From Bradyrhizobium sp. Y36 (GTDB taxonomy: Bacteria; Pseudomonadota; Alphaproteobacteria; Rhizobiales; Xanthobacteraceae): 64,000 nt of DNA. The notes below the pieces were generated by a model that was not told where the DNA came from, ran no database searches, and saw only the letters and a program-made list of their open reading frames with translations. Location: assembly GCF_002531575.1 (NCBI RefSeq), contig NZ_NWTI01000002.1, positions 248,001-312,000 on the forward strand, in the 5' to 3' direction. Made by a program: the position numbers and the translations under genes. Positions 1 through 64,000 of the stretch are shown one piece after another (position 1 is the stretch's first letter; each line of letters starts with the position of its first letter).

Positions 1-142
1 GTTTCAACATCTTGACGTGCTTTCGCGACGCAACGTGCTGTTCACTCTCAGGCAAGCCCGATAGGGCTTTGTCGCCTAGACTATGCTATAGAGCCGGTCA
101 CACGAGCCCCATTCACATGGGCAAATCCCAAAGAGCGAATCC

Positions 143-967
143 ATGGCAGTGCATCAGGTCAATCCGGGAGGAAAGCTCGCATCGCTCGACCCGATCTGGG
201 ATCGGATCCGGGGCGAAGCGGAGGACATCGTCCGTCGCGAGCCGGAGCTTGCGACCTTCATCTATTCCTCGGTGCTGCATCACAGCCGCCTGGAGGACTC
301 GGTCGTTCACCGCGTCGCCGAGCGGCTCGATCATTCCGCGCTGTCGGGCGACCTGGTGCGCCAGGCCTATATCGACGCGCTGCGCGACGATCCTGACATC
401 GGCAACGCCTTCCGCGCCGATCTCGTCGCCGTCTACGACCGCGATCCCGCGACCTCGCGCTTCATCGATCCCTTGCTCTACTTCAAGGGCTTTCACGCCA
501 TCCAGACCCATCGCCTCGCGCACTGGCTCTATCTGAGGGGCCGCAAGGATTTCTCGTATTATCTGCAGAGCCGCGCCTCGGCGGTGTTCCAGACCGACAT
601 CAATCCCGCCGCGCGCATCGGCCGCGGCATCTTCCTCGACCACGCCACGGGGTTCGTCTGCGGCGAGACGGCTGTCATCGAGGACGACGTCTCGATCCTG
701 CACGGCGTCACGCTCGGCGGCACCGGCAAGGAGAACGAGGATCGTCATCCCAAGATTCGCCATGGCGTCTTGATCGGCGCCGGCGCGAAGATCCTCGGCA
801 ATATCGAGATCGGCCATTGCGCGCGCATCGCCGCCGGCTCGGTCGTGGTCAAGCCGGTGCCGCACAATGTCACGGTCGCGGGCGTGCCCGCCAAGATCGT
901 CGGCGAGGCCGGCTGTGCCGAGCCGTCGCGCACCATGGATCAGATGATCAACGCGATGGGGCTGTGA
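143..967 (+). CDS. cysE: Serine O-acetyltransferase
   Basis: Transfers acetyl from acetyl-CoA to L-serine to give O-acetylserine, the cytosolic first step of cysteine synthesis. The 274-residue length is usual for the family. An alpha-helical N-terminal domain (about residues 14-118) is followed by a left-handed beta-helix of hexapeptide repeats (about 145-250). The catalytic Asp-His pair is visible as D166-H167 in LDHATG, followed by GETAVI, HGVTLGGTGK and DRHPKIR, all CysE hallmarks. It is the first gene of a plus-strand pair with the DUF3126 gene 122 bp downstream. The ATG at 143 is preceded only by a weak purine stretch (aaagagcg). A short inverted repeat (CCCAT-tcac-ATGGG) lies just upstream. 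The C-terminal tail after residue 250 is where CysK normally docks, but it does not end in the classical isoleucine (it ends GL). Confidence 0.96.
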   Translation: MAVHQVNPGGKLASLDPIWDRIRGEAEDIVRREPELATFIYSSVLHHSRLEDSVVHRVAERLDHSALSGDLVRQAYIDALRDDPDIGNAFRADLVAVYDRDPATSRFIDPLLYFKGFHAIQTHRLAHWLYLRGRKDFSYYLQSRASAVFQTDINPAARIGRGIFLDHATGFVCGETAVIEDDVSILHGVTLGGTGKENEDRHPKIRHGVLIGAGAKILGNIEIGHCARIAAGSVVVKPVPHNVTVAGVPAKIVGEAGCAEPSRTMDQMINAMGL

Positions 968-1089
968 GTTCGCGTGCAAGGGCCGGATTTTCCGGCCCTT
1001 TTCGTCCCCAAATTCTTTGGCAATTCATGCTGGCGGTTCGCCGCATCTCGTCCTAAAACCCGCCGACCAATTTCGATCGGAGACTTGCC

Positions 1090-1308
1090 GTGGACGTCAA
1101 AGAAGTCAGAAAGTTAGATGCGTATCTGAAGCGCGTATTCGGCAATCCCAAGATCCGCGTCGTGCCGCGGCCGAAGAAGGACGATTCCGCCGAGGTCTAT
1201 ATCGGTGAGGAATTCATCGGCGTGCTCTTCGTCGACGACGAGGACGATGACCGCTCGTTCCAGTTCCAGATGGCGATCCTCGAAGACGATCTCGTCGATC
1301 AGGAATAG
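1090..1308 (+). CDS. DUF3126 family small protein
   Basis: A 72-residue acidic protein matching the DUF3126 family, which is nearly confined to Alphaproteobacteria. Function is unknown. It reads as a small alpha/beta protein: a lysine-rich N-terminus (VKKVRKL-type, residues 3-9), a beta strand with AEVYIGEEFIGVL (about 34-46), then an acidic stretch DDEDDD and a C-terminal acidic end. The start is GTG at 1090, with agacttgcc upstream and no strong Shine-Dalgarno. It follows cysE on the same strand, an arrangement I recall from other Rhizobiales; that conservation is knowledge, not shown here. No signal peptide or membrane segment is seen, so it is probably cytosolic. Confidence 0.85.
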   Translation: MDVKEVRKLDAYLKRVFGNPKIRVVPRPKKDDSAEVYIGEEFIGVLFVDDEDDDRSFQFQMAILEDDLVDQE

Positions 1309-1600
1309 TTCTCGACGCCTCTCGTGTCCCGGACGCGCTGCCGCGTGAAACGCTGCTGCGCAGAGCCGGGACCCGGGAGCCACACGGCGCCTGTCTGCAA
1401 CATGGGCCCCGGCTCAGCAGTGCGTCGTCGAAGAGACGATGCGCTGCGTCTGGGGGCACGCACCGGGATCGAGGCGCGCTCTTCCCGCACCGTCATTGCG
1501 AGCGAAGCGAAGCAATCCAGGAATCTTTCCGCAGAGGGATTGTGGATGGCTTCGCTGTGCTCACGCTGACAGCCCAAATCCACTTCGAAAAACACGAAAC
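1309..1600. repeat. Interspersed Bradyrhizobium-type repeats
   Basis: The gap after the DUF3126 gene holds two repeat types and no convincing gene. At about 1320-1432 is a tcccggacgcgctg / cagagccgggaccc / gggccccggctc block; the same words recur at 38318-38457 and about 56693-56725. At about 1490-1575 is the cgtcattgcgagcgaagcg / aagcaatccagg / attgtggatggcttcgct block, which I recognise as a very common dispersed element of this genus. Short frames across it are repeat artefacts. Confidence 0.6.
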
Positions 1601-1677
1601 ATCACAGGAGCTTGTCTACTGTGCATGGGGTTGTTTTCGCAGTTTTTGCATCGAGCGCGTGGCCTCAAGGCCGGCGT

Positions 1678-2385
1678 TCAACCCTTCGGCCCGCGCAGCT
1701 GCGCGGTCAGCCTGTCCATTGCCTCCGCCGTCTCGCGCCATTGCGACAGCCAGCTTCGTGGAAAGCGGAAGGTGAGGTCGGCGCCGCCGACGCGGCGCTC
1801 CGACAGGCACATCCCGGGCGTCGCGGCATCGCGCGTGCAGCGCGCGGTCAGCGCCGGGCTTGCGGCGGAATAGAGATCCTCGCTGCCGTAAGGCGTGTCG
1901 GCGCGAAACATCCGCATTGTCAGGCCGTCCGCGGGCGTCACGGCAGCCTGGTCGAGATAGCGCGGATAGATCGTGGCTGTACGCTGCTCGGGCGAGAGCG
2001 CATCGTGATGCGCCGAGATCGACAGGAAGATGCGGTCGATCGATTGCACCGCCGCTTCCACGGTGTCGGCGGTGACGTGCTTCGGCGCGCCGGGCGGCTC
2101 CAGCGAGGGATAGACGAAGTCGAGATCGATGCGCTCCTGCGGCCCGGAGTGACGCTGGATCTTCATGCGGATCGCGGTCACCGGCAGGTTGAACAACGTG
2201 CCGCCGACGCTGACCGGCAGCTTGTCGGGAGCGTTCGCGCCGCCCGAGCCCCAGGTCGGCCACAACAGATAGGCGACCAGTGCGACCGCGCCCATCGCCG
2301 CCGCGCTGCCGAGCACGATCGGCACGACATGCGCCCGGGGGCGCGTGCGTGGGGATCCGATGGGAGCTGCCGAAAACATCGTCAT
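1678..2385 (-). CDS. Membrane-anchored protein of unknown function
   Basis: About 235 residues. One transmembrane segment near the N-terminus (VVPIVLGSAAAMGAVALVAYLLW, about residues 20-42) should anchor the protein with a large periplasmic part. That part is mixed alpha/beta with no motif I recognise; it has two cysteines (CTRD and MCLSERR) that could form a disulfide. The ATG at 2385 (MTMF) is chosen. A TTG at 2397 and an ATG at 2379 are also in frame, and none has a clear Shine-Dalgarno. The gene is divergent from the small membrane protein at 2609, and a CtrA-type box lies between them at 2522-2536. Function unknown. Confidence 0.75.
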   Translation of the reverse strand: MTMFSAAPIGSPRTRPRAHVVPIVLGSAAAMGAVALVAYLLWPTWGSGGANAPDKLPVSVGGTLFNLPVTAIRMKIQRHSGPQERIDLDFVYPSLEPPGAPKHVTADTVEAAVQSIDRIFLSISAHHDALSPEQRTATIYPRYLDQAAVTPADGLTMRMFRADTPYGSEDLYSAASPALTARCTRDAATPGMCLSERRVGGADLTFRFPRSWLSQWRETAEAMDRLTAQLRGPKG

Positions 2386-2521
2386 GAGCTTGCGCAAGGT
2401 CGAGCCGGACGTCGGCCGGTGGCCGACGAATCAGCGGCGAATATGCCACGCGGCGGCGATTTCGCGCAGCGTTCCCGGCTGCGGGGCGCGGGGGCAGCCC
2501 TGCGCGGGCGGGGCGGCGGCG

Positions 2522-2536
2522 TTAACCTTCCCTTAA
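2522..2536. promoter_or_regulatory. CtrA-type box TTAA-N7-TTAA
   Basis: TTAACCTTCCCTTAA is an exact match to the TTAA-N7-TTAA full site bound by CtrA in Alphaproteobacteria. It lies in the divergent gap between the genes starting at 2385 (minus) and 2609 (plus), 72 bp before the latter. A further gcgttaacc follows at about 2549. The match is seen; binding is inferred. Confidence 0.55.
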
Positions 2537-2608
2537 GGATAATGTAGCGTTAACCAGCCCTTTTTGTCACAGGAAGGCGGTGGCGTTGCGTAAGGGCGGA
2601 CCGTTCCG

Positions 2609-2938
2609 ATGACACCTGAAGCTTTCAATACCCTCTTCTCGATCGGCATCGGTTTCGCGCTCGCGGGCGCGCTCGTGAACGGATACCAGGCGCTCGCGCA
2701 GCGGCCCGCCGGCTTCGGCCTGCTGCAGGACGGCGTGGCGCCGAAGACCTTCGCGGCGGTTCCGTTCCTGGTGTTCGCCGCGCCCTTCATCATCATGCGC
2801 AACACGCTGCGCGGCATGCGGGTGGAAAGCCGCCGCGTGGAATTCGTGATGATGGCGACCCTCATCGCCGGCTTCTGGAGCATGATGAGCGGCACCTTCT
2901 TCCTGATGACGCTGCGCGCCGCCGGCGTTCTGGCCTGA
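2609..2938 (+). CDS. Small three-helix membrane protein, unknown function
   Basis: A 109-residue hydrophobic protein with three likely membrane segments: FSIGIGFALAGALVNGY (about residues 10-26), FAAVPFLVFAAPFIIM (about 48-63) and VMMATLIAGFWSMMSGTFFL (about 80-99). Between segments 2 and 3 is a basic loop (RNTLRGMRVESRRVE). I know similar conserved hypothetical proteins from Bradyrhizobium but no function. The ATG at 2609 follows taagggcgga, a workable ribosome site. An exact CtrA-type box sits 72 bp upstream, so cell-cycle-dependent expression is possible. It is followed by the gamma carbonic anhydrase gene on the same strand. Confidence 0.8.
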   Translation: MTPEAFNTLFSIGIGFALAGALVNGYQALAQRPAGFGLLQDGVAPKTFAAVPFLVFAAPFIIMRNTLRGMRVESRRVEFVMMATLIAGFWSMMSGTFFLMTLRAAGVLA

Positions 2939-3029
2939 TGCCGCCGCCTTGGCCGCTGCCGACGCGGCGGCCCTTTGCGTCAACGCTGCGGTTTGGCTAT
3001 GCCTGTGGTCGACGTGACAGGAGACCTCC

Positions 3030-3560
3030 ATGGCGATCTACGAGCTCGACGGGCAGGCGCCCGACCTTCCCGCCGACGGCAATTACTTCATCGCCGAGAC
3101 TGCGACCGTGATCGGCCGCGTGCGCCTGAAACCGGGCGCGAGCGTCTGGTTCGGCGCGGTGCTGCGCGGCGACAATGAGTGGATCGAGATCGGCGAGGGC
3201 GCCAACGTGCAGGACGGCTCGACCTGCCACACCGACCTCGGTTTCCCGCTCGTCATCGGCAACAACTGCACGGTCGGCCACAACGTCATCCTGCACGGCT
3301 GCACCATCGAGGAGGGCGCTCTCGTCGGCATGGGCTCGATCGTGATGAACGGCGCCAGGATTGGCCGCAACAGCATCGTCGGCGCCGGCTCCGTCATCAC
3401 CGAGGGCAAGGAATTTCCCGAACGCTCCCTGATCATCGGCTCGCCGGCGCGCGTGCTCCGCACGCTCGACGATGCGCAGGTGCAGCGAATGGGAAGCGCG
3501 GCCAGGTTCTATGTCGCCAACGGTCCGCGCTTCAAAAAGGGCCTGAAGCGGATCGGTTGA
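3030..3560 (+). CDS. Gamma-class carbonic anhydrase family protein
   Basis: A 176-residue left-handed beta-helix protein of the gamma carbonic anhydrase / YrdA / PaaY family. The hexapeptide repeats run from about residue 25 to 150. The three zinc-ligand histidines of the family are present in CHTD, VGHN and LHGC, so the metal site looks intact, and the trimer-interface repeats (IVMNGARIGRNSIVGAGSVIT) are canonical. Whether such proteins hydrate CO2 or only bind metal differs between family members. The start ATG at 3030 has acaggaga 7-8 bp upstream. Soluble, no signal peptide. It stands alone on the plus strand, between a small membrane protein and the PAS receptor gene. Confidence 0.92.
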   Translation: MAIYELDGQAPDLPADGNYFIAETATVIGRVRLKPGASVWFGAVLRGDNEWIEIGEGANVQDGSTCHTDLGFPLVIGNNCTVGHNVILHGCTIEEGALVGMGSIVMNGARIGRNSIVGAGSVITEGKEFPERSLIIGSPARVLRTLDDAQVQRMGSAARFYVANGPRFKKGLKRIG

Positions 3561-3611
3561 CGCTCGGGCGATATCTGCCCGGTCCCGCGCACACGGTTCC
3601 GTGCCGTAAAA

Positions 3612-3655
3612 ATACCGGTTGAAACTTTAAGCCTCCGCTAGCGCCGCACCGGTAT
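3612..3655. promoter_or_regulatory. Inverted repeat upstream of receptor gene
   Basis: ATACCGGT (3612-3619) and ACCGGTAT (3648-3655) form perfect 8-bp arms 28 bp apart, in the 128-bp gap before the receptor gene. The second arm ends 33 bp before its ATG. Each arm contains the self-complementary ACCGGT, so this could equally be two operator copies 36 bp apart centre to centre. Confidence 0.45.
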
Positions 3656-3688
3656 CGTGGGGTGTTTTCAACCAGGGGGAGCTGCGCC

Positions 3689-5383
3689 ATGAATGCTGCG
3701 GCACCGGCATCCGGCCTCGTCGCCGGAACAAATCTATTGAAGAAGCTCGTTCGCTTCGCGCGCGGCGCCGACACGCTGAGCGTCGCGGAGAAGGTCTACA
3801 GCATCGCTGCCTTCCTCGCGATCGTCACCACATTCCTGCTGGTGATGTCGGTGCAGACCGTACGTCTGCAGACGACGTATCGCCACATGCATGTGTCCTC
3901 CGCGGAGGCGGCGATCGCCGTGGGGCGCGTCAATGCGCTGATCTACGCCGTCGTGATGGAGTCGCGCGGCATCTACATGTCCACCGATCGTCGCGCGATG
4001 ATGCCGTTCGCGGATAGGCTGAACCAGCGCAACCGCGAACTGGCCGACGCGGTGAAGAGCATGGAGCGCACCGTCAGCAATGACGATGCCGAACTGTTCG
4101 CTGCCTTCCGCCAGCGCATCGCGCAATTCATCGATTTCCGCAAGGAGCTGGCGCGGCGCGGCGTCGAGATCAGCTCCGCGGCGGCGCGCGAGTGGGGCGA
4201 CAACGCCGTCAACCGGACGCTGCGCAGCCAGCTCAACTCAGACCTCGAAGCGCTCGAGCAGATCTACAGGCAGCGCGCCCTCGATGCGGACGCGCTCGCC
4301 GACGAGAACCGCTACGCGGCGGCCTATCTTTTCGCGCTCGGGCTCGCGGCGCTGCTGTTCGCGGGATTGAACGTCGTCGTCATGCGCGGCTCCGTGGTCG
4401 GCGCGCTGGCCGATATCACGCAGGCGACCGACAGGATCGCGCAGGGCGACGTCAAGAGCGAGGTGCCGCATCTCGGACGTCACGACGAGATCGGACGTCT
4501 TGCCCGTGCGGTGCAGAATTTCCGCGACGCGGTGGCGCGCATCTTCGAGCTCGAGGAGCTCGAGCTCGGCACGGCGCAGGCACGCGACGCGGCGATGACC
4601 GAGCGCGACACGTTCAATGACAAGTACCAGGCCAAGAAGTGGCAACTCTCTGCCGCGATCAACAGCATGCCGCAGGGCCTGGTCATGCTGGACGGCAAGG
4701 CCAACGTGGTCGCGATGAACGCGAATTATCGGCAGATCTACAATCTGCCCGAGACGATCCAGGCCGGATCGACCCTCGAGGAAATCCTCCAGCACCGGGT
4801 GAAGAGCGGGCTGTTCGATGGCGACGTCACGAAATACGTCGCGGCGGTTCTCGGCCGGATCGCCAGGCGCGAGCCGGCGGCCTACGAGATCGCCTTGAAC
4901 GACGGCCGCACCATCAAGATCTACGAGCGACCGATGGACGGCGGCGGCTGGGTGTCGGTGCAGGAGGACGTCACCGAGCAGCGTCAGCGTGAGCGCATTC
5001 TCGAGCGCATGGAGCGCTTCCTCGCCACCATCATCGAGAACGTGGCCGAGGGCATCATCGCCAAGGATGCGCGCAATCTGCGCTACGTCTTCGTCAACAA
5101 GGCTGCCGAGAAGATGATCGGAATGTCGCGTGGCGAGATCATCGGCAAGACCGCGCGGGAATTGTTCTCCGCGGAAGCGGCCGCGCTGATCGAGCGGCGC
5201 GATCAGCAGCTGCTCGCCCAGAAGCAGCAGCTCGAACCGATCGTCGACACCATCGACAATCCCACGCGCGGCCGCCGCGTGATCTCGGCCCGCCGGGTGC
5301 AGATCGGCGGCGCCAACGAAGAGTCCCACATGTTCGTGACGATGGTCGAGGATCGGACCGAGGGACTGGTCGCGGCCGCGTAA
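3689..5383 (+). CDS. Membrane HAMP-PAS-PAS receptor without output domain
   Basis: A 564-residue membrane sensor. Transmembrane helix 1 is about residues 36-58 and helix 2 about 212-233, enclosing a helical periplasmic domain of about 150 residues. A HAMP linker follows (about 233-290), then two PAS/PAC modules (about 320-435 and 445-560). The first PAS begins NSMPQGLVMLDG and the second NVAEGIIAKDARNLRYVFVNK. The protein stops right after the second PAC strand (FVTMVEDRTEGL). There is no HisKA/HATPase, GGDEF, EAL or methyl-accepting domain. The ATG at 3689 has aggggga 8 bp upstream; an upstream in-frame GTG at 3662 lacks this. The next gene is on the opposite strand, so no kinase is lost by a simple frameshift. 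Output must come from a partner. Confidence 0.88.
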   Translation: MNAAAPASGLVAGTNLLKKLVRFARGADTLSVAEKVYSIAAFLAIVTTFLLVMSVQTVRLQTTYRHMHVSSAEAAIAVGRVNALIYAVVMESRGIYMSTDRRAMMPFADRLNQRNRELADAVKSMERTVSNDDAELFAAFRQRIAQFIDFRKELARRGVEISSAAAREWGDNAVNRTLRSQLNSDLEALEQIYRQRALDADALADENRYAAAYLFALGLAALLFAGLNVVVMRGSVVGALADITQATDRIAQGDVKSEVPHLGRHDEIGRLARAVQNFRDAVARIFELEELELGTAQARDAAMTERDTFNDKYQAKKWQLSAAINSMPQGLVMLDGKANVVAMNANYRQIYNLPETIQAGSTLEEILQHRVKSGLFDGDVTKYVAAVLGRIARREPAAYEIALNDGRTIKIYERPMDGGGWVSVQEDVTEQRQRERILERMERFLATIIENVAEGIIAKDARNLRYVFVNKAAEKMIGMSRGEIIGKTARELFSAEAAALIERRDQQLLAQKQQLEPIVDTIDNPTRGRRVISARRVQIGGANEESHMFVTMVEDRTEGLVAAA

Positions 5384-5409
5384 TTGCCGGCGCGCCGCGG
5401 CACGGCGTG

Positions 5410-5574
5410 TCAGCGGCCTTCGGATTGGCCCGCTTCGATGGTGCCGGCGATCTTCTCGTGGCCGGCGGCCCACAGGGCATGCTCGTCGCTGCCGTTTTGG
5501 TAGGGATTGGCCTCGGCCGGAATGGTCTCGCGCGCGGCGCGTTCGCCCTCCGCGAAGGGATCGCGATCTGTCAT
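5410..5574 (-). CDS. Rmf/CrpP-like small protein
   Basis: A 54-residue protein. The pattern EGERAARETIPAEANPY...W.AGHEK resembles the Rmf/CrpP fold (ribosome modulation factor-like: a glycine-alanine helix, then an NPY turn, then a W..G helix). That would suggest a small nucleic-acid- or ribosome-associated protein, but the assignment rests on this pattern only. The ATG at 5574 (MTDRDPF) is favoured because gaggagg lies 9 bp upstream; a second ATG at 5580 has spacing of only about 3 bp. It is convergent with the receptor gene and divergent from the secreted protein at 5670. Confidence 0.6.
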   Translation of the reverse strand: MTDRDPFAEGERAARETIPAEANPYQNGSDEHALWAAGHEKIAGTIEAGQSEGR

Positions 5575-5669
5575 TGTCATTGGCCTCCTCAAGCCATCAA
5601 GCCGGTGTGGCGGCAATTGTTCCGGAACCGGACTTCGCAGCAGCGGTTGACCGGCGAAGGAGATTTCCA

Positions 5670-5981
5670 ATGGCCGCATCGCCCGCAACCGCCTCACTCA
5701 AGACCATGATGCTGATCTTCGCGCTCGCGGCGATGCCCGCAATCGCCTTCGCACAGGCGGCCGGCGGGTCTGCCGGATCGAGTGGTGGTCCTGCGGGCTC
5801 GACCGGGGGTGTCGCCAATTCGCCGGCTCCGCCGCCTGGCACCAACAGTCTCGGCACGGCTCAGTCGTCAGGACCGGGCGGTGGAGGCGGCGCCGCCACC
5901 GGCGGCGGGACAGACGCGGCCGTCAATGCCGAGAATCGCCTGCTCGACAAGAAGCTCAAGAGCATCTGCCGCGGCTGCTGA
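5670..5981 (+). CDS. Secreted Gly/Ser/Pro-rich small protein
   Basis: About 103 residues. An N-terminal signal peptide (hydrophobic MMLIFALAAMPAIAFAQA, cleavage likely after AFA) is followed by a low-complexity region of Gly, Ser, Ala and Pro (about residues 30-80) and a short charged tail. The tail has two cysteines close together (ICRGC at the very end), which could form a disulfide or bind a ligand. The ATG at 5670 follows gaaggaga. No domain is recognisable. Such proteins are common and poorly studied in Bradyrhizobium; the mature protein should be periplasmic or extracellular. Confidence 0.65.
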   Translation: MAASPATASLKTMMLIFALAAMPAIAFAQAAGGSAGSSGGPAGSTGGVANSPAPPPGTNSLGTAQSSGPGGGGGAATGGGTDAAVNAENRLLDKKLKSICRGC

Positions 5982-6086
5982 ACGCTCGCGCGGAAGTGAG
6001 GCAGTGTGGCTGTCCCGAATGCCCTGGTGACGCTAGCTTGATCCTGCTTTGAAGCGTGGAGCATGTCCATGCGGAGGAATCGAGTG

Positions 6087-6443
6087 ATGTTACGCAGGAT
6101 GATGATGGCGGCGCTGGCCGTTGCAGCGATTGGGCTGTCGGTGCCGCATGTGGCCGAGGCGCGAGGATTCGGGCACGGTGGCTGGGGTCACGGTGGCGGC
6201 TGGGGCCATGGCGGTCACTGGCATGGCGGCGGCTTCTGGCCGGGAGTGGCGATCGGAGCGGGCATCGCAGGCGCCGGCCTGTACGGCGGCTATTACGGCT
6301 ACGGCTATGGCTACCCCTATTACGCCGTTCCCGACGACTATGGTCCTGCCTACAACGATGGCTATGGCGGCTGTTACGTGGCGCGCAAGCGCGTCATGAC
6401 GCCTGCGGGATGGCGGTATCGCCGTGTGGACGTCTGCGAATAG
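6087..6443 (+). CDS. Secreted His/Gly/Tyr-rich protein
   Basis: About 118 residues. A signal peptide (MMMAALAVAAIGLSVPHVAEA) precedes a His-Gly-Trp repeat region (HGGWGHGGGWGHGGHWHGG, about residues 30-48), a glycine-rich hydrophobic stretch and a Tyr-Gly region (YGGYYGYGYGYPYY). The C-terminal CYVARKRVMTPAGWRYRRVDVCE, with two cysteines, is a motif I recall from many small rhizobial secreted proteins. The histidine-rich part may bind metal, which is inference. ATG 6087 is preferred because ggagg lies 9 bp upstream; an ATG at 6063 has poor spacing. Function unknown. Confidence 0.75.
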   Translation: MLRRMMMAALAVAAIGLSVPHVAEARGFGHGGWGHGGGWGHGGHWHGGGFWPGVAIGAGIAGAGLYGGYYGYGYGYPYYAVPDDYGPAYNDGYGGCYVARKRVMTPAGWRYRRVDVCE

Positions 6444-6628
6444 TGCCTCGGCCAGAGGCGACCGACCAAAAAACAAGGCCGTTGACGCAGTATACCGTCA
6501 ACGACCTTGCCAGCCCCGGACATTGAAATCGGCTCACGCCATCCGGTAATCGCGAGCATCGCGCGGAATCATACGGACGAATGTGATCCAGTTCACAAGT
6601 CGGAAAAATTAGTCCCGTTGTGAGCTGC

Positions 6629-7123
6629 TCAGCCGCGCGAGCGCTTGCGCGCACTGGCGTGGACGCGATGCCGCACCGGTTTCCTGCGGGTAACCGCAGG
6701 CGTCTCGACGTCGGTCGATCGTGCGCTGGCGAACGATTGCCGCAGGCCGTCGATGGACTCGTTCAGCGAAGCGACCTGTTCGGACAGGCGCTTGGTGTCG
6801 GCCTGCTGCGCCGCCATCAGCCGCTTCATCGTCTGGAGCTGGTCCTGCACGACCTGGAGCTGGTCGATCGATTCCTGCTGGGTCGCCTCCAGCCCCTTGG
6901 TCTTCTCGACGAGTTGCTCGGAGGCCTGGGCCGTCCGGGCCTGGAGCTGCCGCGATGCCACCACCCGGTCGGCTTCTGGTGCGGCGCCGGTATAGGCCCG
7001 CCAGATCGCTATCGAGGTCACCCCCGCGATCAGGAGCAGGAGGGCAGCGGCGGTCAGCGCGATGGGCTGGGCGCCAAGGCGAAGCAGGGGGTGGGACCGT
7101 GTGTCCTCTGCGAGATCGATCAT
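6629..7123 (-). CDS. Single-pass membrane protein with coiled coil
   Basis: About 164 residues. One transmembrane helix (ALTAAALLLLIAGVTSIAIW, about residues 22-41) is followed by a long heptad-rich coiled coil (about 55-140; QASEQLVEKTKGLEATQQ, then QVVQDQLQTMKRLMAAQQ) and a strongly basic tail (RRKPVRHRVHASARKRSRG). This suggests a membrane-tethered oligomer with a positively charged end able to meet nucleic acid or phospholipid head groups. ATG 7123 is taken; a TTG at 7171 is in frame but would add residues of no clear character. No family recognised. Upstream is a repeat-bearing gap of about 360 bp. Confidence 0.75.
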   Translation of the reverse strand: MIDLAEDTRSHPLLRLGAQPIALTAAALLLLIAGVTSIAIWRAYTGAAPEADRVVASRQLQARTAQASEQLVEKTKGLEATQQESIDQLQVVQDQLQTMKRLMAAQQADTKRLSEQVASLNESIDGLRQSFASARSTDVETPAVTRRKPVRHRVHASARKRSRG

Positions 7124-7371
7124 CGCTGACAAAATCCAAATTGAAACTTGGTGAGTGGCGAAGACCGGCAAGCCGAAAGCCGCCGGGGCGTCCCGAAAGC
7201 GTTACTGTTCGGCAACAATTGGGACCAAAAAGAGGCTGGTCTGCTCAGATCAGTGCAATAAGCGAGGAAAGAGGTCTCTTGTTACCTCTTGGGCCATCGT
7301 CTCCGGCTCAGGCCGGATCGCTGCGCCCTGTCCGGGGAAGCGGTGCCAGCCGGATCGATCAAGGCCGGGCT

Positions 7372-7426
7372 AAAGCATGATCCGGAAAAGTGCGAAGCGG
7401 TTTTCCGAAAAGATCATGCTTAAACA
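7372..7426. repeat. Palindromic interspersed element (AAGCATGATC type)
   Basis: Outer arms AAGCATGATC (7373-7382) and GATCATGCTT (7412-7421) and inner arms CGGAAAA (7383-7389) and TTTTCCG (7401-7407) form a nested palindrome. I recognise this element as abundant between genes in Bradyrhizobium and related Rhizobiales. No other copy is in this window. Confidence 0.7.
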
Positions 7427-7435
7427 ACAACCTAA

Positions 7436-7469
7436 AGCGCGATGACGATCATCCTGATCGCATCGCGCT
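7436..7469 (-). terminator. Long hairpin downstream of outer-membrane gene
   Basis: AGCGCGATG (7436-7444) pairs with CATCGCGCT (7461-7469), and GATCA/TGATC pair inside, giving a nearly continuous hairpin. It lies 18 bp after the stop codon of the minus-strand barrel gene. The downstream strand reads ttaggttgttgttt, a weak U-rich tail, so it may be an intrinsic terminator. Confidence 0.5.
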
Positions 7470-7486
7470 GTAGGCCGTGATCCGTA

Positions 7487-8311
7487 TCAGAATCGGTAGG
7501 CGAGGCCGACCGTCGCAGTGTGGGTGCGGTCCTTGACGCGGGCGGTGAAGCGGTCGTCGAACCCGATCCCGACTCCCCCTGCGGCGAAGAAGGTCTGGGT
7601 CGAAGTCCCGAAATCGGCATAGCGGTAATCGACGCGCGCGAGCCAATGGCCAATCATGTGCTCGACACCGCCGCCGAGGGTCCAGCCGGCTTTGGTCGAT
7701 GCAAAGGTTTCATTGTGAGCACTGCCGAAGCAGAAGGAGTTTCCGGGAACCACAGTGCAACTGGCGTTCAATTCGAGGCGGTGCCACGCCACGCCGCCGG
7801 AGCCGTAGACCAGTGTGTCGGGCGCTACGAGATAACCGAGACGGCCACGGAAGCTGCCGTCCCATGTTTCCTTCACGGTGCCGGATGGAAGGCCGACAAA
7901 AGGGACGCCGAAGAAGAGCCCAGCCGTCCCCGGTACGGGATTCGTCGTCTTCTTGTTGTCGGCCCAGCCAACATCGGCCTCGACGCCGGCCACCCAGGAT
8001 GTCGAGATCTGCGCGTTGTAACCGAGATAGCCACCGAACCTCGCCGCGACGCTGTCGATCGCGCCGCCGGTGCCGCCCGTAGGTACGATCGCGCCGGCAC
8101 CGAAAGTCGGGGCAATGTCGGAGGTCTGCCAGTCATTGTCTCCCCAGCGTGCGCCGATCGAAACACCGGCGTAAAATCCCGACCATGTCGGCGCGGCAGC
8201 CGGCGGCGCCTTCACCGGCAAGTCAGCCGCCAGCACCGGGCTCATCAGGGCGGCCCATGCCAGCGTCCCGACAACCGTCGAGATCAAGTATTTTGCTGCG
8301 TTCAGCCCCAC
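7487..8311 (-). CDS. Omp31-like outer-membrane beta-barrel protein
   Basis: About 274 residues. A signal peptide (AAKYLISTVVGTLAWAALMSPVLAADLP) precedes the typical rhizobial barrel start TWSGFYAGVSIGARWG. Alternating beta strands follow, and the protein ends GLAYRF with the terminal phenylalanine expected for BAM-mediated insertion. This matches the Omp31/OmpA-like 8-strand barrel family. An HMIGHWLARVDYRYADFG strand near the C-terminus is a family signature. GTG 8311 is chosen because ggag lies about 8 bp upstream and it places the signal peptide correctly; an upstream TTG at 8395 is in frame. The gene is followed by a long hairpin. Confidence 0.85.
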   Translation of the reverse strand: MGLNAAKYLISTVVGTLAWAALMSPVLAADLPVKAPPAAAPTWSGFYAGVSIGARWGDNDWQTSDIAPTFGAGAIVPTGGTGGAIDSVAARFGGYLGYNAQISTSWVAGVEADVGWADNKKTTNPVPGTAGLFFGVPFVGLPSGTVKETWDGSFRGRLGYLVAPDTLVYGSGGVAWHRLELNASCTVVPGNSFCFGSAHNETFASTKAGWTLGGGVEHMIGHWLARVDYRYADFGTSTQTFFAAGGVGIGFDDRFTARVKDRTHTATVGLAYRF

Positions 8312-8463
8312 CGCGCGCTCCGAATCTGCAAATGATTTTCGCAAGCTCGCAGTTCCCAGCATCGGCAGCAACCAAGGCGGAACTCGCAGCCGCAAAACGA
8401 TCCCGATGTTGCCGCAGGGACACGCCTATGTCGCGGCCCCGAGATCAATCGGTGCTGCAGCAC

Positions 8464-9195
8464 CTACGGCTGGAAGCCCGACAGCATTCCGTCATAGGCC
8501 TTCGGCCGCGGCGCCGCGTAGGGGCCGAGCCGCGACGTCTTCAGTCCAAGCCGCACCAGTGATTCCGCCAGCGTCACCGCCGCCGCGACGCCGTCGATCA
8601 CGGGCAGGCCGTGGGTGGTCGCGAGCTCAGCGGCGAGATCGGCCATGCCGGCGCAGCCGAGCACGATGGCTTCCGCCCGATCGTCGCGGATCGCGGCGGT
8701 GATCTCGGCGGAGATCTTTGCGAGCGCGTCGGCGTTGCGTTCTTCCAGCGCGAGCACCGGCACCTCGGCGGCGCGAACGCGGGCGCAGCGCTCGGCGAGA
8801 CCGTATTTCCGCAAATTATGTTCGATCGGCACGATGGAGACGCCGAGCGTCGTCACCACGGCAAAGCGCGCGGCGATCAGGCTCGCCATGTGGAAGCCGG
8901 CTTCGCCGATGCCGATCACGGGAGCCTTCGCAACGGCACGCGCGGCGTCGAGGCCGGTGTCGTCGAAGCAGGCGATGATGTGGGCGTCCGCACCGTCGCG
9001 ATCGGCCTCGCGGATGCAGCCGAGCATGCCGGGGACAGCGAAGGCTTCGTCGTAAAATCCCTCGATCGAGACCGGGCCCATCGCCGGCTGCCGCGCGTCG
9101 ATCGTCGTGTCGGGCAGGGCGACCGCGCGTGCCGCAGCGCCGATCTTCGCCGTCATGGACGCAGTGGTGTTGGGATTGACGATGTGCAGTCGCAT
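8464..9195 (-). CDS. Asp/Glu/hydantoin racemase family enzyme
   Basis: A 243-residue two-domain racemase of the Asp/Glu/hydantoin superfamily. The family start MRLHIVNPNTTASMT is visible. The two catalytic cysteines are in ACFDDTG (about residue 76) and LGCAGM (about 182), so the acid-base pair is intact. Members include hydantoin racemase, allantoin racemase and related enzymes; the sequence alone does not fix the substrate. It is the last gene of the minus-strand ABC transporter operon (21 bp after the second permease). The enzyme therefore probably acts on the imported compound, possibly a hydantoin, ureide or amino-acid derivative. Cytosolic. Confidence 0.85.
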   Translation of the reverse strand: MRLHIVNPNTTASMTAKIGAAARAVALPDTTIDARQPAMGPVSIEGFYDEAFAVPGMLGCIREADRDGADAHIIACFDDTGLDAARAVAKAPVIGIGEAGFHMASLIAARFAVVTTLGVSIVPIEHNLRKYGLAERCARVRAAEVPVLALEERNADALAKISAEITAAIRDDRAEAIVLGCAGMADLAAELATTHGLPVIDGVAAAVTLAESLVRLGLKTSRLGPYAAPRPKAYDGMLSGFQP

Positions 9196-9216
9196 CTCGA
9201 TCAGACAAGCCCCTTG

Positions 9217-10095
9217 TCAGACAAGCCCTTTGCCGGCATCCGAACCCTTGGCCGCCTGCCGCTTGTTGAGCATGTGGATGGTGCCGAGCGCAAGGGTGAT
9301 CACCGTGAACGAGACCGCCGAGATCACGGTGCCGAGCGCGTAGATATCGGGGTTCGTCACCGTGGTGGTGAGGCCCTGAAGATCGAGCGGCAATGTATTC
9401 ACCGCCCCGATCGCCTGGCTGGAGCGGGCGAGCTCGTCCCAGGACAGCGTGAAGCCGAACAGGCCGATGCCGATCACCGAAGGCAGGATGATCGGCAGCA
9501 CGACATGGCGGAAGGTCTGCCATGGCGTCGCGCCGAGATCGCGCGCGGCTTCTTCCAGCCTGGGATCGAAGCGGTTGAAGATTGCGAACATGATCAGAAG
9601 CCCGAACGGCAGCGTCCATGTCAGATGCGCGCCGAGCCCCGATGTGAGCAGGCCCATCGAGGTCTCGAAATTCTCGTTCCAATGTGCCTTAATCAGGTCG
9701 TCGATGATACGGAATTCCAGGGAGATGCCGAGCGAGGTGATGATCGAAGGCACGATCAGGCTGGCGATGGCCGAATAGAACAGGATGCTTTGCGCCTTGA
9801 ACTTTCGCCGGAACGCCATGCCGGCGGCGACCGACAGCACGACGGTGACGATCATCACGATCACGCCCAGCAACAGCGAGCGGCGGAACGCCGCGCCGAG
9901 ATCGACGATGCCGGTGCCCTGGAACAGTTTTGCGATCCAGAACGTCGAGACGCCGTTCATCGGGAAGGTGAGGCCGCCCTGTGGTCCCTGGAACGACAGC
10001 ACGTAGATCGCGATCATCGGGCCGTAGAGAAACAGCACATAGGCTGCGAAGAAGATCGCGAGCACGTAGAACGAGCGCGGGCGTCCTTCCTTCAT
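9217..10095 (-). CDS. ABC transporter permease (PotC-type)
   Basis: A 292-residue inner-membrane permease with six predicted helices. The EAA loop reads EEAARDLGATPWQTFRHVVLP (about residues 175-195), the cytosolic contact with the ATPase. The family is the PotC half of polyamine/opine-type (PotABCD-like) importers. The start MKEGRPRSF at ATG 10095 is 2 bp after the stop of the upstream permease gene (TAG at 10098), so the two are likely translationally coupled. Substrate class cannot be read from permeases. The neighbouring racemase suggests an amino-acid derivative rather than putrescine. Confidence 0.92.
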   Translation of the reverse strand: MKEGRPRSFYVLAIFFAAYVLFLYGPMIAIYVLSFQGPQGGLTFPMNGVSTFWIAKLFQGTGIVDLGAAFRRSLLLGVIVMIVTVVLSVAAGMAFRRKFKAQSILFYSAIASLIVPSIITSLGISLEFRIIDDLIKAHWNENFETSMGLLTSGLGAHLTWTLPFGLLIMFAIFNRFDPRLEEAARDLGATPWQTFRHVVLPIILPSVIGIGLFGFTLSWDELARSSQAIGAVNTLPLDLQGLTTTVTNPDIYALGTVISAVSFTVITLALGTIHMLNKRQAAKGSDAGKGLV

Positions 10096-10097
10096 GC

Positions 10098-11051
10098 CTA
10101 GAGCTCCTTCTTGATGTCGACGATGCGCGACATCATCGTGATGATCAGGAAGGTGATGATGAGCAGGATCACGGCGTTGGCCGCTGCGGCCGGGAACTGC
10201 AGCGCGTTGACCCGCGTCTCGATGATCTTGCCGGCGGCGGCGATCTGCTGGCCGCCCATCACGCCGATGGTGATGAAGTCGCCCATCACGATGGTGATGA
10301 CGAAGATCGAGCCGATCACGATGCCGGGCTTGGCCAGCGGAATGATGACGTTCACGAGGGTCTGGAAGCCGGTGGCGCCGGCGTCATAGGCGGCCTCGAT
10401 CAGCGACTTGTCGATGCGGATCATCGAGTTGAAGATCGGCACCACCATGAAGAAGGTGAAGAGGTGCACGAGTGCCAGCACAACAGAGAATTCGGAGAAC
10501 AGCAGCCATTCCAGCGGGTGGTTGATCAGACCCGTCTTGACCAGGCCGGAGTTCACGAGGCCGTTGCGGCCGAGCAGCGGAATCCAGGCGATCATGCGGA
10601 TCACGTTGGAGGTCCAGAACGGGATCGTGCAGAGCAGCGACAATCCCATCTGCCAGGTCTTCGACCTGACGTGGAAGGCGAGGAAATAGGCGACCCAAAA
10701 GCCGATGAACAGCGTGATCGCCCAGACCATGAAGCAGAGCTTCAGCGTCTTCAGATAGGTTTTGCCGATCGTACAGAGGTCGGGGAGCTGCGCGATGCAG
10801 CCTTCGAACGTGTCGGTGTAGCCGCGGCCGGAGAACGCCGGCAGCAGGTGGTACTCGTTGTAGTCCCAGAACGAGACGATGACGACGAAGACGAGCGGAA
10901 TGAGGAAGAAGGCGAGAAACACCAGCATCATCGGCCCGGCCTGGAGCCAGGAGACGAAGGAGGGCGGCAGGCGCGTCGGCTTGGCCGCGCGCGCCGTGCC
11001 CGACCCCGGGATCAGACCCGGGGACGCCTGTTGCAGAACTTCTTCCGACAT
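10098..11051 (-). CDS. ABC transporter permease (PotB-type)
   Basis: A 317-residue inner-membrane permease. After a 36-residue cytosolic N-terminus come six helices, beginning MMLVFLAFFLIPLVFVVIVSFW. The EAA loop is EAAYDAGATGFQTLVNVIIPLAKPG (about residues 220-244). There is a longer periplasmic loop between helices 1 and 2 that carries two cysteines (FEGCIAQLPDLCTIG), which may form a disulfide. This is the PotB-like half of the importer and sits 5 bp after the binding-protein gene, in the same operon as the PotC-like permease. Confidence 0.92.
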   Translation of the reverse strand: MSEEVLQQASPGLIPGSGTARAAKPTRLPPSFVSWLQAGPMMLVFLAFFLIPLVFVVIVSFWDYNEYHLLPAFSGRGYTDTFEGCIAQLPDLCTIGKTYLKTLKLCFMVWAITLFIGFWVAYFLAFHVRSKTWQMGLSLLCTIPFWTSNVIRMIAWIPLLGRNGLVNSGLVKTGLINHPLEWLLFSEFSVVLALVHLFTFFMVVPIFNSMIRIDKSLIEAAYDAGATGFQTLVNVIIPLAKPGIVIGSIFVITIVMGDFITIGVMGGQQIAAAGKIIETRVNALQFPAAAANAVILLIITFLIITMMSRIVDIKKEL

Positions 11052-11056
11052 CTGCG

Positions 11057-12346
11057 TTACGCCGCGATGAACTCATTCCATTTGCGGACCATGTAGTCGT
11101 TCTCGTCCATCACGGCGTTCCAGCAGGCGACGCCGCCCATGCGGTCCTCATAGGAGCCGCCATCGCGCACGGCGCCGGCCTTCTCCAGCAACGAGCCGTC
11201 GGGCGCCTTGATGTCCTTCTCGGCCGCCTTGCCTTCCATCCAGTACGCCCACTCGTAGGGCTCCATATTTGCCTTCGCGGTGGAGAGCACGGCGGAGTAA
11301 TAGCCTTGACGGTTGAGATAGGCGCCGGCATAGCCTGATAGAAACCAGTTGACGAACTCGTAGGCCCAGTCGAGCTTCGCACCCGACACGCCCTTGGAGA
11401 CGCAGAAGCCCGAGGCCCAGGAGCGGTAGCCTTCCTTCAGCGGCTGGAAGGTGCAGGCGATCCCCATCGAGCGTACCTTCGTCACGGCAGGAGACCACAT
11501 CGACTGGATGACGGTTTCACCCGACGCCATCAGGTTCACGCTCTCGTTGAAGTCCTTCCAGAAGGCGCGGAACTGGCCGGCCTTCTTGGCCTCGGTCATC
11601 ACCTTCATGGTGAGATCGATCTCTTCCTTGGTCATGTTGCCCTTGTCGGCATATTTGTACTTGCCGGTGGCTTCCACGACCATCGCGGCATCCATGATGC
11701 CGATCGAGGGGATGTTGAGGATCGAGGCCTTGCCCTTGAATTCGGGGTTGAGCAGCTCGGACCAGGAGCTGATCGGCCGCTTGATCAGGTCGGGGCGGAT
11801 GCCGAGCGTGTCGGCGTTGTAGACGGTCGGGATTAGCGTGACGAACTCGGTCGCCGATGTCGCGAACTTCTTGGAGTCCTTGCCTTCGAGATAAAGCACC
11901 TTCCAGGGCGCGGTGCCCTGGCCGCCGATCTTCTTGCCGCCGGGCGTCTCGCCCTTGGTGAAGACCGGCGTGATGTTGTCGAATTCCTTGATCTTCCGGG
12001 CATCGAGCGCAAGGATGTTGCCCGACGGCACGATCTTCTTCAGCGAGAAATATTCGGTGTCCAGCACGTCGAAGGAGTTCGGCTGGGTCATCACGCGCTT
12101 GGTGACGTCGTCGGTGGTCGCGGTGATGTATTCGATCTTGATACCGGTGTCCTTCAGGCACTGCTTGGAGATGTCGTCGCCCTCGTTCACGGCGGTGCCG
12201 AGATAGCGCAGCACCTTCGCATCGGCCGACTTCACATAGGGAAAGCCGGTGATGGCGCCGGAGCCGGCGGCAAGGCCGGCGAGACCTGCGGTACCCCTAA
12301 GCAGCGTACGGCGGCTGACGCCTTTCGTCCCAGTGGTCTTGCTCAT
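11057..12346 (-). CDS. ABC transporter substrate-binding protein, Tat-exported
   Basis: About 429 residues, extracellular solute-binding protein of the PotD/family-1 type. The N-terminus carries a twin-arginine signal (SRRTLLRGTAGLAGLAAGS, about residues 10-28), so it is exported folded. The mature part begins KVLRYLGTAVNEGDD, and SMWSPAV and YLNRQGYYSAV fit the ligand-cleft region of this fold. ATG 12346 (MSKTTG) has gaggag 10 bp upstream; an ATG further out (12370) lacks this. At 429 residues it is longer than E. coli PotD (about 350), as in many rhizobial members with unknown ligands. It is encoded between the ATPase and the permeases. Confidence 0.92.
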   Translation of the reverse strand: MSKTTGTKGVSRRTLLRGTAGLAGLAAGSGAITGFPYVKSADAKVLRYLGTAVNEGDDISKQCLKDTGIKIEYITATTDDVTKRVMTQPNSFDVLDTEYFSLKKIVPSGNILALDARKIKEFDNITPVFTKGETPGGKKIGGQGTAPWKVLYLEGKDSKKFATSATEFVTLIPTVYNADTLGIRPDLIKRPISSWSELLNPEFKGKASILNIPSIGIMDAAMVVEATGKYKYADKGNMTKEEIDLTMKVMTEAKKAGQFRAFWKDFNESVNLMASGETVIQSMWSPAVTKVRSMGIACTFQPLKEGYRSWASGFCVSKGVSGAKLDWAYEFVNWFLSGYAGAYLNRQGYYSAVLSTAKANMEPYEWAYWMEGKAAEKDIKAPDGSLLEKAGAVRDGGSYEDRMGGVACWNAVMDENDYMVRKWNEFIAA

Positions 12347-12389
12347 GTCAGTCACTCCTCTGTTGCGCATTTCCAGTGATCGATCGGCG

Positions 12390-13376
12390 CTATTGCAGGC
12401 GTTGCGCCTTGGCGGGATCCCAGGTGGCCAGCACGCGATCGCCCGGACGAAACGGATGGACGTCGAAGGTGGCCTCGGGAACGTGGGAGAACAGGGCGGT
12501 GCCGTCGTCGAGGGTGAGCGAGACGGCGATGTAGGAGCCCTGGTACTCGGTCTGGGTCAGCAGCGCCGGCGCGCCGAAGGCGCCGTCAGTGAACGGCGCG
12601 ATGCCGAGCTGATCGGCGCGCACGGCGATGAGCTTGCCGGCGTCGCTGAGCACGTTGTGGCCGCCGATGAAGCGCGCCACGAATTCGGTGCGGGGGTGGT
12701 GGAAGATGTCGCGGGCCGTGCCCTGCTGCTCGATCTTGCCCTGGTTCATCACCACGATGTGGTCGGCGAGCGCCATCGCCTCTTCCTGGCCGTGGGTGAC
12801 CTGGATGAAGCTGATGCCGAGCTCGCGCTGCAGCCGCTTCAGTTCACCGCGCATCTTCACCCGCAGGAACGGATCGAGCGCGGAGAGCGGCTCGTCGAGC
12901 AGCAGGATCTGCGGCTCGGTGATCAGCGCGCGCGCCAGCGCGACGCGCTGCTGCTGGCCGCCGGAGAGCTGCGCGGGCAGGCGGCCCGCATATTGGCTCA
13001 TCGCCACCAGCTCCAGCAATTCGCCGGCGCGCTTGTGCCGCGTCGGCTTGTCGATGCCGCGCATCTTCAGGGCGAAGGCGACGTTGTCGATCACGGACAG
13101 ATGCGGAAACAGCGCGTACGACTGGAACATCATCGCGGTGCCGCGGTCGGCCGGCGGCAGGTCGGTGACGTTCTGGCTGCCCAGGATGATGTCGCCCGCG
13201 CTGACCGCCTCGTGGCCCGCGATCATGCGCAGGGTCGAGGTCTTGCCGCAGCCGGACGGGCCGAGCAGACAGCAATAGGTGCCGGCCGGGATCTTCAGAT
13301 TGACGGTGTCGACCGCCAGCGTGGTGTCGTAGCGCTTGGTGACGGCGACCAGTTCGAGGGCGGCGGGAGTGGCCAT
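12390..13376 (-). CDS. ABC transporter ATP-binding protein (PotA-type)
   Basis: About 328 residues. Walker A is GPSGCGKTS (about residue 40), the Q-loop is FQSYALFPH, the signature LSGGQQQR, Walker B ILLLDEPLSALD, and the H-loop VTHGQEEA. After about residue 235 comes a TOBE-like C-terminal domain (GGHNVLSDAGKLIAVRADQ), as in PotA/MalK-type ATPases. It is the first gene of the five-gene operon and powers the PotB/PotC-like permeases. ATG 13376 (MATPAALELV) fits the family start. The promoter region is shared with the divergent GntR regulator gene at 13629. Confidence 0.94.
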   Translation of the reverse strand: MATPAALELVAVTKRYDTTLAVDTVNLKIPAGTYCCLLGPSGCGKTSTLRMIAGHEAVSAGDIILGSQNVTDLPPADRGTAMMFQSYALFPHLSVIDNVAFALKMRGIDKPTRHKRAGELLELVAMSQYAGRLPAQLSGGQQQRVALARALITEPQILLLDEPLSALDPFLRVKMRGELKRLQRELGISFIQVTHGQEEAMALADHIVVMNQGKIEQQGTARDIFHHPRTEFVARFIGGHNVLSDAGKLIAVRADQLGIAPFTDGAFGAPALLTQTEYQGSYIAVSLTLDDGTALFSHVPEATFDVHPFRPGDRVLATWDPAKAQRLQ

Positions 13377-13517
13377 GGCATGTCCAGGGAGGGCGGTGCT
13401 TGGGCCTCTCTCCGCAAGGTCCGTGCCAACCGCCTGTCCTGAGGCCAAATTCCGGAACTGTGCAGCGGAGTCAGATCGTTAGATCGAATCCCGCAGATCG
13501 GGCCGCCTGCCGGGCAC

Positions 13518-13578
13518 ACAATCCTCTGCACACAAAACGGGCGAGGATTGTATAAAGTTTCGCCTGTAATTGGATACA
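13518..13578. promoter_or_regulatory. Operator-like repeats between ABC operon and GntR gene
   Basis: Two structures overlap here. ACAATCCTC (13518-13526) and GAGGATTGT (13543-13551) are perfect 9-bp inverted arms. TTGTATAAA (13549-13557) and TTGGATACA (13570-13578) are direct near-copies starting exactly 21 bp apart, two helical turns. The TTGTATACA-like word is typical of FCD-type GntR operators. The likely ligand is the GntR protein encoded 51 bp further on. Confidence 0.5.
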
Positions 13579-13628
13579 GCTCGTCGACTAACATTCGGAG
13601 CGAACGTCGTCGATCGAGCCCACGCACC

Positions 13629-14336
13629 ATGGCCGCCAAGTCCCGCCCCACATCCGACGCGCCCGATGCGAGCGATCGCGTCGGCCGCATCCGGGAGGGC
13701 GTGACCGCTGCAATCCTCGAGCATCGCCTGCTGCCAGGCACCAAGCTCGGCGAGGACGAGATCGGGGAAATCTACGGCGCGAGCCGCACGCTGGTCCGCA
13801 CCGCGCTGCAGCAGCTTGCGCATGAGGGCATCGTCAGCATCGAGAAGAACCGCGGCGCCTTCGTCGCGCGCCCGACGCCGGCCGATGCCCGCGAGGTGTT
13901 CGAGGCGCGCCGCCTGATCGAGCCCACCATCGTCGATCATGCCATCGATGCGGCATCGCCGGCCTGGTTCGATCGTCTCGGCCGGCATCTTGCCGAGGAA
14001 CGCGAGGCCGAGCGGCGCGGCGATGCGCGCGCCTCGGTCCGGCTCTCCGGCGAATTCCACAAGCTCGTGGCCGAGATGAGCGGCCACAGCATCTATCTCG
14101 GCTTCCTCAAGGAGCTGATCGCGCGCTCCTCGCTGATCATCCTGCTCTACCGCCGCCACGACACGCCGGCCTGCGGCACCGATCATCACGCCGAGATCGT
14201 CACCTCGATCCGCGAACGCGACAAGGCGAGGGCGCGCGCGCAGATGCTGTCGCATCTGAACGAGATCGAGGCCGAGCTGTTCTTGAAAGATCCCGCCGCC
14301 GACGAACTGCGGCTCGCGGATGTGCTGGGTTCCTGA
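13629..14336 (+). CDS. GntR family regulator, FCD domain
   Basis: About 235 residues. An N-terminal winged helix (about residues 15-85) contains the GntR recognition pattern LGEDEIGEIYGASRTLVRTALQQLAHEGIVSI. The all-helical FCD ligand domain follows (about 95-225). Its metal-site residues fit FHKLVAEMSGH and the later DHHAEIVTSI. FCD regulators usually repress catabolic genes and release DNA on binding an organic acid or amino-acid metabolite. It is transcribed divergently from the ABC transporter/racemase operon, so that operon is the likely target. ATG 13629 (MAAKSRPT) is chosen; upstream frame extension adds residues with no family match. Confidence 0.92.
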   Translation: MAAKSRPTSDAPDASDRVGRIREGVTAAILEHRLLPGTKLGEDEIGEIYGASRTLVRTALQQLAHEGIVSIEKNRGAFVARPTPADAREVFEARRLIEPTIVDHAIDAASPAWFDRLGRHLAEEREAERRGDARASVRLSGEFHKLVAEMSGHSIYLGFLKELIARSSLIILLYRRHDTPACGTDHHAEIVTSIRERDKARARAQMLSHLNEIEAELFLKDPAADELRLADVLGS

Positions 14337-14713
14337 GCGCGCAGCGCCAGGGTACGATCGTCCGGACTGGATTGCTTCTATTCCCGATCGTCGGGAACCT
14401 GCTTCTTGCAATGCGAAGCGGTTGCGGTTGGCGGGACGGCGGGAGACGGTGCGGCGCTTGGCGCAATCTCGGGTCTGTCATCGGAGGCGTGACTTCTAAG
14501 CGTCTCCAAAACCAGAAAGAATTTCTCGGCTAACATGAGTCCGGTTCGCTGATGCGTTCATCTTGGTTTCGAGAGCAGCGAGATTCGCTATCAATTCGAC
14601 CGCCCGCGAATCTCTGCAGCAATTGTAGTTCGCAACGTCGCGACGAATTATGACAGTCGACGATCACGCCGCGCGATGTAACGTGACTATTCCTCGCGGG
14701 CCGGACAGGCTAT
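14337..14713. other. Intergenic gap with two hairpins
   Basis: A 377-bp gap with no convincing gene. TTCCCGA-tcg-TCGGGAA (14381-14397) is a compact perfect hairpin 44 bp after the GntR stop and may act in termination, though no T-run follows. GAGATTCGC (14580-14588) and GCGAATCTC (14606-14614) are perfect 9-bp arms 17 bp apart, about 100 bp before the CYTH-CHAD gene, and could be an operator. Confidence 0.45.
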
Positions 14714-16513
14714 ATGCTGGCGCTCTGTCATCGAACTGTCATGTCTCCGGAAATGCTGAAATCAGACGCTACGCCGGCGCGCAAAACTGTGAGCGCGCCG
14801 GATGGGATTCCTGTCCCAAAAGACAACAAGAGAACGCAAGTTATCGCGGGCTTCCTCAGACAGATTGAACCGGCCGGGCCCGGCGCGGAACCTGCGGTCG
14901 TCGAGGGCGCCGTGATCGATCAGACGCCATCGCAAGACACGGCGCCCACGCCGCAACCGGCTCAGTCGACCGTTGCCGCGCATCCCGCCGGCGAGATCGA
15001 GCTCAAGCTTCTCGTCGATGCCCATCGCATCGCGGATTTCGACGCCGCGCCCGTCATCGCGGCCAACGCGCGCAACAAGGGCGTGCGCAAGCATCTCAGG
15101 TCCGTCTCCTACGACACGCCGGAACGGGCGCTTCGGCGCAACGGCCTGAGCCTGCGCGTCCGCCAGATTGGTGCGCGCTTCGTGCAGACCGTGAAGACCG
15201 AGGTTGCCGACGATCCGCTGCGCCGTGGCGAGTGGGAGGCCAGCGTGCCGTCGCTTGCGCCCGATCTCGCTCTGGCGATGCCTTTCATTCCGGAGAAGCT
15301 TCGCGGCGCTCTCCAAGCGCATCCGCTCGAAGCCGTCTTCACCGCCGACATCCATCGGCATGCACGCATGATCGACCTGCCGACCGGCACGGTTGAAGTC
15401 GCATTCGACCAGGGCCAGCTGACGGCCGGCGACCGCTCGCTGCCGGTGAGCGAGATCGAGCTCGAACTCAAGAGCGGCAGCGCGAGCACGATCTACGATG
15501 TTGCCTTGCTGCTTGCGGAGCAGGGGGCGGTGAAGCCGTCGATCCGCAGCAAGTCGGCGCGCGGCTTCGACCTTGCCGCCGACCTGCCGCCGGCGGCCCG
15601 ACGGCCGCGCAAACTTCGCCTCGATCCGTCGGTGACGCTCGACGAAGCCTTCGCGACCATCCTGCGCTCCTGCTTCCTTCATCTGCTTCAGTCGCTGCCG
15701 GCGGCCGAGGACGGCCGCGATCCGGAAGGCGTGCATCAGCTGCGCGTCTCGCTGCGCCGGCTGCGATCGGCGCTGGATCTGATGCGATCGGTCGGCGCGC
15801 TCAGCGATCTCGACGCGCTGCGCTCGGAAGCGAAATGGCTGGCGCAAGCGTTGTCCGCTGCGCGCGACTGGGATGTGTTCCGGCTCGAGACCTTGCCGGC
15901 GGTCGCAACAGCCTGTCCTGCGGTCGCAGGCTTCGATGCGCTCGGCCGGGCTGCGGCCGGTCGCCAGTCCGACGCCTATCGCAGGGCGCATCATGCGCTC
16001 GACGATCGCCGCTGCGCCGTATTCCTGATCGGCCTCGGTCACTGGATCGAGACGCGGGGATGGCGCAACGATGTGGCCGCCGAGGATCTCGGCCAGCTCG
16101 CCGAGCCCGCCGTCAACTTCGCGCAGCGTATCCTGTCGGAGCAGCACGCGAAGGTGCTCAAGCGCGGCCGCCGCTTCAAGTCGCTCACGGTCGAGGAGCT
16201 GCACAGGGTCCGGCTCGCGACCAAGCGGCTGCGTTATCTCGGCGAATTCCTGCTGCCGCTGTATGAGGACCGCAAGTCCACGAGACGCTTCTCGCGCCGG
16301 CTTGCCGATCTGCAGGAGCAGCTCGGCGCCTTCAACGACATGGCGGTCACGGCCTCATTGCTGGAGGGGCTCGATCCCGAGGCCGACAGCGCCATTGCCG
16401 CGGCGGCGATCGCCGGCTGGCAGGCGCGCGCATCGGTCGGCGTGCAGCCCGTCTTGCAAGGCAGCTGGCGCGATTTCACCCGCGCGCGTGTGCCCTGGTC
16501 GTCACAGGGCTGA
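14714..16513 (+). CDS. CYTH and CHAD domain protein
   Basis: About 599 residues. After a variable N-terminus (about 90 residues, rich in Pro, Ala and Gln) comes a CYTH domain (about 94-290). It begins with the signature EIELKLLVD (ExExK) that lines the triphosphate tunnel. Then a CHAD domain (about 310-580) holds the conserved histidine/arginine helices EGVHQLRVSLRRLRSALDLM and VEELHRVRLATKRLRYLGEF. CYTH domains hydrolyse or bind triphosphates and CHAD domains bind polyphosphate, so this is probably an inorganic triphosphatase or polyphosphate-granule-associated protein. The start is uncertain: ATG 14714 or 14741, neither with a clear Shine-Dalgarno. It stands alone on the plus strand. Confidence 0.9.
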   Translation: MLALCHRTVMSPEMLKSDATPARKTVSAPDGIPVPKDNKRTQVIAGFLRQIEPAGPGAEPAVVEGAVIDQTPSQDTAPTPQPAQSTVAAHPAGEIELKLLVDAHRIADFDAAPVIAANARNKGVRKHLRSVSYDTPERALRRNGLSLRVRQIGARFVQTVKTEVADDPLRRGEWEASVPSLAPDLALAMPFIPEKLRGALQAHPLEAVFTADIHRHARMIDLPTGTVEVAFDQGQLTAGDRSLPVSEIELELKSGSASTIYDVALLLAEQGAVKPSIRSKSARGFDLAADLPPAARRPRKLRLDPSVTLDEAFATILRSCFLHLLQSLPAAEDGRDPEGVHQLRVSLRRLRSALDLMRSVGALSDLDALRSEAKWLAQALSAARDWDVFRLETLPAVATACPAVAGFDALGRAAAGRQSDAYRRAHHALDDRRCAVFLIGLGHWIETRGWRNDVAAEDLGQLAEPAVNFAQRILSEQHAKVLKRGRRFKSLTVEELHRVRLATKRLRYLGEFLLPLYEDRKSTRRFSRRLADLQEQLGAFNDMAVTASLLEGLDPEADSAIAAAAIAGWQARASVGVQPVLQGSWRDFTRARVPWSSQG

Positions 16514-16523
16514 GTGCAGCCCC

Positions 16524-16562
16524 AAAAAAGTTGCGGCCAGGCTTTGGGGGAAGCCTGGCCGC
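16524..16562 (-). terminator. Intrinsic terminator for the BTLCP gene
   Basis: A perfect 12-bp stem, 16533-16544 with 16551-16562 (GCGGCCAGGCTT / AAGCCTGGCCGC), encloses TGGGGG. On the minus strand it is followed after three bases by six T residues (complement of 16524-16529). This fits a rho-independent terminator for the transcript of the gene at 16630-17253. It may also end the convergent plus-strand transcript, but without a T-run. Confidence 0.8.
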
Positions 16563-16629
16563 GCGCGAACCGGTCTGGGACGGGGAGGGGTGGGGATGTG
16601 ACCGGGTCGCGTAACCTGTTGTCTCGTTT
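16563..16629 (-). ncRNA. Candidate 3'-UTR RNA with C-rich loop
   Basis: On the minus strand, between the BTLCP stop codon and its terminator, a 6-bp stem (CCGGTC 16570-16575 with GACCGG 16600-16605) encloses a 24-base loop. The loop carries CCCCACCCCTCCCC, complementary to a Shine-Dalgarno. With the terminator right after it, this resembles a 3'-UTR-derived regulatory RNA. Read on the plus strand the same loop is a G-quadruplex-like motif that recurs at 30841-30861. Expression is not shown. Confidence 0.3.
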
Positions 16630-17253
16630 CTAATCTCTTGCGCTGGCGGTGGAGACCGCCGGCCTGGTATCGCCGAGCGAGACCCAGACGTTGGGATCGC
16701 TCTGCGACTGCCGCTTGACGAAGCGGTAGCCGGTCTCCGTCCAGGCGACGACGTTCTCGTTCTGATTGTCGAGAACGAACTCGCCCTTGTCGGTCTTCAC
16801 CGTCAGCACCGCGTGTCCTTCGCCCTTCTTGTCGCGCACGACGGTGATGAGCAGGGCCTCGCGCGGCCATCCGGCATCGATCAGCATCTTGCGCTTCAAC
16901 AGCACGTAGTCTTCACAGTCGCCGTAACCGTCGGTCGGCAGCGACCACTTCTCGATCACGCCCCAGTGCTCCTGGTCGGTCAAAGGCTTGACGGTCTCGT
17001 TGACCCAGCGATTGACCTTGACGAGGTCGCGCCATGCAGCCTGCGACATCACGATGTCGCGCGGCTGCGTCGGTGCGCCCTGGCACTGGGCGGCATTGTC
17101 CGCGCAGAACTCGACCCAGCCGATCGGTGCACGCGTGGTGTCACCGAGGCTCGCGTAGAGCAGACGGCCTTCGCCGGCCTGCGCTGCCGCGCTGATCCCG
17201 AAGAGCATGGCGGCCAGCGCCAGACCCTTCCCCTGTCCCCTGAAGTCAAACAT
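16630..17253 (-). CDS. Transglutaminase-like cysteine peptidase (BTLCP)
   Basis: About 207 residues. A signal peptide (GLALAAMLFGISAAAQA) exports it to the periplasm. The BTLCP/LapG-like catalytic triad is visible: Cys in GDCEDY (about residue 112), His in GHAVL (about 148) and Asp in VLDNQ (about 162). LapG-type members cleave adhesins under c-di-GMP control; other members are uncharacterised, and no LapD-like gene is adjacent. The PilZ gene just upstream on the same strand is suggestive, but a terminator separates the two. ATG 17253 (MFDFRG) follows a G-rich stretch (acggggg). The upstream region holds two perfect palindromes in an AT-rich island. Confidence 0.88.
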   Translation of the reverse strand: MFDFRGQGKGLALAAMLFGISAAAQAGEGRLLYASLGDTTRAPIGWVEFCADNAAQCQGAPTQPRDIVMSQAAWRDLVKVNRWVNETVKPLTDQEHWGVIEKWSLPTDGYGDCEDYVLLKRKMLIDAGWPREALLITVVRDKKGEGHAVLTVKTDKGEFVLDNQNENVVAWTETGYRFVKRQSQSDPNVWVSLGDTRPAVSTASARD

Positions 17254-17356
17254 TGCGGCCCCCGTTTCTTGTTGGGACCACATTTCGCACGGAGCTTTTG
17301 AGTTGCCGCTAAGTCAGCCAAGTCAAGTCGAGACGAATACAAGTAAAAGCTGGAGC

Positions 17357-17424
17357 GAATTCGATCTATACTTGAATCGAATTCTCATAAAATTTGAAAC
17401 AACAGCAATTGATTCAAATTTTAT
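17357..17424. promoter_or_regulatory. Two perfect inverted repeats in an AT-rich island
   Basis: Repeat 1: GAATTCGAT (17357-17365) and ATCGAATTC (17376-17384), 9-bp perfect arms, 10-bp spacer. Repeat 2: ATAAAATTTGAA (17387-17398) and TTCAAATTTTAT (17413-17424), 12-bp perfect arms, 14-bp spacer. They are only 2 bp apart, in a stretch (about 17340-17430) far richer in A and T than its surroundings. They lie 104-171 bp upstream of the BTLCP start and after the PilZ terminator, in promoter position for the BTLCP gene. Confidence 0.6.
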
Positions 17425-17512
17425 CGATTAACCCGGAAATGCCGCTGGAACCGCCATTTCCATCCGCAAACGGTGCGCGCGTTAACCCGCGCCGGAGCCG
17501 TCGCGGGGCATG

Positions 17513-17546
17513 AAAAAGGCGGCGTCCGCATCGCGGAGGCCGCCTT
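17513..17546 (-). terminator. Intrinsic terminator of the PilZ gene
   Basis: On the minus strand GGCGGC and GCCGCC (17539-17544 and 17518-17523) form a GC stem with further pairing in the loop (TCCGC/GCGGA), followed directly by TTTTT (17513-17517 region). It lies about 40 bp after the PilZ stop codon. Confidence 0.75.
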
Positions 17547-17584
17547 CGAGGCTGGAAATACAGGGGTTTTGGCGCGCTTGGGCT

Positions 17585-18196
17585 TTACCGCGCGGTAACG
17601 CTCTCTTCGAGAGTCTCGATCGGCTGCTCGTGCAGGAACTCCAGCGCGAAGCCGTCTTCGAGGTTTCGGACCACGCGGCCCTGGACCCGGCCGAGCAGAA
17701 CCGTCGATTTGAGCGGCGGCCGGTTCTCCGCGGCAATGGCCGCGCCCGACAGCGAGAGGTCGATGATGCGGCAGGTCATCTTGGTGCCGTCCTCGAGCGT
17801 CAGCACCGCAATCGGGTTGCGCGGCACGATACGGTCGTGACGGCGGTCTTCCGGCAGATTGAGGATGTCGCGGTTGGCGAGCCAGGTCAGCTGAGCCGCG
17901 AGCTTGTCGCGCTTCCTGGGCGTCGCTCCGATCGTCATGGCAAAGCCGTTGTCGATGATGCGGGTGATCTTGCCCTCGACGCGGCCGATATGGTCGAGAT
18001 AGGCGACCACGCGGTCACCGACATTGCCGATGCCGGGGGCGAGCAGGGCAAGGCCGCCGGGTGACATGTTGATCACCTGGCAGGGGAATTCCCGGCGGTC
18101 GGGCAGCATGTAGCGGCCGAGCAGGTGCACCTTCACCCGCTGGAAGCGCCGGCGCTCCTCGGCGGCCGGAAGAAATTTTTTGTTCGCCAACGCCAT
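17585..18196 (-). CDS. Tandem PilZ domain protein
   Basis: About 203 residues. PilZ domain 1 (about residues 14-95) has RRFQR and NMSPGG, close to the c-di-GMP motifs RxxxR and (D/N)xSxxG. PilZ domain 2 (about 112-195) has RHDRIVPR and DLSLSG and ends in the barrel strand RVVRNLEDGFALEFL. Both halves thus keep a recognisable ligand loop, although the first arginine motif of domain 1 is the clearer. It is soluble, with no signal peptide. It may be a c-di-GMP effector for motility, exopolysaccharide or the periplasmic peptidase encoded downstream, which is inference. ATG 18196 (MALANKK) follows a weak ribosome site; upstream frame extension is unlikely. Confidence 0.85.
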   Translation of the reverse strand: MALANKKFLPAAEERRRFQRVKVHLLGRYMLPDRREFPCQVINMSPGGLALLAPGIGNVGDRVVAYLDHIGRVEGKITRIIDNGFAMTIGATPRKRDKLAAQLTWLANRDILNLPEDRRHDRIVPRNPIAVLTLEDGTKMTCRIIDLSLSGAAIAAENRPPLKSTVLLGRVQGRVVRNLEDGFALEFLHEQPIETLEESVTAR

Positions 18197-18331
18197 TTTC
18201 AACACCCGACCCCCCGCCCGGGCGGAGTCCGGGACGACCCTAAGGTGCACAGGGTTAATGCCGCGTTAGGATTGGGCGCGGCAGTCACGGACAGACATAA
18301 TGCGCTTCAAAAGCCACACCCGAAAGGGGGC

Positions 18332-19573
18332 TCAAGCCGGCCTCGTCGCCCGACGCTGCAGCACCACCAGCAGCGCCAGCAGCAGCGCGGCCGACAGGCC
18401 GAGCGACCAGTGGATGCCGATCGCCGCGCCAAACAGCCCGACCGTGATGCCGCTGAACGCCCGCATGCCGAGCCCGGCCATATTATAAAGGCCGACGACG
18501 CGGCCGCGGATGTCGGCCGGCGCGTTCAGCTGCACCAGCGCCTGCGCCATGGTGTTGAACGACAGCTCGAAGAAGCCGGCGCAGAACAGCAGCATGATCG
18601 CGACCGGATAGATCCGCACCAAAGCGAAGCCGAGCAGCGCCAGGCTCCAGAGCATCGCGAGCAGGATCGCGGCGCTCGGCGTGCCCTTCAGGCGTCCCCA
18701 GGATTCCAGCGCGATCGCGGCGAGCACTGCGCCGGCCGCATCGGCCGCGAGCAGCACGCTGTAGGAGACGCCGGGATCGCCATGGCCGAGGTCGCCGGCA
18801 AAGCCCGGCATCTGGGCGTGGTAGGCATTGCCGATCATGAAGGAGGTGAGGCCGGCAAGCCAGGTCATCGCCGTCAGCACCGGCTGGGTGCCGATGGCGC
18901 GGATGGTCAGCACGATGTCGGCAAGGCCGCGGACCGCAAAGCGCCGCACCGCCACGCTCTTGTCGCGCACCGGCGCCCAGAACAGCCACAGCAGCATCGG
19001 CAGATAGAACAGCGTGTTGAAGATGATGCCGTGCGAGGTGCCGAGCGTCAGCATGATCACGCCGCCGACCGCAGGTCCCACCAGGATGCCGAGATAGCGC
19101 GCCATCGCGTTGAGCCGCACGGCGCTCGGCAGGTCGGCGGGGCCGACGAGGTCGTAGAGCAGCAGCTGGTTCGGCGTCTGCCAGAGCACGCCGGCGCAGC
19201 CATGGATCACCAGCAGCAGCATCGCGTGCCACATCTGGATCGTGTCGGTGAGGAAGAAGAATCCCCATCCGCTCGATGCCACGATGAACAGCAGCATGCC
19301 GCACTGGATGATGCGGCGCGGGTCGAACCGGTCGGCGAGCCCGCCGACCGCGACCGAGAACAGCAGGAACGGCAGCCAGTGCGACAGCACCGCAAAGCCC
19401 GCCAGCGCCGGCGAATGGAATTTCTGGAACACCACCCAATAACTGATCACGTGCTCGATATTGTCGGCCATCATCGCCAGCACGTAGGAGGCGAACTGGA
19501 GCCGGTACGGCCCCGACTTCATCGCCGCGAACGAGCCGGATGCGGCGGCAGGATTTTGGGGCAGGGGGTTCAA
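18332..19573 (-). CDS. MFS transporter (MFS_3, exporter type)
   Basis: A 413-residue, 12-helix transporter. It shows the MFS_3 pattern of EntS-like exporters: an N-terminal YRLQFASYVLAMMADNIEHV, then the loop GGLADRFDPRRI between helices 2 and 3 (motif A) and GVLWQTPNQLLLYDLVG in helix 4. MFS_3 members export siderophores, drugs or metabolites; the substrate is not evident. The start is uncertain: TTG 19573 with aggtg about 6 bp upstream, or ATG 19522 (MKSGPYRL), closer to the first helix. It is convergent with nothing and lies between the PilZ gene and a P-loop kinase gene on the same strand. Confidence 0.88.
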   Translation of the reverse strand: MNPLPQNPAAASGSFAAMKSGPYRLQFASYVLAMMADNIEHVISYWVVFQKFHSPALAGFAVLSHWLPFLLFSVAVGGLADRFDPRRIIQCGMLLFIVASSGWGFFFLTDTIQMWHAMLLLVIHGCAGVLWQTPNQLLLYDLVGPADLPSAVRLNAMARYLGILVGPAVGGVIMLTLGTSHGIIFNTLFYLPMLLWLFWAPVRDKSVAVRRFAVRGLADIVLTIRAIGTQPVLTAMTWLAGLTSFMIGNAYHAQMPGFAGDLGHGDPGVSYSVLLAADAAGAVLAAIALESWGRLKGTPSAAILLAMLWSLALLGFALVRIYPVAIMLLFCAGFFELSFNTMAQALVQLNAPADIRGRVVGLYNMAGLGMRAFSGITVGLFGAAIGIHWSLGLSAALLLALLVVLQRRATRPA

Positions 19574-19658
19574 GGGAGCACCTGGGTAGGAACCTTGCGG
19601 CCTTACACGGTCGCTGGCGAGCGCTCAAGACAATTGGGCGTGCGGCGCCACGAACCCG

Positions 19659-20180
19659 CTAACCGATCTTCTCTCGCGCATAGGCCTCTGCCTGTGCGAC
19701 GAGGTGATCGAGCGCGTCTCGGGCGGTGTCGAGCACGAGATGCTCCCGGTCCCACGGTTCATAGTGACGATTCACGACATCGTCCCAGCTTGGCAGCTTA
19801 TGGCCGCTGATGTCGGCCGAGCGGCTTTCCACGCGTTGCCGGTGCAAAACCGGGTCACTGCACACAACTTCGATCTCGACGATTGGAGCAGAGTTCTGCA
19901 AGGCGGTCTGCCGCCAGGCCGCGCGGCTGACGTGGACTGGATTGACGCAATCGGCAATGACGGGCCGGCGGAGCTTCAGATTTTCGGCCGCGATCGCGTT
20001 GGCGATGGCGTAGCCTGCCGCACCGACTGCGAGACCATTGTCCCGCAGGGCCTGCTCAATGGCATCGATGCGAAGATGCGTCGCTGTGAGCCGCATCGCC
20101 AGCTCGCGGGAAAGGGCCGTCTTTCCGGTGCCGGGAAGGCCGCCAAAGACGATCAATGCCGGGCGTCCGAGGATTGTCAT
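19659..20180 (-). CDS. AAA-type P-loop kinase-like protein
   Basis: A 173-residue protein of the small AAA_33 / zeta-toxin-like kinase group. Walker A is GLPGTGKTALSREL (about residues 14-27), followed by LRIDAIEQALRD, where the Asp after the strand is the usual catalytic-base position. VIADCVNP is the probable Walker B strand and RQRVESR the lid arginines. The substrate (nucleoside, sugar, phospholipid precursor or other) cannot be inferred. No antitoxin gene is adjacent, so a toxin role is unlikely. ATG 20180 is used. It is divergent from the zinc alcohol dehydrogenase gene at 20300. Confidence 0.8.
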   Translation of the reverse strand: MTILGRPALIVFGGLPGTGKTALSRELAMRLTATHLRIDAIEQALRDNGLAVGAAGYAIANAIAAENLKLRRPVIADCVNPVHVSRAAWRQTALQNSAPIVEIEVVCSDPVLHRQRVESRSADISGHKLPSWDDVVNRHYEPWDREHLVLDTARDALDHLVAQAEAYAREKIG

Positions 20181-20299
20181 TTTTCGGGATCGCTCATGGG
20201 GTCCGCAAGCCGCAGCTTGGCACGGCCGCGCATCTCACATACGCTTCGACTTACGCCCGCACCCTTCAATCATAACAGACGGGCAATGAGGAAACAGCC

Positions 20300-21451
20300 A
20301 TGCAACAGATCCGCGTCTGCACGCACGCCGGTCCCGGCTCGGAGCCGGTCATCAAGACCGTGCCGTGGCCGAAGGTCGGCAGGAAGGCCGCGCTGATCAA
20401 GGTCGGCGCCTGCGGGGTCTGCGGCACCGATCTGCACATCCTGAAAGGTCACTGGCCGAAACCGCTGCCTTGGCCGTTCACGCTCGGGCACGAGCTCGGC
20501 GGCGTCATCGTCGAATGCGGCGAGGAGTTCACCGAGGACTTCATGAGCAAGCCGCTCAAGGTCGGCTCGAAGGTGATGATCCCGCCGCTGATGCCCTGCG
20601 GCCATTGCTATTACTGCATCCACTATCCGCAGACCGCCAACAAGTGCCTGACGCCGGTCTATTACGGCCGCTATCTCGGCTTCGACAAGGCGCCGCACAT
20701 GTGGGGCGGCTGGGCCGAATATGTCTATGTCGATCTCGAGATGCTGCCGGGCACCAAGATCTACAAGCTGCCCGACGACATGTCGCTGCGGCTCGGCGCG
20801 CTGTCGGAGCCGCTGACCTCCTGCATCCGTGCCTTCAACCGCGCCAGCCGTGCCGGCGGCTTTACCTGGGGCGACACGGTGGTGATCCAGGGCTCGGGCC
20901 CGATCGGCATTCTCGCGGTCGCGGCCGCCAGGGAGATGGGGGCAGGGCGCGTGATCTGCGTCGGTGCGCCCGAGGAGCCGCGGCTCAAGCTCGCCCGCGA
21001 GTTCGGCGCAGAAGCGACCGTGAATATCGAGGAGCTCAAATCGCCGCAGCAGCGCATCGCGCGCGTCCGCGAGATCGTCGGCGGCTTCGGCGCCGATCTC
21101 GTCATGGACTGCTCGGGCCATCCGACCGCCGGCCCCGAAGGCATCGAGATGCTGCGCGACGGCGGCACCTATGTCGAGATGGGCCAGTTCACCGACGCCG
21201 GCTCGATCGAGACGTCCTGGCACCGCATCTGCACCAAGGATCTCAACGTGCTGGGCTCCTGGGGCTTCACCGGCAACGATTTGCCGCTCGGCGTCGACAT
21301 GCTCTACCGCACCGCGAACAAATATCCGTGGCTGAAGATGCAGACGATCTACCCGTTCACGGAAGCGGGCGTTTCGCAGGCCGTGAAGGACGCGATGGCG
21401 ATGAAGACGGTGAAGTCGACCATCGTGCCGTGGCCGGAGCTGGTGGAGTAG
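20300..21451 (+). CDS. Zinc-dependent alcohol dehydrogenase
   Basis: A 383-residue medium-chain dehydrogenase. The catalytic zinc ligands are in CGVCGTD (about residue 38) and GHELGG (about 67). The structural-zinc cysteines are in CGHCYYCIHYPQTANKC (about 101-117), and the Rossmann motif is GSGPIGILAV (about 200). The family uses NAD(P) to oxidise secondary alcohols or polyols; the substrate is not determined by sequence alone. The ATG at 20300 has gagga 11 bp upstream. The DUF5680 gene starts 3 bp after its stop, so the two are likely one transcript. Cytosolic. Confidence 0.9.
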   Translation: MQQIRVCTHAGPGSEPVIKTVPWPKVGRKAALIKVGACGVCGTDLHILKGHWPKPLPWPFTLGHELGGVIVECGEEFTEDFMSKPLKVGSKVMIPPLMPCGHCYYCIHYPQTANKCLTPVYYGRYLGFDKAPHMWGGWAEYVYVDLEMLPGTKIYKLPDDMSLRLGALSEPLTSCIRAFNRASRAGGFTWGDTVVIQGSGPIGILAVAAAREMGAGRVICVGAPEEPRLKLAREFGAEATVNIEELKSPQQRIARVREIVGGFGADLVMDCSGHPTAGPEGIEMLRDGGTYVEMGQFTDAGSIETSWHRICTKDLNVLGSWGFTGNDLPLGVDMLYRTANKYPWLKMQTIYPFTEAGVSQAVKDAMAMKTVKSTIVPWPELVE

Positions 21452-21454
21452 CGG

Positions 21455-21937
21455 ATGCCGTCGATCCCGCACGATCTTGCGGCCTTCCTGGTCGGGGCCA
21501 AGCGGCGCACCTATGCCGGCCTCGACGACGACGCGACGGTGGCAGCGCCACTGCTCGCGGGCTCAAAGCAGCTCGAGCACCGCGCGCCGCCCTACGCCTA
21601 TCGCGATATCTATTTCGGGATGGGATTCTTCGTCGGGCAGGAGACGGTGTTGCGGGACGAGCGCGTGATCTGGTCGATGAGCTATAGCGGCGGCGCCCGC
21701 GCCGAGATCACGGATCGCGACACCTTTCTGGCGATCTACCAGTTCCTGCGCCAGGCGCTGCTGGCCGTGTCGATCGAAGAACCGTACCGCGGACCGCGCC
21801 GGTTCGAGCAGGCGGGAATGCTCTATCGCAACGAGGTCGACGGCGCGCTCGATCGCTTTCACGGTGTCGAGACGATAGCGCGGCGTGACGGCGCACCGCT
21901 GTACGAGCTGCGCTATGGTGGCGGTCTGCTGCGATAA
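21455..21937 (+). CDS. DUF5680 domain protein
   Basis: A 160-residue protein whose start, DLAAFLVGAKRRTYAG, and core, YAYRDIYFGMGFFVGQETVLRDERVIWSMSYSGG, match the DUF5680 family as I know it (stand-alone, or as the C-terminal half of some HTH regulators). Function unknown. No DNA-binding domain is present in this copy. It starts 3 bp after the alcohol dehydrogenase stop codon (TAG, then cgg, then ATG), so its translation is probably coupled. A palindromic repeat follows the gene within 5 bp and may serve as the transcript end. Confidence 0.75.
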   Translation: MPSIPHDLAAFLVGAKRRTYAGLDDDATVAAPLLAGSKQLEHRAPPYAYRDIYFGMGFFVGQETVLRDERVIWSMSYSGGARAEITDRDTFLAIYQFLRQALLAVSIEEPYRGPRRFEQAGMLYRNEVDGALDRFHGVETIARRDGAPLYELRYGGGLLR

Positions 21938-21941
21938 CCCT

Positions 21942-22027
21942 GTAGCCCGGATGGAGCGCAGCGGAATCCGGGGCCGCTCGCGGCGGAAAGACTTTTCCCG
22001 GATTGCGCTGCGCTCCATCCGGGCTAC
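21942..22027. repeat. Palindromic repeat (GTAGCCCGGAT type), copy 1
   Basis: The ends GTAGCCCGGATGGAGCGCAG and the complementary CTGCGCTCCATCCGGGCTAC pair over 20 bp, with an imperfect middle. A second copy of the same family is at 37400-37486. I recognise it as a frequent intergenic element in Bradyrhizobium. Confidence 0.8.
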
Positions 22028-22041
22028 AGGTCGAGTTTGGA

Positions 22042-22470
22042 ATGAAGGAAGAGATGACAAACGAATCCCACCCGCGTCCCCGTTCCCCCTTCAATGCCAT
22101 CCGCGCGATCGACTACACCGTGATCTTCGTGCGCGACATGGCGGCGATGCGCCGCTTCTACCAGGACGTGCTCGCGTTTCCGCTGCTGCGGGAGCTCTCG
22201 CCGAACTGGATCGAATACGGCCTTGGCCACAACACGCTGGCGCTGGCGCGGCCGAGCCGCACTTCTGGTGATGCGCTGCTGCCCGCGGGCAGCGCCGCGC
22301 TGCAGCTGGCCTTCAAGGTCTCCGCGGCAGAGGTCGATGCCTGCGCCGAGGAACTCGTCCGGCAGGGTGTGGCGCTGGTGTCGCCGCCGACGAACCAGTC
22401 CTTCGGCCACCGCACGCTGTTCTTCCGCGACCCCGACGGCAATTTGCTGGAGGTCTACGCGGAGATCTGA
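22042..22470 (+). CDS. VOC (glyoxalase/bleomycin resistance) family protein
   Basis: About 142 residues with one vicinal-oxygen-chelate fold. It starts with the beta strand AIDYTVIFVRDMAAMRRFYQDVLAFPLL and ends FRDPDGNLLEVYAEI, where the terminal Glu is a usual metal ligand; the first-strand position holds Tyr where His often stands. Members isomerise, extradiol-cleave or bind small molecules, and the substrate is unknown. Two start codons are possible, ATG 22042 (MKEEM) and ATG 22054 (MTNESH); the second has aagga 4 bp upstream. It follows a palindromic repeat and precedes a membrane protein gene on the same strand. Confidence 0.85.
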   Translation: MKEEMTNESHPRPRSPFNAIRAIDYTVIFVRDMAAMRRFYQDVLAFPLLRELSPNWIEYGLGHNTLALARPSRTSGDALLPAGSAALQLAFKVSAAEVDACAEELVRQGVALVSPPTNQSFGHRTLFFRDPDGNLLEVYAEI

Positions 22471-22570
22471 GCGGCCGTTCCGCAAAAGTTCCCTCCAGCT
22501 GCCTCGAACTGTGCACGCACAGGTGAAACTTAGGCCCAGGTTCCGGCTTTCACTCTACGGGAGTGATGGC

Positions 22571-23083
22571 GTGAAGCGAATCCTGAAACCGATCACATAT
22601 ATCCTGGCGGCGATCTACTTCCTGGTGGACGCGGTCTTCATGGCCGTGGCCGCACCCGTCGCCCGCTGGATCGGGCGGTATGTCCAATTCAAGCGGTTGC
22701 GCGCCTGGATCGAATCACTTTCGCCATATGCGTCACTCGCCCTGTTCTTGGTGCCCGTCATCATTCTGGAGCCGGTCAAGCCGGTTGCTGCGTATCTCAC
22801 CGCAACCGGTCAGGTGCTGAGCGGAGCGGTGGTCTTGATCGTGGGCGAGCTGCTCAAGCTGGTGCTGGTCGAACGCCTGTTTCATCTGACGCGCGACAAG
22901 CTGATGCGCATTCCAGCCTTTGCCTGGGCTTACGGAAAATACGCCGCGGCGAAGGCGTGGCTGCAGGAGACGGACGCTTGGCGCTTCGTCCGGGCCGTGA
23001 GCCGCGCGGTGAGGGACAGTGTTGCGCGGGCAAGAGCAAGGCTGGTCAACGGTTTCAGCAGGCTGGCGACCTCCCGGGACTGA
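22571..23083 (+). CDS. Membrane protein of unknown function
   Basis: About 170 residues starting at GTG 22571 (KRILKPITYILAAIY), with ggag about 8 bp upstream. Two or three membrane segments are likely: ITYILAAIYFLVDAVFMAVAAPVA, then SLALFLVPVIILEPVKPVAAYLTA, then LSGAVVLIVGELLKLVLVERLF. The C-terminal third is a basic amphipathic helix (AKAWLQETDAWRFVRAVSRAVRDSVARARARL). I have seen similar conserved rhizobial proteins but know no function. The open frame runs upstream across the VOC gene, but that part is a shadow. Inner-membrane location is inferred. Confidence 0.7.
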   Translation: MKRILKPITYILAAIYFLVDAVFMAVAAPVARWIGRYVQFKRLRAWIESLSPYASLALFLVPVIILEPVKPVAAYLTATGQVLSGAVVLIVGELLKLVLVERLFHLTRDKLMRIPAFAWAYGKYAAAKAWLQETDAWRFVRAVSRAVRDSVARARARLVNGFSRLATSRD

Positions 23084-23188
23084 AAGGGTCGCGCGAATTT
23101 GTCTTACATCGCGCGCGATCCTCGCTAAGACAATCCAAGTGCGCCCGAAGCGGCGGGGACATGATCTGGATCAGGGAACACAGGGACC

Positions 23189-23614
23189 ATGACGCGTGAC
23201 GCGAACGTTCGAGCCGGCCAGTGCCATTGTGGCGCGGTGCGCTTCGAGGTGACACTCAGCGACGGCTTCAAATCGATCCGCCGCTGCACCTGCTCCTATT
23301 GTCGAATGCGAGGCGCCGTCGTTGCCATGGCGGCGATGGGCGGGATCAAGTTCCTGCGGGGCGAGGAGGCGCTGACGACGTACCGCTTCCATACCGGATC
23401 GGCGCAGCACTTCTTCTGCTCCCGCTGCGGAATCTACACCCACCACCAGCGCCGGTCCGACCAATCGCTTTATGCCGTCAATGTCGCCTGCCTGGATGGG
23501 GTGAGCCCGTTCGATTTCGCCGAGGTGCCGGTCATGGACGGCGTCAATCACACCAATGACACCGGCAAGCCGACGCGTCAGGCAGGCACCCTTCGCTTCG
23601 TCCCTGCCGACTAA
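23189..23614 (+). CDS. GFA family protein (Mss4-like zinc fold)
   Basis: A 141-residue protein of the glutathione-dependent formaldehyde-activating (GFA/CENP-V) family. The zinc-binding cysteines are in GQCHCGAVRFEV (residues about 9-20), RRCTCSYCRM (about 34-43) and FCSRCGIYTHHQ (about 74-85), in the expected order. True Gfa accelerates formation of S-hydroxymethylglutathione; most members with this fold have unknown substrates, and no glutathione-formaldehyde dehydrogenase is adjacent. The ATG at 23189 has agggacc upstream. It is convergent with the cupin gene. Confidence 0.88.
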   Translation: MTRDANVRAGQCHCGAVRFEVTLSDGFKSIRRCTCSYCRMRGAVVAMAAMGGIKFLRGEEALTTYRFHTGSAQHFFCSRCGIYTHHQRRSDQSLYAVNVACLDGVSPFDFAEVPVMDGVNHTNDTGKPTRQAGTLRFVPAD

Positions 23615-23635
23615 AGCTCCGTCAGCCCGCGATAC

Positions 23636-23989
23636 CTACGCGAGCTTGCGCTTCGCCGCGGTTGCCTTGTCGCCGGTGTTCGGCGTGCCGGTCGGCTCGA
23701 TCAGCATGAGGTGAACCTCCTCGCGCGCCACGGGGCGGTGCTCGACCCCTTTGGGGACGACATAGAGCTCGCCGGGACCGAGCGTCACAGTGCGGTCCCG
23801 CAATTCGATGTCCAGGCGGCCTTTCAGAACCAGAAAGAAATCGTCGGTGTCGTCGTGCTTGTGCCAGGTGAACTCGCCCTTCACCTTCACCACCATCACG
23901 TCGCAATCGTTGAAGGTGGTGACGGTGCGCGGCGACCAATGCTCCTCGAAGGTGGCGAGCTTGTCGGCCAGCGAGATGCGATCTGTCAT
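23636..23989 (-). CDS. Cupin domain protein
   Basis: About 117 residues with a single small cupin barrel. The metal motif 1 is WHKHDDTDDFFLVLKG (HxH, then E replaced by D/F in DDFF) and motif 2 is PGELYVVPKGVEHRP, with the His of the fourth ligand present. The start MTDRISLADK at ATG 23989 has gggggaa 5-6 bp upstream. The C-terminal tail (GDKATAAKRKLA) is basic. Stand-alone cupins of this size may bind sugars, metals or small acids, and nothing here decides between them. It is convergent with the GFA gene and about 120 bp upstream of the phosphoesterase stop. Confidence 0.85.
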   Translation of the reverse strand: MTDRISLADKLATFEEHWSPRTVTTFNDCDVMVVKVKGEFTWHKHDDTDDFFLVLKGRLDIELRDRTVTLGPGELYVVPKGVEHRPVAREEVHLMLIEPTGTPNTGDKATAAKRKLA

Positions 23990-24112
23990 GTTTCCCCCTG
24001 TTGCTCTTGCGTGCAAGATGTGGGATCGCGTGAAGGGCGCGACAAGATCGTGGTCATCTGTCCGGTCGATCCTGCCGTGCCGGCTTTGTCTCGGAGATCG
24101 CGCGAGAGCCGG

Positions 24113-24853
24113 CTATGTGACGCATCCGGTCAACATGGCCTGCGCCCATTCGGGGCGATTGTTGGCGAGCGCGCGTGCCGAAGCGGCGTCCCAATCATAT
24201 TCGAGGGCCAGGAGCTCGACCTGCCAGCCCCGTTTCTGCTTCGTGAGGATCGCGTAGCGGGCGTGCGGCGAGCGATACTCCAGGTTGGCGGCAAACGGAA
24301 TGTCGCCGAACACCGGGCAGCCGACGCTTCCCGGATTGAGAACCAGGCATTCGCCGGGGCCCTGGACGACCGCCTGACGATGGCTATGGCCGCACAGCAC
24401 CACGCGGGCGGTCGGCTCACTCTCGAGACGCGTTGCCAGCACCTCGCGGCGTGCCGGCACGTAGCGGCCGTCATCGAGCAATTCCTCCAGCAGGCACGTC
24501 GTGTCGTCGTCGGGCGTGCCGTGGCAAGCCAATATCCCGTCGTCGAGCCGCAATTGCGAGGGCAGGCTGTGGAGCGCATGCCGTTGCTCCGCAGTCAATG
24601 CGCGACGTGCAAACAGGCCTGCCGGCGAGAGCTTGTCGTCCGGAAACTCCTCGATCCAGCGGTCATGGTTTCCGCGCACGGTCGGCAACGCCAGCGCCTG
24701 CAGCGCCTCGAAGGTCTCTTTCGGCCACAACGGGCTGGTGACGCAATCGCCGAGGTTCACGGTGCGATCGACGCCTCGCGCCTTGATGTCGGCCAGCACG
24801 GCCTCCAACGCGGCAAGGTTGCCGTGGATATCGGACATGACGGCCAATCGCAT
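24113..24853 (-). CDS. Calcineurin-like metallophosphoesterase
   Basis: A 246-residue phosphoesterase of the YfcE/MJ0936-like group. The dimetal motifs are in order: MSDIHGNLAAL (D7, H9), LGDCVTSPLWP, GNHDRW, HGTPDD and LCGHSHRQ, with NPGSVGCP at the C-terminal strand. This set predicts a two-metal phosphodiesterase or phosphomonoesterase; the natural substrate is unknown. It starts at ATG 24853 (MRLAVMSD), with the family's usual first strand. The gene lies alone on the minus strand. The 266-bp gap towards the helicase gene holds only a small hairpin (CCATGcaacataggCATGG). Confidence 0.9.
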   Translation of the reverse strand: MRLAVMSDIHGNLAALEAVLADIKARGVDRTVNLGDCVTSPLWPKETFEALQALALPTVRGNHDRWIEEFPDDKLSPAGLFARRALTAEQRHALHSLPSQLRLDDGILACHGTPDDDTTCLLEELLDDGRYVPARREVLATRLESEPTARVVLCGHSHRQAVVQGPGECLVLNPGSVGCPVFGDIPFAANLEYRSPHARYAILTKQKRGWQVELLALEYDWDAASARALANNRPEWAQAMLTGCVT

Positions 24854-25119
24854 GGTTTATGCTCCCCATTGATCTCGGCCGGTTACTGCCGGCTCCGGTT
24901 GCACTGATGTTAAAGGCCGGCACAAAAATCCGCTGCAACCTTCAGGCGCGGTTCTCCCAGCCAAGCCATGCAACATAGGCATGGTGATTTCCGCGCGCTT
25001 GGCGTAAAGAGCGCCCAGATCAAATCGCCAGCGTGCGGCCGGGCCGATTGCCGCGCACGCCAGCCTCAGGCCCCTCGGCTCGCTGTTGCCGCGCCTGAAT
25101 TAACCAAGGTTCTCCATCC

Positions 25120-27129
25120 GTGTCTCTTCCGGCCCTGACCCCGCCGCTCGCCCGCGCTTTGGCTGAGCGGAACTATGATTCACTGACCCCCGTCCAGCTC
25201 GCCGTGCTTGCCCACGAAGCCAACGGCCGCGACCTCCTGGTCTCGGCCCAGACCGGCTCCGGCAAGACCGTCGCCTACGGATTGGCCATCGCCAGGAATC
25301 TCCTCGGCGACGACGAGCAGTTCGGGCAGGCCGCAGCCCCGCTCGCCCTGATCGTGGCACCGACCCGCGAGCTGGCGCTTCAGGTTCAGCGCGAGCTCGC
25401 CTGGCTCTATGGGCAGGCGGGGGGCCGCGTCGTCTCCTGTGTCGGCGGCATGGATCCGCGCCGCGAGCAGCGCGAGCTTGCGGCCGGCGCCCACATCGTC
25501 GTCGGCACACCCGGCCGGCTGTGCGATCATTTGCGCCGCGGCCGGCTCGATATCTCCGAGCTCGCCGCGGTCGTGCTCGACGAGGCCGACGAGATGCTCA
25601 ATCTCGGCTTTCGCGAGGACATGGAATTCATCCTCGAGACCACGCCGGAGACGCGCCGCACCCTGATGTTCTCGGCGACGTTCCCGCGCGGCATCGTCGC
25701 GCTGGCGCGGCAGTATCAGCGCGACGCCTTCCGGATCGAGGTCGCCGGCGACGAGGGCGGCCACGCCGACATCGAATATCGCGCGATCCGCATCGCGCCC
25801 GCCGACGTCGAGCACGCCGTCGTCAACGTGCTGCGCTTCTACGAGGCGCCGAGCGCGCTCGTCTTCTGCAGCACGCGCGACAACGTCAGGCACTTGCAGG
25901 CTGCGTTGCTGGAGCGCGGTTTTGCCGTGGTCGCGCTGTCGGGTGAATTGACACAGAACGAGCGGACCATGGCGCTGCAGTCGCTGCGCGACGGCCGCGC
26001 CCGCGTCTGCGTCGCGACCGACGTCGCCGCGCGCGGCATCGACCTGCCGAGCCTCGACCTCGTCATCCACGCCGACCTGCCCAACGACGCCGAGGTGATG
26101 CAGCATCGTTCGGGGCGCACGGGGCGCGCGGGCCGCAAGGGCACGAGCGTCCTGCTGGTGCCGCCGGCGCGGCGCCGGCGCGCCGAGCTGCTGCTCAATC
26201 TCTCCGGAATCGACGCGGCCTGGGGCACGGCGCCCCAGGCGGAGGAGATCCGCAAGCTCGACCACGATCGCATGAAGGACGTGCTGTTCACCGAGGAGAC
26301 CACGCCCGACGATCTGGCGCTGGCGCAGGCCTTGCTCGCCGAACGGCCGGCCGAGGACATCGCCGCCGCGCTGGCGCGGCTCTATCGCGCGCGGCTGCCG
26401 TCGCCGGAGGACATCATCGATCCCGGCGAGCGACCCGCCCGGTCGCGTGACGATCGCGGCCGCGACAAATTCCGCGATCGCGGCGAGGGCGGCGACGACC
26501 GCGCCGACAAGCCCCGGCCGAAATCGGGGAAGGCGTCGGCGAAGCATACCATGGCCGAAGGCAGCGTCTGGTTCCGCGCGGCGATCGGACGGCGCAAGAA
26601 TGCGGAGGCGCGCTGGCTGTTGCCGATGATCTGCCGCCGCGGCGGCATCGACAAGCGCGACATCGGCGCCATCAAGGTCATGGACACCACCACCGAGTTC
26701 GAGATTTCCGAGCGGGTCGCGGAATCCTTTGCCGCCAAGGTCAAGCGCCCGGACAAGGAAGACAGCATCCGCATCGAGCCGATGGCGGAGGTGCCGCAGC
26801 GACAAGAGGCCGCGGAAGAGCGGCCGCACGCGCCGCGCCGGGAGAGGGACGATCGCGAACGCCGCGACGAGCGCCCGCGCGAGCCAAATGATTTCAAGCC
26901 AAGCGAATTCAAATCACGTGATTTCAAGCCAAGCGAATTCAAGCCACGTGAATTCAAGCCGCGCGGCAAACCTTCGAGCGAGCGCGGACCGCGTTTCGAC
27001 GATGCGCCGCCGTTCGGAAAGAAAAAGAAGAATCGCGACAAGCAGGCCCGCGCGGAGCCCTCGGTCACGCCGTGGCCGGTGAAGGGTGCGCCGGGAAAGA
27101 AGCCGAAGAAGAAAAAGCATCGCGGCTGA
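25120..27129 (+). CDS. DEAD-box RNA helicase with DbpA-type C-domain
   Basis: A 669-residue ATP-dependent RNA helicase. Motifs in order: QTGSGKT (I), PTRELA (Ia), GTPGRL, LDEADEML (II), FSATFP (III), STRDNV, ARGID (V) and HRSGRTGRAG (VI). After about residue 460 comes a charged linker and a DbpA-like RNA-binding domain (GSVWFRAAIGRRKNAEARWLLPMI, about 485-550), as in DeaD/DbpA helicases of ribosome assembly and cold adaptation. The tail (about 600-669) is Arg/Lys-rich and contains three near-identical FKPSEFK / FKPREFK-type repeats. The start is GTG 25120 (SLPALTPPLARALAERNY). Soluble. It ends 27 bp before a strong hairpin. Confidence 0.93.
   Translation: MSLPALTPPLARALAERNYDSLTPVQLAVLAHEANGRDLLVSAQTGSGKTVAYGLAIARNLLGDDEQFGQAAAPLALIVAPTRELALQVQRELAWLYGQAGGRVVSCVGGMDPRREQRELAAGAHIVVGTPGRLCDHLRRGRLDISELAAVVLDEADEMLNLGFREDMEFILETTPETRRTLMFSATFPRGIVALARQYQRDAFRIEVAGDEGGHADIEYRAIRIAPADVEHAVVNVLRFYEAPSALVFCSTRDNVRHLQAALLERGFAVVALSGELTQNERTMALQSLRDGRARVCVATDVAARGIDLPSLDLVIHADLPNDAEVMQHRSGRTGRAGRKGTSVLLVPPARRRRAELLLNLSGIDAAWGTAPQAEEIRKLDHDRMKDVLFTEETTPDDLALAQALLAERPAEDIAAALARLYRARLPSPEDIIDPGERPARSRDDRGRDKFRDRGEGGDDRADKPRPKSGKASAKHTMAEGSVWFRAAIGRRKNAEARWLLPMICRRGGIDKRDIGAIKVMDTTTEFEISERVAESFAAKVKRPDKEDSIRIEPMAEVPQRQEAAEERPHAPRRERDDRERRDERPREPNDFKPSEFKSRDFKPSEFKPREFKPRGKPSSERGPRFDDAPPFGKKKKNRDKQARAEPSVTPWPVKGAPGKKPKKKKHRG
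26890..26966 (+). repeat. In-frame direct repeats in the helicase tail
   Basis: Near-identical units gatttcaagccaagcgaattc, repeated three to four times with substitutions, encode DFKPSEFK, DFKPSEFK and EFKPREFK. The repeats lie wholly inside the helicase gene and probably vary in number by slippage. Confidence 0.7.
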
Positions 27130-27155
27130 ACCGCCCTCGGTCAGCGCAGACAGCA

Positions 27156-27187
27156 ATGATGCCGCCGGATGGCACCGGCGGCATCAT
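27156..27187. terminator. Strong hairpin between convergent genes
   Basis: ATGATGCCGCCGG (27156-27168) and CCGGCGGCATCAT (27175-27187) are perfect 13-bp arms with a 6-base loop. It lies 27 bp after the helicase stop and 21 bp beyond the end of the minus-strand poly-glycine gene, so it can serve as a bidirectional terminator. No T-run follows. Confidence 0.65.
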
Positions 27188-27207
27188 CTGAAGGGTCAGC
27201 TGTGCGT

Positions 27208-27522
27208 TCAGCGACCGCCGCCGCCACCGCCACCGCCACCACCTCCGCCGCCACCACCGCCACCTCCGCCGCCGTCACGCATCGACGAGCTGTAGCGCGG
27301 GTCAGTCTGCTTCATGTAGATCGGCGAAGTGTCGTTCGTGATGCGACCGACCAGGCGGCGTGCGCGGCCCGGGGTGGACGATTCCGCAACGATGCCGCAG
27401 CTTTCGAAGAAGCCGAATTGGCAGCCATCGGTTCGGTGCGACGCCGCGTTGGCGCCGGTCGTTGCGAATGCGCTCGTCGCAACGCATGCAGCAAAAACAA
27501 GTTTCGACAATGTGAGCTTCAT
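27208..27522 (-). CDS. Secreted protein with 20-glycine tail
   Basis: A 104-residue secreted protein. The signal peptide is KLTLSKLVFAACVATSAFA (cleavage near residue 20-27). The middle has two cysteines (GCQFGFFESCG) and a basic stretch (RARRLVGRITND). The C-terminus is a run of exactly 20 glycines (codons 27214-27273) followed by arginine and stop. The glycine codons mix GGT, GGC and GGA, so the run is not a simple trinucleotide repeat. ATG 27522 has ggaga 6 bp upstream. A glycine tail may form a polyglycine-II sheet or be a spacer, but no family is recognised. It is convergent with the helicase gene. Confidence 0.7.
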   Translation of the reverse strand: MKLTLSKLVFAACVATSAFATTGANAASHRTDGCQFGFFESCGIVAESSTPGRARRLVGRITNDTSPIYMKQTDPRYSSSMRDGGGGGGGGGGGGGGGGGGGGR

Positions 27523-27649
27523 GGATATTCTCCAGCCTCGGTTCGGCGAGACCGGAACGGCTCGCACATCCCTTCGACGGAGCCTGTTCTGATCCGGTTC
27601 GAGGCCGTGATGTCACGCCCGCGTGAGCCGGGGCCGCCGGGGAGGGACG

Positions 27650-28156
27650 TTACGTCGCAGTGAGGTCGCGCAGCATATAGGTCGCGCCATCGCCGTAGGA
27701 GGCGAGCTTTGACCGCAGTTCCACGTCCGCCGCGACGGGCTTGAAGCCGAGACGCTGCCACATCGGCCGCGTGGCGTAGACCGAGACCAGTGCCAGCATT
27801 GCGAAGCCGGAGGTGCGCGCCAGCCGTTCGATATCGGCGACATAGGCGCGCAGAACGCCGCCGCGAAACTCGGCCAATACGGCGACGTCGTGGACGTAGA
27901 GGCAATCCGCGTCGTCCGGCAATCGTGCAAGCAGGCCGTCGAGCGGCGGGATCCGGTGCTGCGTCCAGGGATGCGAAAGGCCGTAGCCGGCGATCTCACT
28001 GCCGGCGATGAGCACGCGGCATCCGTCGGGATAGAGCCGCATCTTCTCCGCGAACACCTCCGGGCTTTCGGGGAGGTCGGGATGAATCCGTGCGGCGATC
28101 GCGCTGATCGCGGGCAGGTCGGTTGCGTGCGCCGGGCGCCAGTGCGGCTTGCTCAT
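27650..28156 (-). CDS. GNAT family N-acetyltransferase
   Basis: A 168-residue acetyltransferase with the GNAT order: N-terminal WRPAHATDLPAISAIAARIHP, strand and helix CLYVHDVAVLAEFRGGVLRAYVADIERLA (the RGGVLR segment stands where the acetyl-CoA pyrophosphate loop R/QxxGxG/A is expected), then MLALVSVYATRPMWQRLGFKPV at the C-terminal strand. The CoA loop reads EFRGGVLRA rather than the usual QGxGxG, so binding may be altered. Acceptor unknown. ATG 28156 is used. Neighbours are unrelated, so context does not help. Confidence 0.85.
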   Translation of the reverse strand: MSKPHWRPAHATDLPAISAIAARIHPDLPESPEVFAEKMRLYPDGCRVLIAGSEIAGYGLSHPWTQHRIPPLDGLLARLPDDADCLYVHDVAVLAEFRGGVLRAYVADIERLARTSGFAMLALVSVYATRPMWQRLGFKPVAADVELRSKLASYGDGATYMLRDLTAT

Positions 28157-28299
28157 GTGTCGTCGTTCCGTTTCGGTTGGCTCAGTTTATTCCGCTGCGT
28201 CGTGGCGCGCAGCGAAAAATATCCTTGCCGCAGTCTTGGGAATACGAGACCGCGCGCGGCGTCCTATCCATGCAAGCCAATTGCATGACAGGAGATATC

Positions 28300-28686
28300 A
28301 TGACGTCCCCGATCCGCCTCGCGCTCGCGCTCGCACTCTCGCTCGCGATCGTTCCCGCCGCCTTCGCCGCGCCGCCGACCAAGACCGGCAAGACCGACAA
28401 GGGCAACGTGCTCACCGATGCCAAGGGCATGACGCTCTACACCTTCGACAAGGACATGGACGGCAAGTCCGCCTGCAACGGTCCGTGTGCGACCAACTGG
28501 CCGGTGCTGAAGGCCGAGGCGAGCGACGCTGCCGGCGACGGTTACACCATCATCACCCGCGACGACGGCTCCAAGCAGTGGGCCTACAAGGGCAAGCCGC
28601 TCTACACTTTCGCCAAGGACACCAAGCCCGGCGACATCACCGGCGACGGTTTTCTGAACGGCGCCTGGCATCTGGCGACGCCGTAG
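28300..28686 (+). CDS. Secreted-repeat (PF03640/COG4315) protein
   Basis: A 128-residue exported protein. The signal peptide (LALALALSLAIVPAAFA) is followed by two copies of the short repeat family known as Lipoprotein_15/COG4315. Copy 1 holds LTDAKGMTLYTFDKDMDGKSACNGPCATNWPVLKA and copy 2 GSKQWAYKGKPLYTFAKDTKPGD. The conserved LYTF and C-x-x-x-C pairs are present. The family is widespread and periplasmic, with no agreed biochemical role. ATG 28300 has caggag 6 bp upstream. It is convergent with the DJ-1/PfpI gene (54-bp gap) and divergent from the GNAT gene. Confidence 0.88.
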   Translation: MTSPIRLALALALSLAIVPAAFAAPPTKTGKTDKGNVLTDAKGMTLYTFDKDMDGKSACNGPCATNWPVLKAEASDAAGDGYTIITRDDGSKQWAYKGKPLYTFAKDTKPGDITGDGFLNGAWHLATP

Positions 28687-28740
28687 CGGCGTATCGCGCG
28701 CCGGCTGTTGCAGGCGACAGCCGGCGGCACGGCCGCGCCG

Positions 28741-29874
28741 TCATCTCGGATATTCCAGCTGCATCGCGACGAAGTCGGCCGTGCGCGCCCCGTAGCGCGC
28801 GTCGATGTCGTGCAGCGTCCGGTCCAGCGCGCGCGCCGGCGGCAGGTCGAACGCGGCCGGCGGCGTCAGCTTTGCCGGCCATTCGGCCACGACCTTGTCG
28901 GGCAGGATGCGAAGACCGCCGCGGCTTGTCTGCGGCTCTGCCGTGGCGGCGAAGGTGAGGGCGCGCGAGCGGTAGGTGCGCGACCACGCATCGGCGACGA
29001 GCGCAAGCGAGACCTCGTCGACACCAGGCGTGAGCGCAATTCCGAGCTGCTCGCGATTCCAGAAGGCGAGCGTGTTGGCGATCGCCGTCAGCGCGAAGGG
29101 GCGGGTGAACCTGAACGCCTCGCTGCGGTGGCGCGCATCCCAGTGCGCAAGGCCAATCTCGCGGGCGACCGCCTCCGCCCTGGCGCGGCCGGCGATGGCC
29201 TCGACCAGGGTCAGGGCCATCGGCATGGATGCGGTGATACCGGTCGTCGTCGCGACGCCGCGGTCGACCACCAGCCTGCGATCGGCGACATAGCGGATCG
29301 CCGAATGCTTCTGCAGATCGCGCACGGAATACCAGTGCGTGGTGGCCTGCCGGCCGTCGAGCAGCCCGGTGCTGGCAACGACCATGGCACCGACGCAGAC
29401 GCCGACGACGATCGCGCCCTTGCCGGCCTGGCTTCTGATCCACTGCAAGGCCGCGGCATCGTCTTCGCGGCTCATCGCGGGCACGATCACGTAGTCGGCG
29501 CCGTCGGGATGGGCCGCGTCGAACTCGGCGATGGTCGCGTGCGGCTGCACTTTCAGCGCGGGGAAGAGTGTGACGGGTCCAGGCTGTGTCGACAATGTGA
29601 GGACGTCGGCGACATCGGCCCGCGCGAGAATGCCGTAAGGCATCAGATAGTCGGTCGTCTCGGTCATGTCGTTGATGCCGACGATGGCGATCAGGGGGCG
29701 CTTGCGCTTCGGCGGCTTCAGCGCCGCAAGCGTCGCCTCGGTTTCGTCTTTGGATATCGCAGGCGCGGTTCCCGGAGCCGGCGCGCCGGGCAGCAGCAAC
29801 AGCCAGGTTCCGCCGATGACTGCGAGCAACGCCACGCAGCCGAGAGCGCTCCATGCCAGAATGCGCCAGCTCAT
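28741..29874 (-). CDS. Membrane-anchored DJ-1/PfpI family protein
   Basis: About 377 residues. The N-terminus has one transmembrane helix (ALGCVALLAVIGGTWLLLLPG, about residues 10-30). A DJ-1/PfpI class-I glutamine amidotransferase-like domain follows (about 60-240). Its nucleophile-elbow cysteine is in VGVCVGAMVVA, and ATTHWYS and VATTTGITASMPMALTLVEAI are typical of the GlxA-like group. GlxA homologues usually carry a C-terminal AraC helix-turn-helix, which I do not see here. The last 100 residues (ALTFAATAEPQTSRGG onwards) are unfamiliar. It probably acts at or outside the membrane, not as a DNA-binding regulator. Confidence 0.8.
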   Translation of the reverse strand: MSWRILAWSALGCVALLAVIGGTWLLLLPGAPAPGTAPAISKDETEATLAALKPPKRKRPLIAIVGINDMTETTDYLMPYGILARADVADVLTLSTQPGPVTLFPALKVQPHATIAEFDAAHPDGADYVIVPAMSREDDAAALQWIRSQAGKGAIVVGVCVGAMVVASTGLLDGRQATTHWYSVRDLQKHSAIRYVADRRLVVDRGVATTTGITASMPMALTLVEAIAGRARAEAVAREIGLAHWDARHRSEAFRFTRPFALTAIANTLAFWNREQLGIALTPGVDEVSLALVADAWSRTYRSRALTFAATAEPQTSRGGLRILPDKVVAEWPAKLTPPAAFDLPPARALDRTLHDIDARYGARTADFVAMQLEYPR

Positions 29875-30003
29875 GAGATGCCACCCGATCGTCGTTGCTT
29901 CACGCCGCGCGGAAGCTACTCGTTCGCAGCACGATCAGGAATGACGCAGATCCCGCAAAAACGGTCGCGTGCGCCGGCGCGATCAATCGTCACGCAGTGG
30001 GAA

Positions 30004-30558
30004 CTACCGCAGTCCCTCATACACCATCAGCCCGCGTGCGATCTGCAATTTGCGGATCGCGCGTGGCAGCAGCTTCTCCGGCTGGTGCAGATAGCGCCAG
30101 GAGGTGAGGGTGAAGGTCGAAAGCGCGCCGCACTCGTCGTCGAACGGCGCGAGCACGCCGGTCACGCTCACCGGCGTGTGCGGGCGGGCGTTGAAGGGCA
30201 GCAGCAACAGCTCGAGATAGGCCTTGCTGCCGTCCTCGCGCGCGGCGGTGACGCCGGCGATCGCGCCCAGCGTCTCGTCGGCGACGATGGTCGTGATCTC
30301 CGCGAGCTCGCTGCGGCTCGCATCATCGAACAGCGCCGCGAAGCTCTGGTCCTTGAGGTCACGCCCCGCCAGCGCGCAGACCCGCGTGCCGGCGACGCGG
30401 AAGGGAAAGCCGAGATGGGGCTCGCAGGAGAGGACAAAAATGTCGCCGAGCAGGCCGCGCACCGCAGCCGGATCGATGTCGGCCCTGTCAGGGGCCCGCG
30501 CAGCGCCGCGCTTCTTGTCCCAATACGCGAAGAACGCGCGGCTCGACGAATGTTTCAT
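30004..30558 (-). CDS. PAS domain protein (PAS_5 type)
   Basis: A 184-residue cytosolic protein with the PAS_5 pattern: an N-terminal FFAYWDKKRG, then AAVRGLLGDIFVLSC, FPFRVAGTRVCALAGRDLKDQSF, and later LLPFNARPHTPVSVTGVLAPFDD. These single-PAS proteins are common in Alphaproteobacteria, and most have no known role. No effector domain is fused. ATG 30558 is used. It is divergent from the 454-bp region that holds the candidate non-coding RNA, and it faces the DJ-1/PfpI gene on the same strand 130 bp downstream. Confidence 0.85.
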   Translation of the reverse strand: MKHSSSRAFFAYWDKKRGAARAPDRADIDPAAVRGLLGDIFVLSCEPHLGFPFRVAGTRVCALAGRDLKDQSFAALFDDASRSELAEITTIVADETLGAIAGVTAAREDGSKAYLELLLLPFNARPHTPVSVTGVLAPFDDECGALSTFTLTSWRYLHQPEKLLPRAIRKLQIARGLMVYEGLR

Positions 30559-30711
30559 GTCTGAACGCTTACCCCGGGGGTGCGACCTCGGAAGGACAGA
30601 CCTGTCCCGCTTCAGTGCACCCGCGATCCCTTGTGTTGTTGTGCAGGAGGGGATTTGCAGCGTCCATGCCGCAGCGGCGTTTTCGCCTCCCTTAAGGCCG
30701 CCTTTGCGTCG

Positions 30712-30726
30712 TTAACGTTAAGTTAA
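30712..30726 (+). promoter_or_regulatory. CtrA-type box TTAA-N7-TTAA
   Basis: TTAACGTTAAGTTAA is an exact TTAA-N7-TTAA site and is followed by a C, as in the extended consensus. A further TTAA lies at 30692-30695. It sits just upstream of the candidate non-coding RNA. Binding is inferred. Confidence 0.6.
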
Positions 30727-30734
30727 CTATGCGC

Positions 30735-30932
30735 TTTGCGCCGCGCCCCGCGCTGCTATGGTGATCGCAGTCGCAAGTCCCGCCGCTTTCTCCAGGTTCT
30801 CGGCGGGGTCTGTACACAGGGCGTCAAACAGTTTGGCCATGGGCCGGGGAGGGGTGGGGATACACCTTCATTCCCGAGGCACCAAAAGGCCGACACGGAC
30901 AGGCGGGGCTTTCCCAGGGCCCCGCCTTTTCC
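30735..30932 (+). ncRNA. Candidate CtrA-controlled non-coding RNA
   Basis: A stretch of about 200 bases lies between a perfect CtrA box and a strong rho-independent terminator, with no plausible protein inside. Internal structure includes the hairpin CCCGCCG (30779-30785) with CGGCGGG (around 30800-30806), and a G-quadruplex-like run at 30841-30861. The 5' end is not defined; if CtrA activates, transcription would begin shortly after 30727. I cannot match it to a known RNA family (6S, SRP RNA and tmRNA signatures are not seen). Confidence 0.4.
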
Positions 30933-30936
30933 TTTT
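30902..30936 (+). terminator. Intrinsic terminator before the rhomboid gene
   Basis: GGCGGGGC (30902-30909) and GCCCCGCC (30919-30926) form a perfect 8-bp GC stem, followed by TTTT-CC-TTTT. It ends about 77 bp before the rhomboid start, so it terminates a short upstream transcript rather than any known gene. Confidence 0.85.
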
Positions 30937-31012
30937 GTGCACTTGCGCAAGGCCGGCAAAGGCGACTATCTGCAAGCATATCGCTCCGATCGCGCCTGAA
31001 AGCGAAGCTGCC

Positions 31013-31834
31013 TTGGATTCCCCGCCGCAAGATTCGTCGCAAGATCCCCAGCCCGCCCTGCCGGTCGTCCATGAGGAGGCCCCGCGCGAGCCGATCCTGA
31101 CGCTGCCTGTGGCGCTGACTGCCTATATCCTCCTCCTGGCGGTGATCCATCTGCGGGTGCTGCTGCCGCCGGAGCTGGAGAACTGGACCATCGACGTCTT
31201 TGGCTTCATCCCGAAGCGCTACGATTCCTCGCTGCTCAATCTTGAGATCCCCGGCGGCGCCGGCGCGAAGGTCTGGACCTTCGTCACCTATTCGCTGCTG
31301 CACGCCAACCTGACCCATCTCGGCTTCAACGTGCTCTGGCTGCTGCCGTTCGGCAGCGCGCTGGCGCGGCGCTTTGGCGCGGTCAGGTTCTTCCTGTTCC
31401 TGGCAGTGACGGCGGCGGCCGGTGCGCTCGCCCATCTCGTCACCCACGAGCATGCGGTGGCGCCGATGATCGGCGCCTCGGCCTCGGTGTCGGGCGCGAT
31501 GGCCGCCGCCATCCGCTTTGCCTTCGTCCGCGGCAGCTTCCTGTCGTTCAACCGATCGGATGCCGATACCGCCGCCAGGGTTCCGGCGCTGCCGCTGTCG
31601 CGCGCGCTGCGCGACGGGCGGGTGGTCGGATTCCTCGCCGTGTGGTTCGGCGTCAACATCATCTTCGGCGTCGGCGCGATTGGCGTCGATTCCGAAACCA
31701 CCAGCGTGGCCTGGCAGGCGCATATCGGCGGCTTCTTCGCCGGCCTGTTGCTGTTCACCTTCTTCGATCCGGTGCCGCGCGTGCGAAGCGATGCTGCGGA
31801 TGCGTCATCACAGGACGTTTCAGACCGTATCTGA
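31013..31834 (+). CDS. Rhomboid family intramembrane serine protease
   Basis: About 273 residues with six or more membrane helices. The catalytic serine is in MIGASASVSGAMAA (GxSx, the serine at about residue 160), and the catalytic histidine is in AWQAHIGGFFAGLLLF near the C-terminus. The HANLTHLGFNVLWLLPFG segment carries the HxxxN oxyanion pair of the rhomboid fold. It cleaves single-pass membrane proteins within the bilayer; the substrate is unknown. The probable start is TTG 31013 (DSPPQDSSQDPQP). The frame continues upstream, but that part would cross the terminator at 30902-30936. The cytosolic N-terminus is proline-rich. Confidence 0.88.
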   Translation: MDSPPQDSSQDPQPALPVVHEEAPREPILTLPVALTAYILLLAVIHLRVLLPPELENWTIDVFGFIPKRYDSSLLNLEIPGGAGAKVWTFVTYSLLHANLTHLGFNVLWLLPFGSALARRFGAVRFFLFLAVTAAAGALAHLVTHEHAVAPMIGASASVSGAMAAAIRFAFVRGSFLSFNRSDADTAARVPALPLSRALRDGRVVGFLAVWFGVNIIFGVGAIGVDSETTSVAWQAHIGGFFAGLLLFTFFDPVPRVRSDAADASSQDVSDRI

Positions 31835-32027
31835 AGCGGCGCTTGCGGCGCGGCCCGAATTCATCCATCATTTGCGCGAAGAATGTTCGAAGCGACAAAG
31901 CGGTAGCGACGCTGCTTCGCAAAGCGCCCGCGCGTGAAACTGGCGCCAAACAAAACTGTTAGTTGAAGACTCGACGAACAAGTCCGGACCGCCAAAGCGC
32001 GGACGGATCCGATTCAGGGAGGCGACA

Positions 32028-32456
32028 ATGACGGTACGTTCCATTCTCAATACCAAGGGCCACCAGATCATGAGCGTCGAGCCCGACGCCAAGCTGGCGG
32101 CCGCGGTCAAACTGCTCGGCGAAAAGAAGATCGGCGCGGTGCTGGTGATGAACCAGAGCCGGCTCGAGGGCATCCTGTCCGAGCGCGACATCGTGCGCGT
32201 GCTCGGCGAGCGCGGTGCCAGCGTGCTGGAAGAGCCGGTCTCTCAGGTCATGACCCGCAAGGTCGTCACCTGCAAGGAGACCGACACGGTCGCCGAGCTC
32301 ATGGAGATGATGACATCGGGCAAGTTCCGCCATCTGCCCGTGCTCGACAACGGCAAGGTGGTCGGCCTGATCTCGATCGGCGACATCGTCAAGCGCCGGG
32401 TCCAGGAATACGAGAACGAGCAGGAAGCCCTGCGCGACTACATCAAGACGGCCTGA
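32028..32456 (+). CDS. CBS domain pair protein
   Basis: A 142-residue protein consisting of two CBS repeats. The first runs from about residue 5 (TVRSILNTKGHQIMSVEPDA) to 60 (GILSERDIVRVLGERG), the second from about 72 (VSQVMTRKVVTCKETDTVAELMEMM) to 130 (VGLISIGDIVKRRVQEYE). Both carry the (G)xISxxD-type end motif (ILSERD and LISIGD), which usually lines an adenosine-nucleotide site (AMP, ATP or SAM). The protein has no other domain, so it is likely a small regulatory or energy-sensing subunit. ATG 32028 has agggagg 5-6 bp upstream. Convergent with the patatin gene. Confidence 0.93.
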   Translation: MTVRSILNTKGHQIMSVEPDAKLAAAVKLLGEKKIGAVLVMNQSRLEGILSERDIVRVLGERGASVLEEPVSQVMTRKVVTCKETDTVAELMEMMTSGKFRHLPVLDNGKVVGLISIGDIVKRRVQEYENEQEALRDYIKTA

Positions 32457-32471
32457 TCAGGCCTGCTCGTC

Positions 32472-33506
32472 TCAGGCCTGATCGTCGGCCTTCGGCGCGT
32501 GGCCCGCAGGCGCGGGGGCCAGCACGTCGATCGCCTCCTGGATCGACTCCAGCGCGCGTTCGGCGGCGCGCGCGCCGTGGGCGATCAGGTCCTCGGAGCG
32601 GTGGAAGTCGAACCAGCCGAACTGGCCGACCCGGGGCGAGATCAAGAGGTCCGGCGGATCGCCGGCGAGGCGGGCGCGAGTGATGCGGTCCTGCATGATG
32701 TTGAAGGCATCGACCATCACCGAGGAGATGCCCGGGCGCCCGGCGCTGCCGAAGAACTCGCGCTTCATCGTCTTCTCGGGTGAGAACAAGCGCGGAAAAC
32801 GCCGCTTGGCGGTCGTCTCCTCCGGCTCGGCTGCGACCGGCGCGGCCATCGCGCCGTGCGAATAGATCGTCGTGGAATGGGTGAAGATGTCACTGGAAAG
32901 ATTTGCAGCGATGACGATTTCGGCGCCGAGCGCACGGGCCGCCGAGACCGGTACCGGATTCACCAGCGCGCCGTCGACCAGCCAGCGGTCGCCGATCAGC
33001 ATGGGCTGGAAGATGCCGGGCAGGGCGTAGGACGCGCGCATCGCATCGACGACGCGGCCATGCGTCAGCCAGATCTCGTGACCGGTGCGGACCTCGGTCG
33101 CGACACTCGCGAACTTGACCGGCAAATCCTCGATCAGGGTCTGGCCAACCGCATCCGCAAGGCGGCTTGCCAGCTTCTCGCCGCCAAGCAGGCCCGAGCC
33201 GTTGAGGCGGATGTCGAGATAGCCGATGATGTTGCGCATGCCCTGCAGGCTGCGGCCCCATTCTTCGAACGTCTCGAGCCGCCCGGCCGCATGGAGGCCG
33301 CCGACCACGGCGCCGATGGACGTGCCGACCACGACATCGGGCACGATGCCGTTGGCGATCAGGGTCCGGAGGATACCGATATGAGCAAAGCCGCGCGCCG
33401 CGCCGCCGCCGAGGGCGAGGCCGATGACCGGCCGCCGGGTGGGGCCAAGGCCGATCTTCTCACCGTTCGCCCCGTTTGCGCTGCGCCCCTTCAAGATGTC
33501 CAGCAC
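32472..33506 (-). CDS. Patatin-like phospholipase family protein
   Basis: About 345 residues. The catalytic dyad is visible: the GTSIGA elbow (Ser, about residue 72) and the DGA motif in WLVDGALVNPVP (Asp, about 190). The oxyanion-hole glycine run is ALGGGAARGFAHIG, so all patatin landmarks are intact. Family members hydrolyse membrane phospholipids or esters (RssA-like in some cases). The start is GTG 33506 (LDILKGRS), with aggaga 7 bp upstream. The frame stays open further upstream to 33683, but that N-terminus is Arg/Pro-rich and unlike the family. Soluble or peripheral. Convergent with the CBS gene. Confidence 0.88.
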   Translation of the reverse strand: MLDILKGRSANGANGEKIGLGPTRRPVIGLALGGGAARGFAHIGILRTLIANGIVPDVVVGTSIGAVVGGLHAAGRLETFEEWGRSLQGMRNIIGYLDIRLNGSGLLGGEKLASRLADAVGQTLIEDLPVKFASVATEVRTGHEIWLTHGRVVDAMRASYALPGIFQPMLIGDRWLVDGALVNPVPVSAARALGAEIVIAANLSSDIFTHSTTIYSHGAMAAPVAAEPEETTAKRRFPRLFSPEKTMKREFFGSAGRPGISSVMVDAFNIMQDRITRARLAGDPPDLLISPRVGQFGWFDFHRSEDLIAHGARAAERALESIQEAIDVLAPAPAGHAPKADDQA

Positions 33507-33778
33507 CGAAACTCTCCTACGCCGGGGCCAACGCTGCAGCCAAGGCTGCGGCCGAGCCCGTATCGTCAGACTAGGTACCGCACTCGCACTCCGCCATCCC
33601 GGGCGCGAAGCATGGTTTATGCCGCTTTGGAGAGGGCACCGGGCAGGAGTATGGCGAGGGGCGGTTGCCTCAGGACTAATCACGCAGGCGTCAACCGGGT
33701 TCCATCAATCCGGGGACCCGTATTTCCTGGGGGTTCAGAGGCTTGAATTTGCCGCGTTTTCGGTGAAAAGCAGGGAGC

Positions 33779-34852
33779 ATGACACGCGGGGGTGACGGCA
33801 TCATCGGATGGCGGCGCAGCGGCAGGCTGCTGCCGGCGCTGATCCTTGCTGCGTGCCTCGTTACCTCGGGCCAACATGCTGCCCAGGCGCAGCTTTTCTC
33901 CGATCGCCCGCCGCCGGTGCCGCCCGCCTCGGTGCCCGATCCCGGCGGCGCCATCAATCTGGCACCGCCCGGCGGGCCGGGTGCCGGCCCGCCGAGCCTG
34001 CCGCCGACCCTGATGCAGCCGGCGACGCCCAGCATGCCGCCGCCCGCGGTCTCCACCGTGCCGCCGGCCGCGCCGCTCAATGCGGCCGTGCCCGGGCAGG
34101 GCGTGCTGTCGCTGACCGCCAAATACGGCAAGGACACGCCGGCGATCACCAGCGGTCTGGTCTGGCGCGTGTTCGCCGACCGCCCCGACGAGAACGGCAC
34201 CTTCAAGCTGATCCGCGAAGACCGCAACGCGACGCCGAACATCGTGCTGCCGCCCGGCAATTACGTCGTGCACGTCGCCTTCGGCCTCGTCAGCGCGGTG
34301 CGCACCGTCAGCCTGAAGGCCGAGACCGACCGCGAATCCTTCGTGCTGCCGGCCGGCGGCCTGCGCATCGAAGGCCGCGTCGGCACCAGCCGCATCCCGC
34401 AGAACCAGATCTCGTTCGCAATCTACAAGGGCAGCCAGTTCGAATCCGGCGAGCGCGCCTCCCTGGTGCCGAACGTCGCCGCCGGCGACGTCGTGCTGAT
34501 CCCGGAAGGCACCTACTACATCATCTCCAACTATGGCGACGCCAACTCGGTGGTGCGCTCGGACATCCGCGTCCAGGCCGGCAAGCTCACCGACGTCACC
34601 ATCACCCACCGCGCTGCCGTGATCACGCTCAAGCTGGTCAGCGACAAGGGCGGCGAGGCGCTCGCCAACACCGCCTGGTCGGTGCTGACCCCCGGCGGCG
34701 ACGTCATCAAGGAATCCATCGGCGCCTTCCCGCGCGTGGTGCTCTCCGAAGGCGAATACCGCGCCATCGCCAAGAACGAGGGCAAGGTCTACGAGCGCGG
34801 CTTCAATGTCGTGAACGGCGTCGACGGCGAAGTGGAAGTCGTCGCGCGCTAG
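33779..34852 (+). CDS. Secreted proline-rich/beta-domain protein
   Basis: A 357-residue exported protein of unknown function. The signal segment (LLPALILAACLVTSGQHAAQAQ) contains LAAC, a possible lipobox, so it may be a lipoprotein with Cys about residue 25. A Pro/Gly/Ala-rich linker (about 40-105) leads to three beta-rich modules (about 108-350). Repeated patterns are VLPPGNYVVHVAFG, VLIPEGTYYIISNYG and VVLSEGEYRAIAKNEG, typical of a carboxypeptidase-regulatory-like or Ig-like fold repeated three times. The ATG at 33779 follows cagggagc closely. It stands alone on the plus strand. I recall conserved hypothetical relatives in Rhizobiales. Confidence 0.8.
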   Translation: MTRGGDGIIGWRRSGRLLPALILAACLVTSGQHAAQAQLFSDRPPPVPPASVPDPGGAINLAPPGGPGAGPPSLPPTLMQPATPSMPPPAVSTVPPAAPLNAAVPGQGVLSLTAKYGKDTPAITSGLVWRVFADRPDENGTFKLIREDRNATPNIVLPPGNYVVHVAFGLVSAVRTVSLKAETDRESFVLPAGGLRIEGRVGTSRIPQNQISFAIYKGSQFESGERASLVPNVAAGDVVLIPEGTYYIISNYGDANSVVRSDIRVQAGKLTDVTITHRAAVITLKLVSDKGGEALANTAWSVLTPGGDVIKESIGAFPRVVLSEGEYRAIAKNEGKVYERGFNVVNGVDGEVEVVAR

Positions 34853-35232
34853 AGCCGGGCGGCGCGGCTGCCTGCTGTATCAAGTCCGGCTTGACGTCGA
34901 GCCCGACTTCTCATCGCACGCATCATCGTGCATCTCCTGTTACCGCTTGCCAATTGCGCGGCCGGGAGAGTCGATCGCTCTGTGTACGGTGTTGAATACC
35001 GGCAGCACCGAAGAAATTGGCCGCTCGGGGCCAAGCAAACACCGCTGATCAGCGCTTATTCCCGCGCTCCGCGCGTTCATCACAGTCCGGTGCAAGATAC
35101 CTATTTCCGATCATCAATTTTATTCTCTTTCCGTCCTGCTGCGTTATATGTCGGGCATCCGTCTAACGGAGGAGGCCGGAGCAGGCTTGTGCGTCTGCGA
35201 GACCGGCGGGAGCAGGGGACCAACTCGCCGGC
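34853..35232. other. Intergenic gap, no clear gene
   Basis: 380 bp with only a small hairpin (GCACG-catcat-CGTGC, 34913-34928), and near its end a strong purine-rich ribosome site ggaggagg at 35169-35175. From there a very short frame (GTG 35189 to TGA 35245) overlaps the start of the next gene; see findings. Confidence 0.5.
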
Positions 35233-35427
35233 ATGTTCGAAGTGATCCTCACCAGGCGCAAGCGGTTTGGTTGGCGATGGCAGGTGTGCGACCAGTCCGG
35301 CAAGATCTTTGCTGACGGCTTCGAGCGCACCCGGCCGTCCGCCAAATACCATGGCGAGCGCGCATTATTCTTCCTGTTGTCGCAGGCCCATCTGCACAAC
35401 CGCTCGGCGGCGCCCAGCAAGGACTAA
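35233..35427 (+). CDS. Small conserved hypothetical protein
   Basis: A 64-residue basic, soluble protein (FEVILTRRKRFGWRWQVCD...GERALFFLLSQAHLHN). It resembles the short beta-hairpin proteins of the YegP/DUF1508 kind in its first half (FGWRWQVCDQSGKIFADG), but the match is weak. I have seen near-identical small proteins in Bradyrhizobium genomes, always unannotated. The ATG at 35233 has gcagggga about 13 bp upstream. It is also overlapped by a short frame starting behind a better ribosome site, so translational coupling is possible. Function unknown. Confidence 0.6.
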   Translation: MFEVILTRRKRFGWRWQVCDQSGKIFADGFERTRPSAKYHGERALFFLLSQAHLHNRSAAPSKD

Positions 35428-35447
35428 CGGCGGTACGGGCTACGGCC

Positions 35448-36440
35448 TCACACATCGACGACCAGCTTGCCCTTGGCGGCGTGATCCCTGATCAGCGCAT
35501 AGGCCCCGCCGACATTCTCCAGCGTGAAACGCCTGGCATCGAGGATCGGCACGAGCTTGCCGGCCTCGGCAAGGCGCGTGGCCTCCATCATGATCTCGCC
35601 ATGGTGCGCGCGGCCTTCGCCCGACAGCAGCGGCAGCAGGGTGAACACGCCGGAATAGGTGGCGGCACGGAATGACAGCGGGGCAAGCGCGTGCGTCCCC
35701 CAGCCGAGTGCACTCACCACATGGCCGAAGCGGCGCACCGCCTGGAAGGATGCGTCGAGCACCTTGCCGCCGACGGTGTCGTAGACGATGTCGAAGCCGC
35801 GGCCGCCGGTATGCTGGGCAACATAGGCATCGACCGCGCTGTCGCGGTCGATGAACACCGCGCCAAGACCTTCGACGGTGGGGCGCTGCGACACGGAGCC
35901 GGTGGCGAACACGTCCGCCCCGAAGGCGCGCGCGATCTGGATCGCGACATGGCCGACGCCGCCGGCGCCGCCATGGATCAACACCTTTTGGCCCGCCTTC
36001 AGGCCCGCGCGGTCGATCAGGCCTTCCCAGGCCGTGATGACGATCAGCGGCAGCGCCGCTGCTTCCCGCATGCTGAGATTGGCGGGCTTCAAGGCGAGGA
36101 GATCGGCATCGACCGCGGCGAACTCGGCGAGCGATCCCTGCACGCCGCCGACACCTCCGGTCATGCCGTAGACCTCGTCGCCCGGCTTGAACCGCGTCAC
36201 CTCGCGCCCGGTGCGCTCGACGATCCCGGCAAGATCGATCCCGGGAATCGCCGGCAGCGGATGGCGCGCATGGGCGGCGGCGCCGGCATGGATCTTGGTG
36301 TCGAGCGGATTGACCCCGCTGGCCCGCACCCGGACAAGCACCTCGCGCGGACCGACCTCGGGCGTGGAGATGGTCGAGAGCCGCAGCGGCGTGTTGTGAG
36401 CCTCCAGCACGGCCGCGCGCATCGTCGATTGTGTCGTCAT
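35448..36440 (-). CDS. Zinc-independent quinone reductase-like oxidoreductase
   Basis: About 330 residues, a medium-chain reductase of the QOR group. The first domain (about residues 1-125) contains VRVRASGVNPLDTKIHAG and AIPGIDLAGIVERTG. The NADP motif is HGGAGGVGHVAIQIA (GxGxxG-like, about 157). No zinc-binding cysteines are present, as expected for QOR-type enzymes that reduce quinones or enones with NADPH. ATG 36440 (MTTQSTMRAAV) has ggaga upstream; ATG 36422 (MRAAV) is a second choice. The frame stays open upstream across the LysR gene, but that is an antisense shadow. Divergent from the LysR gene, which probably controls it. Confidence 0.9.
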   Translation of the reverse strand: MTTQSTMRAAVLEAHNTPLRLSTISTPEVGPREVLVRVRASGVNPLDTKIHAGAAAHARHPLPAIPGIDLAGIVERTGREVTRFKPGDEVYGMTGGVGGVQGSLAEFAAVDADLLALKPANLSMREAAALPLIVITAWEGLIDRAGLKAGQKVLIHGGAGGVGHVAIQIARAFGADVFATGSVSQRPTVEGLGAVFIDRDSAVDAYVAQHTGGRGFDIVYDTVGGKVLDASFQAVRRFGHVVSALGWGTHALAPLSFRAATYSGVFTLLPLLSGEGRAHHGEIMMEATRLAEAGKLVPILDARRFTLENVGGAYALIRDHAAKGKLVVDV

Positions 36441-36542
36441 GATCGTCTGTCTCCGTTGTCGGCCTCCAATATGTCCATGAATTTTTGCATGGGAAGGAAC
36501 AAGGTTGTACGATTGCCGTGCGTTTTTGTATGAGGTTGTCCG
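36441..36542. promoter_or_regulatory. Divergent promoter with TTTTTGYATG repeats
   Basis: TTTTTGCATG (36482-36491) and TTTTTGTATG (36523-36532) are direct near-copies 41 bp apart, about four helical turns. The first is embedded in CCATG-aattttt-gCATGG. These look like the paired LysR sites that lie between a LysR gene and its divergent target. Confidence 0.45.
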
Positions 36543-37403
36543 ATGGATTGGAGCGATCTGCGCATCTTCCTGGCGATTGCGCGCGAAGGCACGCTCGGCG
36601 CGGCCGCACGCAGGATCGGCCAGACCCAGCCGACGATGGGGCGGCGGCTTCGCGCGCTCGAGACATCGCTGGGACAGACGCTGTTCCAGCGCACGGCGGA
36701 CGGCTTCGTGCTGACCGATGAGGGCGCCGCCGTGCTGCGTCACGCCGAGCGGATCGAGGACGAGGCGCTCGCGCTGGAGCGCGAGGTGTCCGGAGCGAAG
36801 ACGCAGCTCGATGGGCCGCTGCGCCTGTCGTCGTCCGACTGGTTCGGGACGGTGATGCTCTCGCCGCTGATCGCCGCGTTCGGCAAGCGGCACCCCGCCG
36901 TGACGGTGGAGCTTCTGACCGATGCGCGGCTCTACAGCCTGCCGCGGCGCGAGGCCGATCTGGTCTTCCGCATCAAGCCCTTCAGCGAGCCCGAGGTGAT
37001 CTCCCGCAAGCTGCTGCACATTCCGTACGCGCTCTATGGCAAGAAGGGCAGCAAGCCGCCGCGTGCCGGTGACGGCAGCGGCGTTCGCGTCGTGACCATG
37101 AACGCGGAATTCGCCGACATGCCGGACGCGGTCTGGCTGAAACGCATGCTGCCGCATGCAGAGGTCGCCTCGCGCAGCAACAACAGGCAGGTGCAGGCCG
37201 AGCTTTGCGCGCGCGGCGGCGGCCTTGCCGTGCTGCCCCGCCCGCTCGGCGACGGCGACCGGCGGCTGGTCGCGCTCGACATCGGCACGGCGCCGCCCGG
37301 CCGCGACACTTATCTCGGCTATCACCGCGACATGAAGCGCCTCGCCCGCCTGCGTGCGTTGCTCGATCTCGTGATCGAGAAGCTGGCAGCTGATGCTGCG
37401 TAG
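36543..37403 (+). CDS. LysR family transcriptional regulator
   Basis: A 286-residue regulator. The N-terminal helix-turn-helix (about residues 1-60) reads DLRIFLAIAREGTLGAAARRIGQTQPTMGRRLRALETSLGQTLF, with the LysR signature. The LysR_substrate periplasmic-binding-like domain follows (about 90-280; SSSDWFGTVMLSPLIAAFGKRHPAVTVEL). The effector cannot be read. It is transcribed divergently from the quinone-reductase-like gene, the usual arrangement for autoregulated LysR pairs. The frame's last codons and the TAG stop lie within a palindromic repeat that begins at 37400. ATG 36543 is used, with the HTH at the expected distance. Confidence 0.92.
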   Translation: MDWSDLRIFLAIAREGTLGAAARRIGQTQPTMGRRLRALETSLGQTLFQRTADGFVLTDEGAAVLRHAERIEDEALALEREVSGAKTQLDGPLRLSSSDWFGTVMLSPLIAAFGKRHPAVTVELLTDARLYSLPRREADLVFRIKPFSEPEVISRKLLHIPYALYGKKGSKPPRAGDGSGVRVVTMNAEFADMPDAVWLKRMLPHAEVASRSNNRQVQAELCARGGGLAVLPRPLGDGDRRLVALDIGTAPPGRDTYLGYHRDMKRLARLRALLDLVIEKLAADAA

Positions 37404-37486
37404 CCCGGATGAAGCGAAAGCGTAATCCGGGGCGCTCCTTCCGCTCGGATAGATTCCCGGATTGCGCTGCGCTCCATCCGGGCTAC
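37400..37486. repeat. Palindromic repeat (GTAGCCCGGAT type), copy 2
   Basis: GTAGCCCGGATGAAGCGAAAG and GCGCTCCATCCGGGCTAC are the two ends, imperfectly complementary. It is the same element as at 21942-22027. The stop codon of the LysR gene (TAG 37401-37403) is the second to fourth base of this repeat. Confidence 0.8.
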
Positions 37487-38122
37487 CAGATATCGCGTTG
37501 CCCGACGGGCAAAACACGCGAGCGGTAGGGCAACGCCCTTCGTCAAAAATATTCCACTTTACCGAATTTCGGGAATGGCGTATCCATCGCGGTAACCCGG
37601 CCCAAGGAAGAGGGGCGTATCGCGATCGTCACGAACGCGGGCTGGGCGGCGGTGGACGTCAGTCACATCGGCGCGAAGGGTCTTGCAGGGCGGGCAACCG
37701 TGAGCAAGACGATCGCGCACACGACCGATGTGATCGGCGTACGGCAAAATCGTGTGGTCCTGACGCCCGGGGTCTGTGCGTCAAGTCTTGCGGTGATGCG
37801 TGTCGTTCAACCGGACGCGCGCGTCAGTCATCCGAAAGGCGACGGGGGCAAGAGTGCAACGCTCCCCGGGGAGAGCACGCCATAAGCCGTCAACCCACTG
37901 CGCAGGGAAGGCCGGGATGTCCTGGCTACACCTGTATGCCGCTGTGCAGCTTCTTGTTACGCAGGATTCGCACAGTGGACCGCGGGTGCCAGCCGGCGCC
38001 CGGTCTTCCCTGCGCCCTCTTTCAAGCGAGGGCGAAGAGACGAAGCAAAACTCGGGCGAGGAAAGCCGCGAGAATGCAGTGGTGTGTCTACGACATGAGC
38101 TGCGTGCCGCAAGCTCGATCTC
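37487..38122. repeat. Degenerate copy of a dispersed Bradyrhizobium repeat
   Basis: About 640 bp with no intact gene. Short frames translate to text I recognise from an abundant, over-annotated intergenic repeat of this group (IAIVTNAGWAAVDV; then IPAFPAQWVDGLWRALPGE on the other strand). A 33-base segment at about 38045-38077 (ctcgggcgagg, then gccgcgagaatg) recurs with changes at about 38242-38275. I treat the whole as repeat, not as a degraded protein gene. Confidence 0.55.
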
Positions 38123-38211
38123 GTAGGGTGGGCAAAGGCGCATTGCGCCGCGCCCACGATCTCTCTCGACAAGCAACAAGGCGTGGGCACGCTGCGCTTT
38201 GCCCACCCTAC
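38123..38211. repeat. Palindromic repeat (GTAGGGTGGGCAAAG type), copy 1
   Basis: GTAGGGTGGGCAAAG at the left end and CTTTGCCCACCCTAC at the right end are perfect 15-bp arms, with a GC-rich interior. The second copy is at 58054-58147. Confidence 0.8.
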
Positions 38212-38317
38212 GGCACTCCATTCAAGAGGGCGAAGCGATCAGGCAAAGCTCGGGCGAACAAGCCGCGAGAATGCGATCCCATGTCAGCTATTCAACAACT
38301 CAGTCATTCACCAACGC

Positions 38318-38457
38318 TCTCGTGCCCCGGACGTAGCGCAGCGCTACTTCAGCGTTGCGCTGCAGAGCCGGGGCCCACGTTGCAGCACGCGCTGCGCTTG
38401 CTGGGTCCCGGCTCTGCGCAGCAACGCAAGAGCGTTGCAGCGCGTCCGGGACACGAG
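38318..38457. repeat. Interspersed repeat (cccggacgtagcgc type)
   Basis: Ends ctcgtgccccggac and gtccgggacacgag are inverted. The interior contains gcagagccggggccc and gggtcccggctctgcgc, again complementary. The same words occur at 1320-1432 and 56693-56725. Confidence 0.65.
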
Positions 38458-38652
38458 AGACGCGGGCCCGAACTTCGAGCGCGCGCCCGAACGCATCGCC
38501 TTCGCATCACCGTCATAGTCTCTAACACGCACTAACCAACGCCTGACTTAAAACTGTCATAATCGCCGAACGGAACCCGCGCCTGCGCGTTATTTACATG
38601 TCGTTAAGTGCGCCTGCATTGGATGCGCCGTGAAAGTGCGTTGGGGACTGCG

Positions 38653-41115
38653 ATGACTGCCGCGAAGAAGATGCCGGGAAAACCGGCCGCCGAAATGTTC
38701 GACGACATCCCGGTGCTTCAGCGAAAATGGCGCGCCGCGTTGAAGCCGGGCGATCGGCTGCCGCGCTACGAGGACGTCATGCTCGGCAGTCTCGGACGGC
38801 TCGCCGATCACATCGCGCTTCTGAGGAACGACGGCAGGCTCGAACTGTCGCGCAGCGGACGTTACGTGCAGAAATGGCTCGGCGAGGAGCGCTGGGACAT
38901 TGCGGTCGCGGAGCTGTCGCCCGATTGCGCCACGGCGCTGTCGGAAGCTGCTTCCATCGCGCTCGCGACGGGGCAGCCACATCACGCGAGCGCGCATTGC
39001 GTGCGCGACGGCATGGTCAGGACCTACGATGTGCTGGCGCTGCCGACGGCCTCGCGCTGGGGCGCCATGCTGGTCGGCGCCTATGTCAACGAGCGCGGTG
39101 CGCAGTACAATCTGCTGGACGCGATCTTCGCCGCGACCGACGATGCGGTCATCTCGCTGGTGATCATGCGCGATGCCGGCGGCAAGCCGTTCGATTTGCA
39201 GGTCGTGCATCACAACAACAGCGCAGGCGCGCTGCTGAATGTCGCGAGCGGCAGCCTGTTGTGGCGGCGGATCGGCGAGGGCAACACGTTGCTGGCCTTG
39301 CCCGAGATCATGGACTTCCTGCTCAAGGCCGTCGCGGGCAGTCGCGGCGAGCAGCTCGAGATCGAGCACGGGGATCGCCACCTCCGCCTCAGCGCCACCG
39401 CCTTCGCCGACGTTGTTTCGCTGACGATCTCCGATGTCACGGCGTTGAAGCGGCGCGACGCCTCGTTCCGCCTGCTGTTCGATAACAACCCGATGCCGAT
39501 GTGGGTGTTCGACGCCGAGAGCAAGGAGTTCCTCAGCGTCAACGACGCCGCGGTCCAGCACTACGGCTACAGCCGCGCCACTTTCCTGCGCATGAAGCTG
39601 CACGAGATCTGGCCCGAGGACGAGTGGGACAGCCACGCCGAGGCGCTGGAGCGCATCGGCGACACCTATCATTCCTCGCGCAACTGGCGGCATTTGCGCG
39701 CCGACGGCAGCGAGATCGAGGTGCTGACCTTCGGCCGTCGCGTCGCCTTCGACGATCGCGACGGCTATCTGGTCGCCGTGGTCGACATCACCGAGCGGCG
39801 CAAGGCGGAGGCGCGCATCGCGCACATGGCGCACCACGACGGACTCACCGACCTGCCGAACCGCCAATATTTCCAGGAGCGCCTGAAGCAGGCCCTGGAC
39901 CAGGCCGGAGACAAGCGCGTCGGCGTGCTCTACATCGACCTCGATCTGTTCAAGAACATCAACGATTCCTTTGGTCATCCCGTCGGCGATCGCCTGCTCA
40001 AGGAGGTCGCCGGACGCCTGACCACCGCCGTCCGCGGCGGCAATCTCGCGGCCCGGCTCGGCGGCGACGAATTCGCTGTGATCCTGGGGGCCGACATCTC
40101 GCCGAACGAGGCCAGCGCCTGCGCTGGCCTGCTGATCGACATGCTGAAGGCGCCCTACGATCTCGACGGTCAGGAGATGGTGATCGGCGCCAGCATCGGC
40201 ATCGCGCTGTCGCCCGGCGACGGCGTGACTCCGGAAGAGCTGATGCGCAATGCCGACATGGCGCTGTATCGGGCGAAGTCCGAGGGCGGCGGCGTGCACC
40301 ATTTCTTCGAGCGCGAGATGGACCTGCAGGCACAGAAGCGCCGCGACATGGAGCTCGATCTGCGCCGTGCCTTCGCCAATGGCGAGTTCGAGCTGCACTA
40401 CCAGCCGCTGGTGTCGATCGCCTCCGATCGCATCTCCGGCTTCGAGTCCTTGCTGCGCTGGCGTCATCCGGACAAGGGCATGATCTCGCCCGGGGAGTTC
40501 ATTCCCGTCGCCGAGGACATCGGCCTCATCACGCAGCTCGGGGAGTGGGTGCTTCGCGAGGCCTGCGCCGAAGCGGTGAAATGGCCCGTCGACGTCAAGG
40601 TCGCCGTCAATTTGTCGCCCGCGCAATTCCGCAGCCGCAACCTGGTTCAAATCGTGATCTCGGCGCTGGCGCAGTCCGGCCTGTCGCCGCGGCGGCTCGA
40701 GCTCGAGATCACCGAGTCGATCTTCCTGGCCGAGACCGACGCCAATCTCGCCATCCTGCATCAGCTGCGCGAGCTCGGCGTCGGCATCTCCATGGATGAT
40801 TTCGGCACCGGCTATTCCAGCCTCAGCTATTTGCGCAGCTTCCCGTTCGACAAGATCAAGATCGACCGTTCCTTCGTCAAGGATCTGGCGGAGCGGCCCG
40901 ATTGCGGCGCGATCGTGCGCGCGATCTCCGGGCTCGGCCGCAGCCTCAACATCACGACGACCGCGGAGGGCGTCGAGACCGAGGACCAGCTCGACTGGCT
41001 GCGCGCCGAGGGCTGCAACGAGGTGCAGGGCTTTCTGTTCAGCGCGGCGCGGCCTGCGGCTGAGATCGCGAAGCTGCTCGCCGATTTCGGCCAGCGCGCG
41101 TCACGGGCGGCGTAG
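38653..41115 (+). CDS. PAS-GGDEF-EAL bifunctional c-di-GMP protein
   Basis: About 820 residues, soluble. An N-terminal PAS_5-like region (about 20-130) and a second sensor region precede a clear PAS/PAC domain (about 275-385; FRLLFDNNPMPMWVFDAES). The GGDEF domain follows (about 390-555) with an intact RLGGDEFAV active site; the RxxD inhibitory site is degenerate (RGGN). The EAL domain (about 565-805) has ESL in place of EAL in FESLLRWRHP, but keeps NLSPAQF, ELEITES, DDFGTGYSS, KIDRSFV and EGVET. The cyclase half looks active, while the phosphodiesterase half is uncertain. ATG 38653 (MTAAKKM) is chosen; an upstream ATG at 38608 is possible. Its end overlaps the convergent hydrolase gene by 15 bp. 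Confidence 0.9.
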   Translation: MTAAKKMPGKPAAEMFDDIPVLQRKWRAALKPGDRLPRYEDVMLGSLGRLADHIALLRNDGRLELSRSGRYVQKWLGEERWDIAVAELSPDCATALSEAASIALATGQPHHASAHCVRDGMVRTYDVLALPTASRWGAMLVGAYVNERGAQYNLLDAIFAATDDAVISLVIMRDAGGKPFDLQVVHHNNSAGALLNVASGSLLWRRIGEGNTLLALPEIMDFLLKAVAGSRGEQLEIEHGDRHLRLSATAFADVVSLTISDVTALKRRDASFRLLFDNNPMPMWVFDAESKEFLSVNDAAVQHYGYSRATFLRMKLHEIWPEDEWDSHAEALERIGDTYHSSRNWRHLRADGSEIEVLTFGRRVAFDDRDGYLVAVVDITERRKAEARIAHMAHHDGLTDLPNRQYFQERLKQALDQAGDKRVGVLYIDLDLFKNINDSFGHPVGDRLLKEVAGRLTTAVRGGNLAARLGGDEFAVILGADISPNEASACAGLLIDMLKAPYDLDGQEMVIGASIGIALSPGDGVTPEELMRNADMALYRAKSEGGGVHHFFEREMDLQAQKRRDMELDLRRAFANGEFELHYQPLVSIASDRISGFESLLRWRHPDKGMISPGEFIPVAEDIGLITQLGEWVLREACAEAVKWPVDVKVAVNLSPAQFRSRNLVQIVISALAQSGLSPRRLELEITESIFLAETDANLAILHQLRELGVGISMDDFGTGYSSLSYLRSFPFDKIKIDRSFVKDLAERPDCGAIVRAISGLGRSLNITTTAEGVETEDQLDWLRAEGCNEVQGFLFSAARPAAEIAKLLADFGQRASRAA

Positions 41116-42369
41116 GCCTTCGGGGTAGCTGTCATAGACCAGCGCCTTGAAGGCGGGCGTGATGCGGCTGCGCTCGTTCTGGGTCTGCTGCATCATGAGG
41201 TAGACCATGTCGAGCTTGGGATCGACGCCGAAATAGGTGCCGCTGCCACTGTCCCATTTCAATTCGCCGAGCGAGCCCGGCGGCGGCGGCTTCGCATTGC
41301 CGGGATCGGTCCGCACCGCAAGGCCGTAGCCATAGCCAAAGCCGTCGCCTGGAAAATAGAAATAGTCGCGACCGACGCCGGAGCCGGGCCCGATATGATC
41401 GGTCGTCATCGCCTTGAACGCGGCGGGGCTCAGATAGCGCCTGCCTTCGAACTCGCCGCCATTGAGCAGCATCTGCGAGAAGCGCTGATAGTCGGTGATG
41501 GTCGAGAGCAGGCCGCCGCCGCCGGACTGCCATTCCGGATGGTCGAGGCGCTCGCGCTCGGCCGCGAGCAGGATGAAATCGTTCGGCAGCGGCCGCGCCA
41601 TCCGCGCCAGCTCGTCCTCGGTCGCCAGCGCGAATTTGGTGCTGGTCATGCCGAGCGGATCGAAGATGCGCGCCTTCAGGAATTCGTACAGCGTCTGGCC
41701 CGAGATGATCTCGATGACGGCGCCGAGCACGTCGGTGGAATGACCGTAGCGCCACAGCGTTCCCGGCTGCCGCGCCAGCGGCAGCTTGGCGATGCGGTCG
41801 GCGAATTCCTTGTTGTTGAACGGTCCCTCGAAGATGTTGGCGGCCTTGTAGGCCTGCTCGACCCATTTGCCGCCGATGTAGTCGTAGCTGATGCCCGAGG
41901 TGTGCCGCAGCAGGTCCTCGATGTTGACGGGGCGGACCGGCGGCACGAGGTCGAGCTCGAGCTTGCCGTCGGGCAGGGTGACCTCGAGGCCGACCTTGGT
42001 GCCGGCGAACAGGGGAACGTATTTCGACACGGGGTCGGTGAGCGCGAGCTTGCCCTCGTCGATCAGCATCATCGCCCCCAGGCACGTGATCGGCTTGGTC
42101 ATCGAGTGGATGGCGAAGATCGTGTCGGGCGTCATCGCAAGGCCCGTCCGGGTGTCGCGCACGCCGAAGGTCTTGAGATAGACCGGCTTGCCGTGCTGCT
42201 GCACCAGGATCACCGCGCCCGGCAGGCGGCCGCTTCCGACCTCGTCGTTGAAATACGCCGTGATGCGCTCCAGCCCGTCGGGCGAGGGGGCGGGGATGTC
42301 GGCGGCCCGGCCTCGCGCCATCGAGCCGGCGAGCAGCGCGGCTCCGACCAGAAAATCACGACGCTTCAT
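41101..42369 (-). CDS. Beta-lactamase-fold serine hydrolase (Tat-exported)
   Basis: About 422 residues. A twin-arginine-type signal (KRRDFLVGAALLAGSMARGRAA) exports it. The active-site SxxK is HSMTK (about residue 80). The second motif, HTSGISYDY, carries the Tyr-x-Asn/Tyr position of the class-C beta-lactamase/esterase fold (COG1680). Members are esterases, D-aminopeptidases or lactamase relatives; the substrate is unknown. ATG 42369 has gggagga 10 bp upstream. Its stop overlaps the convergent c-di-GMP gene by 15 bp. Periplasmic. Confidence 0.88.
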   Translation of the reverse strand: MKRRDFLVGAALLAGSMARGRAADIPAPSPDGLERITAYFNDEVGSGRLPGAVILVQQHGKPVYLKTFGVRDTRTGLAMTPDTIFAIHSMTKPITCLGAMMLIDEGKLALTDPVSKYVPLFAGTKVGLEVTLPDGKLELDLVPPVRPVNIEDLLRHTSGISYDYIGGKWVEQAYKAANIFEGPFNNKEFADRIAKLPLARQPGTLWRYGHSTDVLGAVIEIISGQTLYEFLKARIFDPLGMTSTKFALATEDELARMARPLPNDFILLAAERERLDHPEWQSGGGGLLSTITDYQRFSQMLLNGGEFEGRRYLSPAAFKAMTTDHIGPGSGVGRDYFYFPGDGFGYGYGLAVRTDPGNAKPPPPGSLGELKWDSGSGTYFGVDPKLDMVYLMMQQTQNERSRITPAFKALVYDSYPEGLRRP

Positions 42370-42432
42370 TCGGGCTTCCTCCCTCGGCGGGATCAAAGCC
42401 GCAAGACGCCGAAGGCGTCAACACGCCATCGA

Positions 42433-42996
42433 TTAAAAACGCGTCACGATTTCCGAAAGGAACGGTCGCGGACGGTCTTCGCTCGGCTTGGTCGGCGTGC
42501 CCACGTGGATGAAGCCGGCGAGCTTCTCATCCGGCTTGAGGCCGAGGCCGTCGAGCACGTCGCGGTCGAACGAGAACCAGCCGGTCAGCCAGCAGGCGCC
42601 GTAGCCGAGCGCGGTCGCGGCCGTGACGATGTTCATGGCGCTGGCGCCCGCCGACAATTCCTGCTCGAAGGCCGGCACCTTCGGATGCGGCTTGGTGAAG
42701 CTGACGATGCCGATCACCAGCGGCGCATCCATCAGGCGCTTGCGCTCGGTCTCGACGTCGGCCGCGGGCGCGCCGGGATTCTTCCGCGCAAACACCTTGG
42801 CGATCACCTCGCCGGCGCGTGCACGGGCATCGCCCTCGAAAATGATGAAGCGCCAGGGCGCCAGCTTGCCGTGGTCGGGCACGCGCGCGCCGATGGTGAG
42901 GATGGTCTCGAGCTCGGCCGCCGAAGGGCCGGGCCCGGTCATCTCGCGCGGCTTGACCGAGCGGCGGGTCTTCAGGAGTTCGATGGCGTCGGGCAC
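42433..42996 (-). CDS. Nitroreductase family protein
   Basis: About 187 residues. The FMN-binding signature starts LKTRRSVKPREM (about residues 8-19) and continues with VPDHGKLAPWRFIIFEGD, then GACWLTGWFSFD and GFIHVGTP, as in the NfnB/YdjA-like nitroreductases. Such flavoproteins use NAD(P)H to reduce nitro compounds, quinones or enoates; the physiological substrate is unknown. The start is GTG 42996 (PDAIELLKTRRSV), with gaagagga about 8 bp upstream. The frame stays open to 43059 but without family sequence. Cytosolic, likely a homodimer. Confidence 0.9.
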   Translation of the reverse strand: MPDAIELLKTRRSVKPREMTGPGPSAAELETILTIGARVPDHGKLAPWRFIIFEGDARARAGEVIAKVFARKNPGAPAADVETERKRLMDAPLVIGIVSFTKPHPKVPAFEQELSAGASAMNIVTAATALGYGACWLTGWFSFDRDVLDGLGLKPDEKLAGFIHVGTPTKPSEDRPRPFLSEIVTRF

Positions 42997-43089
42997 TGCG
43001 ATATCCTCTTCAAATGGTCTGCGGGCGTGCCATGCCGAGATAAGCATGCACGCCCGCAACCGGAAGCGAATTTAGATCGATTTCAGGGA

Positions 43090-45132
43090 TCAGACCGTGC
43101 CGCGCATCCGCTTGACGTCCGGTGGCGTTGCCTCGTCGACCAGCGCGGCGATCGCTTCCTCGGTCGTCATCACCTTCTGGCCGTCGCTGCCGAGCCGGCG
43201 GACCGAGACCGAATGCGTCTCGGCCTCTTTCTTGCCGACCACGAGCAGCGCCGGGATCTTGGCCAGCGAGTGCTCGCGGACCTTGTAGTTGATCTTCTCG
43301 TTGCGCAGATCGATCTCGACCCGAAGCCCTGCGCGCCGCGCCTGCTCCAGCACCACCTTGGCGTATTCGTCGCCTTCCGAGGTGATGGTCGTGACCACCG
43401 CCTGGACCGGCGAGAGCCAGAGCGGGAAGTTGCCGGCATAGTGCTCGATCAGGATGCCGATATAGCGCTCCATCGAGCCGCAGATCGCGCGGTGCACCAT
43501 CACAGGCGGTTTCTTGCCGCCGTCATGGTCGATGTAGAACGCGCCGAACCGCTCCGGCAGGTTGAAGTCGACCTGCGTCGTGCCGCACTGCCAGTCGCGG
43601 CCGATGGCGTCGCGCAGCACGTATTCGAACTTCGGCCCGTAGAACGCGCCTTCGCCCGGGTTGATCTCGGTCTTGATGTGATTGCTCTGCGACTGGATCT
43701 CGCGCAGCACGGTGGCCATCACGCGCTCGGCGTGATCCCACATCTCGTCCGTGCCGACGCGCTTTTCCGGCCGCGTCGACAGCTTCACGGTGAGATCGCC
43801 GGTGAAGCCGAAATCCGCGTAGGTCGACAGGATCAGATCGTTGATCTTCAGGCACTCCTCGGCGAGTTGGTCCTCGGTGCAGAAGATGTGCGCGTCGTCC
43901 TGGGTGAAGCCGCGCACGCGCATCAGCCCGTGCATGGCGCCGGACGGCTCGTAGCGATGCACCACGCCGAACTCGGCGAGGCGCAAGGGCAGGTCGCGAT
44001 AGCTCTTCAGGCCGTGCTTGAAGATCTGCACGTGACCCGGGCAGTTCATCGGCTTGAGCGCAAACCAGCGCTTGTCCTCGGCCTCGTCGCCGGCCGACTG
44101 CGCCGCGAACATGTTCTCGCGATACCAGCCCCAATGGCCCGAGGTCTCCCACAGCACCTTGTCGAGGATCTGCGGCGCATTGACCTCGCTGTAGTCGCCG
44201 GTCAGGCGGCGGCGCATATAGGCGATCAGCTGCTGGAAGATGGTCCAGCCCTTCGGATGCCAGAACACGACGCCCGGACCTTCCTCCTGGAAATGGAAGA
44301 GGTCGAGCTCGCGCCCGAGCTTGCGATGGTCGCGCTTCTCGGCCTCCTCGATCTGCTTGAGGTAGGCGTCGAGGTCCTCCTGCTTGGCGAAGGCGGTGCC
44401 GTAGATGCGCGTCAGCATCGGGTTGTTGCTGTCGCCGCGCCAATAGGCGCCGGCCACCTTCATCAGCTTGAAGGCGTTACCGACCTTGCCGGTCGAGGTC
44501 ATGTGCGGGCCGCGGCACAGGTCGAACCAGTCGCCCTGGTAGTAGATCTTGATCGGTTCGGTGCCGGGAATGGCGTCGACCAGCTCGACCTTGAAGGCCT
44601 CGCCCTTGTCGCGGAACACCTGTTTTGTTTTCTCGCGATCCCAAACCTCCTTCGTGAAAGGTTTGTCGCGCGCGATGAGCTCGCGCATCTTCTTCTCGAT
44701 CGCGGCGAAGTCCTCCGGCGTGAAAGGCTCGTTGCGGAAGAAATCGTAGTAGAAGCCGTTCTCGATCACGGGGCCGATGGTGACCTGCGTGCCCGGCCAC
44801 AGCGTCTGCACGGCCTCGGCGAGAACGTGCGCGCAGTCGTGGCGGATCAATTCGAGCGCTTCCGGCTCGTCGCGGGTGACCAGCTTGATCTTGGCATCAT
44901 CGTCGATGGGATCGTTGAGATCGGCGAGTACGCCGTCGAGCGCCATGGCGACCGTGCGCTTGGCCAGCGACGGCGAGATGCCCTTGGCGATGTCGAGGCC
45001 GGTGATGCCCTTGTCGTATTCGCGCCGGGCGCCGTCGGGGAAGGTGAGGGTAACTTTGGCTGCGGGGGTCACGGGCTTGAGATTGGAAAGGCTGTACTGG
45101 AAGCCGGACTCGGATTTGGGCTGGTCGGTCAT
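43090..45132 (-). CDS. thrS: Threonyl-tRNA synthetase
   Basis: About 680 residues, normal length for a full bacterial ThrRS. The TGS domain (about 25-90; [19 protein letters not shown]) is followed by the editing domain with [10 protein letters not shown] (zinc/editing residues). The class II catalytic core has motif 2 [26 protein letters not shown] and the MNCPGH signature, with motif 3 [21 protein letters not shown]. The anticodon-binding domain ends the protein. ATG 45132 ([11 protein letters not shown]) is chosen; in-frame upstream sequence reaches 45447 but lacks family residues. It charges tRNA-Thr and is essential. Divergent from the MFS gene at 45316. Confidence 0.97.
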
Positions 45133-45304
45133 TGCTTTTCTCCTGAGGCTCACTCCTGCGAACGAGCGCAGGTAAGCGGGAACGAGCGATATAACAGGCG
45201 ATTCGGCCTGCGCAATCCGGCATTTCCAAGAAAATCGGCGCATAAAACGGGGGGCGCGCGAAGTATTTCGGATCGGCCCTTTAACTGGCTGGATAACCGC
45301 TCTA

Positions 45305-45318
45305 CATGCATTTGCATG
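45305..45318. promoter_or_regulatory. Palindrome over the MFS start codon
   Basis: CATGCA-TT-TGCATG is a perfect 6-bp inverted repeat with a 2-bp centre. Its right arm contains the ATG of the MFS gene (45316-45318). It could be an operator that blocks transcription or translation start. Confidence 0.35.
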
Positions 45319-46485
45319 GAAAGCTCGCCCGCCGGCCGTTTTGCGCCGACCGCCCTGATGCTCGGCAATCTCGTCACCGGCTGCTCGGTGCTGGCCCCTG
45401 CGGGCATGCTGCCGGAATTGTCGGCGGGGCTCGGGATCAGCATCCATGCGGCCGGGCTGCTCATCACCTTCGGCGCGGTGACGCTGTGCATCGGCTCGCC
45501 GCTGACGGCCTGGCTGACCAGCCGCATCGACCGGCGGACGCTGCTGACCACGACGCTGGCGGTGCTCGCGCTCGGCAATCTCGCCTCGGCCTTTGCGCCC
45601 GACTACACCATTCTCCTCATCATCCGCCTCGTCATGCTTGGCGTCGGCGCACTCTATACACCGCAGGCTGCGGGCACGGCGGCACTGATCGTGCCGGCCG
45701 AGCGGCGCGGCAGCACCATCGCTTACATCTTCCTCGGCTGGTCGCTGGCCGCCGCCGTCGGCCTGCCGCTGATCACCTTCATCGCCAGCCGCTATGGCTG
45801 GCGCGCCGCCTATGGCGAGATCGGTGTGCTCGGCTGCATCAGCTTCCTGCTGTTGCTGCTGCGCCTGCCGGCAGGCCTGAAGGGCGCGCCGGTGGACCTG
45901 AAGACCTGGGCCGAGGTCGGCCGCAACGGCACAATCCTGCTGCTGCTTGCGGTCACCATGCTGCAGATGTCGGGGCAGTTCGTGGTGTTCACCTTCATGG
46001 GCCCGCTGCTTGGCAAGCTCACCGGCGCCGGCCCCGATGCGATCGGCACGGTGTTCGCGCTCTACGGCGTCTGCGGCTTTCTCGGCGTCGTCGTCGCCAC
46101 CCGCATCGTCGATGGCTGGGGCCCTTATCGCACCTCGCTGTTGTTCACCTGCCTGCTGCTGTCAGGGATCGCCGGCTGGGCGTTCGGTGCGGGCACGCTT
46201 GCCTTCATGACGGCAGGTGTCGCGGTCTGGGGGCTCGGGTTCGCCTCGACCAATTCGATGCAGCAGGTGCGGCTGGTTGCGGCCGCGCCGCCCCTTGCAT
46301 CGGCGACCGTCGCGCTCAATACGTCGGTCCTCTATATCGGCCAGGCCGTCGGCTCCGCCATCGGCGGAGTGTTGTTCGCCCGCGAGCTGCTGCATACGCT
46401 CGGCTTCGTCGCCGTCGGCTTCGTCATGCTGGCCTTGATGCTGGTGGTCCTGACCCGGCCCCGTCAGGCTGCTGCCGCGGCCTGA
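45316..46485 (+). CDS. MFS transporter (12 helices)
   Basis: About 389 residues. It has the drug/arabinose-efflux MFS pattern: helix 1 with [23 protein letters not shown], helix 2-3 loop [10 protein letters not shown] (motif A-like), helix 4 [17 protein letters not shown], helix 5 [30 protein letters not shown] (motif C-like, GxxxGPxxG with changes). It is likely an exporter of sugars, drugs or metabolites (AraJ/YdhP-like), with substrate unknown. The ATG at 45316 lies in a palindrome. The open frame reaches far upstream (to 41395), but that is an antisense shadow of three genes. Divergent from thrS. Confidence 0.88.
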
Positions 46486-46576
46486 CTCCCGCGCTTTCCT
46501 ATGCGCAAGGTGCTTGGCAAACCGCGCGCCGGAGCGCTAGAAGGCCGGTCATGGGGACCAAAGAGAGTTGACTGAA

Positions 46577-46966
46577 ATGAGGATGATTCTGGCGGTTGCC
46601 GCGGTGCTCTATTCAGCCTCCGCGTTCGCGCAGGCCGACAAGCCACCGATGGTGGGGGACAAGCCCTTGGTGCAGGTCAAGCCCAAGGGGACCAAGGCGG
46701 GGGCCAAGGAGGCCGCGGCCAAGCCGGCGGCAGCACCGAAGGGCAAGCCGCAATCGATCGCGGCCCGGCTTCAGGCCTGCCTCGAGCTTGATGACGGCAC
46801 CAAGGACCGGCTCAATTGCTACGACGCCATCATTCCGCCGACGCCAAAGCCGAAGCCGGCGAAGGCCAAGGGCTACGCCGATTGCAAATTCTTCAAGGAA
46901 GAAGACGAGCGGCTGGCCTGCTTCAACGGCTTTGCCGAGAGCATTCCGAAGCTGCCTAAGACCTGA
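46577..46966 (+). CDS. Secreted Lys/Pro-rich protein with C-terminal cysteines
   Basis: About 129 residues. A signal peptide (RMILAVAAVLYSASAFAQA) precedes a Lys/Ala/Pro-rich segment (about 25-60) and a conserved-looking C-terminal part with four cysteines in two pairs (RLQACLELDDGTKDRLNCYDAIIPP and YADCKFFKEEDERLACFNGF). The two similar C-x(n)-C units (ACLELDDGTKDRLNCYD and DCKFFKEEDERLACFNG) suggest a duplicated small disulfide domain. This pattern is common in short rhizobial secreted proteins. ATG 46577 is chosen, with aagaga upstream. Function unknown. Confidence 0.7.
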   Translation: MRMILAVAAVLYSASAFAQADKPPMVGDKPLVQVKPKGTKAGAKEAAAKPAAAPKGKPQSIAARLQACLELDDGTKDRLNCYDAIIPPTPKPKPAKAKGYADCKFFKEEDERLACFNGFAESIPKLPKT

Positions 46967-46991
46967 TTCTCGGAGCTGATTCTCGCCAGGC

Positions 46992-47318
46992 TCAGTCGCT
47001 GATCCGGCTGAGCACGGCCCGGAAGGCGATGCCCGGCACCTGCAGCGCGTTGCCTTCGAACTCCGCGGTGTCGCCGTCCTCCCGGCCGGCGAGCGCCAGC
47101 GTGATGCGGTCGAGGCCGAACAGCGCCTTGAAGGACGGGTCGTCATTGTAGCGCTGGGTCGAGATCTTGACCTTGATGCTGTCGCCTTCGCCCGTATAGG
47201 TGCCGATGAAGGCGAAGGCCGAATTGCCGCCGCGCATCTTGCCACCCATCACATAAACGACGCCGCAGCCCGTTCCGTGGACGGTGTGGAAGTCGACCTT
47301 GTACAATCCCTGACGCAC
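46992..47318 (-). CDS. GrlR-like regulatory protein
   Basis: A 108-residue small beta-barrel-type protein. The pattern LYKVDFHTVHGTGCGVVYVMGGKMRGGNSAFAFIGTYTGEGDSI followed by TALQVPGIAF-like residues matches proteins annotated as GrlR family (the EDDD-motif negative regulator of enterobacterial type III secretion). In GrlR the barrel binds GrlA; in rhizobia the homologues occur outside any secretion locus, and their role is unknown. No type III genes lie in this window. The start is GTG 47318 (RQGLYKVDF). Cytosolic. Confidence 0.65.
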   Translation of the reverse strand: MRQGLYKVDFHTVHGTGCGVVYVMGGKMRGGNSAFAFIGTYTGEGDSIKVKISTQRYNDDPSFKALFGLDRITLALAGREDGDTAEFEGNALQVPGIAFRAVLSRISD

Positions 47319-47487
47319 TGCCCTGTCCCCGCGGAATTCCGATCACAACGTGGTCGGCAAATTATGGCCGTTGCCGGCGGAAGCAATCCGGTCGCTTCCG
47401 GGGATGTCGGCCATCAACATCACATTTTGATCAGCGCCTGAGGCAATTGCAGGCAGTGCAGCCCAATGCCGGCTCGCGCAATATCCG

Positions 47488-48810
47488 TCAGCGGCTCGGC
47501 GCTGAAGGGTTGGTGGAAGCCACGCGCGTCAGCGCCAGTGCCGGCGTCGCCGACATCTTCACCAGCACGTCCTTGAGCGGATCTCGCGTCCAGGCGCGGG
47601 TGACATAGTCGCGATGGGTGATGCCCTCGGCGGTCTCGACGAATACCACGCTGCCGGGCCGCAAGGGGCCGTCCATGTCCTCGGCGACGCTGATGCCCTT
47701 CTGCCGCAGCATGCTCATCAGTTCGCGGTCGCGCCGCGCCGTGCCGCGGGTATAGGCGCTGACGAAGAAGCCGGAGCGGTGGCTCTCGATCCAGGAGGCG
47801 AACTTGTCCATTTCGCCGTAGACGGCGTCGAGCAGCACGACGCCGCGGACGCGATCGCTGATGCCGCCGACCTCGAGGCTCCAGGCCGTCGGCAGGAAGC
47901 CGCCGCTATAGCCGACGATGACGATCGGCATGTTGGCGAAGGCGCGCGCGCTGTTGGGATCGCCGGTGACGCGGGCCAGGTGCTCGGCCGATTCCGCCAT
48001 GAAGCGCTTGAAGCCGCCCGGCTGCCAGAACTTGCCGGCGCTGGAATCGGCGGCATCGACCGCCATCTGCGGGGCAAGCAGCACGGCATTGGCGCCGGAA
48101 TCGGTGATCTGCCTGGGCACCAGCTGGCGATCGCGCACGTCGCGTTCGAGCGTCGCGCCATTGCCGTGGAAGAACACCACGATCACGCCCGGCTTGCGTA
48201 CGTCGAAATGCTCGGGCACGTGCATCAGCACGCGGCTGTCATTGTAGGTCTCGTCCTGCCAGAACACGCGCCCCGAATAGCTGCGATGTCCGCGACGGTC
48301 GCCCTTGCTGATGTTGAGGAAGGGCGCGTCGGAGGCGGGGTTGTTGCCGAAATAGGGAAAGGCCGACGACTTCATGCTGACGAGGGTCGTCAGGTCGTCG
48401 CGGGGAGGACGCTTGTAGGGGGCCTGCGGCTCCAGCGACGCGACCTTATAGGGCGCCTGCTCTGGCGGCTGTTGCTGCACGGCGCGCTTGGGCGAGAAGT
48501 CCGACATCTGCCGTTGCAGGAGGCTCTCGCTCGCCGAGGGGAAGCGCTCCTTGAATTGCGGAGCGGGAAAGCGATCCTCGAACGTGTCGCCGCTTGCGAC
48601 TTGCTGGTTCGTCTTCGCAACGACCTGAACATTGGCCTGCGAGTTCGCCGCAAGCGCCGCCGGGTTCGGCGCCTTGCCGCATTGAACCAGCGTCAGCGAC
48701 AGCGGCACCAAGGCTGAGATCAGGCCGACCCGAAGCGCACGACCGCGCCGACCGGACGGTGTCCGGTCGCCACGACCATCAGCTCTCAGTTTCGGAACGG
48801 CCCCGACCAT
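47488..48810 (-). CDS. Alpha/beta-hydrolase-fold lipoprotein
   Basis: A 440-residue exported protein. A signal with lipobox LVQC (Cys about residue 44; GLISALVPLSLTLVQCGK) indicates a lipoprotein. An unstructured Ala/Gln/Pro-rich region (about 45-160) leads to an alpha/beta-hydrolase domain. Landmarks: VVFFHGNGATLERDVRDRQLV (HG oxyanion), IVIVGYSGGFLPTAW (GYSGG nucleophile serine, about residue 295), LLDAVYGEMD (acid-residue region) and GITHRDYV (catalytic His). All three triad elements seem present, so it may be an esterase or lipase of the outer periplasm. ATG 48810 is used. Substrate unknown. Confidence 0.78.
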   Translation of the reverse strand: MVGAVPKLRADGRGDRTPSGRRGRALRVGLISALVPLSLTLVQCGKAPNPAALAANSQANVQVVAKTNQQVASGDTFEDRFPAPQFKERFPSASESLLQRQMSDFSPKRAVQQQPPEQAPYKVASLEPQAPYKRPPRDDLTTLVSMKSSAFPYFGNNPASDAPFLNISKGDRRGHRSYSGRVFWQDETYNDSRVLMHVPEHFDVRKPGVIVVFFHGNGATLERDVRDRQLVPRQITDSGANAVLLAPQMAVDAADSSAGKFWQPGGFKRFMAESAEHLARVTGDPNSARAFANMPIVIVGYSGGFLPTAWSLEVGGISDRVRGVVLLDAVYGEMDKFASWIESHRSGFFVSAYTRGTARRDRELMSMLRQKGISVAEDMDGPLRPGSVVFVETAEGITHRDYVTRAWTRDPLKDVLVKMSATPALALTRVASTNPSAPSR

Positions 48811-49127
48811 CCACCCATGACCCCAAAGTCACGTCCATCGGCATATCAAGACAATTGAGCCGACTGGCGTTTAGGCGACGTTAAGCGTCCGGACAGACTT
48901 CCCCACATCCGGAACGCTCAAAGGGACCATGTAATCGTGTCCTGATTGTGGGGAAAAGGAACGGGGCTTCCCGGGGTATCGGCAGGCTTTTTGCCTGGCA
49001 GCGGGGAGAGGCGGTGCTGAAATACCCGTTTTCGCCGCCTCATTTAACCCTTGTTAACCCTGCTTGAATTGACTGGGCCAAGTGCACGATGCGCCCGCGA
49101 GGCAAGACGCCTGAGCGAAGGACCCCG
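48811..49127. other. Intergenic gap, weak signals only
   Basis: 317 bp. A small hairpin CAGGC-TTTTT-GCCTG lies at 48983-48997. A TTAA-CCCTTG-TTAA pair (about 49046-49059) has a 6-base spacer, one short of the CtrA consensus, and is not taken as a CtrA box. No gene seen. Confidence 0.5.
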
Positions 49128-50495
49128 ATGACGGCATCAGATGCGGGAACTGCCCCCTGGACTGGCCGGCTGACCGGGGGCGGGAGCGGGGTCTCGGTTC
49201 TGGTCGCAACCGCCATCGTCGTGGCCGACATGATCGGGGTCGGCGTCTTCACCAGCCTCGGCTTCCAGGTCAAGGATATCCCGTCCGGTTTCTCGATCCT
49301 GCTGCTGTGGACCGTTGGCGGCATCGTCGCGCTGTGCGGCGTGTTCGCCTATAGCGAGCTCGGGGCGATGTTTCCGCGCTCGAGCGGCGAGTACAATTTC
49401 CTGGGACGGGCCTATCACCCGGCTTTCGGCTTTCTCGCCGGCTGGGTGTCGGCGACGGTGGGCTTCGCCGCACCGGTGGCGCTCGCGGCGATGGCGTTCG
49501 GCGAATACGCCAAATCGGTCGTGCCTGATTTGCCGCCGATCCCGCTCGCCATCGCCGTGGTGTGGCTGGTCTCGCTTGTGCAGCTGACCGGCGTCAGGCA
49601 CTCCTCGACCTTCCAGCTGATCTCGACCATCATCAAGGTCGTGCTGATCGTCGCCTTCCTGGTCGCCGGCTTCGTCGTCAGCGTGCCGCAGTCGATCGCC
49701 TTCACGCCGCAGCCGGGCGATCTCGCCCACATCGTCAGCGCCCCCTTCGCGATCGGGCTCGTCTTCGTGATGTACTCGTTCTCGGGCTGGAATGCCGCGA
49801 CCTACATCATCGGCGAGATGAACATGCCGCAGCGCGACCTGCCGCGCGCGCTGCTGGCGGGCACGCTGATCGTGCTCGTGCTCTACGTCGCGCTGAACGC
49901 GGTATTTCTGCATTCGACGCCGGTCGGCGCGCTCGCCGGCCAGCTCGACGTCGCCCGCGTCGCCGGAAGCGCCATCTTCGGCAGTCTCGGGGGGCGCATC
50001 GTCGGCGCCATGATCTGCGTCGGCCTGATCTCCTCGATCTCTGCGATGATGTGGATCGGCCCGCGCGTGATGATGACGATGGGAGAGGACATTCCGGCCT
50101 TGCGGGTGTTCTCGAAGCGATCGACGAGCGGCGCGCCGGCCTATGCGATCCTGTTTCAGCTCGCGGTCGCCAACCTCCTGCTGTTCACGCGCAGCTTCGA
50201 GGCGGTGCTCGACTTCATCCAGTTCGCGCTGCTGTTCTGCTCGTTCTTCACGGTCGCCGGAGTCATCAAGCTGCGCATCACCGATCCCGATTTGCCCAGG
50301 CCCTATCGCGCCTGGGGATACCCGTTCACCCCGCTGGTTTTCCTGCTCGTGACAGGGTTCATGATGTACTACCTGTTGACCGAGCGGCCGGTGCAGTCGC
50401 TCTCGGGGATGCTGGTCATGCTCTCCGGCCTGTTGATTTATGCTGTTTTCCGCAGGCGGCCGGTCGCCGCTGATACGTCACTCATTCGCGAATAG
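49128..50495 (+). CDS. APC family amino-acid permease
   Basis: About 455 residues with 12 helices. Helix 1 carries the broken-helix signature VVADMIGVGVFTSLGF, and helix 6 a conserved FSGWNAATYIIGEM, as in LeuT-fold amino-acid/polyamine/organocation carriers. It probably imports or exchanges an amino acid by proton or sodium coupling; the substrate is not given. ATG 49128 (MTASDAG) has ggaccccg upstream; an ATG at 49089 is further out. The next gene starts 2 bp after its stop, so the two are likely co-translated. Inner membrane. Confidence 0.9.
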   Translation: MTASDAGTAPWTGRLTGGGSGVSVLVATAIVVADMIGVGVFTSLGFQVKDIPSGFSILLLWTVGGIVALCGVFAYSELGAMFPRSSGEYNFLGRAYHPAFGFLAGWVSATVGFAAPVALAAMAFGEYAKSVVPDLPPIPLAIAVVWLVSLVQLTGVRHSSTFQLISTIIKVVLIVAFLVAGFVVSVPQSIAFTPQPGDLAHIVSAPFAIGLVFVMYSFSGWNAATYIIGEMNMPQRDLPRALLAGTLIVLVLYVALNAVFLHSTPVGALAGQLDVARVAGSAIFGSLGGRIVGAMICVGLISSISAMMWIGPRVMMTMGEDIPALRVFSKRSTSGAPAYAILFQLAVANLLLFTRSFEAVLDFIQFALLFCSFFTVAGVIKLRITDPDLPRPYRAWGYPFTPLVFLLVTGFMMYYLLTERPVQSLSGMLVMLSGLLIYAVFRRRPVAADTSLIRE

Positions 50496-50497
50496 AC

Positions 50498-51712
50498 ATG
50501 GTCCGAGCCTTCAGAATTGCGGCCGCCGCTGTTGCCCTGCTGGCCGTGGCCGTCTCGTCCGCAAGCGCCGCCGAGGTCACCTTCGATGATACCGCGCGCT
50601 TCCTTGCGGGCATGCAGCCTTCGGCAGATTCGCCGCTGGTGCCGCTCACCAGGGATCCCAGCTGGCAGCGCCACGCAAAATTCTTCGACGGCGCCTTCGC
50701 CCAGCTCGAACAACGCCAGCTCGCGAAGATCCGCGACTGGGCCGACGTCAATCTGGCCGCGCCGCGGCCGACCATGTTCTACATGTTCAGCGGCCCCGAT
50801 TTCCTCTACGCCAATGCCTTCTATTCCAAGGCCAGCACCTACGTGCTCGGCGCGCTGGAGCCGGTCGGCGCGGTGCCGGATCTGACGCGGCTGCCGCGCG
50901 GCTCGGTGGGCGCTGCGCTCTACAATGTCGAGCGCTCGCTCGGCTCGATCCTGAGCTTCTCGTTCTTCATCACCAAGCAGATGAAGGTCGACCTGCACGC
51001 CAACCAGGTCAATGGCACCTTGCCGATCCTCTATGTCTTCCTGGCGCGCTCGGGCAAGACCATCCGCAACGTCGAGATGGTCGCGCTCGACGACAAGGGC
51101 GGGATCCATGTCGGCGAGGACAATCCGGGGCGTAACGCGACGCACGGCGCTCGCATCACCTTTGCCGGCAGCGATGGCGAAGCGCGCACGCTGTATTATT
51201 TTTCGACCGACCTTTCCAATGCGGGTGCGCGCAACACCGGCTTCCTGAAATTCTGCGAGACGCTGGGGCCCGGCAACAGCCTGCTCAAGAGCGCATCCTA
51301 CCTGCTGCACAAGAGCGACTTCGCGGTGGTCCGCGACTGGCTGCTCGCCAACAGCGCCACCATCATCCAGGACGATTCCGGCATTCCGCTTGCCAACTAT
51401 GGCGCAAGGCAGTGGCGGTTCTTCCCGTTCGGCCGTTATCTCGGGCCGATCGGCGAATTTCCCGGCCGTTACCAGGAGCGCTACGCCGAGCTGTTCACGC
51501 GCGCCCAGCCGATCGATTTCGGCGTCGGCTATCGCTGGCGCATGCGTGAATCGAATTTGCTGCTGGCGGTGAGGGTGCCGGGCACCGAGACGGGACCGGG
51601 CGGGGAGGCCACTTCGTCGGCGGAGCCGACACCAAAGCCACCGCGTCCAAAACGGCTGCGGCCGCCTGAGCCAATCCCGCCGCCGCCGGGGCGATTCTAC
51701 TGGTTCCGCTGA
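50498..51712 (+). CDS. Secreted protein of unknown function
   Basis: A 404-residue exported protein. The signal peptide (VRAFRIAAAAVALLAVAVSSASA) is followed by an alpha/beta domain with no motif I recognise. A conserved-looking core is PTMFYMFSGPDFLYANAFYSKASTYVLGALEPVG (about 85-118) and SFFITKQMKVDLHANQVNGTLPILYVFLARSG (about 150-180). The C-terminus is Pro-rich (PPRPKRLRPPEPIPPPPGRFYWFR). It starts 2 bp after the permease stop, so it is coupled to the amino-acid permease and may be a periplasmic partner. Function unknown. Confidence 0.75.
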   Translation: MVRAFRIAAAAVALLAVAVSSASAAEVTFDDTARFLAGMQPSADSPLVPLTRDPSWQRHAKFFDGAFAQLEQRQLAKIRDWADVNLAAPRPTMFYMFSGPDFLYANAFYSKASTYVLGALEPVGAVPDLTRLPRGSVGAALYNVERSLGSILSFSFFITKQMKVDLHANQVNGTLPILYVFLARSGKTIRNVEMVALDDKGGIHVGEDNPGRNATHGARITFAGSDGEARTLYYFSTDLSNAGARNTGFLKFCETLGPGNSLLKSASYLLHKSDFAVVRDWLLANSATIIQDDSGIPLANYGARQWRFFPFGRYLGPIGEFPGRYQERYAELFTRAQPIDFGVGYRWRMRESNLLLAVRVPGTETGPGGEATSSAEPTPKPPRPKRLRPPEPIPPPPGRFYWFR

Positions 51713-51922
51713 TCACCAGTGCACGCTCTGGCTCGGCACGATGAACGCCGTCGTGCTCGGCGCCGTCGCAAGGCTCGAAGCCAGGTACCAGCCAGAACCA
51801 AGCACGAGCGTCAGCAAGGCGACGATCGCGAGCAGGTCCATGGTGCGGGGGTCGTGGTGCCGCCTGGCGCTGGGGGCCGGCCCAGGCTTGAGGTGCAGAT
51901 GAGGGCTGATTTTCCAGCGCAT
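51713..51922 (-). CDS. Small single-pass membrane protein
   Basis: A 69-residue protein starting at ATG 51922 (MRWKISPHLHLKPG) with ggaggaaa 6 bp upstream, an unusually good ribosome site. A basic N-terminus with several histidines (about 1-25) is followed by one helix (DLLAIVALLTLVLGSGWYLASSLA, about residues 29-52) and a short hydrophobic tail (FIVPSQSVHW). The gene is too small for family assignment. It is convergent with the secreted-protein gene at 50498 and shares no clear operon. Confidence 0.6.
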   Translation of the reverse strand: MRWKISPHLHLKPGPAPSARRHHDPRTMDLLAIVALLTLVLGSGWYLASSLATAPSTTAFIVPSQSVHW

Positions 51923-52014
51923 TGTTGTTTCCTCCCGGGGGAGCGCCGAAACAACGCCGGAGGAACCTCTAATGTTCCGCAGAGCTCGCCGAAGCGTAGG
52001 ACAACGCCGCGATC

Positions 52015-52353
52015 TCAGGATGCGTTGACGCCGCGCCAGCGGCCGTAGCGCCAGGGCAGATACCAGCGCGCGCCTTGCGGTGCGGCGAGCGGCACATTGT
52101 CGATACCCGACGTGCCGAAAGGATTGCAGCGCAGCAGCCGCGCGAGCGTCATCCAGCCGCCGGCCCAGAGGCCGAAGCGTTCGATCGCCTCGTCGCCATA
52201 CACCGAGCAAGTCGGCAGATGCCGGCAATTGTAACCGACCAGGGGCGAGAGCGTGTGCCGGTAAATCCAGATCAGCGCACGGCCGAATCGGCGCGGGAGC
52301 CGAAGCGCCCCCTCGACCGAACTGGAACAGTGTCCGCAGGCTGAATGCTTCAT
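52015..52353 (-). CDS. yidD: Membrane protein insertion efficiency factor
   Basis: A 112-residue member of the YidD family. The core LIWIYRHTLSPLVGYNCRHLPTCSVYGDEAIERFGLWAGGWMTLARLLRCNPF is highly characteristic, with its conserved cysteines and RLLRCNP motif. YidD is a small membrane-associated helper of YidC-dependent insertion and is often encoded near rnpA/yidC. Here it is near folE/hisI instead, an arrangement known in Rhizobiales. ATG 52353 (MKHSACGHC) places an extra cysteine-rich N-terminus before the core. The frame is intact. Confidence 0.95.
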   Translation of the reverse strand: MKHSACGHCSSSVEGALRLPRRFGRALIWIYRHTLSPLVGYNCRHLPTCSVYGDEAIERFGLWAGGWMTLARLLRCNPFGTSGIDNVPLAAPQGARWYLPWRYGRWRGVNAS

Positions 52354-52592
52354 GTGCGCGGTGCCGTCAGATTATGCGGTGAGTTGCCCGGTTCCGACGC
52401 AAGGAACGCCAAGGAACTGTAAGGTGTTGTTTGTACGCCATATTTTGCATGCTTTTGGGGAGCAGTGCAGCAAGTACCTATGGACGATCTGTATTCCCCC
52501 GGATACCATTTTTGTGACGTCCATGTGTACACTCGTCGGACGGAAAACGGGGCTTGCCTGAATCGCCTCCGGGGCTTGGGGAAGGGACCAGT

Positions 52593-53486
52593 TTGAAAGT
52601 TCTGAAGTCGCTTAAGCTTCGCGGCTGGTTGCTGGTGGGAACCGCCGTCTGTGGAGTTGCGCTGGCTGGCGCCATCGCGACATTCGGGTCATCGGCCAAG
52701 GCCGGCGGCGCGCTCGAAGAGCGCAAGCTTCCGATGAAATTCAACTGGATTGCGTGCGAGCCGAATTGCCGCGGCTGGGTCAGCGCGGTCGGCATCATCA
52801 CCGCCGATACCCCGAAAGATTTCGAAGAGTTCTCGCGCGGCCGTCAGCTCGGCGGCGCCACCGTGGTGCTGGATTCCAGCGGCGGTTCCGTCAATGACGC
52901 GATCACGCTCGGTCGTCGCTTCCGCAATCTCGGTCTCCTGACCACGGTCGGCGTCAGCCTGCGCGGCGGTCAGTCGGCCCGTCCGGCGGTCGCGCCCGAG
53001 GCCTATTGCGAATCCATGTGCGTGTTCCTGCTGCTGGCCGGCAAGAAGCGCTACGTGCCGGAAGCGGCCCATGTCCGCGTCCACCAGATCTGGATGGGCG
53101 ACCGCGCCGACGATGCCAAGGCGGCGAGCTACAGCGCGCAGGATCTGATGATCGTGGAGCGCGACATCGGTCGGCTCGCCAAATACACCTTCGATATGGG
53201 CGGCGCCGGTGATTTGCTGTCGCTCGCGCTCAGTGTTCCGCCCTGGGAAGATCTGCACGAGCTGGATGCCGGCGAGCTCAAGCTCACCAATCTCGTGACG
53301 ACCGATCTCGTCGCCGACGTGCTGCCGCACGTGGACATCTCCGCGCCGGCGATGGCGGAACTCACCCCGAAGACGCAGGCAAGGTTCGGCGTGGAACCGG
53401 AGCAGCCTTCCAAGTCGACCAAGACGGCGGAGGCCCTGGTGCCGACCGGCGGCGTGGCCGCGCCGGCGGCGGCCGCTCAGAAGTAA
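52593..53486 (+). CDS. Periplasmic ClpP-like (COG3904) protein
   Basis: About 298 residues. A membrane/signal helix (GWLLVGTAVCGVALAGAIATFG, about residues 10-32) precedes a ClpP/crotonase-like domain. Visible are VVLDSSGGSVNDAITLGRRFRNLG (the GG-x-x oxyanion loop) and YCESMCVFLLLAGKKR, where a catalytic serine is expected (ESMC); the later VHQIW may hold a His. Family COG3904 is widespread in Rhizobiales, with unknown substrates. The start is TTG 52593 (KVLKSLKLRG), with aaggga 6 bp upstream. Probably a membrane-tethered periplasmic protein, possibly a serine protease. Confidence 0.8.
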   Translation: MKVLKSLKLRGWLLVGTAVCGVALAGAIATFGSSAKAGGALEERKLPMKFNWIACEPNCRGWVSAVGIITADTPKDFEEFSRGRQLGGATVVLDSSGGSVNDAITLGRRFRNLGLLTTVGVSLRGGQSARPAVAPEAYCESMCVFLLLAGKKRYVPEAAHVRVHQIWMGDRADDAKAASYSAQDLMIVERDIGRLAKYTFDMGGAGDLLSLALSVPPWEDLHELDAGELKLTNLVTTDLVADVLPHVDISAPAMAELTPKTQARFGVEPEQPSKSTKTAEALVPTGGVAAPAAAAQK

Positions 53487-53569
53487 GCTCTCAAATCCTG
53501 GGAATCTCGCGCCGCAATCTCTGGATTCCGGGTTCGTCGCTTGCGACGTCCCGGAACGATCATGAGAGG

Positions 53570-54037
53570 TCAGCCCTGCGCCGCGGCCGGCTGCTTGGTG
53601 TCGGACTTCGTCTTGGCTTCGATCTGGCCGATGGCATCGACCACGGCATCGAAGGTCAGAAGGGTGGAGGCGTGGCGTGCCTTGTAGTCGCGCACCGGCT
53701 CGAGGAACTTGATGTCCTCCCATTTGCCTTCAGGAGGCGCACCGTTCTCCTTCAGCATCTTGCGAACAGTTTCGCGTAACTCGCGGAGTTCGCTCGCAGT
53801 CGAACCCACCACCCGACTTGCCATGATGGATGAAGAGGCTTGGCCCAGCGCACAAGCTTTCACGTCGTGGGCGAAGTCGGTGACGGTATCTCCGGCCATC
53901 TTCAGATCGACCTTGACGGTCGAGCCGCACAGCTTGGAGTGGGCCGTGGCGGAGGCATCAGGGTCCGGCAGCCGTCCGAGACGCGGAATATTGCCGGCCA
54001 GTTCGATGATCCGCTTGTTGTAAATGTCGTTCAGCAT
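53570..54037 (-). CDS. IscU/NifU-like protein with altered cysteine ligands
   Basis: A 155-residue protein of the NifU_N/IscU family (start LNDIYNKRIIELAGNIPRLGRLPDPD). The first ligand cysteine is in KLCGSTVKVDL, where the usual CGD is CGS. The second is in KACALGQASSSIMAS. The third, expected in RHCxL, is alanine here (RHASTLLTFDAVVDAI). With two of the usual cluster residues changed, it may not build [2Fe-2S] clusters like canonical IscU. It lies divergent from folE and adjacent to hisI, in a region I recall as conserved in Rhizobiales. ATG 54037. Cytosolic. Confidence 0.85.
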   Translation of the reverse strand: MLNDIYNKRIIELAGNIPRLGRLPDPDASATAHSKLCGSTVKVDLKMAGDTVTDFAHDVKACALGQASSSIMASRVVGSTASELRELRETVRKMLKENGAPPEGKWEDIKFLEPVRDYKARHASTLLTFDAVVDAIGQIEAKTKSDTKQPAAAQG

Positions 54038-54291
54038 GTGATGGAGTCCAGCACTTCCACACCCACTTCCCAGCCGGATCGGCCTTGGCGGGCGCCGTCC
54101 AGGGTCCTATATAGGGTCGGAACTGGCGGAAAAACAGTCCAGCGGTGCGGCGGCAGTGATCCAGATCTGCGCGTCCGGCGTTTTTGACGCGAGGCCCTTT
54201 TCCGCCAAAGCTGTTCTCTTCAGGCGTCCGGCGGCTTGCCGCCCCGTCTGCCGGTGACACTCCGGCCACGAGGCCGTCGAACGGAGTAGAC

Positions 54292-54972
54292 ATGGACGCG
54301 ACAATCAAGCCGATCCGCCCCAGCAAGCAGCCCGAGACCCGTCCGGCCGAGCTTGATCCCGCTGAATTCCTCGCGGCCGCCGTCCGCGCCGACCAGCCGC
54401 GCCCGGCACGTGCCGAGGCGGAGGCGGCGGTGAAGACGCTGCTCGCCTATATCGGCGAGAACACCGAGCGCGAGGGCCTGCTCGACACGCCGCGCCGCGT
54501 GGTCGAGGCTTTCGACGAGCTCTATCAGGGCTACCATCAGTGCCCGGCCGAGGTGCTCGACCGCACCTTCGGCGAGACCGCCGGCTATGACGATTTCGTG
54601 CTGGTGCGCGACATCGAGTTCACCTCCCAGTGCGAGCATCACATGATGCCGTTCTACGGCAAGGCGCACATCGCCTACACGCCGGTGGAACGCGTCGTCG
54701 GCCTCTCCAAGCTCGCCCGCCTGACCGACATCTTCGCCCGCCGGCTCCAGACCCAGGAGCACCTGACGGCGCAGATCGCGGCGGCCATTGACGAGGTGCT
54801 CAAGCCCCGCGGCGTCGCCGTGCTGATCGAGGCCGAGCATACCTGCATGTCGGTGCGCGGCGTCGCCAAGCATGGCGCCTCCACCTTCACCAGCCGCTTC
54901 ACCGGCATGTTCCGCGACAATCCGGCGGAGCAGGCCCGCTTCCTGTCCCTGGTGCGAGGCCTGCAGCGCTGA
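54292..54972 (+). CDS. folE: GTP cyclohydrolase I
   Basis: About 226 residues. It opens the imidazole ring of GTP to start folate (and queuosine) synthesis. The family signatures are complete: [40 protein letters not shown] (Cys and His zinc ligands), [22 protein letters not shown] and [26 protein letters not shown] (with the third zinc ligand Cys). ATG 54292 (MDATIK) is chosen; the frame runs upstream without family sequence. The N-terminal 50 residues are variable. hisI starts 27 bp downstream on the same strand, so they may be cotranscribed. Cytosolic decamer. Confidence 0.97.
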
Positions 54973-54999
54973 CCTCGCGGACGAACGGCGAGAGTTGCT

Positions 55000-55422
55000 G
55001 TGTCTGCTCACTCCCATGAGATCGAGGAAGGCTTGTCCTTCCTGCCGCGCTTCGATGCGAACGGCCTCGTGACCGTTGTCGCGACCGACGTCGCCACCGG
55101 TGACGTTTTGATGGTCGCGCACATGAATGACGAGGCGCTGCGCAAGACGATTGCGACCGGCGAAGCCTGGTACTTCAGCCGCTCGCGCAAGGCCTTGTGG
55201 CGAAAAGGTGAGACCTCAGGTCAAACCCAGCGCGTGGTCGAGATGCGCACCGATTGCGACCAGGACGCGGTCTGGATTCGCGTCGAGCAGATCGGGGCCG
55301 CCTGCCACACCGGCCGGCGCTCGTGCTTCTACCGCAAGGTCGAGGCCGAAGGCGGAGGTGCGACGCTGGTCTTCGCCGATGCCGAGCGGCTGTTTGATCC
55401 GAACGACGTCTACAAGAAGTAG
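55000..55422 (+). CDS. hisI: Phosphoribosyl-AMP cyclohydrolase
   Basis: A 140-residue single-domain HisI. It opens the purine ring of phosphoribosyl-AMP in histidine synthesis. Visible are [67 protein letters not shown] (zinc and active-site residues DCDQD and the later [14 protein letters not shown]). The HisE half of the E. coli fusion is absent, as usual in Alphaproteobacteria. The start is GTG 55000 ([11 protein letters not shown]). It follows folE by 27 bp. A palindromic repeat begins 5 bp after its stop. Confidence 0.96.
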
Positions 55423-55427
55423 CCTGC

Positions 55428-55532
55428 GTCATTCCGGGGCGCACCGCAGGTGCGAGCCCGGAATCCATCCGACGGCATCATGTGAGGCTCGATGGATTCC
55501 GGGCTCATCGCTTCGCGACGCCCCGGAATGAC
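55428..55532. repeat. Palindromic repeat (CATTCCGGGGCGC type)
   Basis: Ends GTCATTCCGGGGC and GCCCCGGAATGAC are perfect 13-bp arms. Inside are cccggaatccatc and gatggattccggg, again complementary. Similar words occur at 53515-53560 (ggattccggg, cccggaac). It starts 5 bp after the hisI stop. Confidence 0.75.
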
Positions 55533-55555
55533 TCGGGGAGGGGCTGATGCCCGAA

Positions 55556-55570
55556 TTAACCCCGCATTAA
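55556..55570 (+). promoter_or_regulatory. CtrA-type box TTAA-N7-TTAA
   Basis: TTAACCCCGCATTAA is an exact TTAA-N7-TTAA site, followed by CC. It lies 78 bp before the ATG of the transglycosylase-domain gene and after the hisI repeat. CtrA control is inferred, not shown. Confidence 0.55.
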
Positions 55571-55648
55571 CCATACCTGTCCCACGGTGAGACGACAGGC
55601 GCCGAATTGCCGGCGCCGCTCAACGCCGCGCGAGGCGGGCCCTTCGTC

Positions 55649-56680
55649 ATGTCGGTCGACAACTCCAGTGCCTCGCAGACGGCGGTTCTCGATCCGACGC
55701 GCGCGCGCGTCGCCGGTGCGATCAAGCAGGCCTCGAACGTTGCCGGCGTCAGCTTCCAGTACATGCTGACCACCGCCAAGATGGAATCGGATTTCGATCC
55801 GACGGCAGGGGCCTCCACCTCGTCCGCGCATGGGCTCTACCAGTTCATCGACCAGACCTGGCTCGGCACGGTGAAGGAAGCCGGCACCCAGCTCGGCTAC
55901 GGCAATTATTCCGACGCCATCACCCGGACATCGTCGGGCAGCTACACCGTCGACGATCCCGCGATGAAGCGCTCGATCATGAAGCTGCGCGACGATCCGG
56001 AAGCGGCTTCCAGCATGGCGGCCGCGCTGACGCAGTCGAACAGCTTCAAGCTCACCGGTCTGCTCGGCCGCAGGCCGAGCGACAGCGAACTCTATATGGC
56101 GCATTTCATGGGCGTCGGCGGCGCCGCTAAGCTGATCGCCAATGCCGAGGACAATCCGCAAGCGGTCGGCGCGCGGCTGTTTCCCAATGCGGCCTCCGCC
56201 AATCGCTCGATCTTCTACGCCAAGGATGGCCGCGCCCGCAGCGTCTCCGAGGTCTACTCGGTGCTGGACGCGCGCTATGCCAGCGCGGCCAATTCGAAAG
56301 TCACCCGCAGCGCGATGGCGATGTATGGCGGCACGCCGTCGACGACGCAGGTTGCGAGCGCGAATGGCGTGCAGCCGACCGCACCTGTTGTCGACAACGC
56401 GGCTTATCTCCAGACTTTTCCCAACACCAACACCAACACCAACGCCGTGACGCCGGTCAGCGCGACGTCATCGACGACGGTCGCTGACAATTCGCCCGTC
56501 GCGCCGGCCTTCCGCTCGATCTACCAGCCCGGCGATGCCACCCAGCCGGTCTCGGCCACCGTGCAGAAATTGTGGGGCAACAACGCCTCGCTCACCTCGG
56601 TGGCATCGGCCACGCCCGACGTGCGTCCGCCGCAGCCGCTCGATCTCTTCAGCGATCGCAGCGGCACGTTCAGCAGCTGA
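55649..56680 (+). CDS. Lytic transglycosylase (SLT) domain protein
   Basis: About 343 residues. A SLT-type domain (about 20-130) contains FQYMLTTAKMESDFDPTA, with the catalytic glutamate in MESDF, then SSAHGLYQFIDQTWLGTV, the second conserved motif. The C-terminal 150 residues are Ala/Ser/Thr/Pro-rich and hold NTNTNTNA. No signal peptide is seen for either start (TTG 55607 or ATG 55649), so export may use another route, as for flagellar rod-type muramidases; this is inference. A CtrA-type box lies upstream. Substrate: peptidoglycan glycan strands. Confidence 0.82.
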   Translation: MSVDNSSASQTAVLDPTRARVAGAIKQASNVAGVSFQYMLTTAKMESDFDPTAGASTSSAHGLYQFIDQTWLGTVKEAGTQLGYGNYSDAITRTSSGSYTVDDPAMKRSIMKLRDDPEAASSMAAALTQSNSFKLTGLLGRRPSDSELYMAHFMGVGGAAKLIANAEDNPQAVGARLFPNAASANRSIFYAKDGRARSVSEVYSVLDARYASAANSKVTRSAMAMYGGTPSTTQVASANGVQPTAPVVDNAAYLQTFPNTNTNTNAVTPVSATSSTTVADNSPVAPAFRSIYQPGDATQPVSATVQKLWGNNASLTSVASATPDVRPPQPLDLFSDRSGTFSS

Positions 56681-56783
56681 TACGCTTCCCGCGTCCCGGA
56701 CGCGCTGCGCTGGGTCCGCGGCAGGCGGCTAAGGGTCCTTGTTCCCTTAACAAATCATCAACAAAACCAGCCAGTTATGGTGA

Positions 56784-56799
56784 ACGCTTTGTTAAGCGT
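56784..56799. promoter_or_regulatory. Small inverted repeat before the DUF2336 gene
   Basis: ACGCTT-TGTT-AAGCGT is a perfect hairpin 70 bp before the DUF2336 ATG. Nearby TTAA-CAAATCA-TCAA (56747-56761) is a one-mismatch CtrA-like site. Both are weak evidence. Confidence 0.3.
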
Positions 56800-56868
56800 C
56801 GTGGTTTATTTTGTGTTGCAGGTGACGAGCCGTCACCATTTTCGTTTGTTGTGTAAGCCGGAAGCAGC

Positions 56869-58044
56869 ATGATTGTTCGGCAGTTCATCAATTGGATCAG
56901 GACTGCGCCCGCCGGCGAGCGGGCCGAGGCGACACGGGCGTTGGCCCGGGCCTGGCTGATCTCGGACCTTTCGGTCGACGACCGCATCGCCGCCGAAGGC
57001 GCGCTTCTGATGCTGCTCGACGATCCCTCGCCGCTGGTGCGGCAGGCGATGGCCGAGGCTTTTGCGCGCAGCGCGGAGGCGCCGGCGTCGATCGTGCGGG
57101 CGCTGTCGGCGGACCAGCCGACGGTCGCGCTGCCCGTGCTCGAACATTCCCCGCTGCTGATCGACGCCGATCTCGTCGACATCGTCGCCACCGGCAATGA
57201 CGACGTGCAATGCGCGGTCGCCCGCCGCATCGCGCTGCCGGTCTCGGTCTGCGCCGCCATCGCCGAAGTCGGCTGCGCGGCGGCCGCGCTGGAGCTGATC
57301 GAAAATCCCCATGCCGAGCTGGCGCCGTTCTCCTGGAATCGCATCGTCGAGCGCCATGGCCATCTGGCCGCGATCCGCGAGGCGATGCTGGTGCTGGATG
57401 ATCTGCCGTCCGCAACCCGCGCGGCGCTGGTGGCAAAGCTCTCGGAGACGCTGGCGCAATTCGTCGTGGCGCGGAACTGGCTGAGCGCCGATCGCGCCGA
57501 TCGCATCACGATCGAGGCGCGCGACCGCTCCACCATCAACATCGCGGCGCGCTCGCGCGGCGAGGACATGCAGGGCCTGGTGCATCATTTGCGCGTCACG
57601 GGCCAGCTGACCGCCGGCCTGATCCTGCGCGCGCTGCTGTCGAGCAATCTCGACCTGTTCGACGCGGCGCTGGCCGAGCTTGCCGATCTGCCGCTGGCGC
57701 GCGTCACCGCGCTGCTGCATGACCGCGGCGGCAACAGCCTGCACGCGCTGCTCCGCCGTGCCGGGTTGCCTGAGGCGACCTTCGCCGCGTTCCAGGTCGC
57801 GCTCGATGCCTGCCACGAGCAGGGCTTCGTCGGCAGCGACGACGGCGCGGTGCGGCTGCGCCGGCGCATGGTCGAGCGCGTGCTCACCCATTGCGAGACC
57901 GACCGCGGCGCCACCGAGCCGCTGATGGTCCTGCTGCGCCGCTTCGCCACGGAATCGGCGCGGGAAGAGGCCAGGATGTTCTGCGACGAGCTGGTCGCGG
58001 ACGAGGCGATCGATCCCGCCTACGACGATCTGATCGCGGCGTAA
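56869..58044 (+). CDS. DUF2336 domain protein
   Basis: A 391-residue, mainly helical protein. The DUF2336 pattern is visible: WLISDLSVDDRIAAEGALLMLLDDPSPLVRQAMAEAFARSAEAP (HEAT-like) near the N-terminus, IVRALSADQPTVALPVLEHSPLLIDADLVDIVATGNDDVQCAVARR, and later VTGQLTAGLILRALLSSNLDLFDAALAELADLPL. It looks like an alpha-solenoid scaffold. DUF2336 proteins are almost restricted to Alphaproteobacteria and have no known activity. ATG 56869. A neighbour on the opposite strand is an HPt/response-regulator pair, so a signalling partner role is possible. Confidence 0.9.
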   Translation: MIVRQFINWIRTAPAGERAEATRALARAWLISDLSVDDRIAAEGALLMLLDDPSPLVRQAMAEAFARSAEAPASIVRALSADQPTVALPVLEHSPLLIDADLVDIVATGNDDVQCAVARRIALPVSVCAAIAEVGCAAAALELIENPHAELAPFSWNRIVERHGHLAAIREAMLVLDDLPSATRAALVAKLSETLAQFVVARNWLSADRADRITIEARDRSTINIAARSRGEDMQGLVHHLRVTGQLTAGLILRALLSSNLDLFDAALAELADLPLARVTALLHDRGGNSLHALLRRAGLPEATFAAFQVALDACHEQGFVGSDDGAVRLRRRMVERVLTHCETDRGATEPLMVLLRRFATESAREEARMFCDELVADEAIDPAYDDLIAA

Positions 58045-58053
58045 CGGGATGCC

Positions 58054-58147
58054 GTAGGGTGGGCAAAGGCGCCAAGCGCCGTGCCCACGATTTCTCAGTG
58101 ATGACGAGGTAAGGAGACGTGGGCACGCTTCGCTTTGCCCACCCTAC
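58054..58147. repeat. Palindromic repeat (GTAGGGTGGGCAAAG type), copy 2
   Basis: GTAGGGTGGGCAAAGGCG and CTTTGCCCACCCTAC end-pairing arms, as at 38123-38211. It begins 9 bp after the DUF2336 stop. Confidence 0.8.
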
Positions 58148-58230
58148 GATCCTGATCGTGGCGACAGAGCCGGGCCTTTCAACACCGTCGCAAGAGCTCC
58201 TCGCACCGACGAGCGGAGAGAGCGGGGGCC

Positions 58231-58809
58231 TTACTCCGCCGGCGCGATGCTCGGCGCCAGGATCACCTCGAGATGCTCGGGGCGGTCGCGGTTGACCTGG
58301 GTCAGGTAGTCGTCGGCGACCTTGCGCAGGCGGCGGCTGAGCTCGGCGGAAACGCTGATGGTGTCGAGCTTGGTGTTCTCGTGCACGATGGCGAGGATGG
58401 CGTTGATGTGGTGCGTGAACAGTTCGGCCGGGACTCTCTCCAGATCAGGCGCATGCTCGATGACGCGGCACAGGCTCTCGGCGATTCCCGACGCGGCCGG
58501 ATAGCCGAACGTCGCGGCGTCGCCCTTGATGTCGTGGGCAGCGTGAAACAGCTCGTCGCGCCGTTCCCTGGTGAACCCATCATTGCGGATGGCGACATAG
58601 GCGGCCGACAGGCGGTTGACCTCGATCGTCATCCAGTCCTTGAACTCGCCGGAGAGGCCCGCGAGCGCCTGCTCGGCGCGGCCGACCGGATCGTCCAGGT
58701 CCTTCTCGTCGACGCGGCGCAGCACCTTGCGCAGCGGGTTGGGCTGCGTGATGATTTGATGCGTGGCGAAGGCCTTGACCTCGATGTCCTTTGCGCTGTT
58801 CTTCGCCAT
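58231..58809 (-). CDS. HPt-domain phosphotransfer protein
   Basis: A 192-residue protein with a C-terminal four-helix HPt module (about 60-185). The phospho-accepting histidine is in AAHDIKGDAATFGYPAASGIAESLCRVIE, matching the HxxKG pattern. The N-terminus (about 1-55) is charged and unfamiliar. It would relay phosphate to a receiver. It lies 29 bp after the response-regulator gene on the same strand, so the pair is one operon and presumably one relay. No histidine kinase is encoded in the window. Confidence 0.9.
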   Translation of the reverse strand: MAKNSAKDIEVKAFATHQIITQPNPLRKVLRRVDEKDLDDPVGRAEQALAGLSGEFKDWMTIEVNRLSAAYVAIRNDGFTRERRDELFHAAHDIKGDAATFGYPAASGIAESLCRVIEHAPDLERVPAELFTHHINAILAIVHENTKLDTISVSAELSRRLRKVADDYLTQVNRDRPEHLEVILAPSIAPAE

Positions 58810-58838
58810 GATGCCTGCCTCGCCTGAAGACGCCTGCG

Positions 58839-59384
58839 CTAGATGGTGGAGCGGGCCTTGTCGAGCAGCGAGGGCTGCTGCAGCACCTCGTGCTTTTCGC
58901 CGACGCGGCGCTCGGGGCCCATATAGGCGGAGTTGGTGTTGCGGCGCCGGTCCGGACCGAAATAGGTCTTGGTCTTGATGAAGGGCCGGGGATTGGCGAC
59001 GACGTTGAGGATGCGCTGATAGAGCCCCTTGGCCGAGATCGGCTTGGCCAGGAATTCGGTGACGCCGGCATCGCGCGCGACGGTGACGCGGCGCTTCTCG
59101 GAGTGGCCGGTGAGCATGATGATGGGCGCGTAAGGGTTGCCCTTGGATTCCGGTTGCCGGATCATCTGCGCGAGCTCGAGCCCGTCGAAGATCGGCATCG
59201 CCCAGTCGGTGATGACGATGTCGGGCACGTAATGGCTGTACATTTCCAGCGCGGTGGCGCCGTCCTCGGCTTCATAGACCTCGCGCGCGCCGAACGAATG
59301 CAGCAGCGTGCGCAGGATGCGGCGCATGTGCGGATTGTCGTCGCAGACGAGGAAGCGCAGCTTGTTGAAGTCGATACGGAACAT
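58839..59384 (-). CDS. Response regulator, receiver domain
   Basis: A 181-residue protein starting at ATG 59384 (MFRIDFNKLRF). One receiver domain (about 8-130) has the acidic pocket CDDNPHM, the phospho-acceptor ITDWAMP (Asp about 60), LTGHSEK (Thr) and FLAKPIS (Lys). After it comes a basic tail (FIKTKTYFGPDRRRNTNSAYMGPERRVGEKHEVLQQ) with no DNA-binding domain. Such CheY-like proteins act by protein contact. The HPt gene follows in the same operon. An 11-bp perfect inverted repeat lies 24-60 bp upstream of the ATG. Confidence 0.92.
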   Translation of the reverse strand: MFRIDFNKLRFLVCDDNPHMRRILRTLLHSFGAREVYEAEDGATALEMYSHYVPDIVITDWAMPIFDGLELAQMIRQPESKGNPYAPIIMLTGHSEKRRVTVARDAGVTEFLAKPISAKGLYQRILNVVANPRPFIKTKTYFGPDRRRNTNSAYMGPERRVGEKHEVLQQPSLLDKARSTI

Positions 59385-59407
59385 GAGGCCTGGGCCAAAG
59401 CGGTCAA

Positions 59408-59444
59408 CCTTCGTTAACCATATCGTGGCGGCGGTTAACGAAGG
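59408..59444. promoter_or_regulatory. Inverted repeat CCTTCGTTAAC upstream of response regulator
   Basis: CCTTCGTTAAC (59408-59418) and GTTAACGAAGG (59434-59444) are perfect 11-bp arms with a 15-bp spacer. The arms contain GTTAAC, half of the CtrA word, but the spacing does not fit TTAA-N7-TTAA. It sits in the leader/promoter of the response regulator gene. Confidence 0.6.
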
Positions 59445-59556
59445 GTTGCTGCGGCCTTCCGAGACGCCTTCTGGGGAGGGGCGTTGCAATATCGTAATTT
59501 CGCCATTTTTTATCGTAAAACAATAAAAATACTCGATTGAACGGAGACCCAGTCTA

Positions 59557-60120
59557 ATGAGCGTGATCGCGTTTCCTTACCCCGCACCGGTCGAGCCGCG
59601 GCTGCGCCGCATCGGGCGGATCGTGGCCATCGGCGCGCTGGTCTGCGTTGCGGGGGCGGTGCTCGCCGTGCCGCTGCTGTGGTCGAGCGACGAGCTGTTG
59701 CGGCACTGGATCGCGACACAGTCCCCGCTCGGTGCACGGCCCTACACGCTCCATCCCGGCACGCGCCTCGTTGGCGCGTTGATCAGCCTGGTCGGCCTGG
59801 CACCCGTGCTCTACGCCTTGTGGCAGCTCTCGATGTTGTTCTCCCGGTTTGCGCGCGGCGAGGTCTTCGTCACCGGGAACGCCTGGCGTATCCGTCGGAT
59901 GGGCCTTGCGCTGATCGCCAATGCCTTGATCTCGCCCTTGGTGCAGATGCTCACCACGATCAATTTGACGCGAGCGAACGAGCCGGGCCAGATCGTGGTC
60001 ATGTTCGGCATCGAACAGTCGCAGGTGCTGTCGGTGCTGAGTGGCCTCGCACTCGTCGCCTTCGCCACCGTGATGGCCGATGCCGTCCGCCTCTGGCACG
60101 AGAACAGCGAGATCATCTGA
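59557..60120 (+). CDS. DUF2975 membrane protein
   Basis: A 187-residue integral membrane protein with four likely helices: GRIVAIGALVCVAGAVLAVPLLW, GALISLVGLAPVLYALWQL, GLALIANALISPLVQML and VLSVLSGLALVAFATVMADA. This matches the DUF2975 family, whose members are commonly encoded next to a small HTH regulator. ATG 59557 has acggaga 9 bp upstream. The HTH gene starts 2 bp after its stop, so the two are one unit. The family is linked to membrane-stress or toxin-like systems only by association; its biochemical role is unknown. Confidence 0.9.
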   Translation: MSVIAFPYPAPVEPRLRRIGRIVAIGALVCVAGAVLAVPLLWSSDELLRHWIATQSPLGARPYTLHPGTRLVGALISLVGLAPVLYALWQLSMLFSRFARGEVFVTGNAWRIRRMGLALIANALISPLVQMLTTINLTRANEPGQIVVMFGIEQSQVLSVLSGLALVAFATVMADAVRLWHENSEII

Positions 60121-60122
60121 TC

Positions 60123-60377
60123 ATGCCGATCATCGTCAATCTCGACGTCATGCTCGCCCGGCGCAAGATCAGGTCGCGCGAGCTCGCCATGCGCATCGAG
60201 CTCACCGAGGCGAACGTCTCGCTGCTGAAGTCGGGCAAGGTGCGCGGCATCCGCTTCGACACGCTGGAGCGGATCTGCGCCGTGCTCGACTGCCAGCCCG
60301 GCGACATCCTGGAATATGTCCCCGACAGCGCGGACGACGCGCAGGACGCGCGCGCGGCCGGCCGCAAGTCGGCCTAG
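60123..60377 (+). CDS. HTH (Cro/CI, YozG-like) regulator
   Basis: An 84-residue DNA-binding protein. The helix-turn-helix IRSRELAMRIELTEANVSLLKSGKVRGIRFDTLERICAVLDCQPGDILEYV is the typical YozG/Xre motif that accompanies DUF2975 proteins. It begins at ATG 60123, 2 bp after the DUF2975 stop, so translation is coupled. The short acidic tail (SADDAQDARAAG) is not conserved. It probably controls the pair's own expression. Cytosolic. Confidence 0.9.
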   Translation: MPIIVNLDVMLARRKIRSRELAMRIELTEANVSLLKSGKVRGIRFDTLERICAVLDCQPGDILEYVPDSADDAQDARAAGRKSA

Positions 60378-60430
60378 CCAACCCCGTTTCAACTCAAGCC
60401 CCGTTCAACTCTGGACTGGAGACCTCTGCG

Positions 60431-61015
60431 ATGAACCGCCTCGCGCGCGTTCTTGTGAGCGCGGCTGCGCTCGCGCTTGCCAGTTGCAGCTCGGTGCCGC
60501 TGACATCGATCCCGCGGCTGGCGCGCATCGATGCCAAGACGACGGACCTGTCGATGCTGCGCGTCGCCGTGCAACTGCCAGCGGCGCTGCGGCCGCGTTC
60601 GGGCGGCGTCAAGCTCGACGTCGTCACCAAGGTGGCGGGTGAGGCGGAGGCCAAGACGAGTTTTGCCATGGTGGAGATGAGCGAGGCGCGAGATCGTGCC
60701 GGCCTGCCAGCGCCGCCGCAGGGCTCGGCAACCTACGCCTATCGCTTGTCACCGGGCGATGCGGCCCGCTTCGAAGCGCTGCGCGCCGCCATGGTCGAGC
60801 AGGGGAAGCAAGGCAGGCGCGGGTCGATGGGGCTCGGCGTGGCGGCGAAGGAATTCTGTCGCGCGAACGCGGCGCCGCAGGCCTCGCTGCCCGTCACGAT
60901 CTATCTGATGACCTCGGAGACGCAGAGCTTCGTCCCCGTCGTCAGGGATTTCGACATGCTCTCCGATCCCGCTCTGGCGGGCGGCCTGGACTCGATCCAG
61001 CCTTGCGCTCAGTAG
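60431..61015 (+). CDS. Putative lipoprotein, unknown function
   Basis: A 194-residue exported protein with lipobox LASC ([20 protein letters not shown], Cys about residue 18). The mature part is alpha/beta ([23 protein letters not shown]) and contains a conserved-looking [24 protein letters not shown] near the end. I recognise no domain. It follows the DUF2975/HTH pair by 53 bp on the same strand and may belong to that operon. Its stop overlaps the convergent nadK gene by 7 bp. Outer- or inner-membrane lipid anchor is inferred. Confidence 0.75.
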
Positions 61016-61788
61016 CCGAACTGCTCGCGCAAGATACGCTCTTCCAGACTGTGGCCGGGGTCGAACATCATCCGCATCGAGATGGTCTTGTCGGACAAGA
61101 CCTCGACGCGGCGGACGTCGCGTACCTCGTCATGGTCGGCGACCGCCGCCACGGGGCGCTTGTCGCCCTCCAGCACCTCGATCACGACATAGGCGGTGTT
61201 GGGCAGCAGCGCGCCGCGCCAGCGGCGCGGGCGAAACGCGCTGATCGGGGTCAACGCCAGGAGAGCGGCGTTGATCGGCAGGATCGGTCCCTGCGCCGAC
61301 AGATTGTAGGCGGTCGAGCCGGCCGGCGTTGCCACCATGATGCCGTCGGCGATCAGCTCCGGCATGCGCTCACGCTCGTCGATCATGATCCGCAGGCGCG
61401 CGGCCTGGTAGGTCTGCCGGAACAGGGCGACTTCGTTGATGGCGTGGTGCAGATGGACGCGGTCGTTGACGTCGGTCGCGCGCATCAGAAGCGGATTGAT
61501 CTCGGATTCGTGCGCGGCTTCGAGCCGCGCGCGCAGATCGTGCGTCGCGTATTCGTTCATCAGGAAACCGACGGTGCCGCGATGCATGCCGTAGATCGGC
61601 TTTCCCGTGTGCATGTTCTGGTGCAGCGTTTGCAACATCAGCCCGTCGCCGCCGAGAGCGACCACGATGTCGGCCTCCTCGAGGGCGCAATTGCCATAGT
61701 CCCTGGTGAGCTGGACATAGGCGGCCTGCGCTTCGCTGCTCGGGCTGGCGACGAAGGCGATCCGGTCGTATCGCTGGGGCTTGGTCAT
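61009..61788 (-). CDS. nadK: NAD kinase
   Basis: A 259-residue NAD kinase, which phosphorylates NAD to NADP. The GGDG motif is visible in [12 protein letters not shown] (about residues 45-56), along with [17 protein letters not shown] (about 150-166), the substrate-binding region. [12 protein letters not shown] near the C-terminus fits the family. ATG 61788 ([10 protein letters not shown]). The stop lies 7 bp inside the convergent lipoprotein gene, so the two transcripts overlap at the 3' ends. It is essential in most bacteria. Cytosolic. Confidence 0.95.
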
Positions 61789-62031
61789 GGCTTGTCGGGC
61801 AGGGCCGCTGGCTGGAGAAAGTTCCGCCGCGCTCGTCTATACGAGGTGGGCCTGCATTGTCGAGGACGACCGCCCCTCAAGGCAAACGGGCGATTGTCGT
61901 TCTCGGAGAACAAAACGGGTTGATTTGAGCCAGCCGAGGCTGCGCCATCGACCAATGATCCCGCAAACCGTCGCAATTCCTCGCTAGCTTTGCCGTGCAT
62001 CGGCTATGACAGCCGGGCAGGGAGACCAATC

Positions 62032-63600
62032 ATGCTCACGATCTTGCCGACGCTGCGACGAACCGGGCTGGTGCTGGCCGTGTCCACGGTCGCGCTCGCG
62101 AGCGTCGTGCGCGCGGACGATCCGCAGCCGCCGCGCGCCGAGGCCGCCTCGCCCGCGGGACAGAAGGGTGGGCGCGCCGGCAACGCACAAAGCGCGATGC
62201 AGGCTGCGCCGTCGGCGGCCGAGCTGCATCGTCTTCCGCCAGATTCGACCACGCAGCAGACGCTGGATCTGCCCGGCCGGACCCTCAACTTCGCCGCAAC
62301 CGCCGGCTCCATCCGCGTGTTCGACGGCAAGGGCGAGCCGCTTGCCGACATCGCCTATACGTCCTATCAGCTCGACGGCGCTGACCGCGCCACGCGGCCG
62401 GTCACGTTCCTGTTCAACGGCGGACCCGGGGCGTCCTCGGCGTGGCTCCAGTTCGGCGCAGCCGGTCCGTGGCGGCTGCCGCTTGATGGCGATGGGCTGT
62501 CGCCGTCCGCCTCGCCCGAGGTGAAGCCGAACGCGGAGACCTGGCTCGACTTCACCGACCTCGTCTTCATCGATCCCGTCAGCACCGGCTACAGCCGCTT
62601 CGTGGCGAGCGGCGAGGATGCGCGAAAATCGTTCTATTCCGTCGACGGCGACGTCAACACCATCGCGCTGGTGATCCGCCGCTGGCTCGAGAAGCACGAC
62701 CGCCTGACCTCGCCGAAATACGTCGCGGGCGAAAGCTATGGCGGCATTCGCGGGCCCAAGGTCGTGCGTCAGTTGCAGATCCAGCATGGCGTCGGCATCA
62801 AGGGCCTGATCCTGGTGTCGCCGCTATTGGACTTCCGCGAGTTCACCGGCACCAGCCTTCTGCAATATGTCGCGACGCTGCCGAGCTACGTGGCGGTGGC
62901 CCGTGAAGCCAAGGGACCGGTCAAGCGCGCCGATCTCGCCGACGTCGAAGCCTACGCCCGCGGTGAATTCCTGGCCGACCTCGTCAAGGGCGAGGCGGAC
63001 AAGGAGGCCACCAATCGTCTGGCCGACAGGGTCGCCGCGCTCACCGGCATCGACCAGGCGGTGAGCCGCAGGCTTGCCGGCCGCTTCGACGTCGGTGAAT
63101 TCCGCCGCGAGTTCGACCGCAAGAACGGCAAGGTGACCGGACGTTACGACGCTTCGGTGCGCGGCTTCGATCCCTATCCGGATTCCAGCAGCTCGCGGTT
63201 CGGCGACCCCTCGGGCGATGCGCTCCAGGCGCCGCTGACGAGCGCTGCGGTCGACGTGCTCTCGCGCAAGCTCAATTGGCGGCCGGACGGCTCCTACGAA
63301 GTGCTCAACGGCGCGGTGGAAGGCCATTGGGATTTCGGCCGCGGCATCAACCCGCCGCAATCGGTGTCCGAGCTGCGCCAGATCCTCGCCACCGACGCCA
63401 AGCTGAACGTCCTGGTCGCGCACGGCCTGTTCGATCTCGCCACGCCCTATTTCGGAACGAAGCGGGTGCTCGACCAGATGCCGGCCTTTGCGACGCAGCG
63501 CGTGAAGTTCGTCGTCTATCCCGGCGGCCACATGTTCTATTCCCAAGGCGGCTCGCGCCAGGCGTTTCGCAGCGAGGTCGAGGGGATGATCAGGGAATAG
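62032..63600 (+). CDS. Secreted serine carboxypeptidase (S10 family)
   Basis: About 522 residues. A signal peptide (RRTGLVLAVSTVALASVVRA) precedes a low-complexity Ala/Gln/Gly-rich stretch (about 25-60), then the alpha/beta-hydrolase peptidase domain of family S10. Visible are FLFNGGPGASSAWLQFGAAGP (oxyanion region), AGESYGGIRGP (nucleophile Ser), GLFDLATPY (Asp) and YPGGHMFYS (His), so the catalytic triad is intact. S10 enzymes remove C-terminal amino acids at acidic pH and are common in Bradyrhizobium. ATG 62032 has cagggagac 6 bp upstream. Its 3' end overlaps the convergent partial gene by 11 bp. Confidence 0.92.
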   Translation: MLTILPTLRRTGLVLAVSTVALASVVRADDPQPPRAEAASPAGQKGGRAGNAQSAMQAAPSAAELHRLPPDSTTQQTLDLPGRTLNFAATAGSIRVFDGKGEPLADIAYTSYQLDGADRATRPVTFLFNGGPGASSAWLQFGAAGPWRLPLDGDGLSPSASPEVKPNAETWLDFTDLVFIDPVSTGYSRFVASGEDARKSFYSVDGDVNTIALVIRRWLEKHDRLTSPKYVAGESYGGIRGPKVVRQLQIQHGVGIKGLILVSPLLDFREFTGTSLLQYVATLPSYVAVAREAKGPVKRADLADVEAYARGEFLADLVKGEADKEATNRLADRVAALTGIDQAVSRRLAGRFDVGEFRREFDRKNGKVTGRYDASVRGFDPYPDSSSSRFGDPSGDALQAPLTSAAVDVLSRKLNWRPDGSYEVLNGAVEGHWDFGRGINPPQSVSELRQILATDAKLNVLVAHGLFDLATPYFGTKRVLDQMPAFATQRVKFVVYPGGHMFYSQGGSRQAFRSEVEGMIRE

Positions 63601-64000
63601 GCCGGCGCTTGCGCGGCTTGTACCTGCGCTCAATTTCCTTGGCGAGAACGTTCCCCGGCTTCACATGCGCGCCCGCGACCCAGACGTCGCTGACCTTGCC
63701 GCGGGCGTTGCGGATGCGGCGGACGGGCTCGCCGTGACTGGCGTAGCCGGCGCCCCAGGCGATCTTGCCGGTATCGCGGCCGGTGACCTCGATCTCGGTG
63801 GCATCCATGAACGGGTTGTTGAACTGCGGATTGGCGACGAGAACGCGGTTGCCCATTGGCACGAAATCGCTCGCGCCCCAGATCGTCCACCAGCGGCCGG
63901 TCCAGTCGCGCAGGCGACGGTCGGGCGCGCCGCGGCTCTTGAAGACGCGCAGGATCTGCATCGCGCCGTCCATCCAGAACGGCGCTGCGCCGTCGAGCGA
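63590..64000 (-). CDS. Partial gene, unknown function (5' end beyond window)
   Basis: The frame is open to the right edge of the window, so its start is missing; 136 C-terminal residues are visible. A beta-rich core reads DWTGRWWTIWGASDFVPMGNRVLVANPQFNNPFMDATEIEV and GKVSDVWVAGAHVKPG, ending in a basic tail (RRYKPRKRRPIP). It resembles C-terminal beta-sandwich domains appended to exported hydrolases in Bradyrhizobium, but I cannot name a family. Its stop overlaps the convergent carboxypeptidase gene by 11 bp. Confidence 0.6.
   Translation of the reverse strand, partial: SLDGAAPFWMDGAMQILRVFKSRGAPDRRLRDWTGRWWTIWGASDFVPMGNRVLVANPQFNNPFMDATEIEVTGRDTGKIAWGAGYASHGEPVRRIRNARGKVSDVWVAGAHVKPGNVLAKEIERRYKPRKRRPIP

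Follow-up and report, generated by a model that had tools for sequence, protein, structure and literature searches.

Few small RNAs linked to the cell-cycle regulator CtrA are known. In Caulobacter, the 182-nt RNA CcnA is encoded at the replication-origin locus, has a CtrA box in its promoter and binds through CCCC the GGGG of the ctrA and gcrA 5' UTRs (PMC8959179). EcpR1 of Sinorhizobium, which is encoded at the divK-pleD/rpmG locus and stimulated by ppGpp, targets gcrA and dnaA (PMC4414408, PMC7143759). Small RNA sponges form a further comparison: there, an RNA with a promoter of its own pairs with an element in a 3' UTR, itself equipped with a terminator, an arrangement like that proposed for the pair described below. 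In Bradyrhizobium, no report of a CtrA-linked small RNA was found in the top results of the open-licence literature searched.

The 64-kb stretch of Bradyrhizobium DNA analysed here (the window) contains a predicted small RNA gene located between a divergent PAS_5 gene and a rhomboid gene, and its features are the following.

30004-30558, minus strand: divergent PAS_5 gene, with the same Pfam domain as MopJ (PF07310, E 2.5e-51)
30712-30727, plus strand: CtrA box TTAACGTTAAGTTAAC, from sequence match and conservation
30735-30740, plus strand: -35-like TTTGCG, identified by eye in the alignment; many relatives have TTGGCG
30757-30762, plus strand: -10-like TATGGT; in relatives, TAnnnT begins 45-48 nt past the box start
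30769-30936, plus strand: predicted small RNA of about 165 nt, its start inferred from the promoter and its end set by the terminator
30778-30808, plus strand: stem-loop 1, from alignment structure and covariation
30832-30895, plus strand: stem-loop 2, which encloses the G-rich loop, from alignment structure and covariation
30846-30861, plus strand: putative G-rich pairing sequence GGGGAGGGGTGGGGAT, from conservation and exact-copy search
30901-30936, plus strand: intrinsic terminator made up of stem-loop 3 and a T tract, from terminator scan and covariation
31013-31834, plus strand: rhomboid gene, the conserved downstream neighbour

The alphaproteobacterial CtrA site is quoted as TTAANNNNNNGTTAAC (PMC7003649), and all ten of its fixed bases are matched at 30712-30727. 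Exact TTAA-N7-TTAA boxes occur three times in the window, against a mean of 0.01 in its shuffles, and at 36 distinct sites across the 7.3-Mb genome; the two others of the window are found at 2522-2536 and 55556-55570. The TTTGCG and TATGGT hexamers are separated by 16 nt. All 36 aligned loci of the genus carry the box exactly, and 34 of them have a -10-like hexamer 45-47 nt past the box start. Outside the genus, 50 of 55 loci of the family carry the box with at most one mismatch (42 exactly), and TAnnnT is present 45-48 nt past the box start in every one of these 50 (range searched 43-48). The criterion for a CtrA regulon member, a full CtrA site at a fixed distance to the promoter, is met at the sequence level; control of the small RNA by CtrA is inferred from this alone, without binding or expression data.

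The terminator is the strongest of 10 matches in the 18 kb from 22000 to 40000, with 12 pairs versus at most 7 for the others; shuffles yield 11.9 matches of the weak pattern used in the scan. One ATG frame (30758) reads into the rhomboid gene. As a coding frame through the RNA it was rejected, being closed by a stop before the predicted RNA start in 22 of 35 genus loci and open in 13. A search of the 4227 Rfam families gives none at or above its gathering cut-off, the best match having 18.2 bits against a cut-off of 35. The preliminary description, which was made before any comparison of genomes, had placed an exact box at 30712-30726 and a strong rho-independent terminator at 30902-30936, with no plausible protein gene between them, a rhomboid gene about 77 bp further on and no match to a known family. 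All these claims hold: the terminator is now placed at 30901-30936, no protein reading is conserved and no Rfam family qualifies. Its expectation of a transcription start 20-40 bp after the box is corrected, because the best promoter, TTTGCG/TATGGT, fits an RNA start about 43 bp past the box, near 30769 (inferred).

A 321-base query from the locus matches 36 of 60 genomes: every one of the 36 from the window's genus, counting the window's own, but not one of the other 24. Named records with the core are, as far as scanned, nearly all Bradyrhizobium. Within the genus, GGGGAGGGGTGGGGAT is the best-conserved stretch of the RNA. The structure derived from 35 aligned transcripts has 29 pairs, 17 of them changed on both sides, and 97.4% of its cells are paired, versus 87.4% in column shuffles (0/500 as high). 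Sliding the partner by 1-3 columns leaves 33-58% paired, a control in which the structure is favoured by having been derived from the same alignment. In the genus alignment, L023 was swapped for L041 of the same genome, and L041 was omitted from alignment A1 because a repeat interrupts the RNA gene. This locus (genome G009) has a repeat-like palindromic insert between the G loop and the terminator.

The preliminary description had read the locus as a CtrA-box-linked, terminator-ended non-coding RNA, a reading that lack of conservation in related genomes would refute and that covariation of conserved stem-loops would support. Conservation extends over many genera, compensatory changes are found in three stem-loops, and the reading is strongly supported by conservation, with expression and CtrA control remaining inferred. 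On this comparative evidence the small RNA gene is very likely real, its transcription again being an inference, and the criterion for a trans-acting small RNA (own promoter and terminator, conserved structure) is met at the sequence level.

In the wider family, the covariance model of the small RNA (R1) matches 69 of 198 genomes in 18 of 47 genera. Three of these matches (L152, L155, L156) are the 3' element of a protease gene, BTLCP, described below, and were dropped; their genomes (G143, G175, G219) are the sole matches of their genera, so the small RNA is retained in 66 of 198 genomes and 15 genera. An order-wide draw gives R1 matches in 11 of 199 genomes. Of these, 6 belong to the window's genus; the other 5, in other families, are weak (E 2e-4 to 3e-3) and were treated as chance. 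Among the 58 R1 matches inspected outside the genus, PAS_5 is divergent upstream in 55 and the rhomboid gene is downstream in 49. The box count given above keeps 55 of the 58 rows, the three BTLCP-element matches being removed, and L045 (G133), a near-identical copy in the genome of another genus, is excluded from both the neighbour and the box counts. Rhomboid homology lies about 900-1300 nt past the RNA start in L133, L139 and L149, versus the usual 210-420 or so. In G005, G018 and G022, the sequence beyond the terminator is displaced by a few hundred bases, as though by an insertion, and the RNA and its terminator are kept. L118 (G098) has a tandem duplicate of the small RNA, at 2005-2163 and 4058-4215, 2 kb apart. 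The conserved neighbourhood of the small RNA and BTLCP genes comprises PilZ, BTLCP, PAS_5, rhomboid and CBS; at 27208-27567 (minus strand) the window also has an ORF with a long glycine run at its end.

The candidate partner of the small RNA lies 14 kb away, with these features.

16524-16562, minus strand: intrinsic terminator that would end the BTLCP transcript, its T tract at 16524-16529
16564-16611, minus strand: BTLCP 3' UTR hairpin whose C-rich loop, ACATCCCCACCCCTCCCCGTCCCA, is perfectly complementary to the G-rich loop over 17 nt
16630-17283, minus strand: BTLCP cysteine protease gene, LapG-family (PF06035 Peptidase_C93, E 2.1e-69)
17585-18250, minus strand: PilZ-domain gene, conserved neighbour of BTLCP

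The 16-mer GGGGAGGGGTGGGGAT has two exact copies in the 7.3-Mb genome, one in the small RNA and the other at 16582-16597, in a hairpin just past the BTLCP stop and upstream of the BTLCP terminator. The second copy is antisense to the BTLCP 3' UTR, and therefore the BTLCP mRNA would carry a perfect 17-nt complement within a 24-nt loop. A 25-base pattern of this UTR element (at most 2 mismatches) is found in 114 of 198 family genomes, from 29 of 47 genera, and its reversed control in none; BTLCP adjoins the element in 38 of 38 loci examined (two genomes counted twice). The UTR hairpin and terminator covary, with 98.3% of cells paired over 33 sequences versus 27-41% in slid controls, and the strand that bears the terminator is the C-rich one. 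In the class, the element is present in 3 of 385 genomes: two from the window's genus, and a third from another family, in which it is also beside BTLCP and PilZ. Genome G531 (L320/L367), from another family, has a BTLCP 3' element with PilZ and PAS neighbours, and no convincing match is found upstream of its PAS gene.

The same arrangement is found in a genome which we take to be that of B. diazoefficiens USDA 110, since its nifH stop at 1,929,449 agrees with BjsR8 at 1,929,431. There the small RNA is at 6,114,310-6,114,483 (minus strand) and the UTR partner at 6,129,597-6,129,612, beside BTLCP on the plus strand, and the 16-mer has exactly two exact copies, in the RNA and antisense to the BTLCP 3' UTR. 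In G276 and G000, dispersed copies of GGGGAGGGTTGGGGAG occur at many places, possibly a repeat family close to the G motif.

Complementarity of the two RNAs was scored in 77 genomes of 26 other genera, of which 48 came from a model search that includes the G loop and 29, independent of that model, from the element and synteny only. In each genome the RNA, or else the gap between PAS and rhomboid, was matched locally to the UTR element of that same genome, with the opposite strand as control. The mean is 13.85 against 6.5 for the control, the own match being higher in 72 of 77 genomes, equal in 4 and lower in 1; for the synteny-only genomes the counts are 27, 1 and 1 of 29. In 12 of these 29 the exact match is significant at p<0.05 when compared with dinucleotide shuffles; it is 17 nt long in G169 and G216. 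From the synteny set, 14 of 43 loci were excluded for want of an adjacent PAS or rhomboid gene; four of them were scored, two matching (11.0 versus 6.5 each) and two not (7.0 versus 8.5; 8.0 versus 7.5). Cofolding of the two RNAs gives a predicted gain of 14 kcal/mol. In a whole-length RNAduplex comparison across the window, the BTLCP UTR is not ranked first.

The two sites also change together between genera. Genus-level permutation of the UTR elements over the 77 genomes gives 13.61 for the true assignment versus 12.43 when permuted (sd 0.25; 0/2000), and the last G run with its tail alone gives 8.04 versus 7.08 (0/2000). The result is likewise 0/2000 in the 48 model-found genomes and is not significant in the 29 synteny-only genomes, which have 3 distinct elements (206/2000). 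Earlier runs limited to own scores of at least 11 gave the same result, a choice that favours it, and all the permutations ignore relatedness between genera. Parallel changes in both RNAs are seen as GGGGGAC in G187, G217 and G231, as GGGA in G066 and as ACGTGAC in G073 and G114, and genera g64, g32, g39 and g37 have lineage-specific changes in both.

Evidence for compensatory change is limited to this co-variation between genera: none is seen within the synteny-only subset, and seven Bradyrhizobium genomes with changed G loops (six fetched for the purpose, and G163) have the UTR unchanged. The G loop is lost and the UTR loop kept in all 9 g52 genomes compared and in G198 and G151, and in G247 the match is weak. 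The UTR loop, which is conserved even where only partly matched, therefore probably has another role too. Loci of genus g52 (L131, L135, L137, L138 and L143, for example) keep ACAGG(T)GGC..AAACA, stem-loop 1 and the terminator without the G loop, a hint of a second function of the small RNA. Taken together, the BTLCP 3' UTR is the likely partner of the small RNA, with pairing in the cell as an inference.

The divergent PAS_5 gene likely shares the CtrA box with the small RNA, again by inference. Most loci have a box at a distance of 139-160 nt from the start of PAS. The RNA has a box of its own where an insertion or a longer gap sets the PAS gene apart. In eight loci the gap between the PAS gene and the RNA is long; these (L065, L071, L119, L130, L132, L133, L134, L142) have two boxes, one 139-151 nt from the PAS start and one 45 nt before the -10; in L040, 1.1 kb separates a PAS-side box (7/8 bases) from the RNA-side box, and L120, L123 and L040 retain the RNA-side box far from PAS. 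The two-box loci and L040 therefore indicate that the box belongs to the RNA promoter and, separately, to the PAS gene. MopJ of Caulobacter, which has the same single domain, acts on CtrA, and its S. meliloti homologue is SMc01000 (PMC4432633); SMc00999 of S. meliloti is a PilZ-like gene with a reported CtrA site (PMC4414408). The PAS leader has a conserved block at 30640-30680 (TTGTTGTGCAG..TTGCAGCGTCCATGCCG). A ATGGACGCNGC start on the minus strand of this leader is kept in 34 of 36 loci; the 32-codon leader ORF before PAS (MDAANPLLHN) was rejected despite this conserved start, as its frames diverge after about 10 codons.

These observations suggest a model in which CtrA would bind the box just upstream of the -35/-10 promoter, and the small RNA, ending at its own terminator, would fold into three stem-loops. 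The middle stem-loop may pair through its G-rich loop with the C-rich loop of the BTLCP 3' UTR hairpin (over 17 bp in the window's genome) or, alternatively, with a fragment released from this UTR, and pairing would tune either the protease or the fragment as the cell cycle proceeds. The conservation of box and promoter, the RNA structure, the complementarity and the co-variation of the two sites between genera are shown by the comparisons. Transcription, activation by CtrA, pairing in the cell and the direction of the effect are inferred from sequence alone. The whole model, a CtrA-controlled RNA of about 165 nt that pairs with the BTLCP 3' UTR and tunes it, is considered likely. A bolder reading goes further: a CtrA-gated RNA and a LapG-family protease 3' UTR hairpin would form a co-evolving pair throughout the family, kissing by their G- and C-rich loops, so that the cell-cycle regulator would reach surface adhesion and c-di-GMP signalling (the PilZ neighbour) by way of RNA, and in many genera the small RNA would act as a sponge for an RNA derived from the 3' UTR. 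For this reading the balance tips slightly to the negative.

A first rival is a sponge in which a small RNA released from the BTLCP 3' UTR binds G-rich ribosome sites of other mRNAs and is soaked up by the CtrA-box RNA, BTLCP itself not being a target. This is possible: the UTR hairpin and terminator are shaped like a 3' UTR-derived small RNA, the UTR loop is near-invariant and more widespread than the RNA (114/198 family genomes by pattern versus 66/198 by model, in searches that differ in reach), it persists where the RNA has lost its G loop, and CcnA is reported to act in this way, a C-rich loop binding GGGG (PMC8959179). However, no processing site, free fragment or fragment target has been demonstrated. 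It is unlikely that the two sites are kept alike by a protein, a G-quadruplex or gene conversion, without pairing, the small RNA having other targets. The G runs (GGGCCGGGGAGGGGTGGGG) do fit a G-quadruplex pattern in the window genome and close relatives, and the seven uncompensated variants, g52 and the lack of co-variation within the synteny-only subset speak for this view. Against it, the match extends into flanks outside the G runs that shift with lineage (ACGTGACC, ATAC, GGGGGAC), G129 and G195 retain only (G)GGGACGTGACC, which still matches, and the UTR strand that bears the terminator is the C-rich one. Because of the losses in g52, G198 and G151, the uncompensated variants, the duplex ranking and the relatedness of the genera, the shared-protein or G-quadruplex reading nevertheless stays possible.

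The remaining alternatives concern the gene itself. The box could serve only the PAS_5 gene, the RNA being constitutive or unrelated to CtrA, as the box 139-160 nt from PAS in most loci and the action on CtrA of MopJ, with the same domain, might suggest; this is very unlikely given the TAnnnT 45-48 nt past the box in 50 of 50 loci, the two boxes of the eight long-gap loci and the RNA-side box kept far from PAS in L120, L123 and L040. A leader or attenuator of the rhomboid gene, which is on the same strand with its start 77 bp downstream, is even harder to accept in place of a free RNA, since the RNA and terminator are kept where the rhomboid gene lies further off (L133, L139, L149; G005, G018, G022). 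That box and terminator co-occur by chance, with no transcript, rests on the absence of expression data in this analysis and is all but excluded by the structure covariation and the conservation over many genera.

The preferred reading thus remains a small RNA with a specific partner in the same conserved neighbourhood. This likely partner, the BTLCP 3' UTR, was absent from the preliminary description and is the new point added here; the regulatory outcome is not settled by sequence. The USDA 110 coordinates are given for both sites, in a strain for which published dRNA-seq exists (PMC4842269). In Pseudomonas, c-di-GMP controls the action of LapG on the surface adhesin LapA (PMC3032545). If the pairing is real, a cell-cycle regulator would be tied to a LapG-type protease, and the two genes, although separate, would offer an example of RNA-RNA covariation that spans many genera.

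CcnA, EcpR1, BjrC and BjsR were compared with the small RNA by locus, coordinates, motif or Rfam model, and none of them fits. The BjrC and BjsR RNAs are, like it, intergenic small RNAs of Bradyrhizobium (PMC5082802, PMC4842269); none of the listed BjsR1-10 coordinates is near 6,114,3xx-6,114,4xx of USDA 110, and BjrC68 (RF02353) maps elsewhere. EcpR1 is similar in being a cell-cycle-linked rhizobial small RNA whose GC-rich loop is conserved, but its neighbours are divK-pleD/rpmG, not PAS_5 and rhomboid (a comparison by locus, without alignment). CcnA shares a CtrA box in the promoter, a similar size and C/G-run pairing, here inferred, as the centre of target binding. In contrast with CcnA, which carries CCCC, lies at the replication origin and binds the ctrA and gcrA 5' UTRs, the conserved loop here is G-rich, the likely partner is a 3' UTR, the neighbours are PAS_5 and rhomboid, and the box centre is about -50 from the inferred start, while the CcnA box is at -23. 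From small RNA sponges and 3' UTR-derived small RNAs, the present pair differs in the co-variation of its loops between genera and in the location of the two genes within one conserved neighbourhood.
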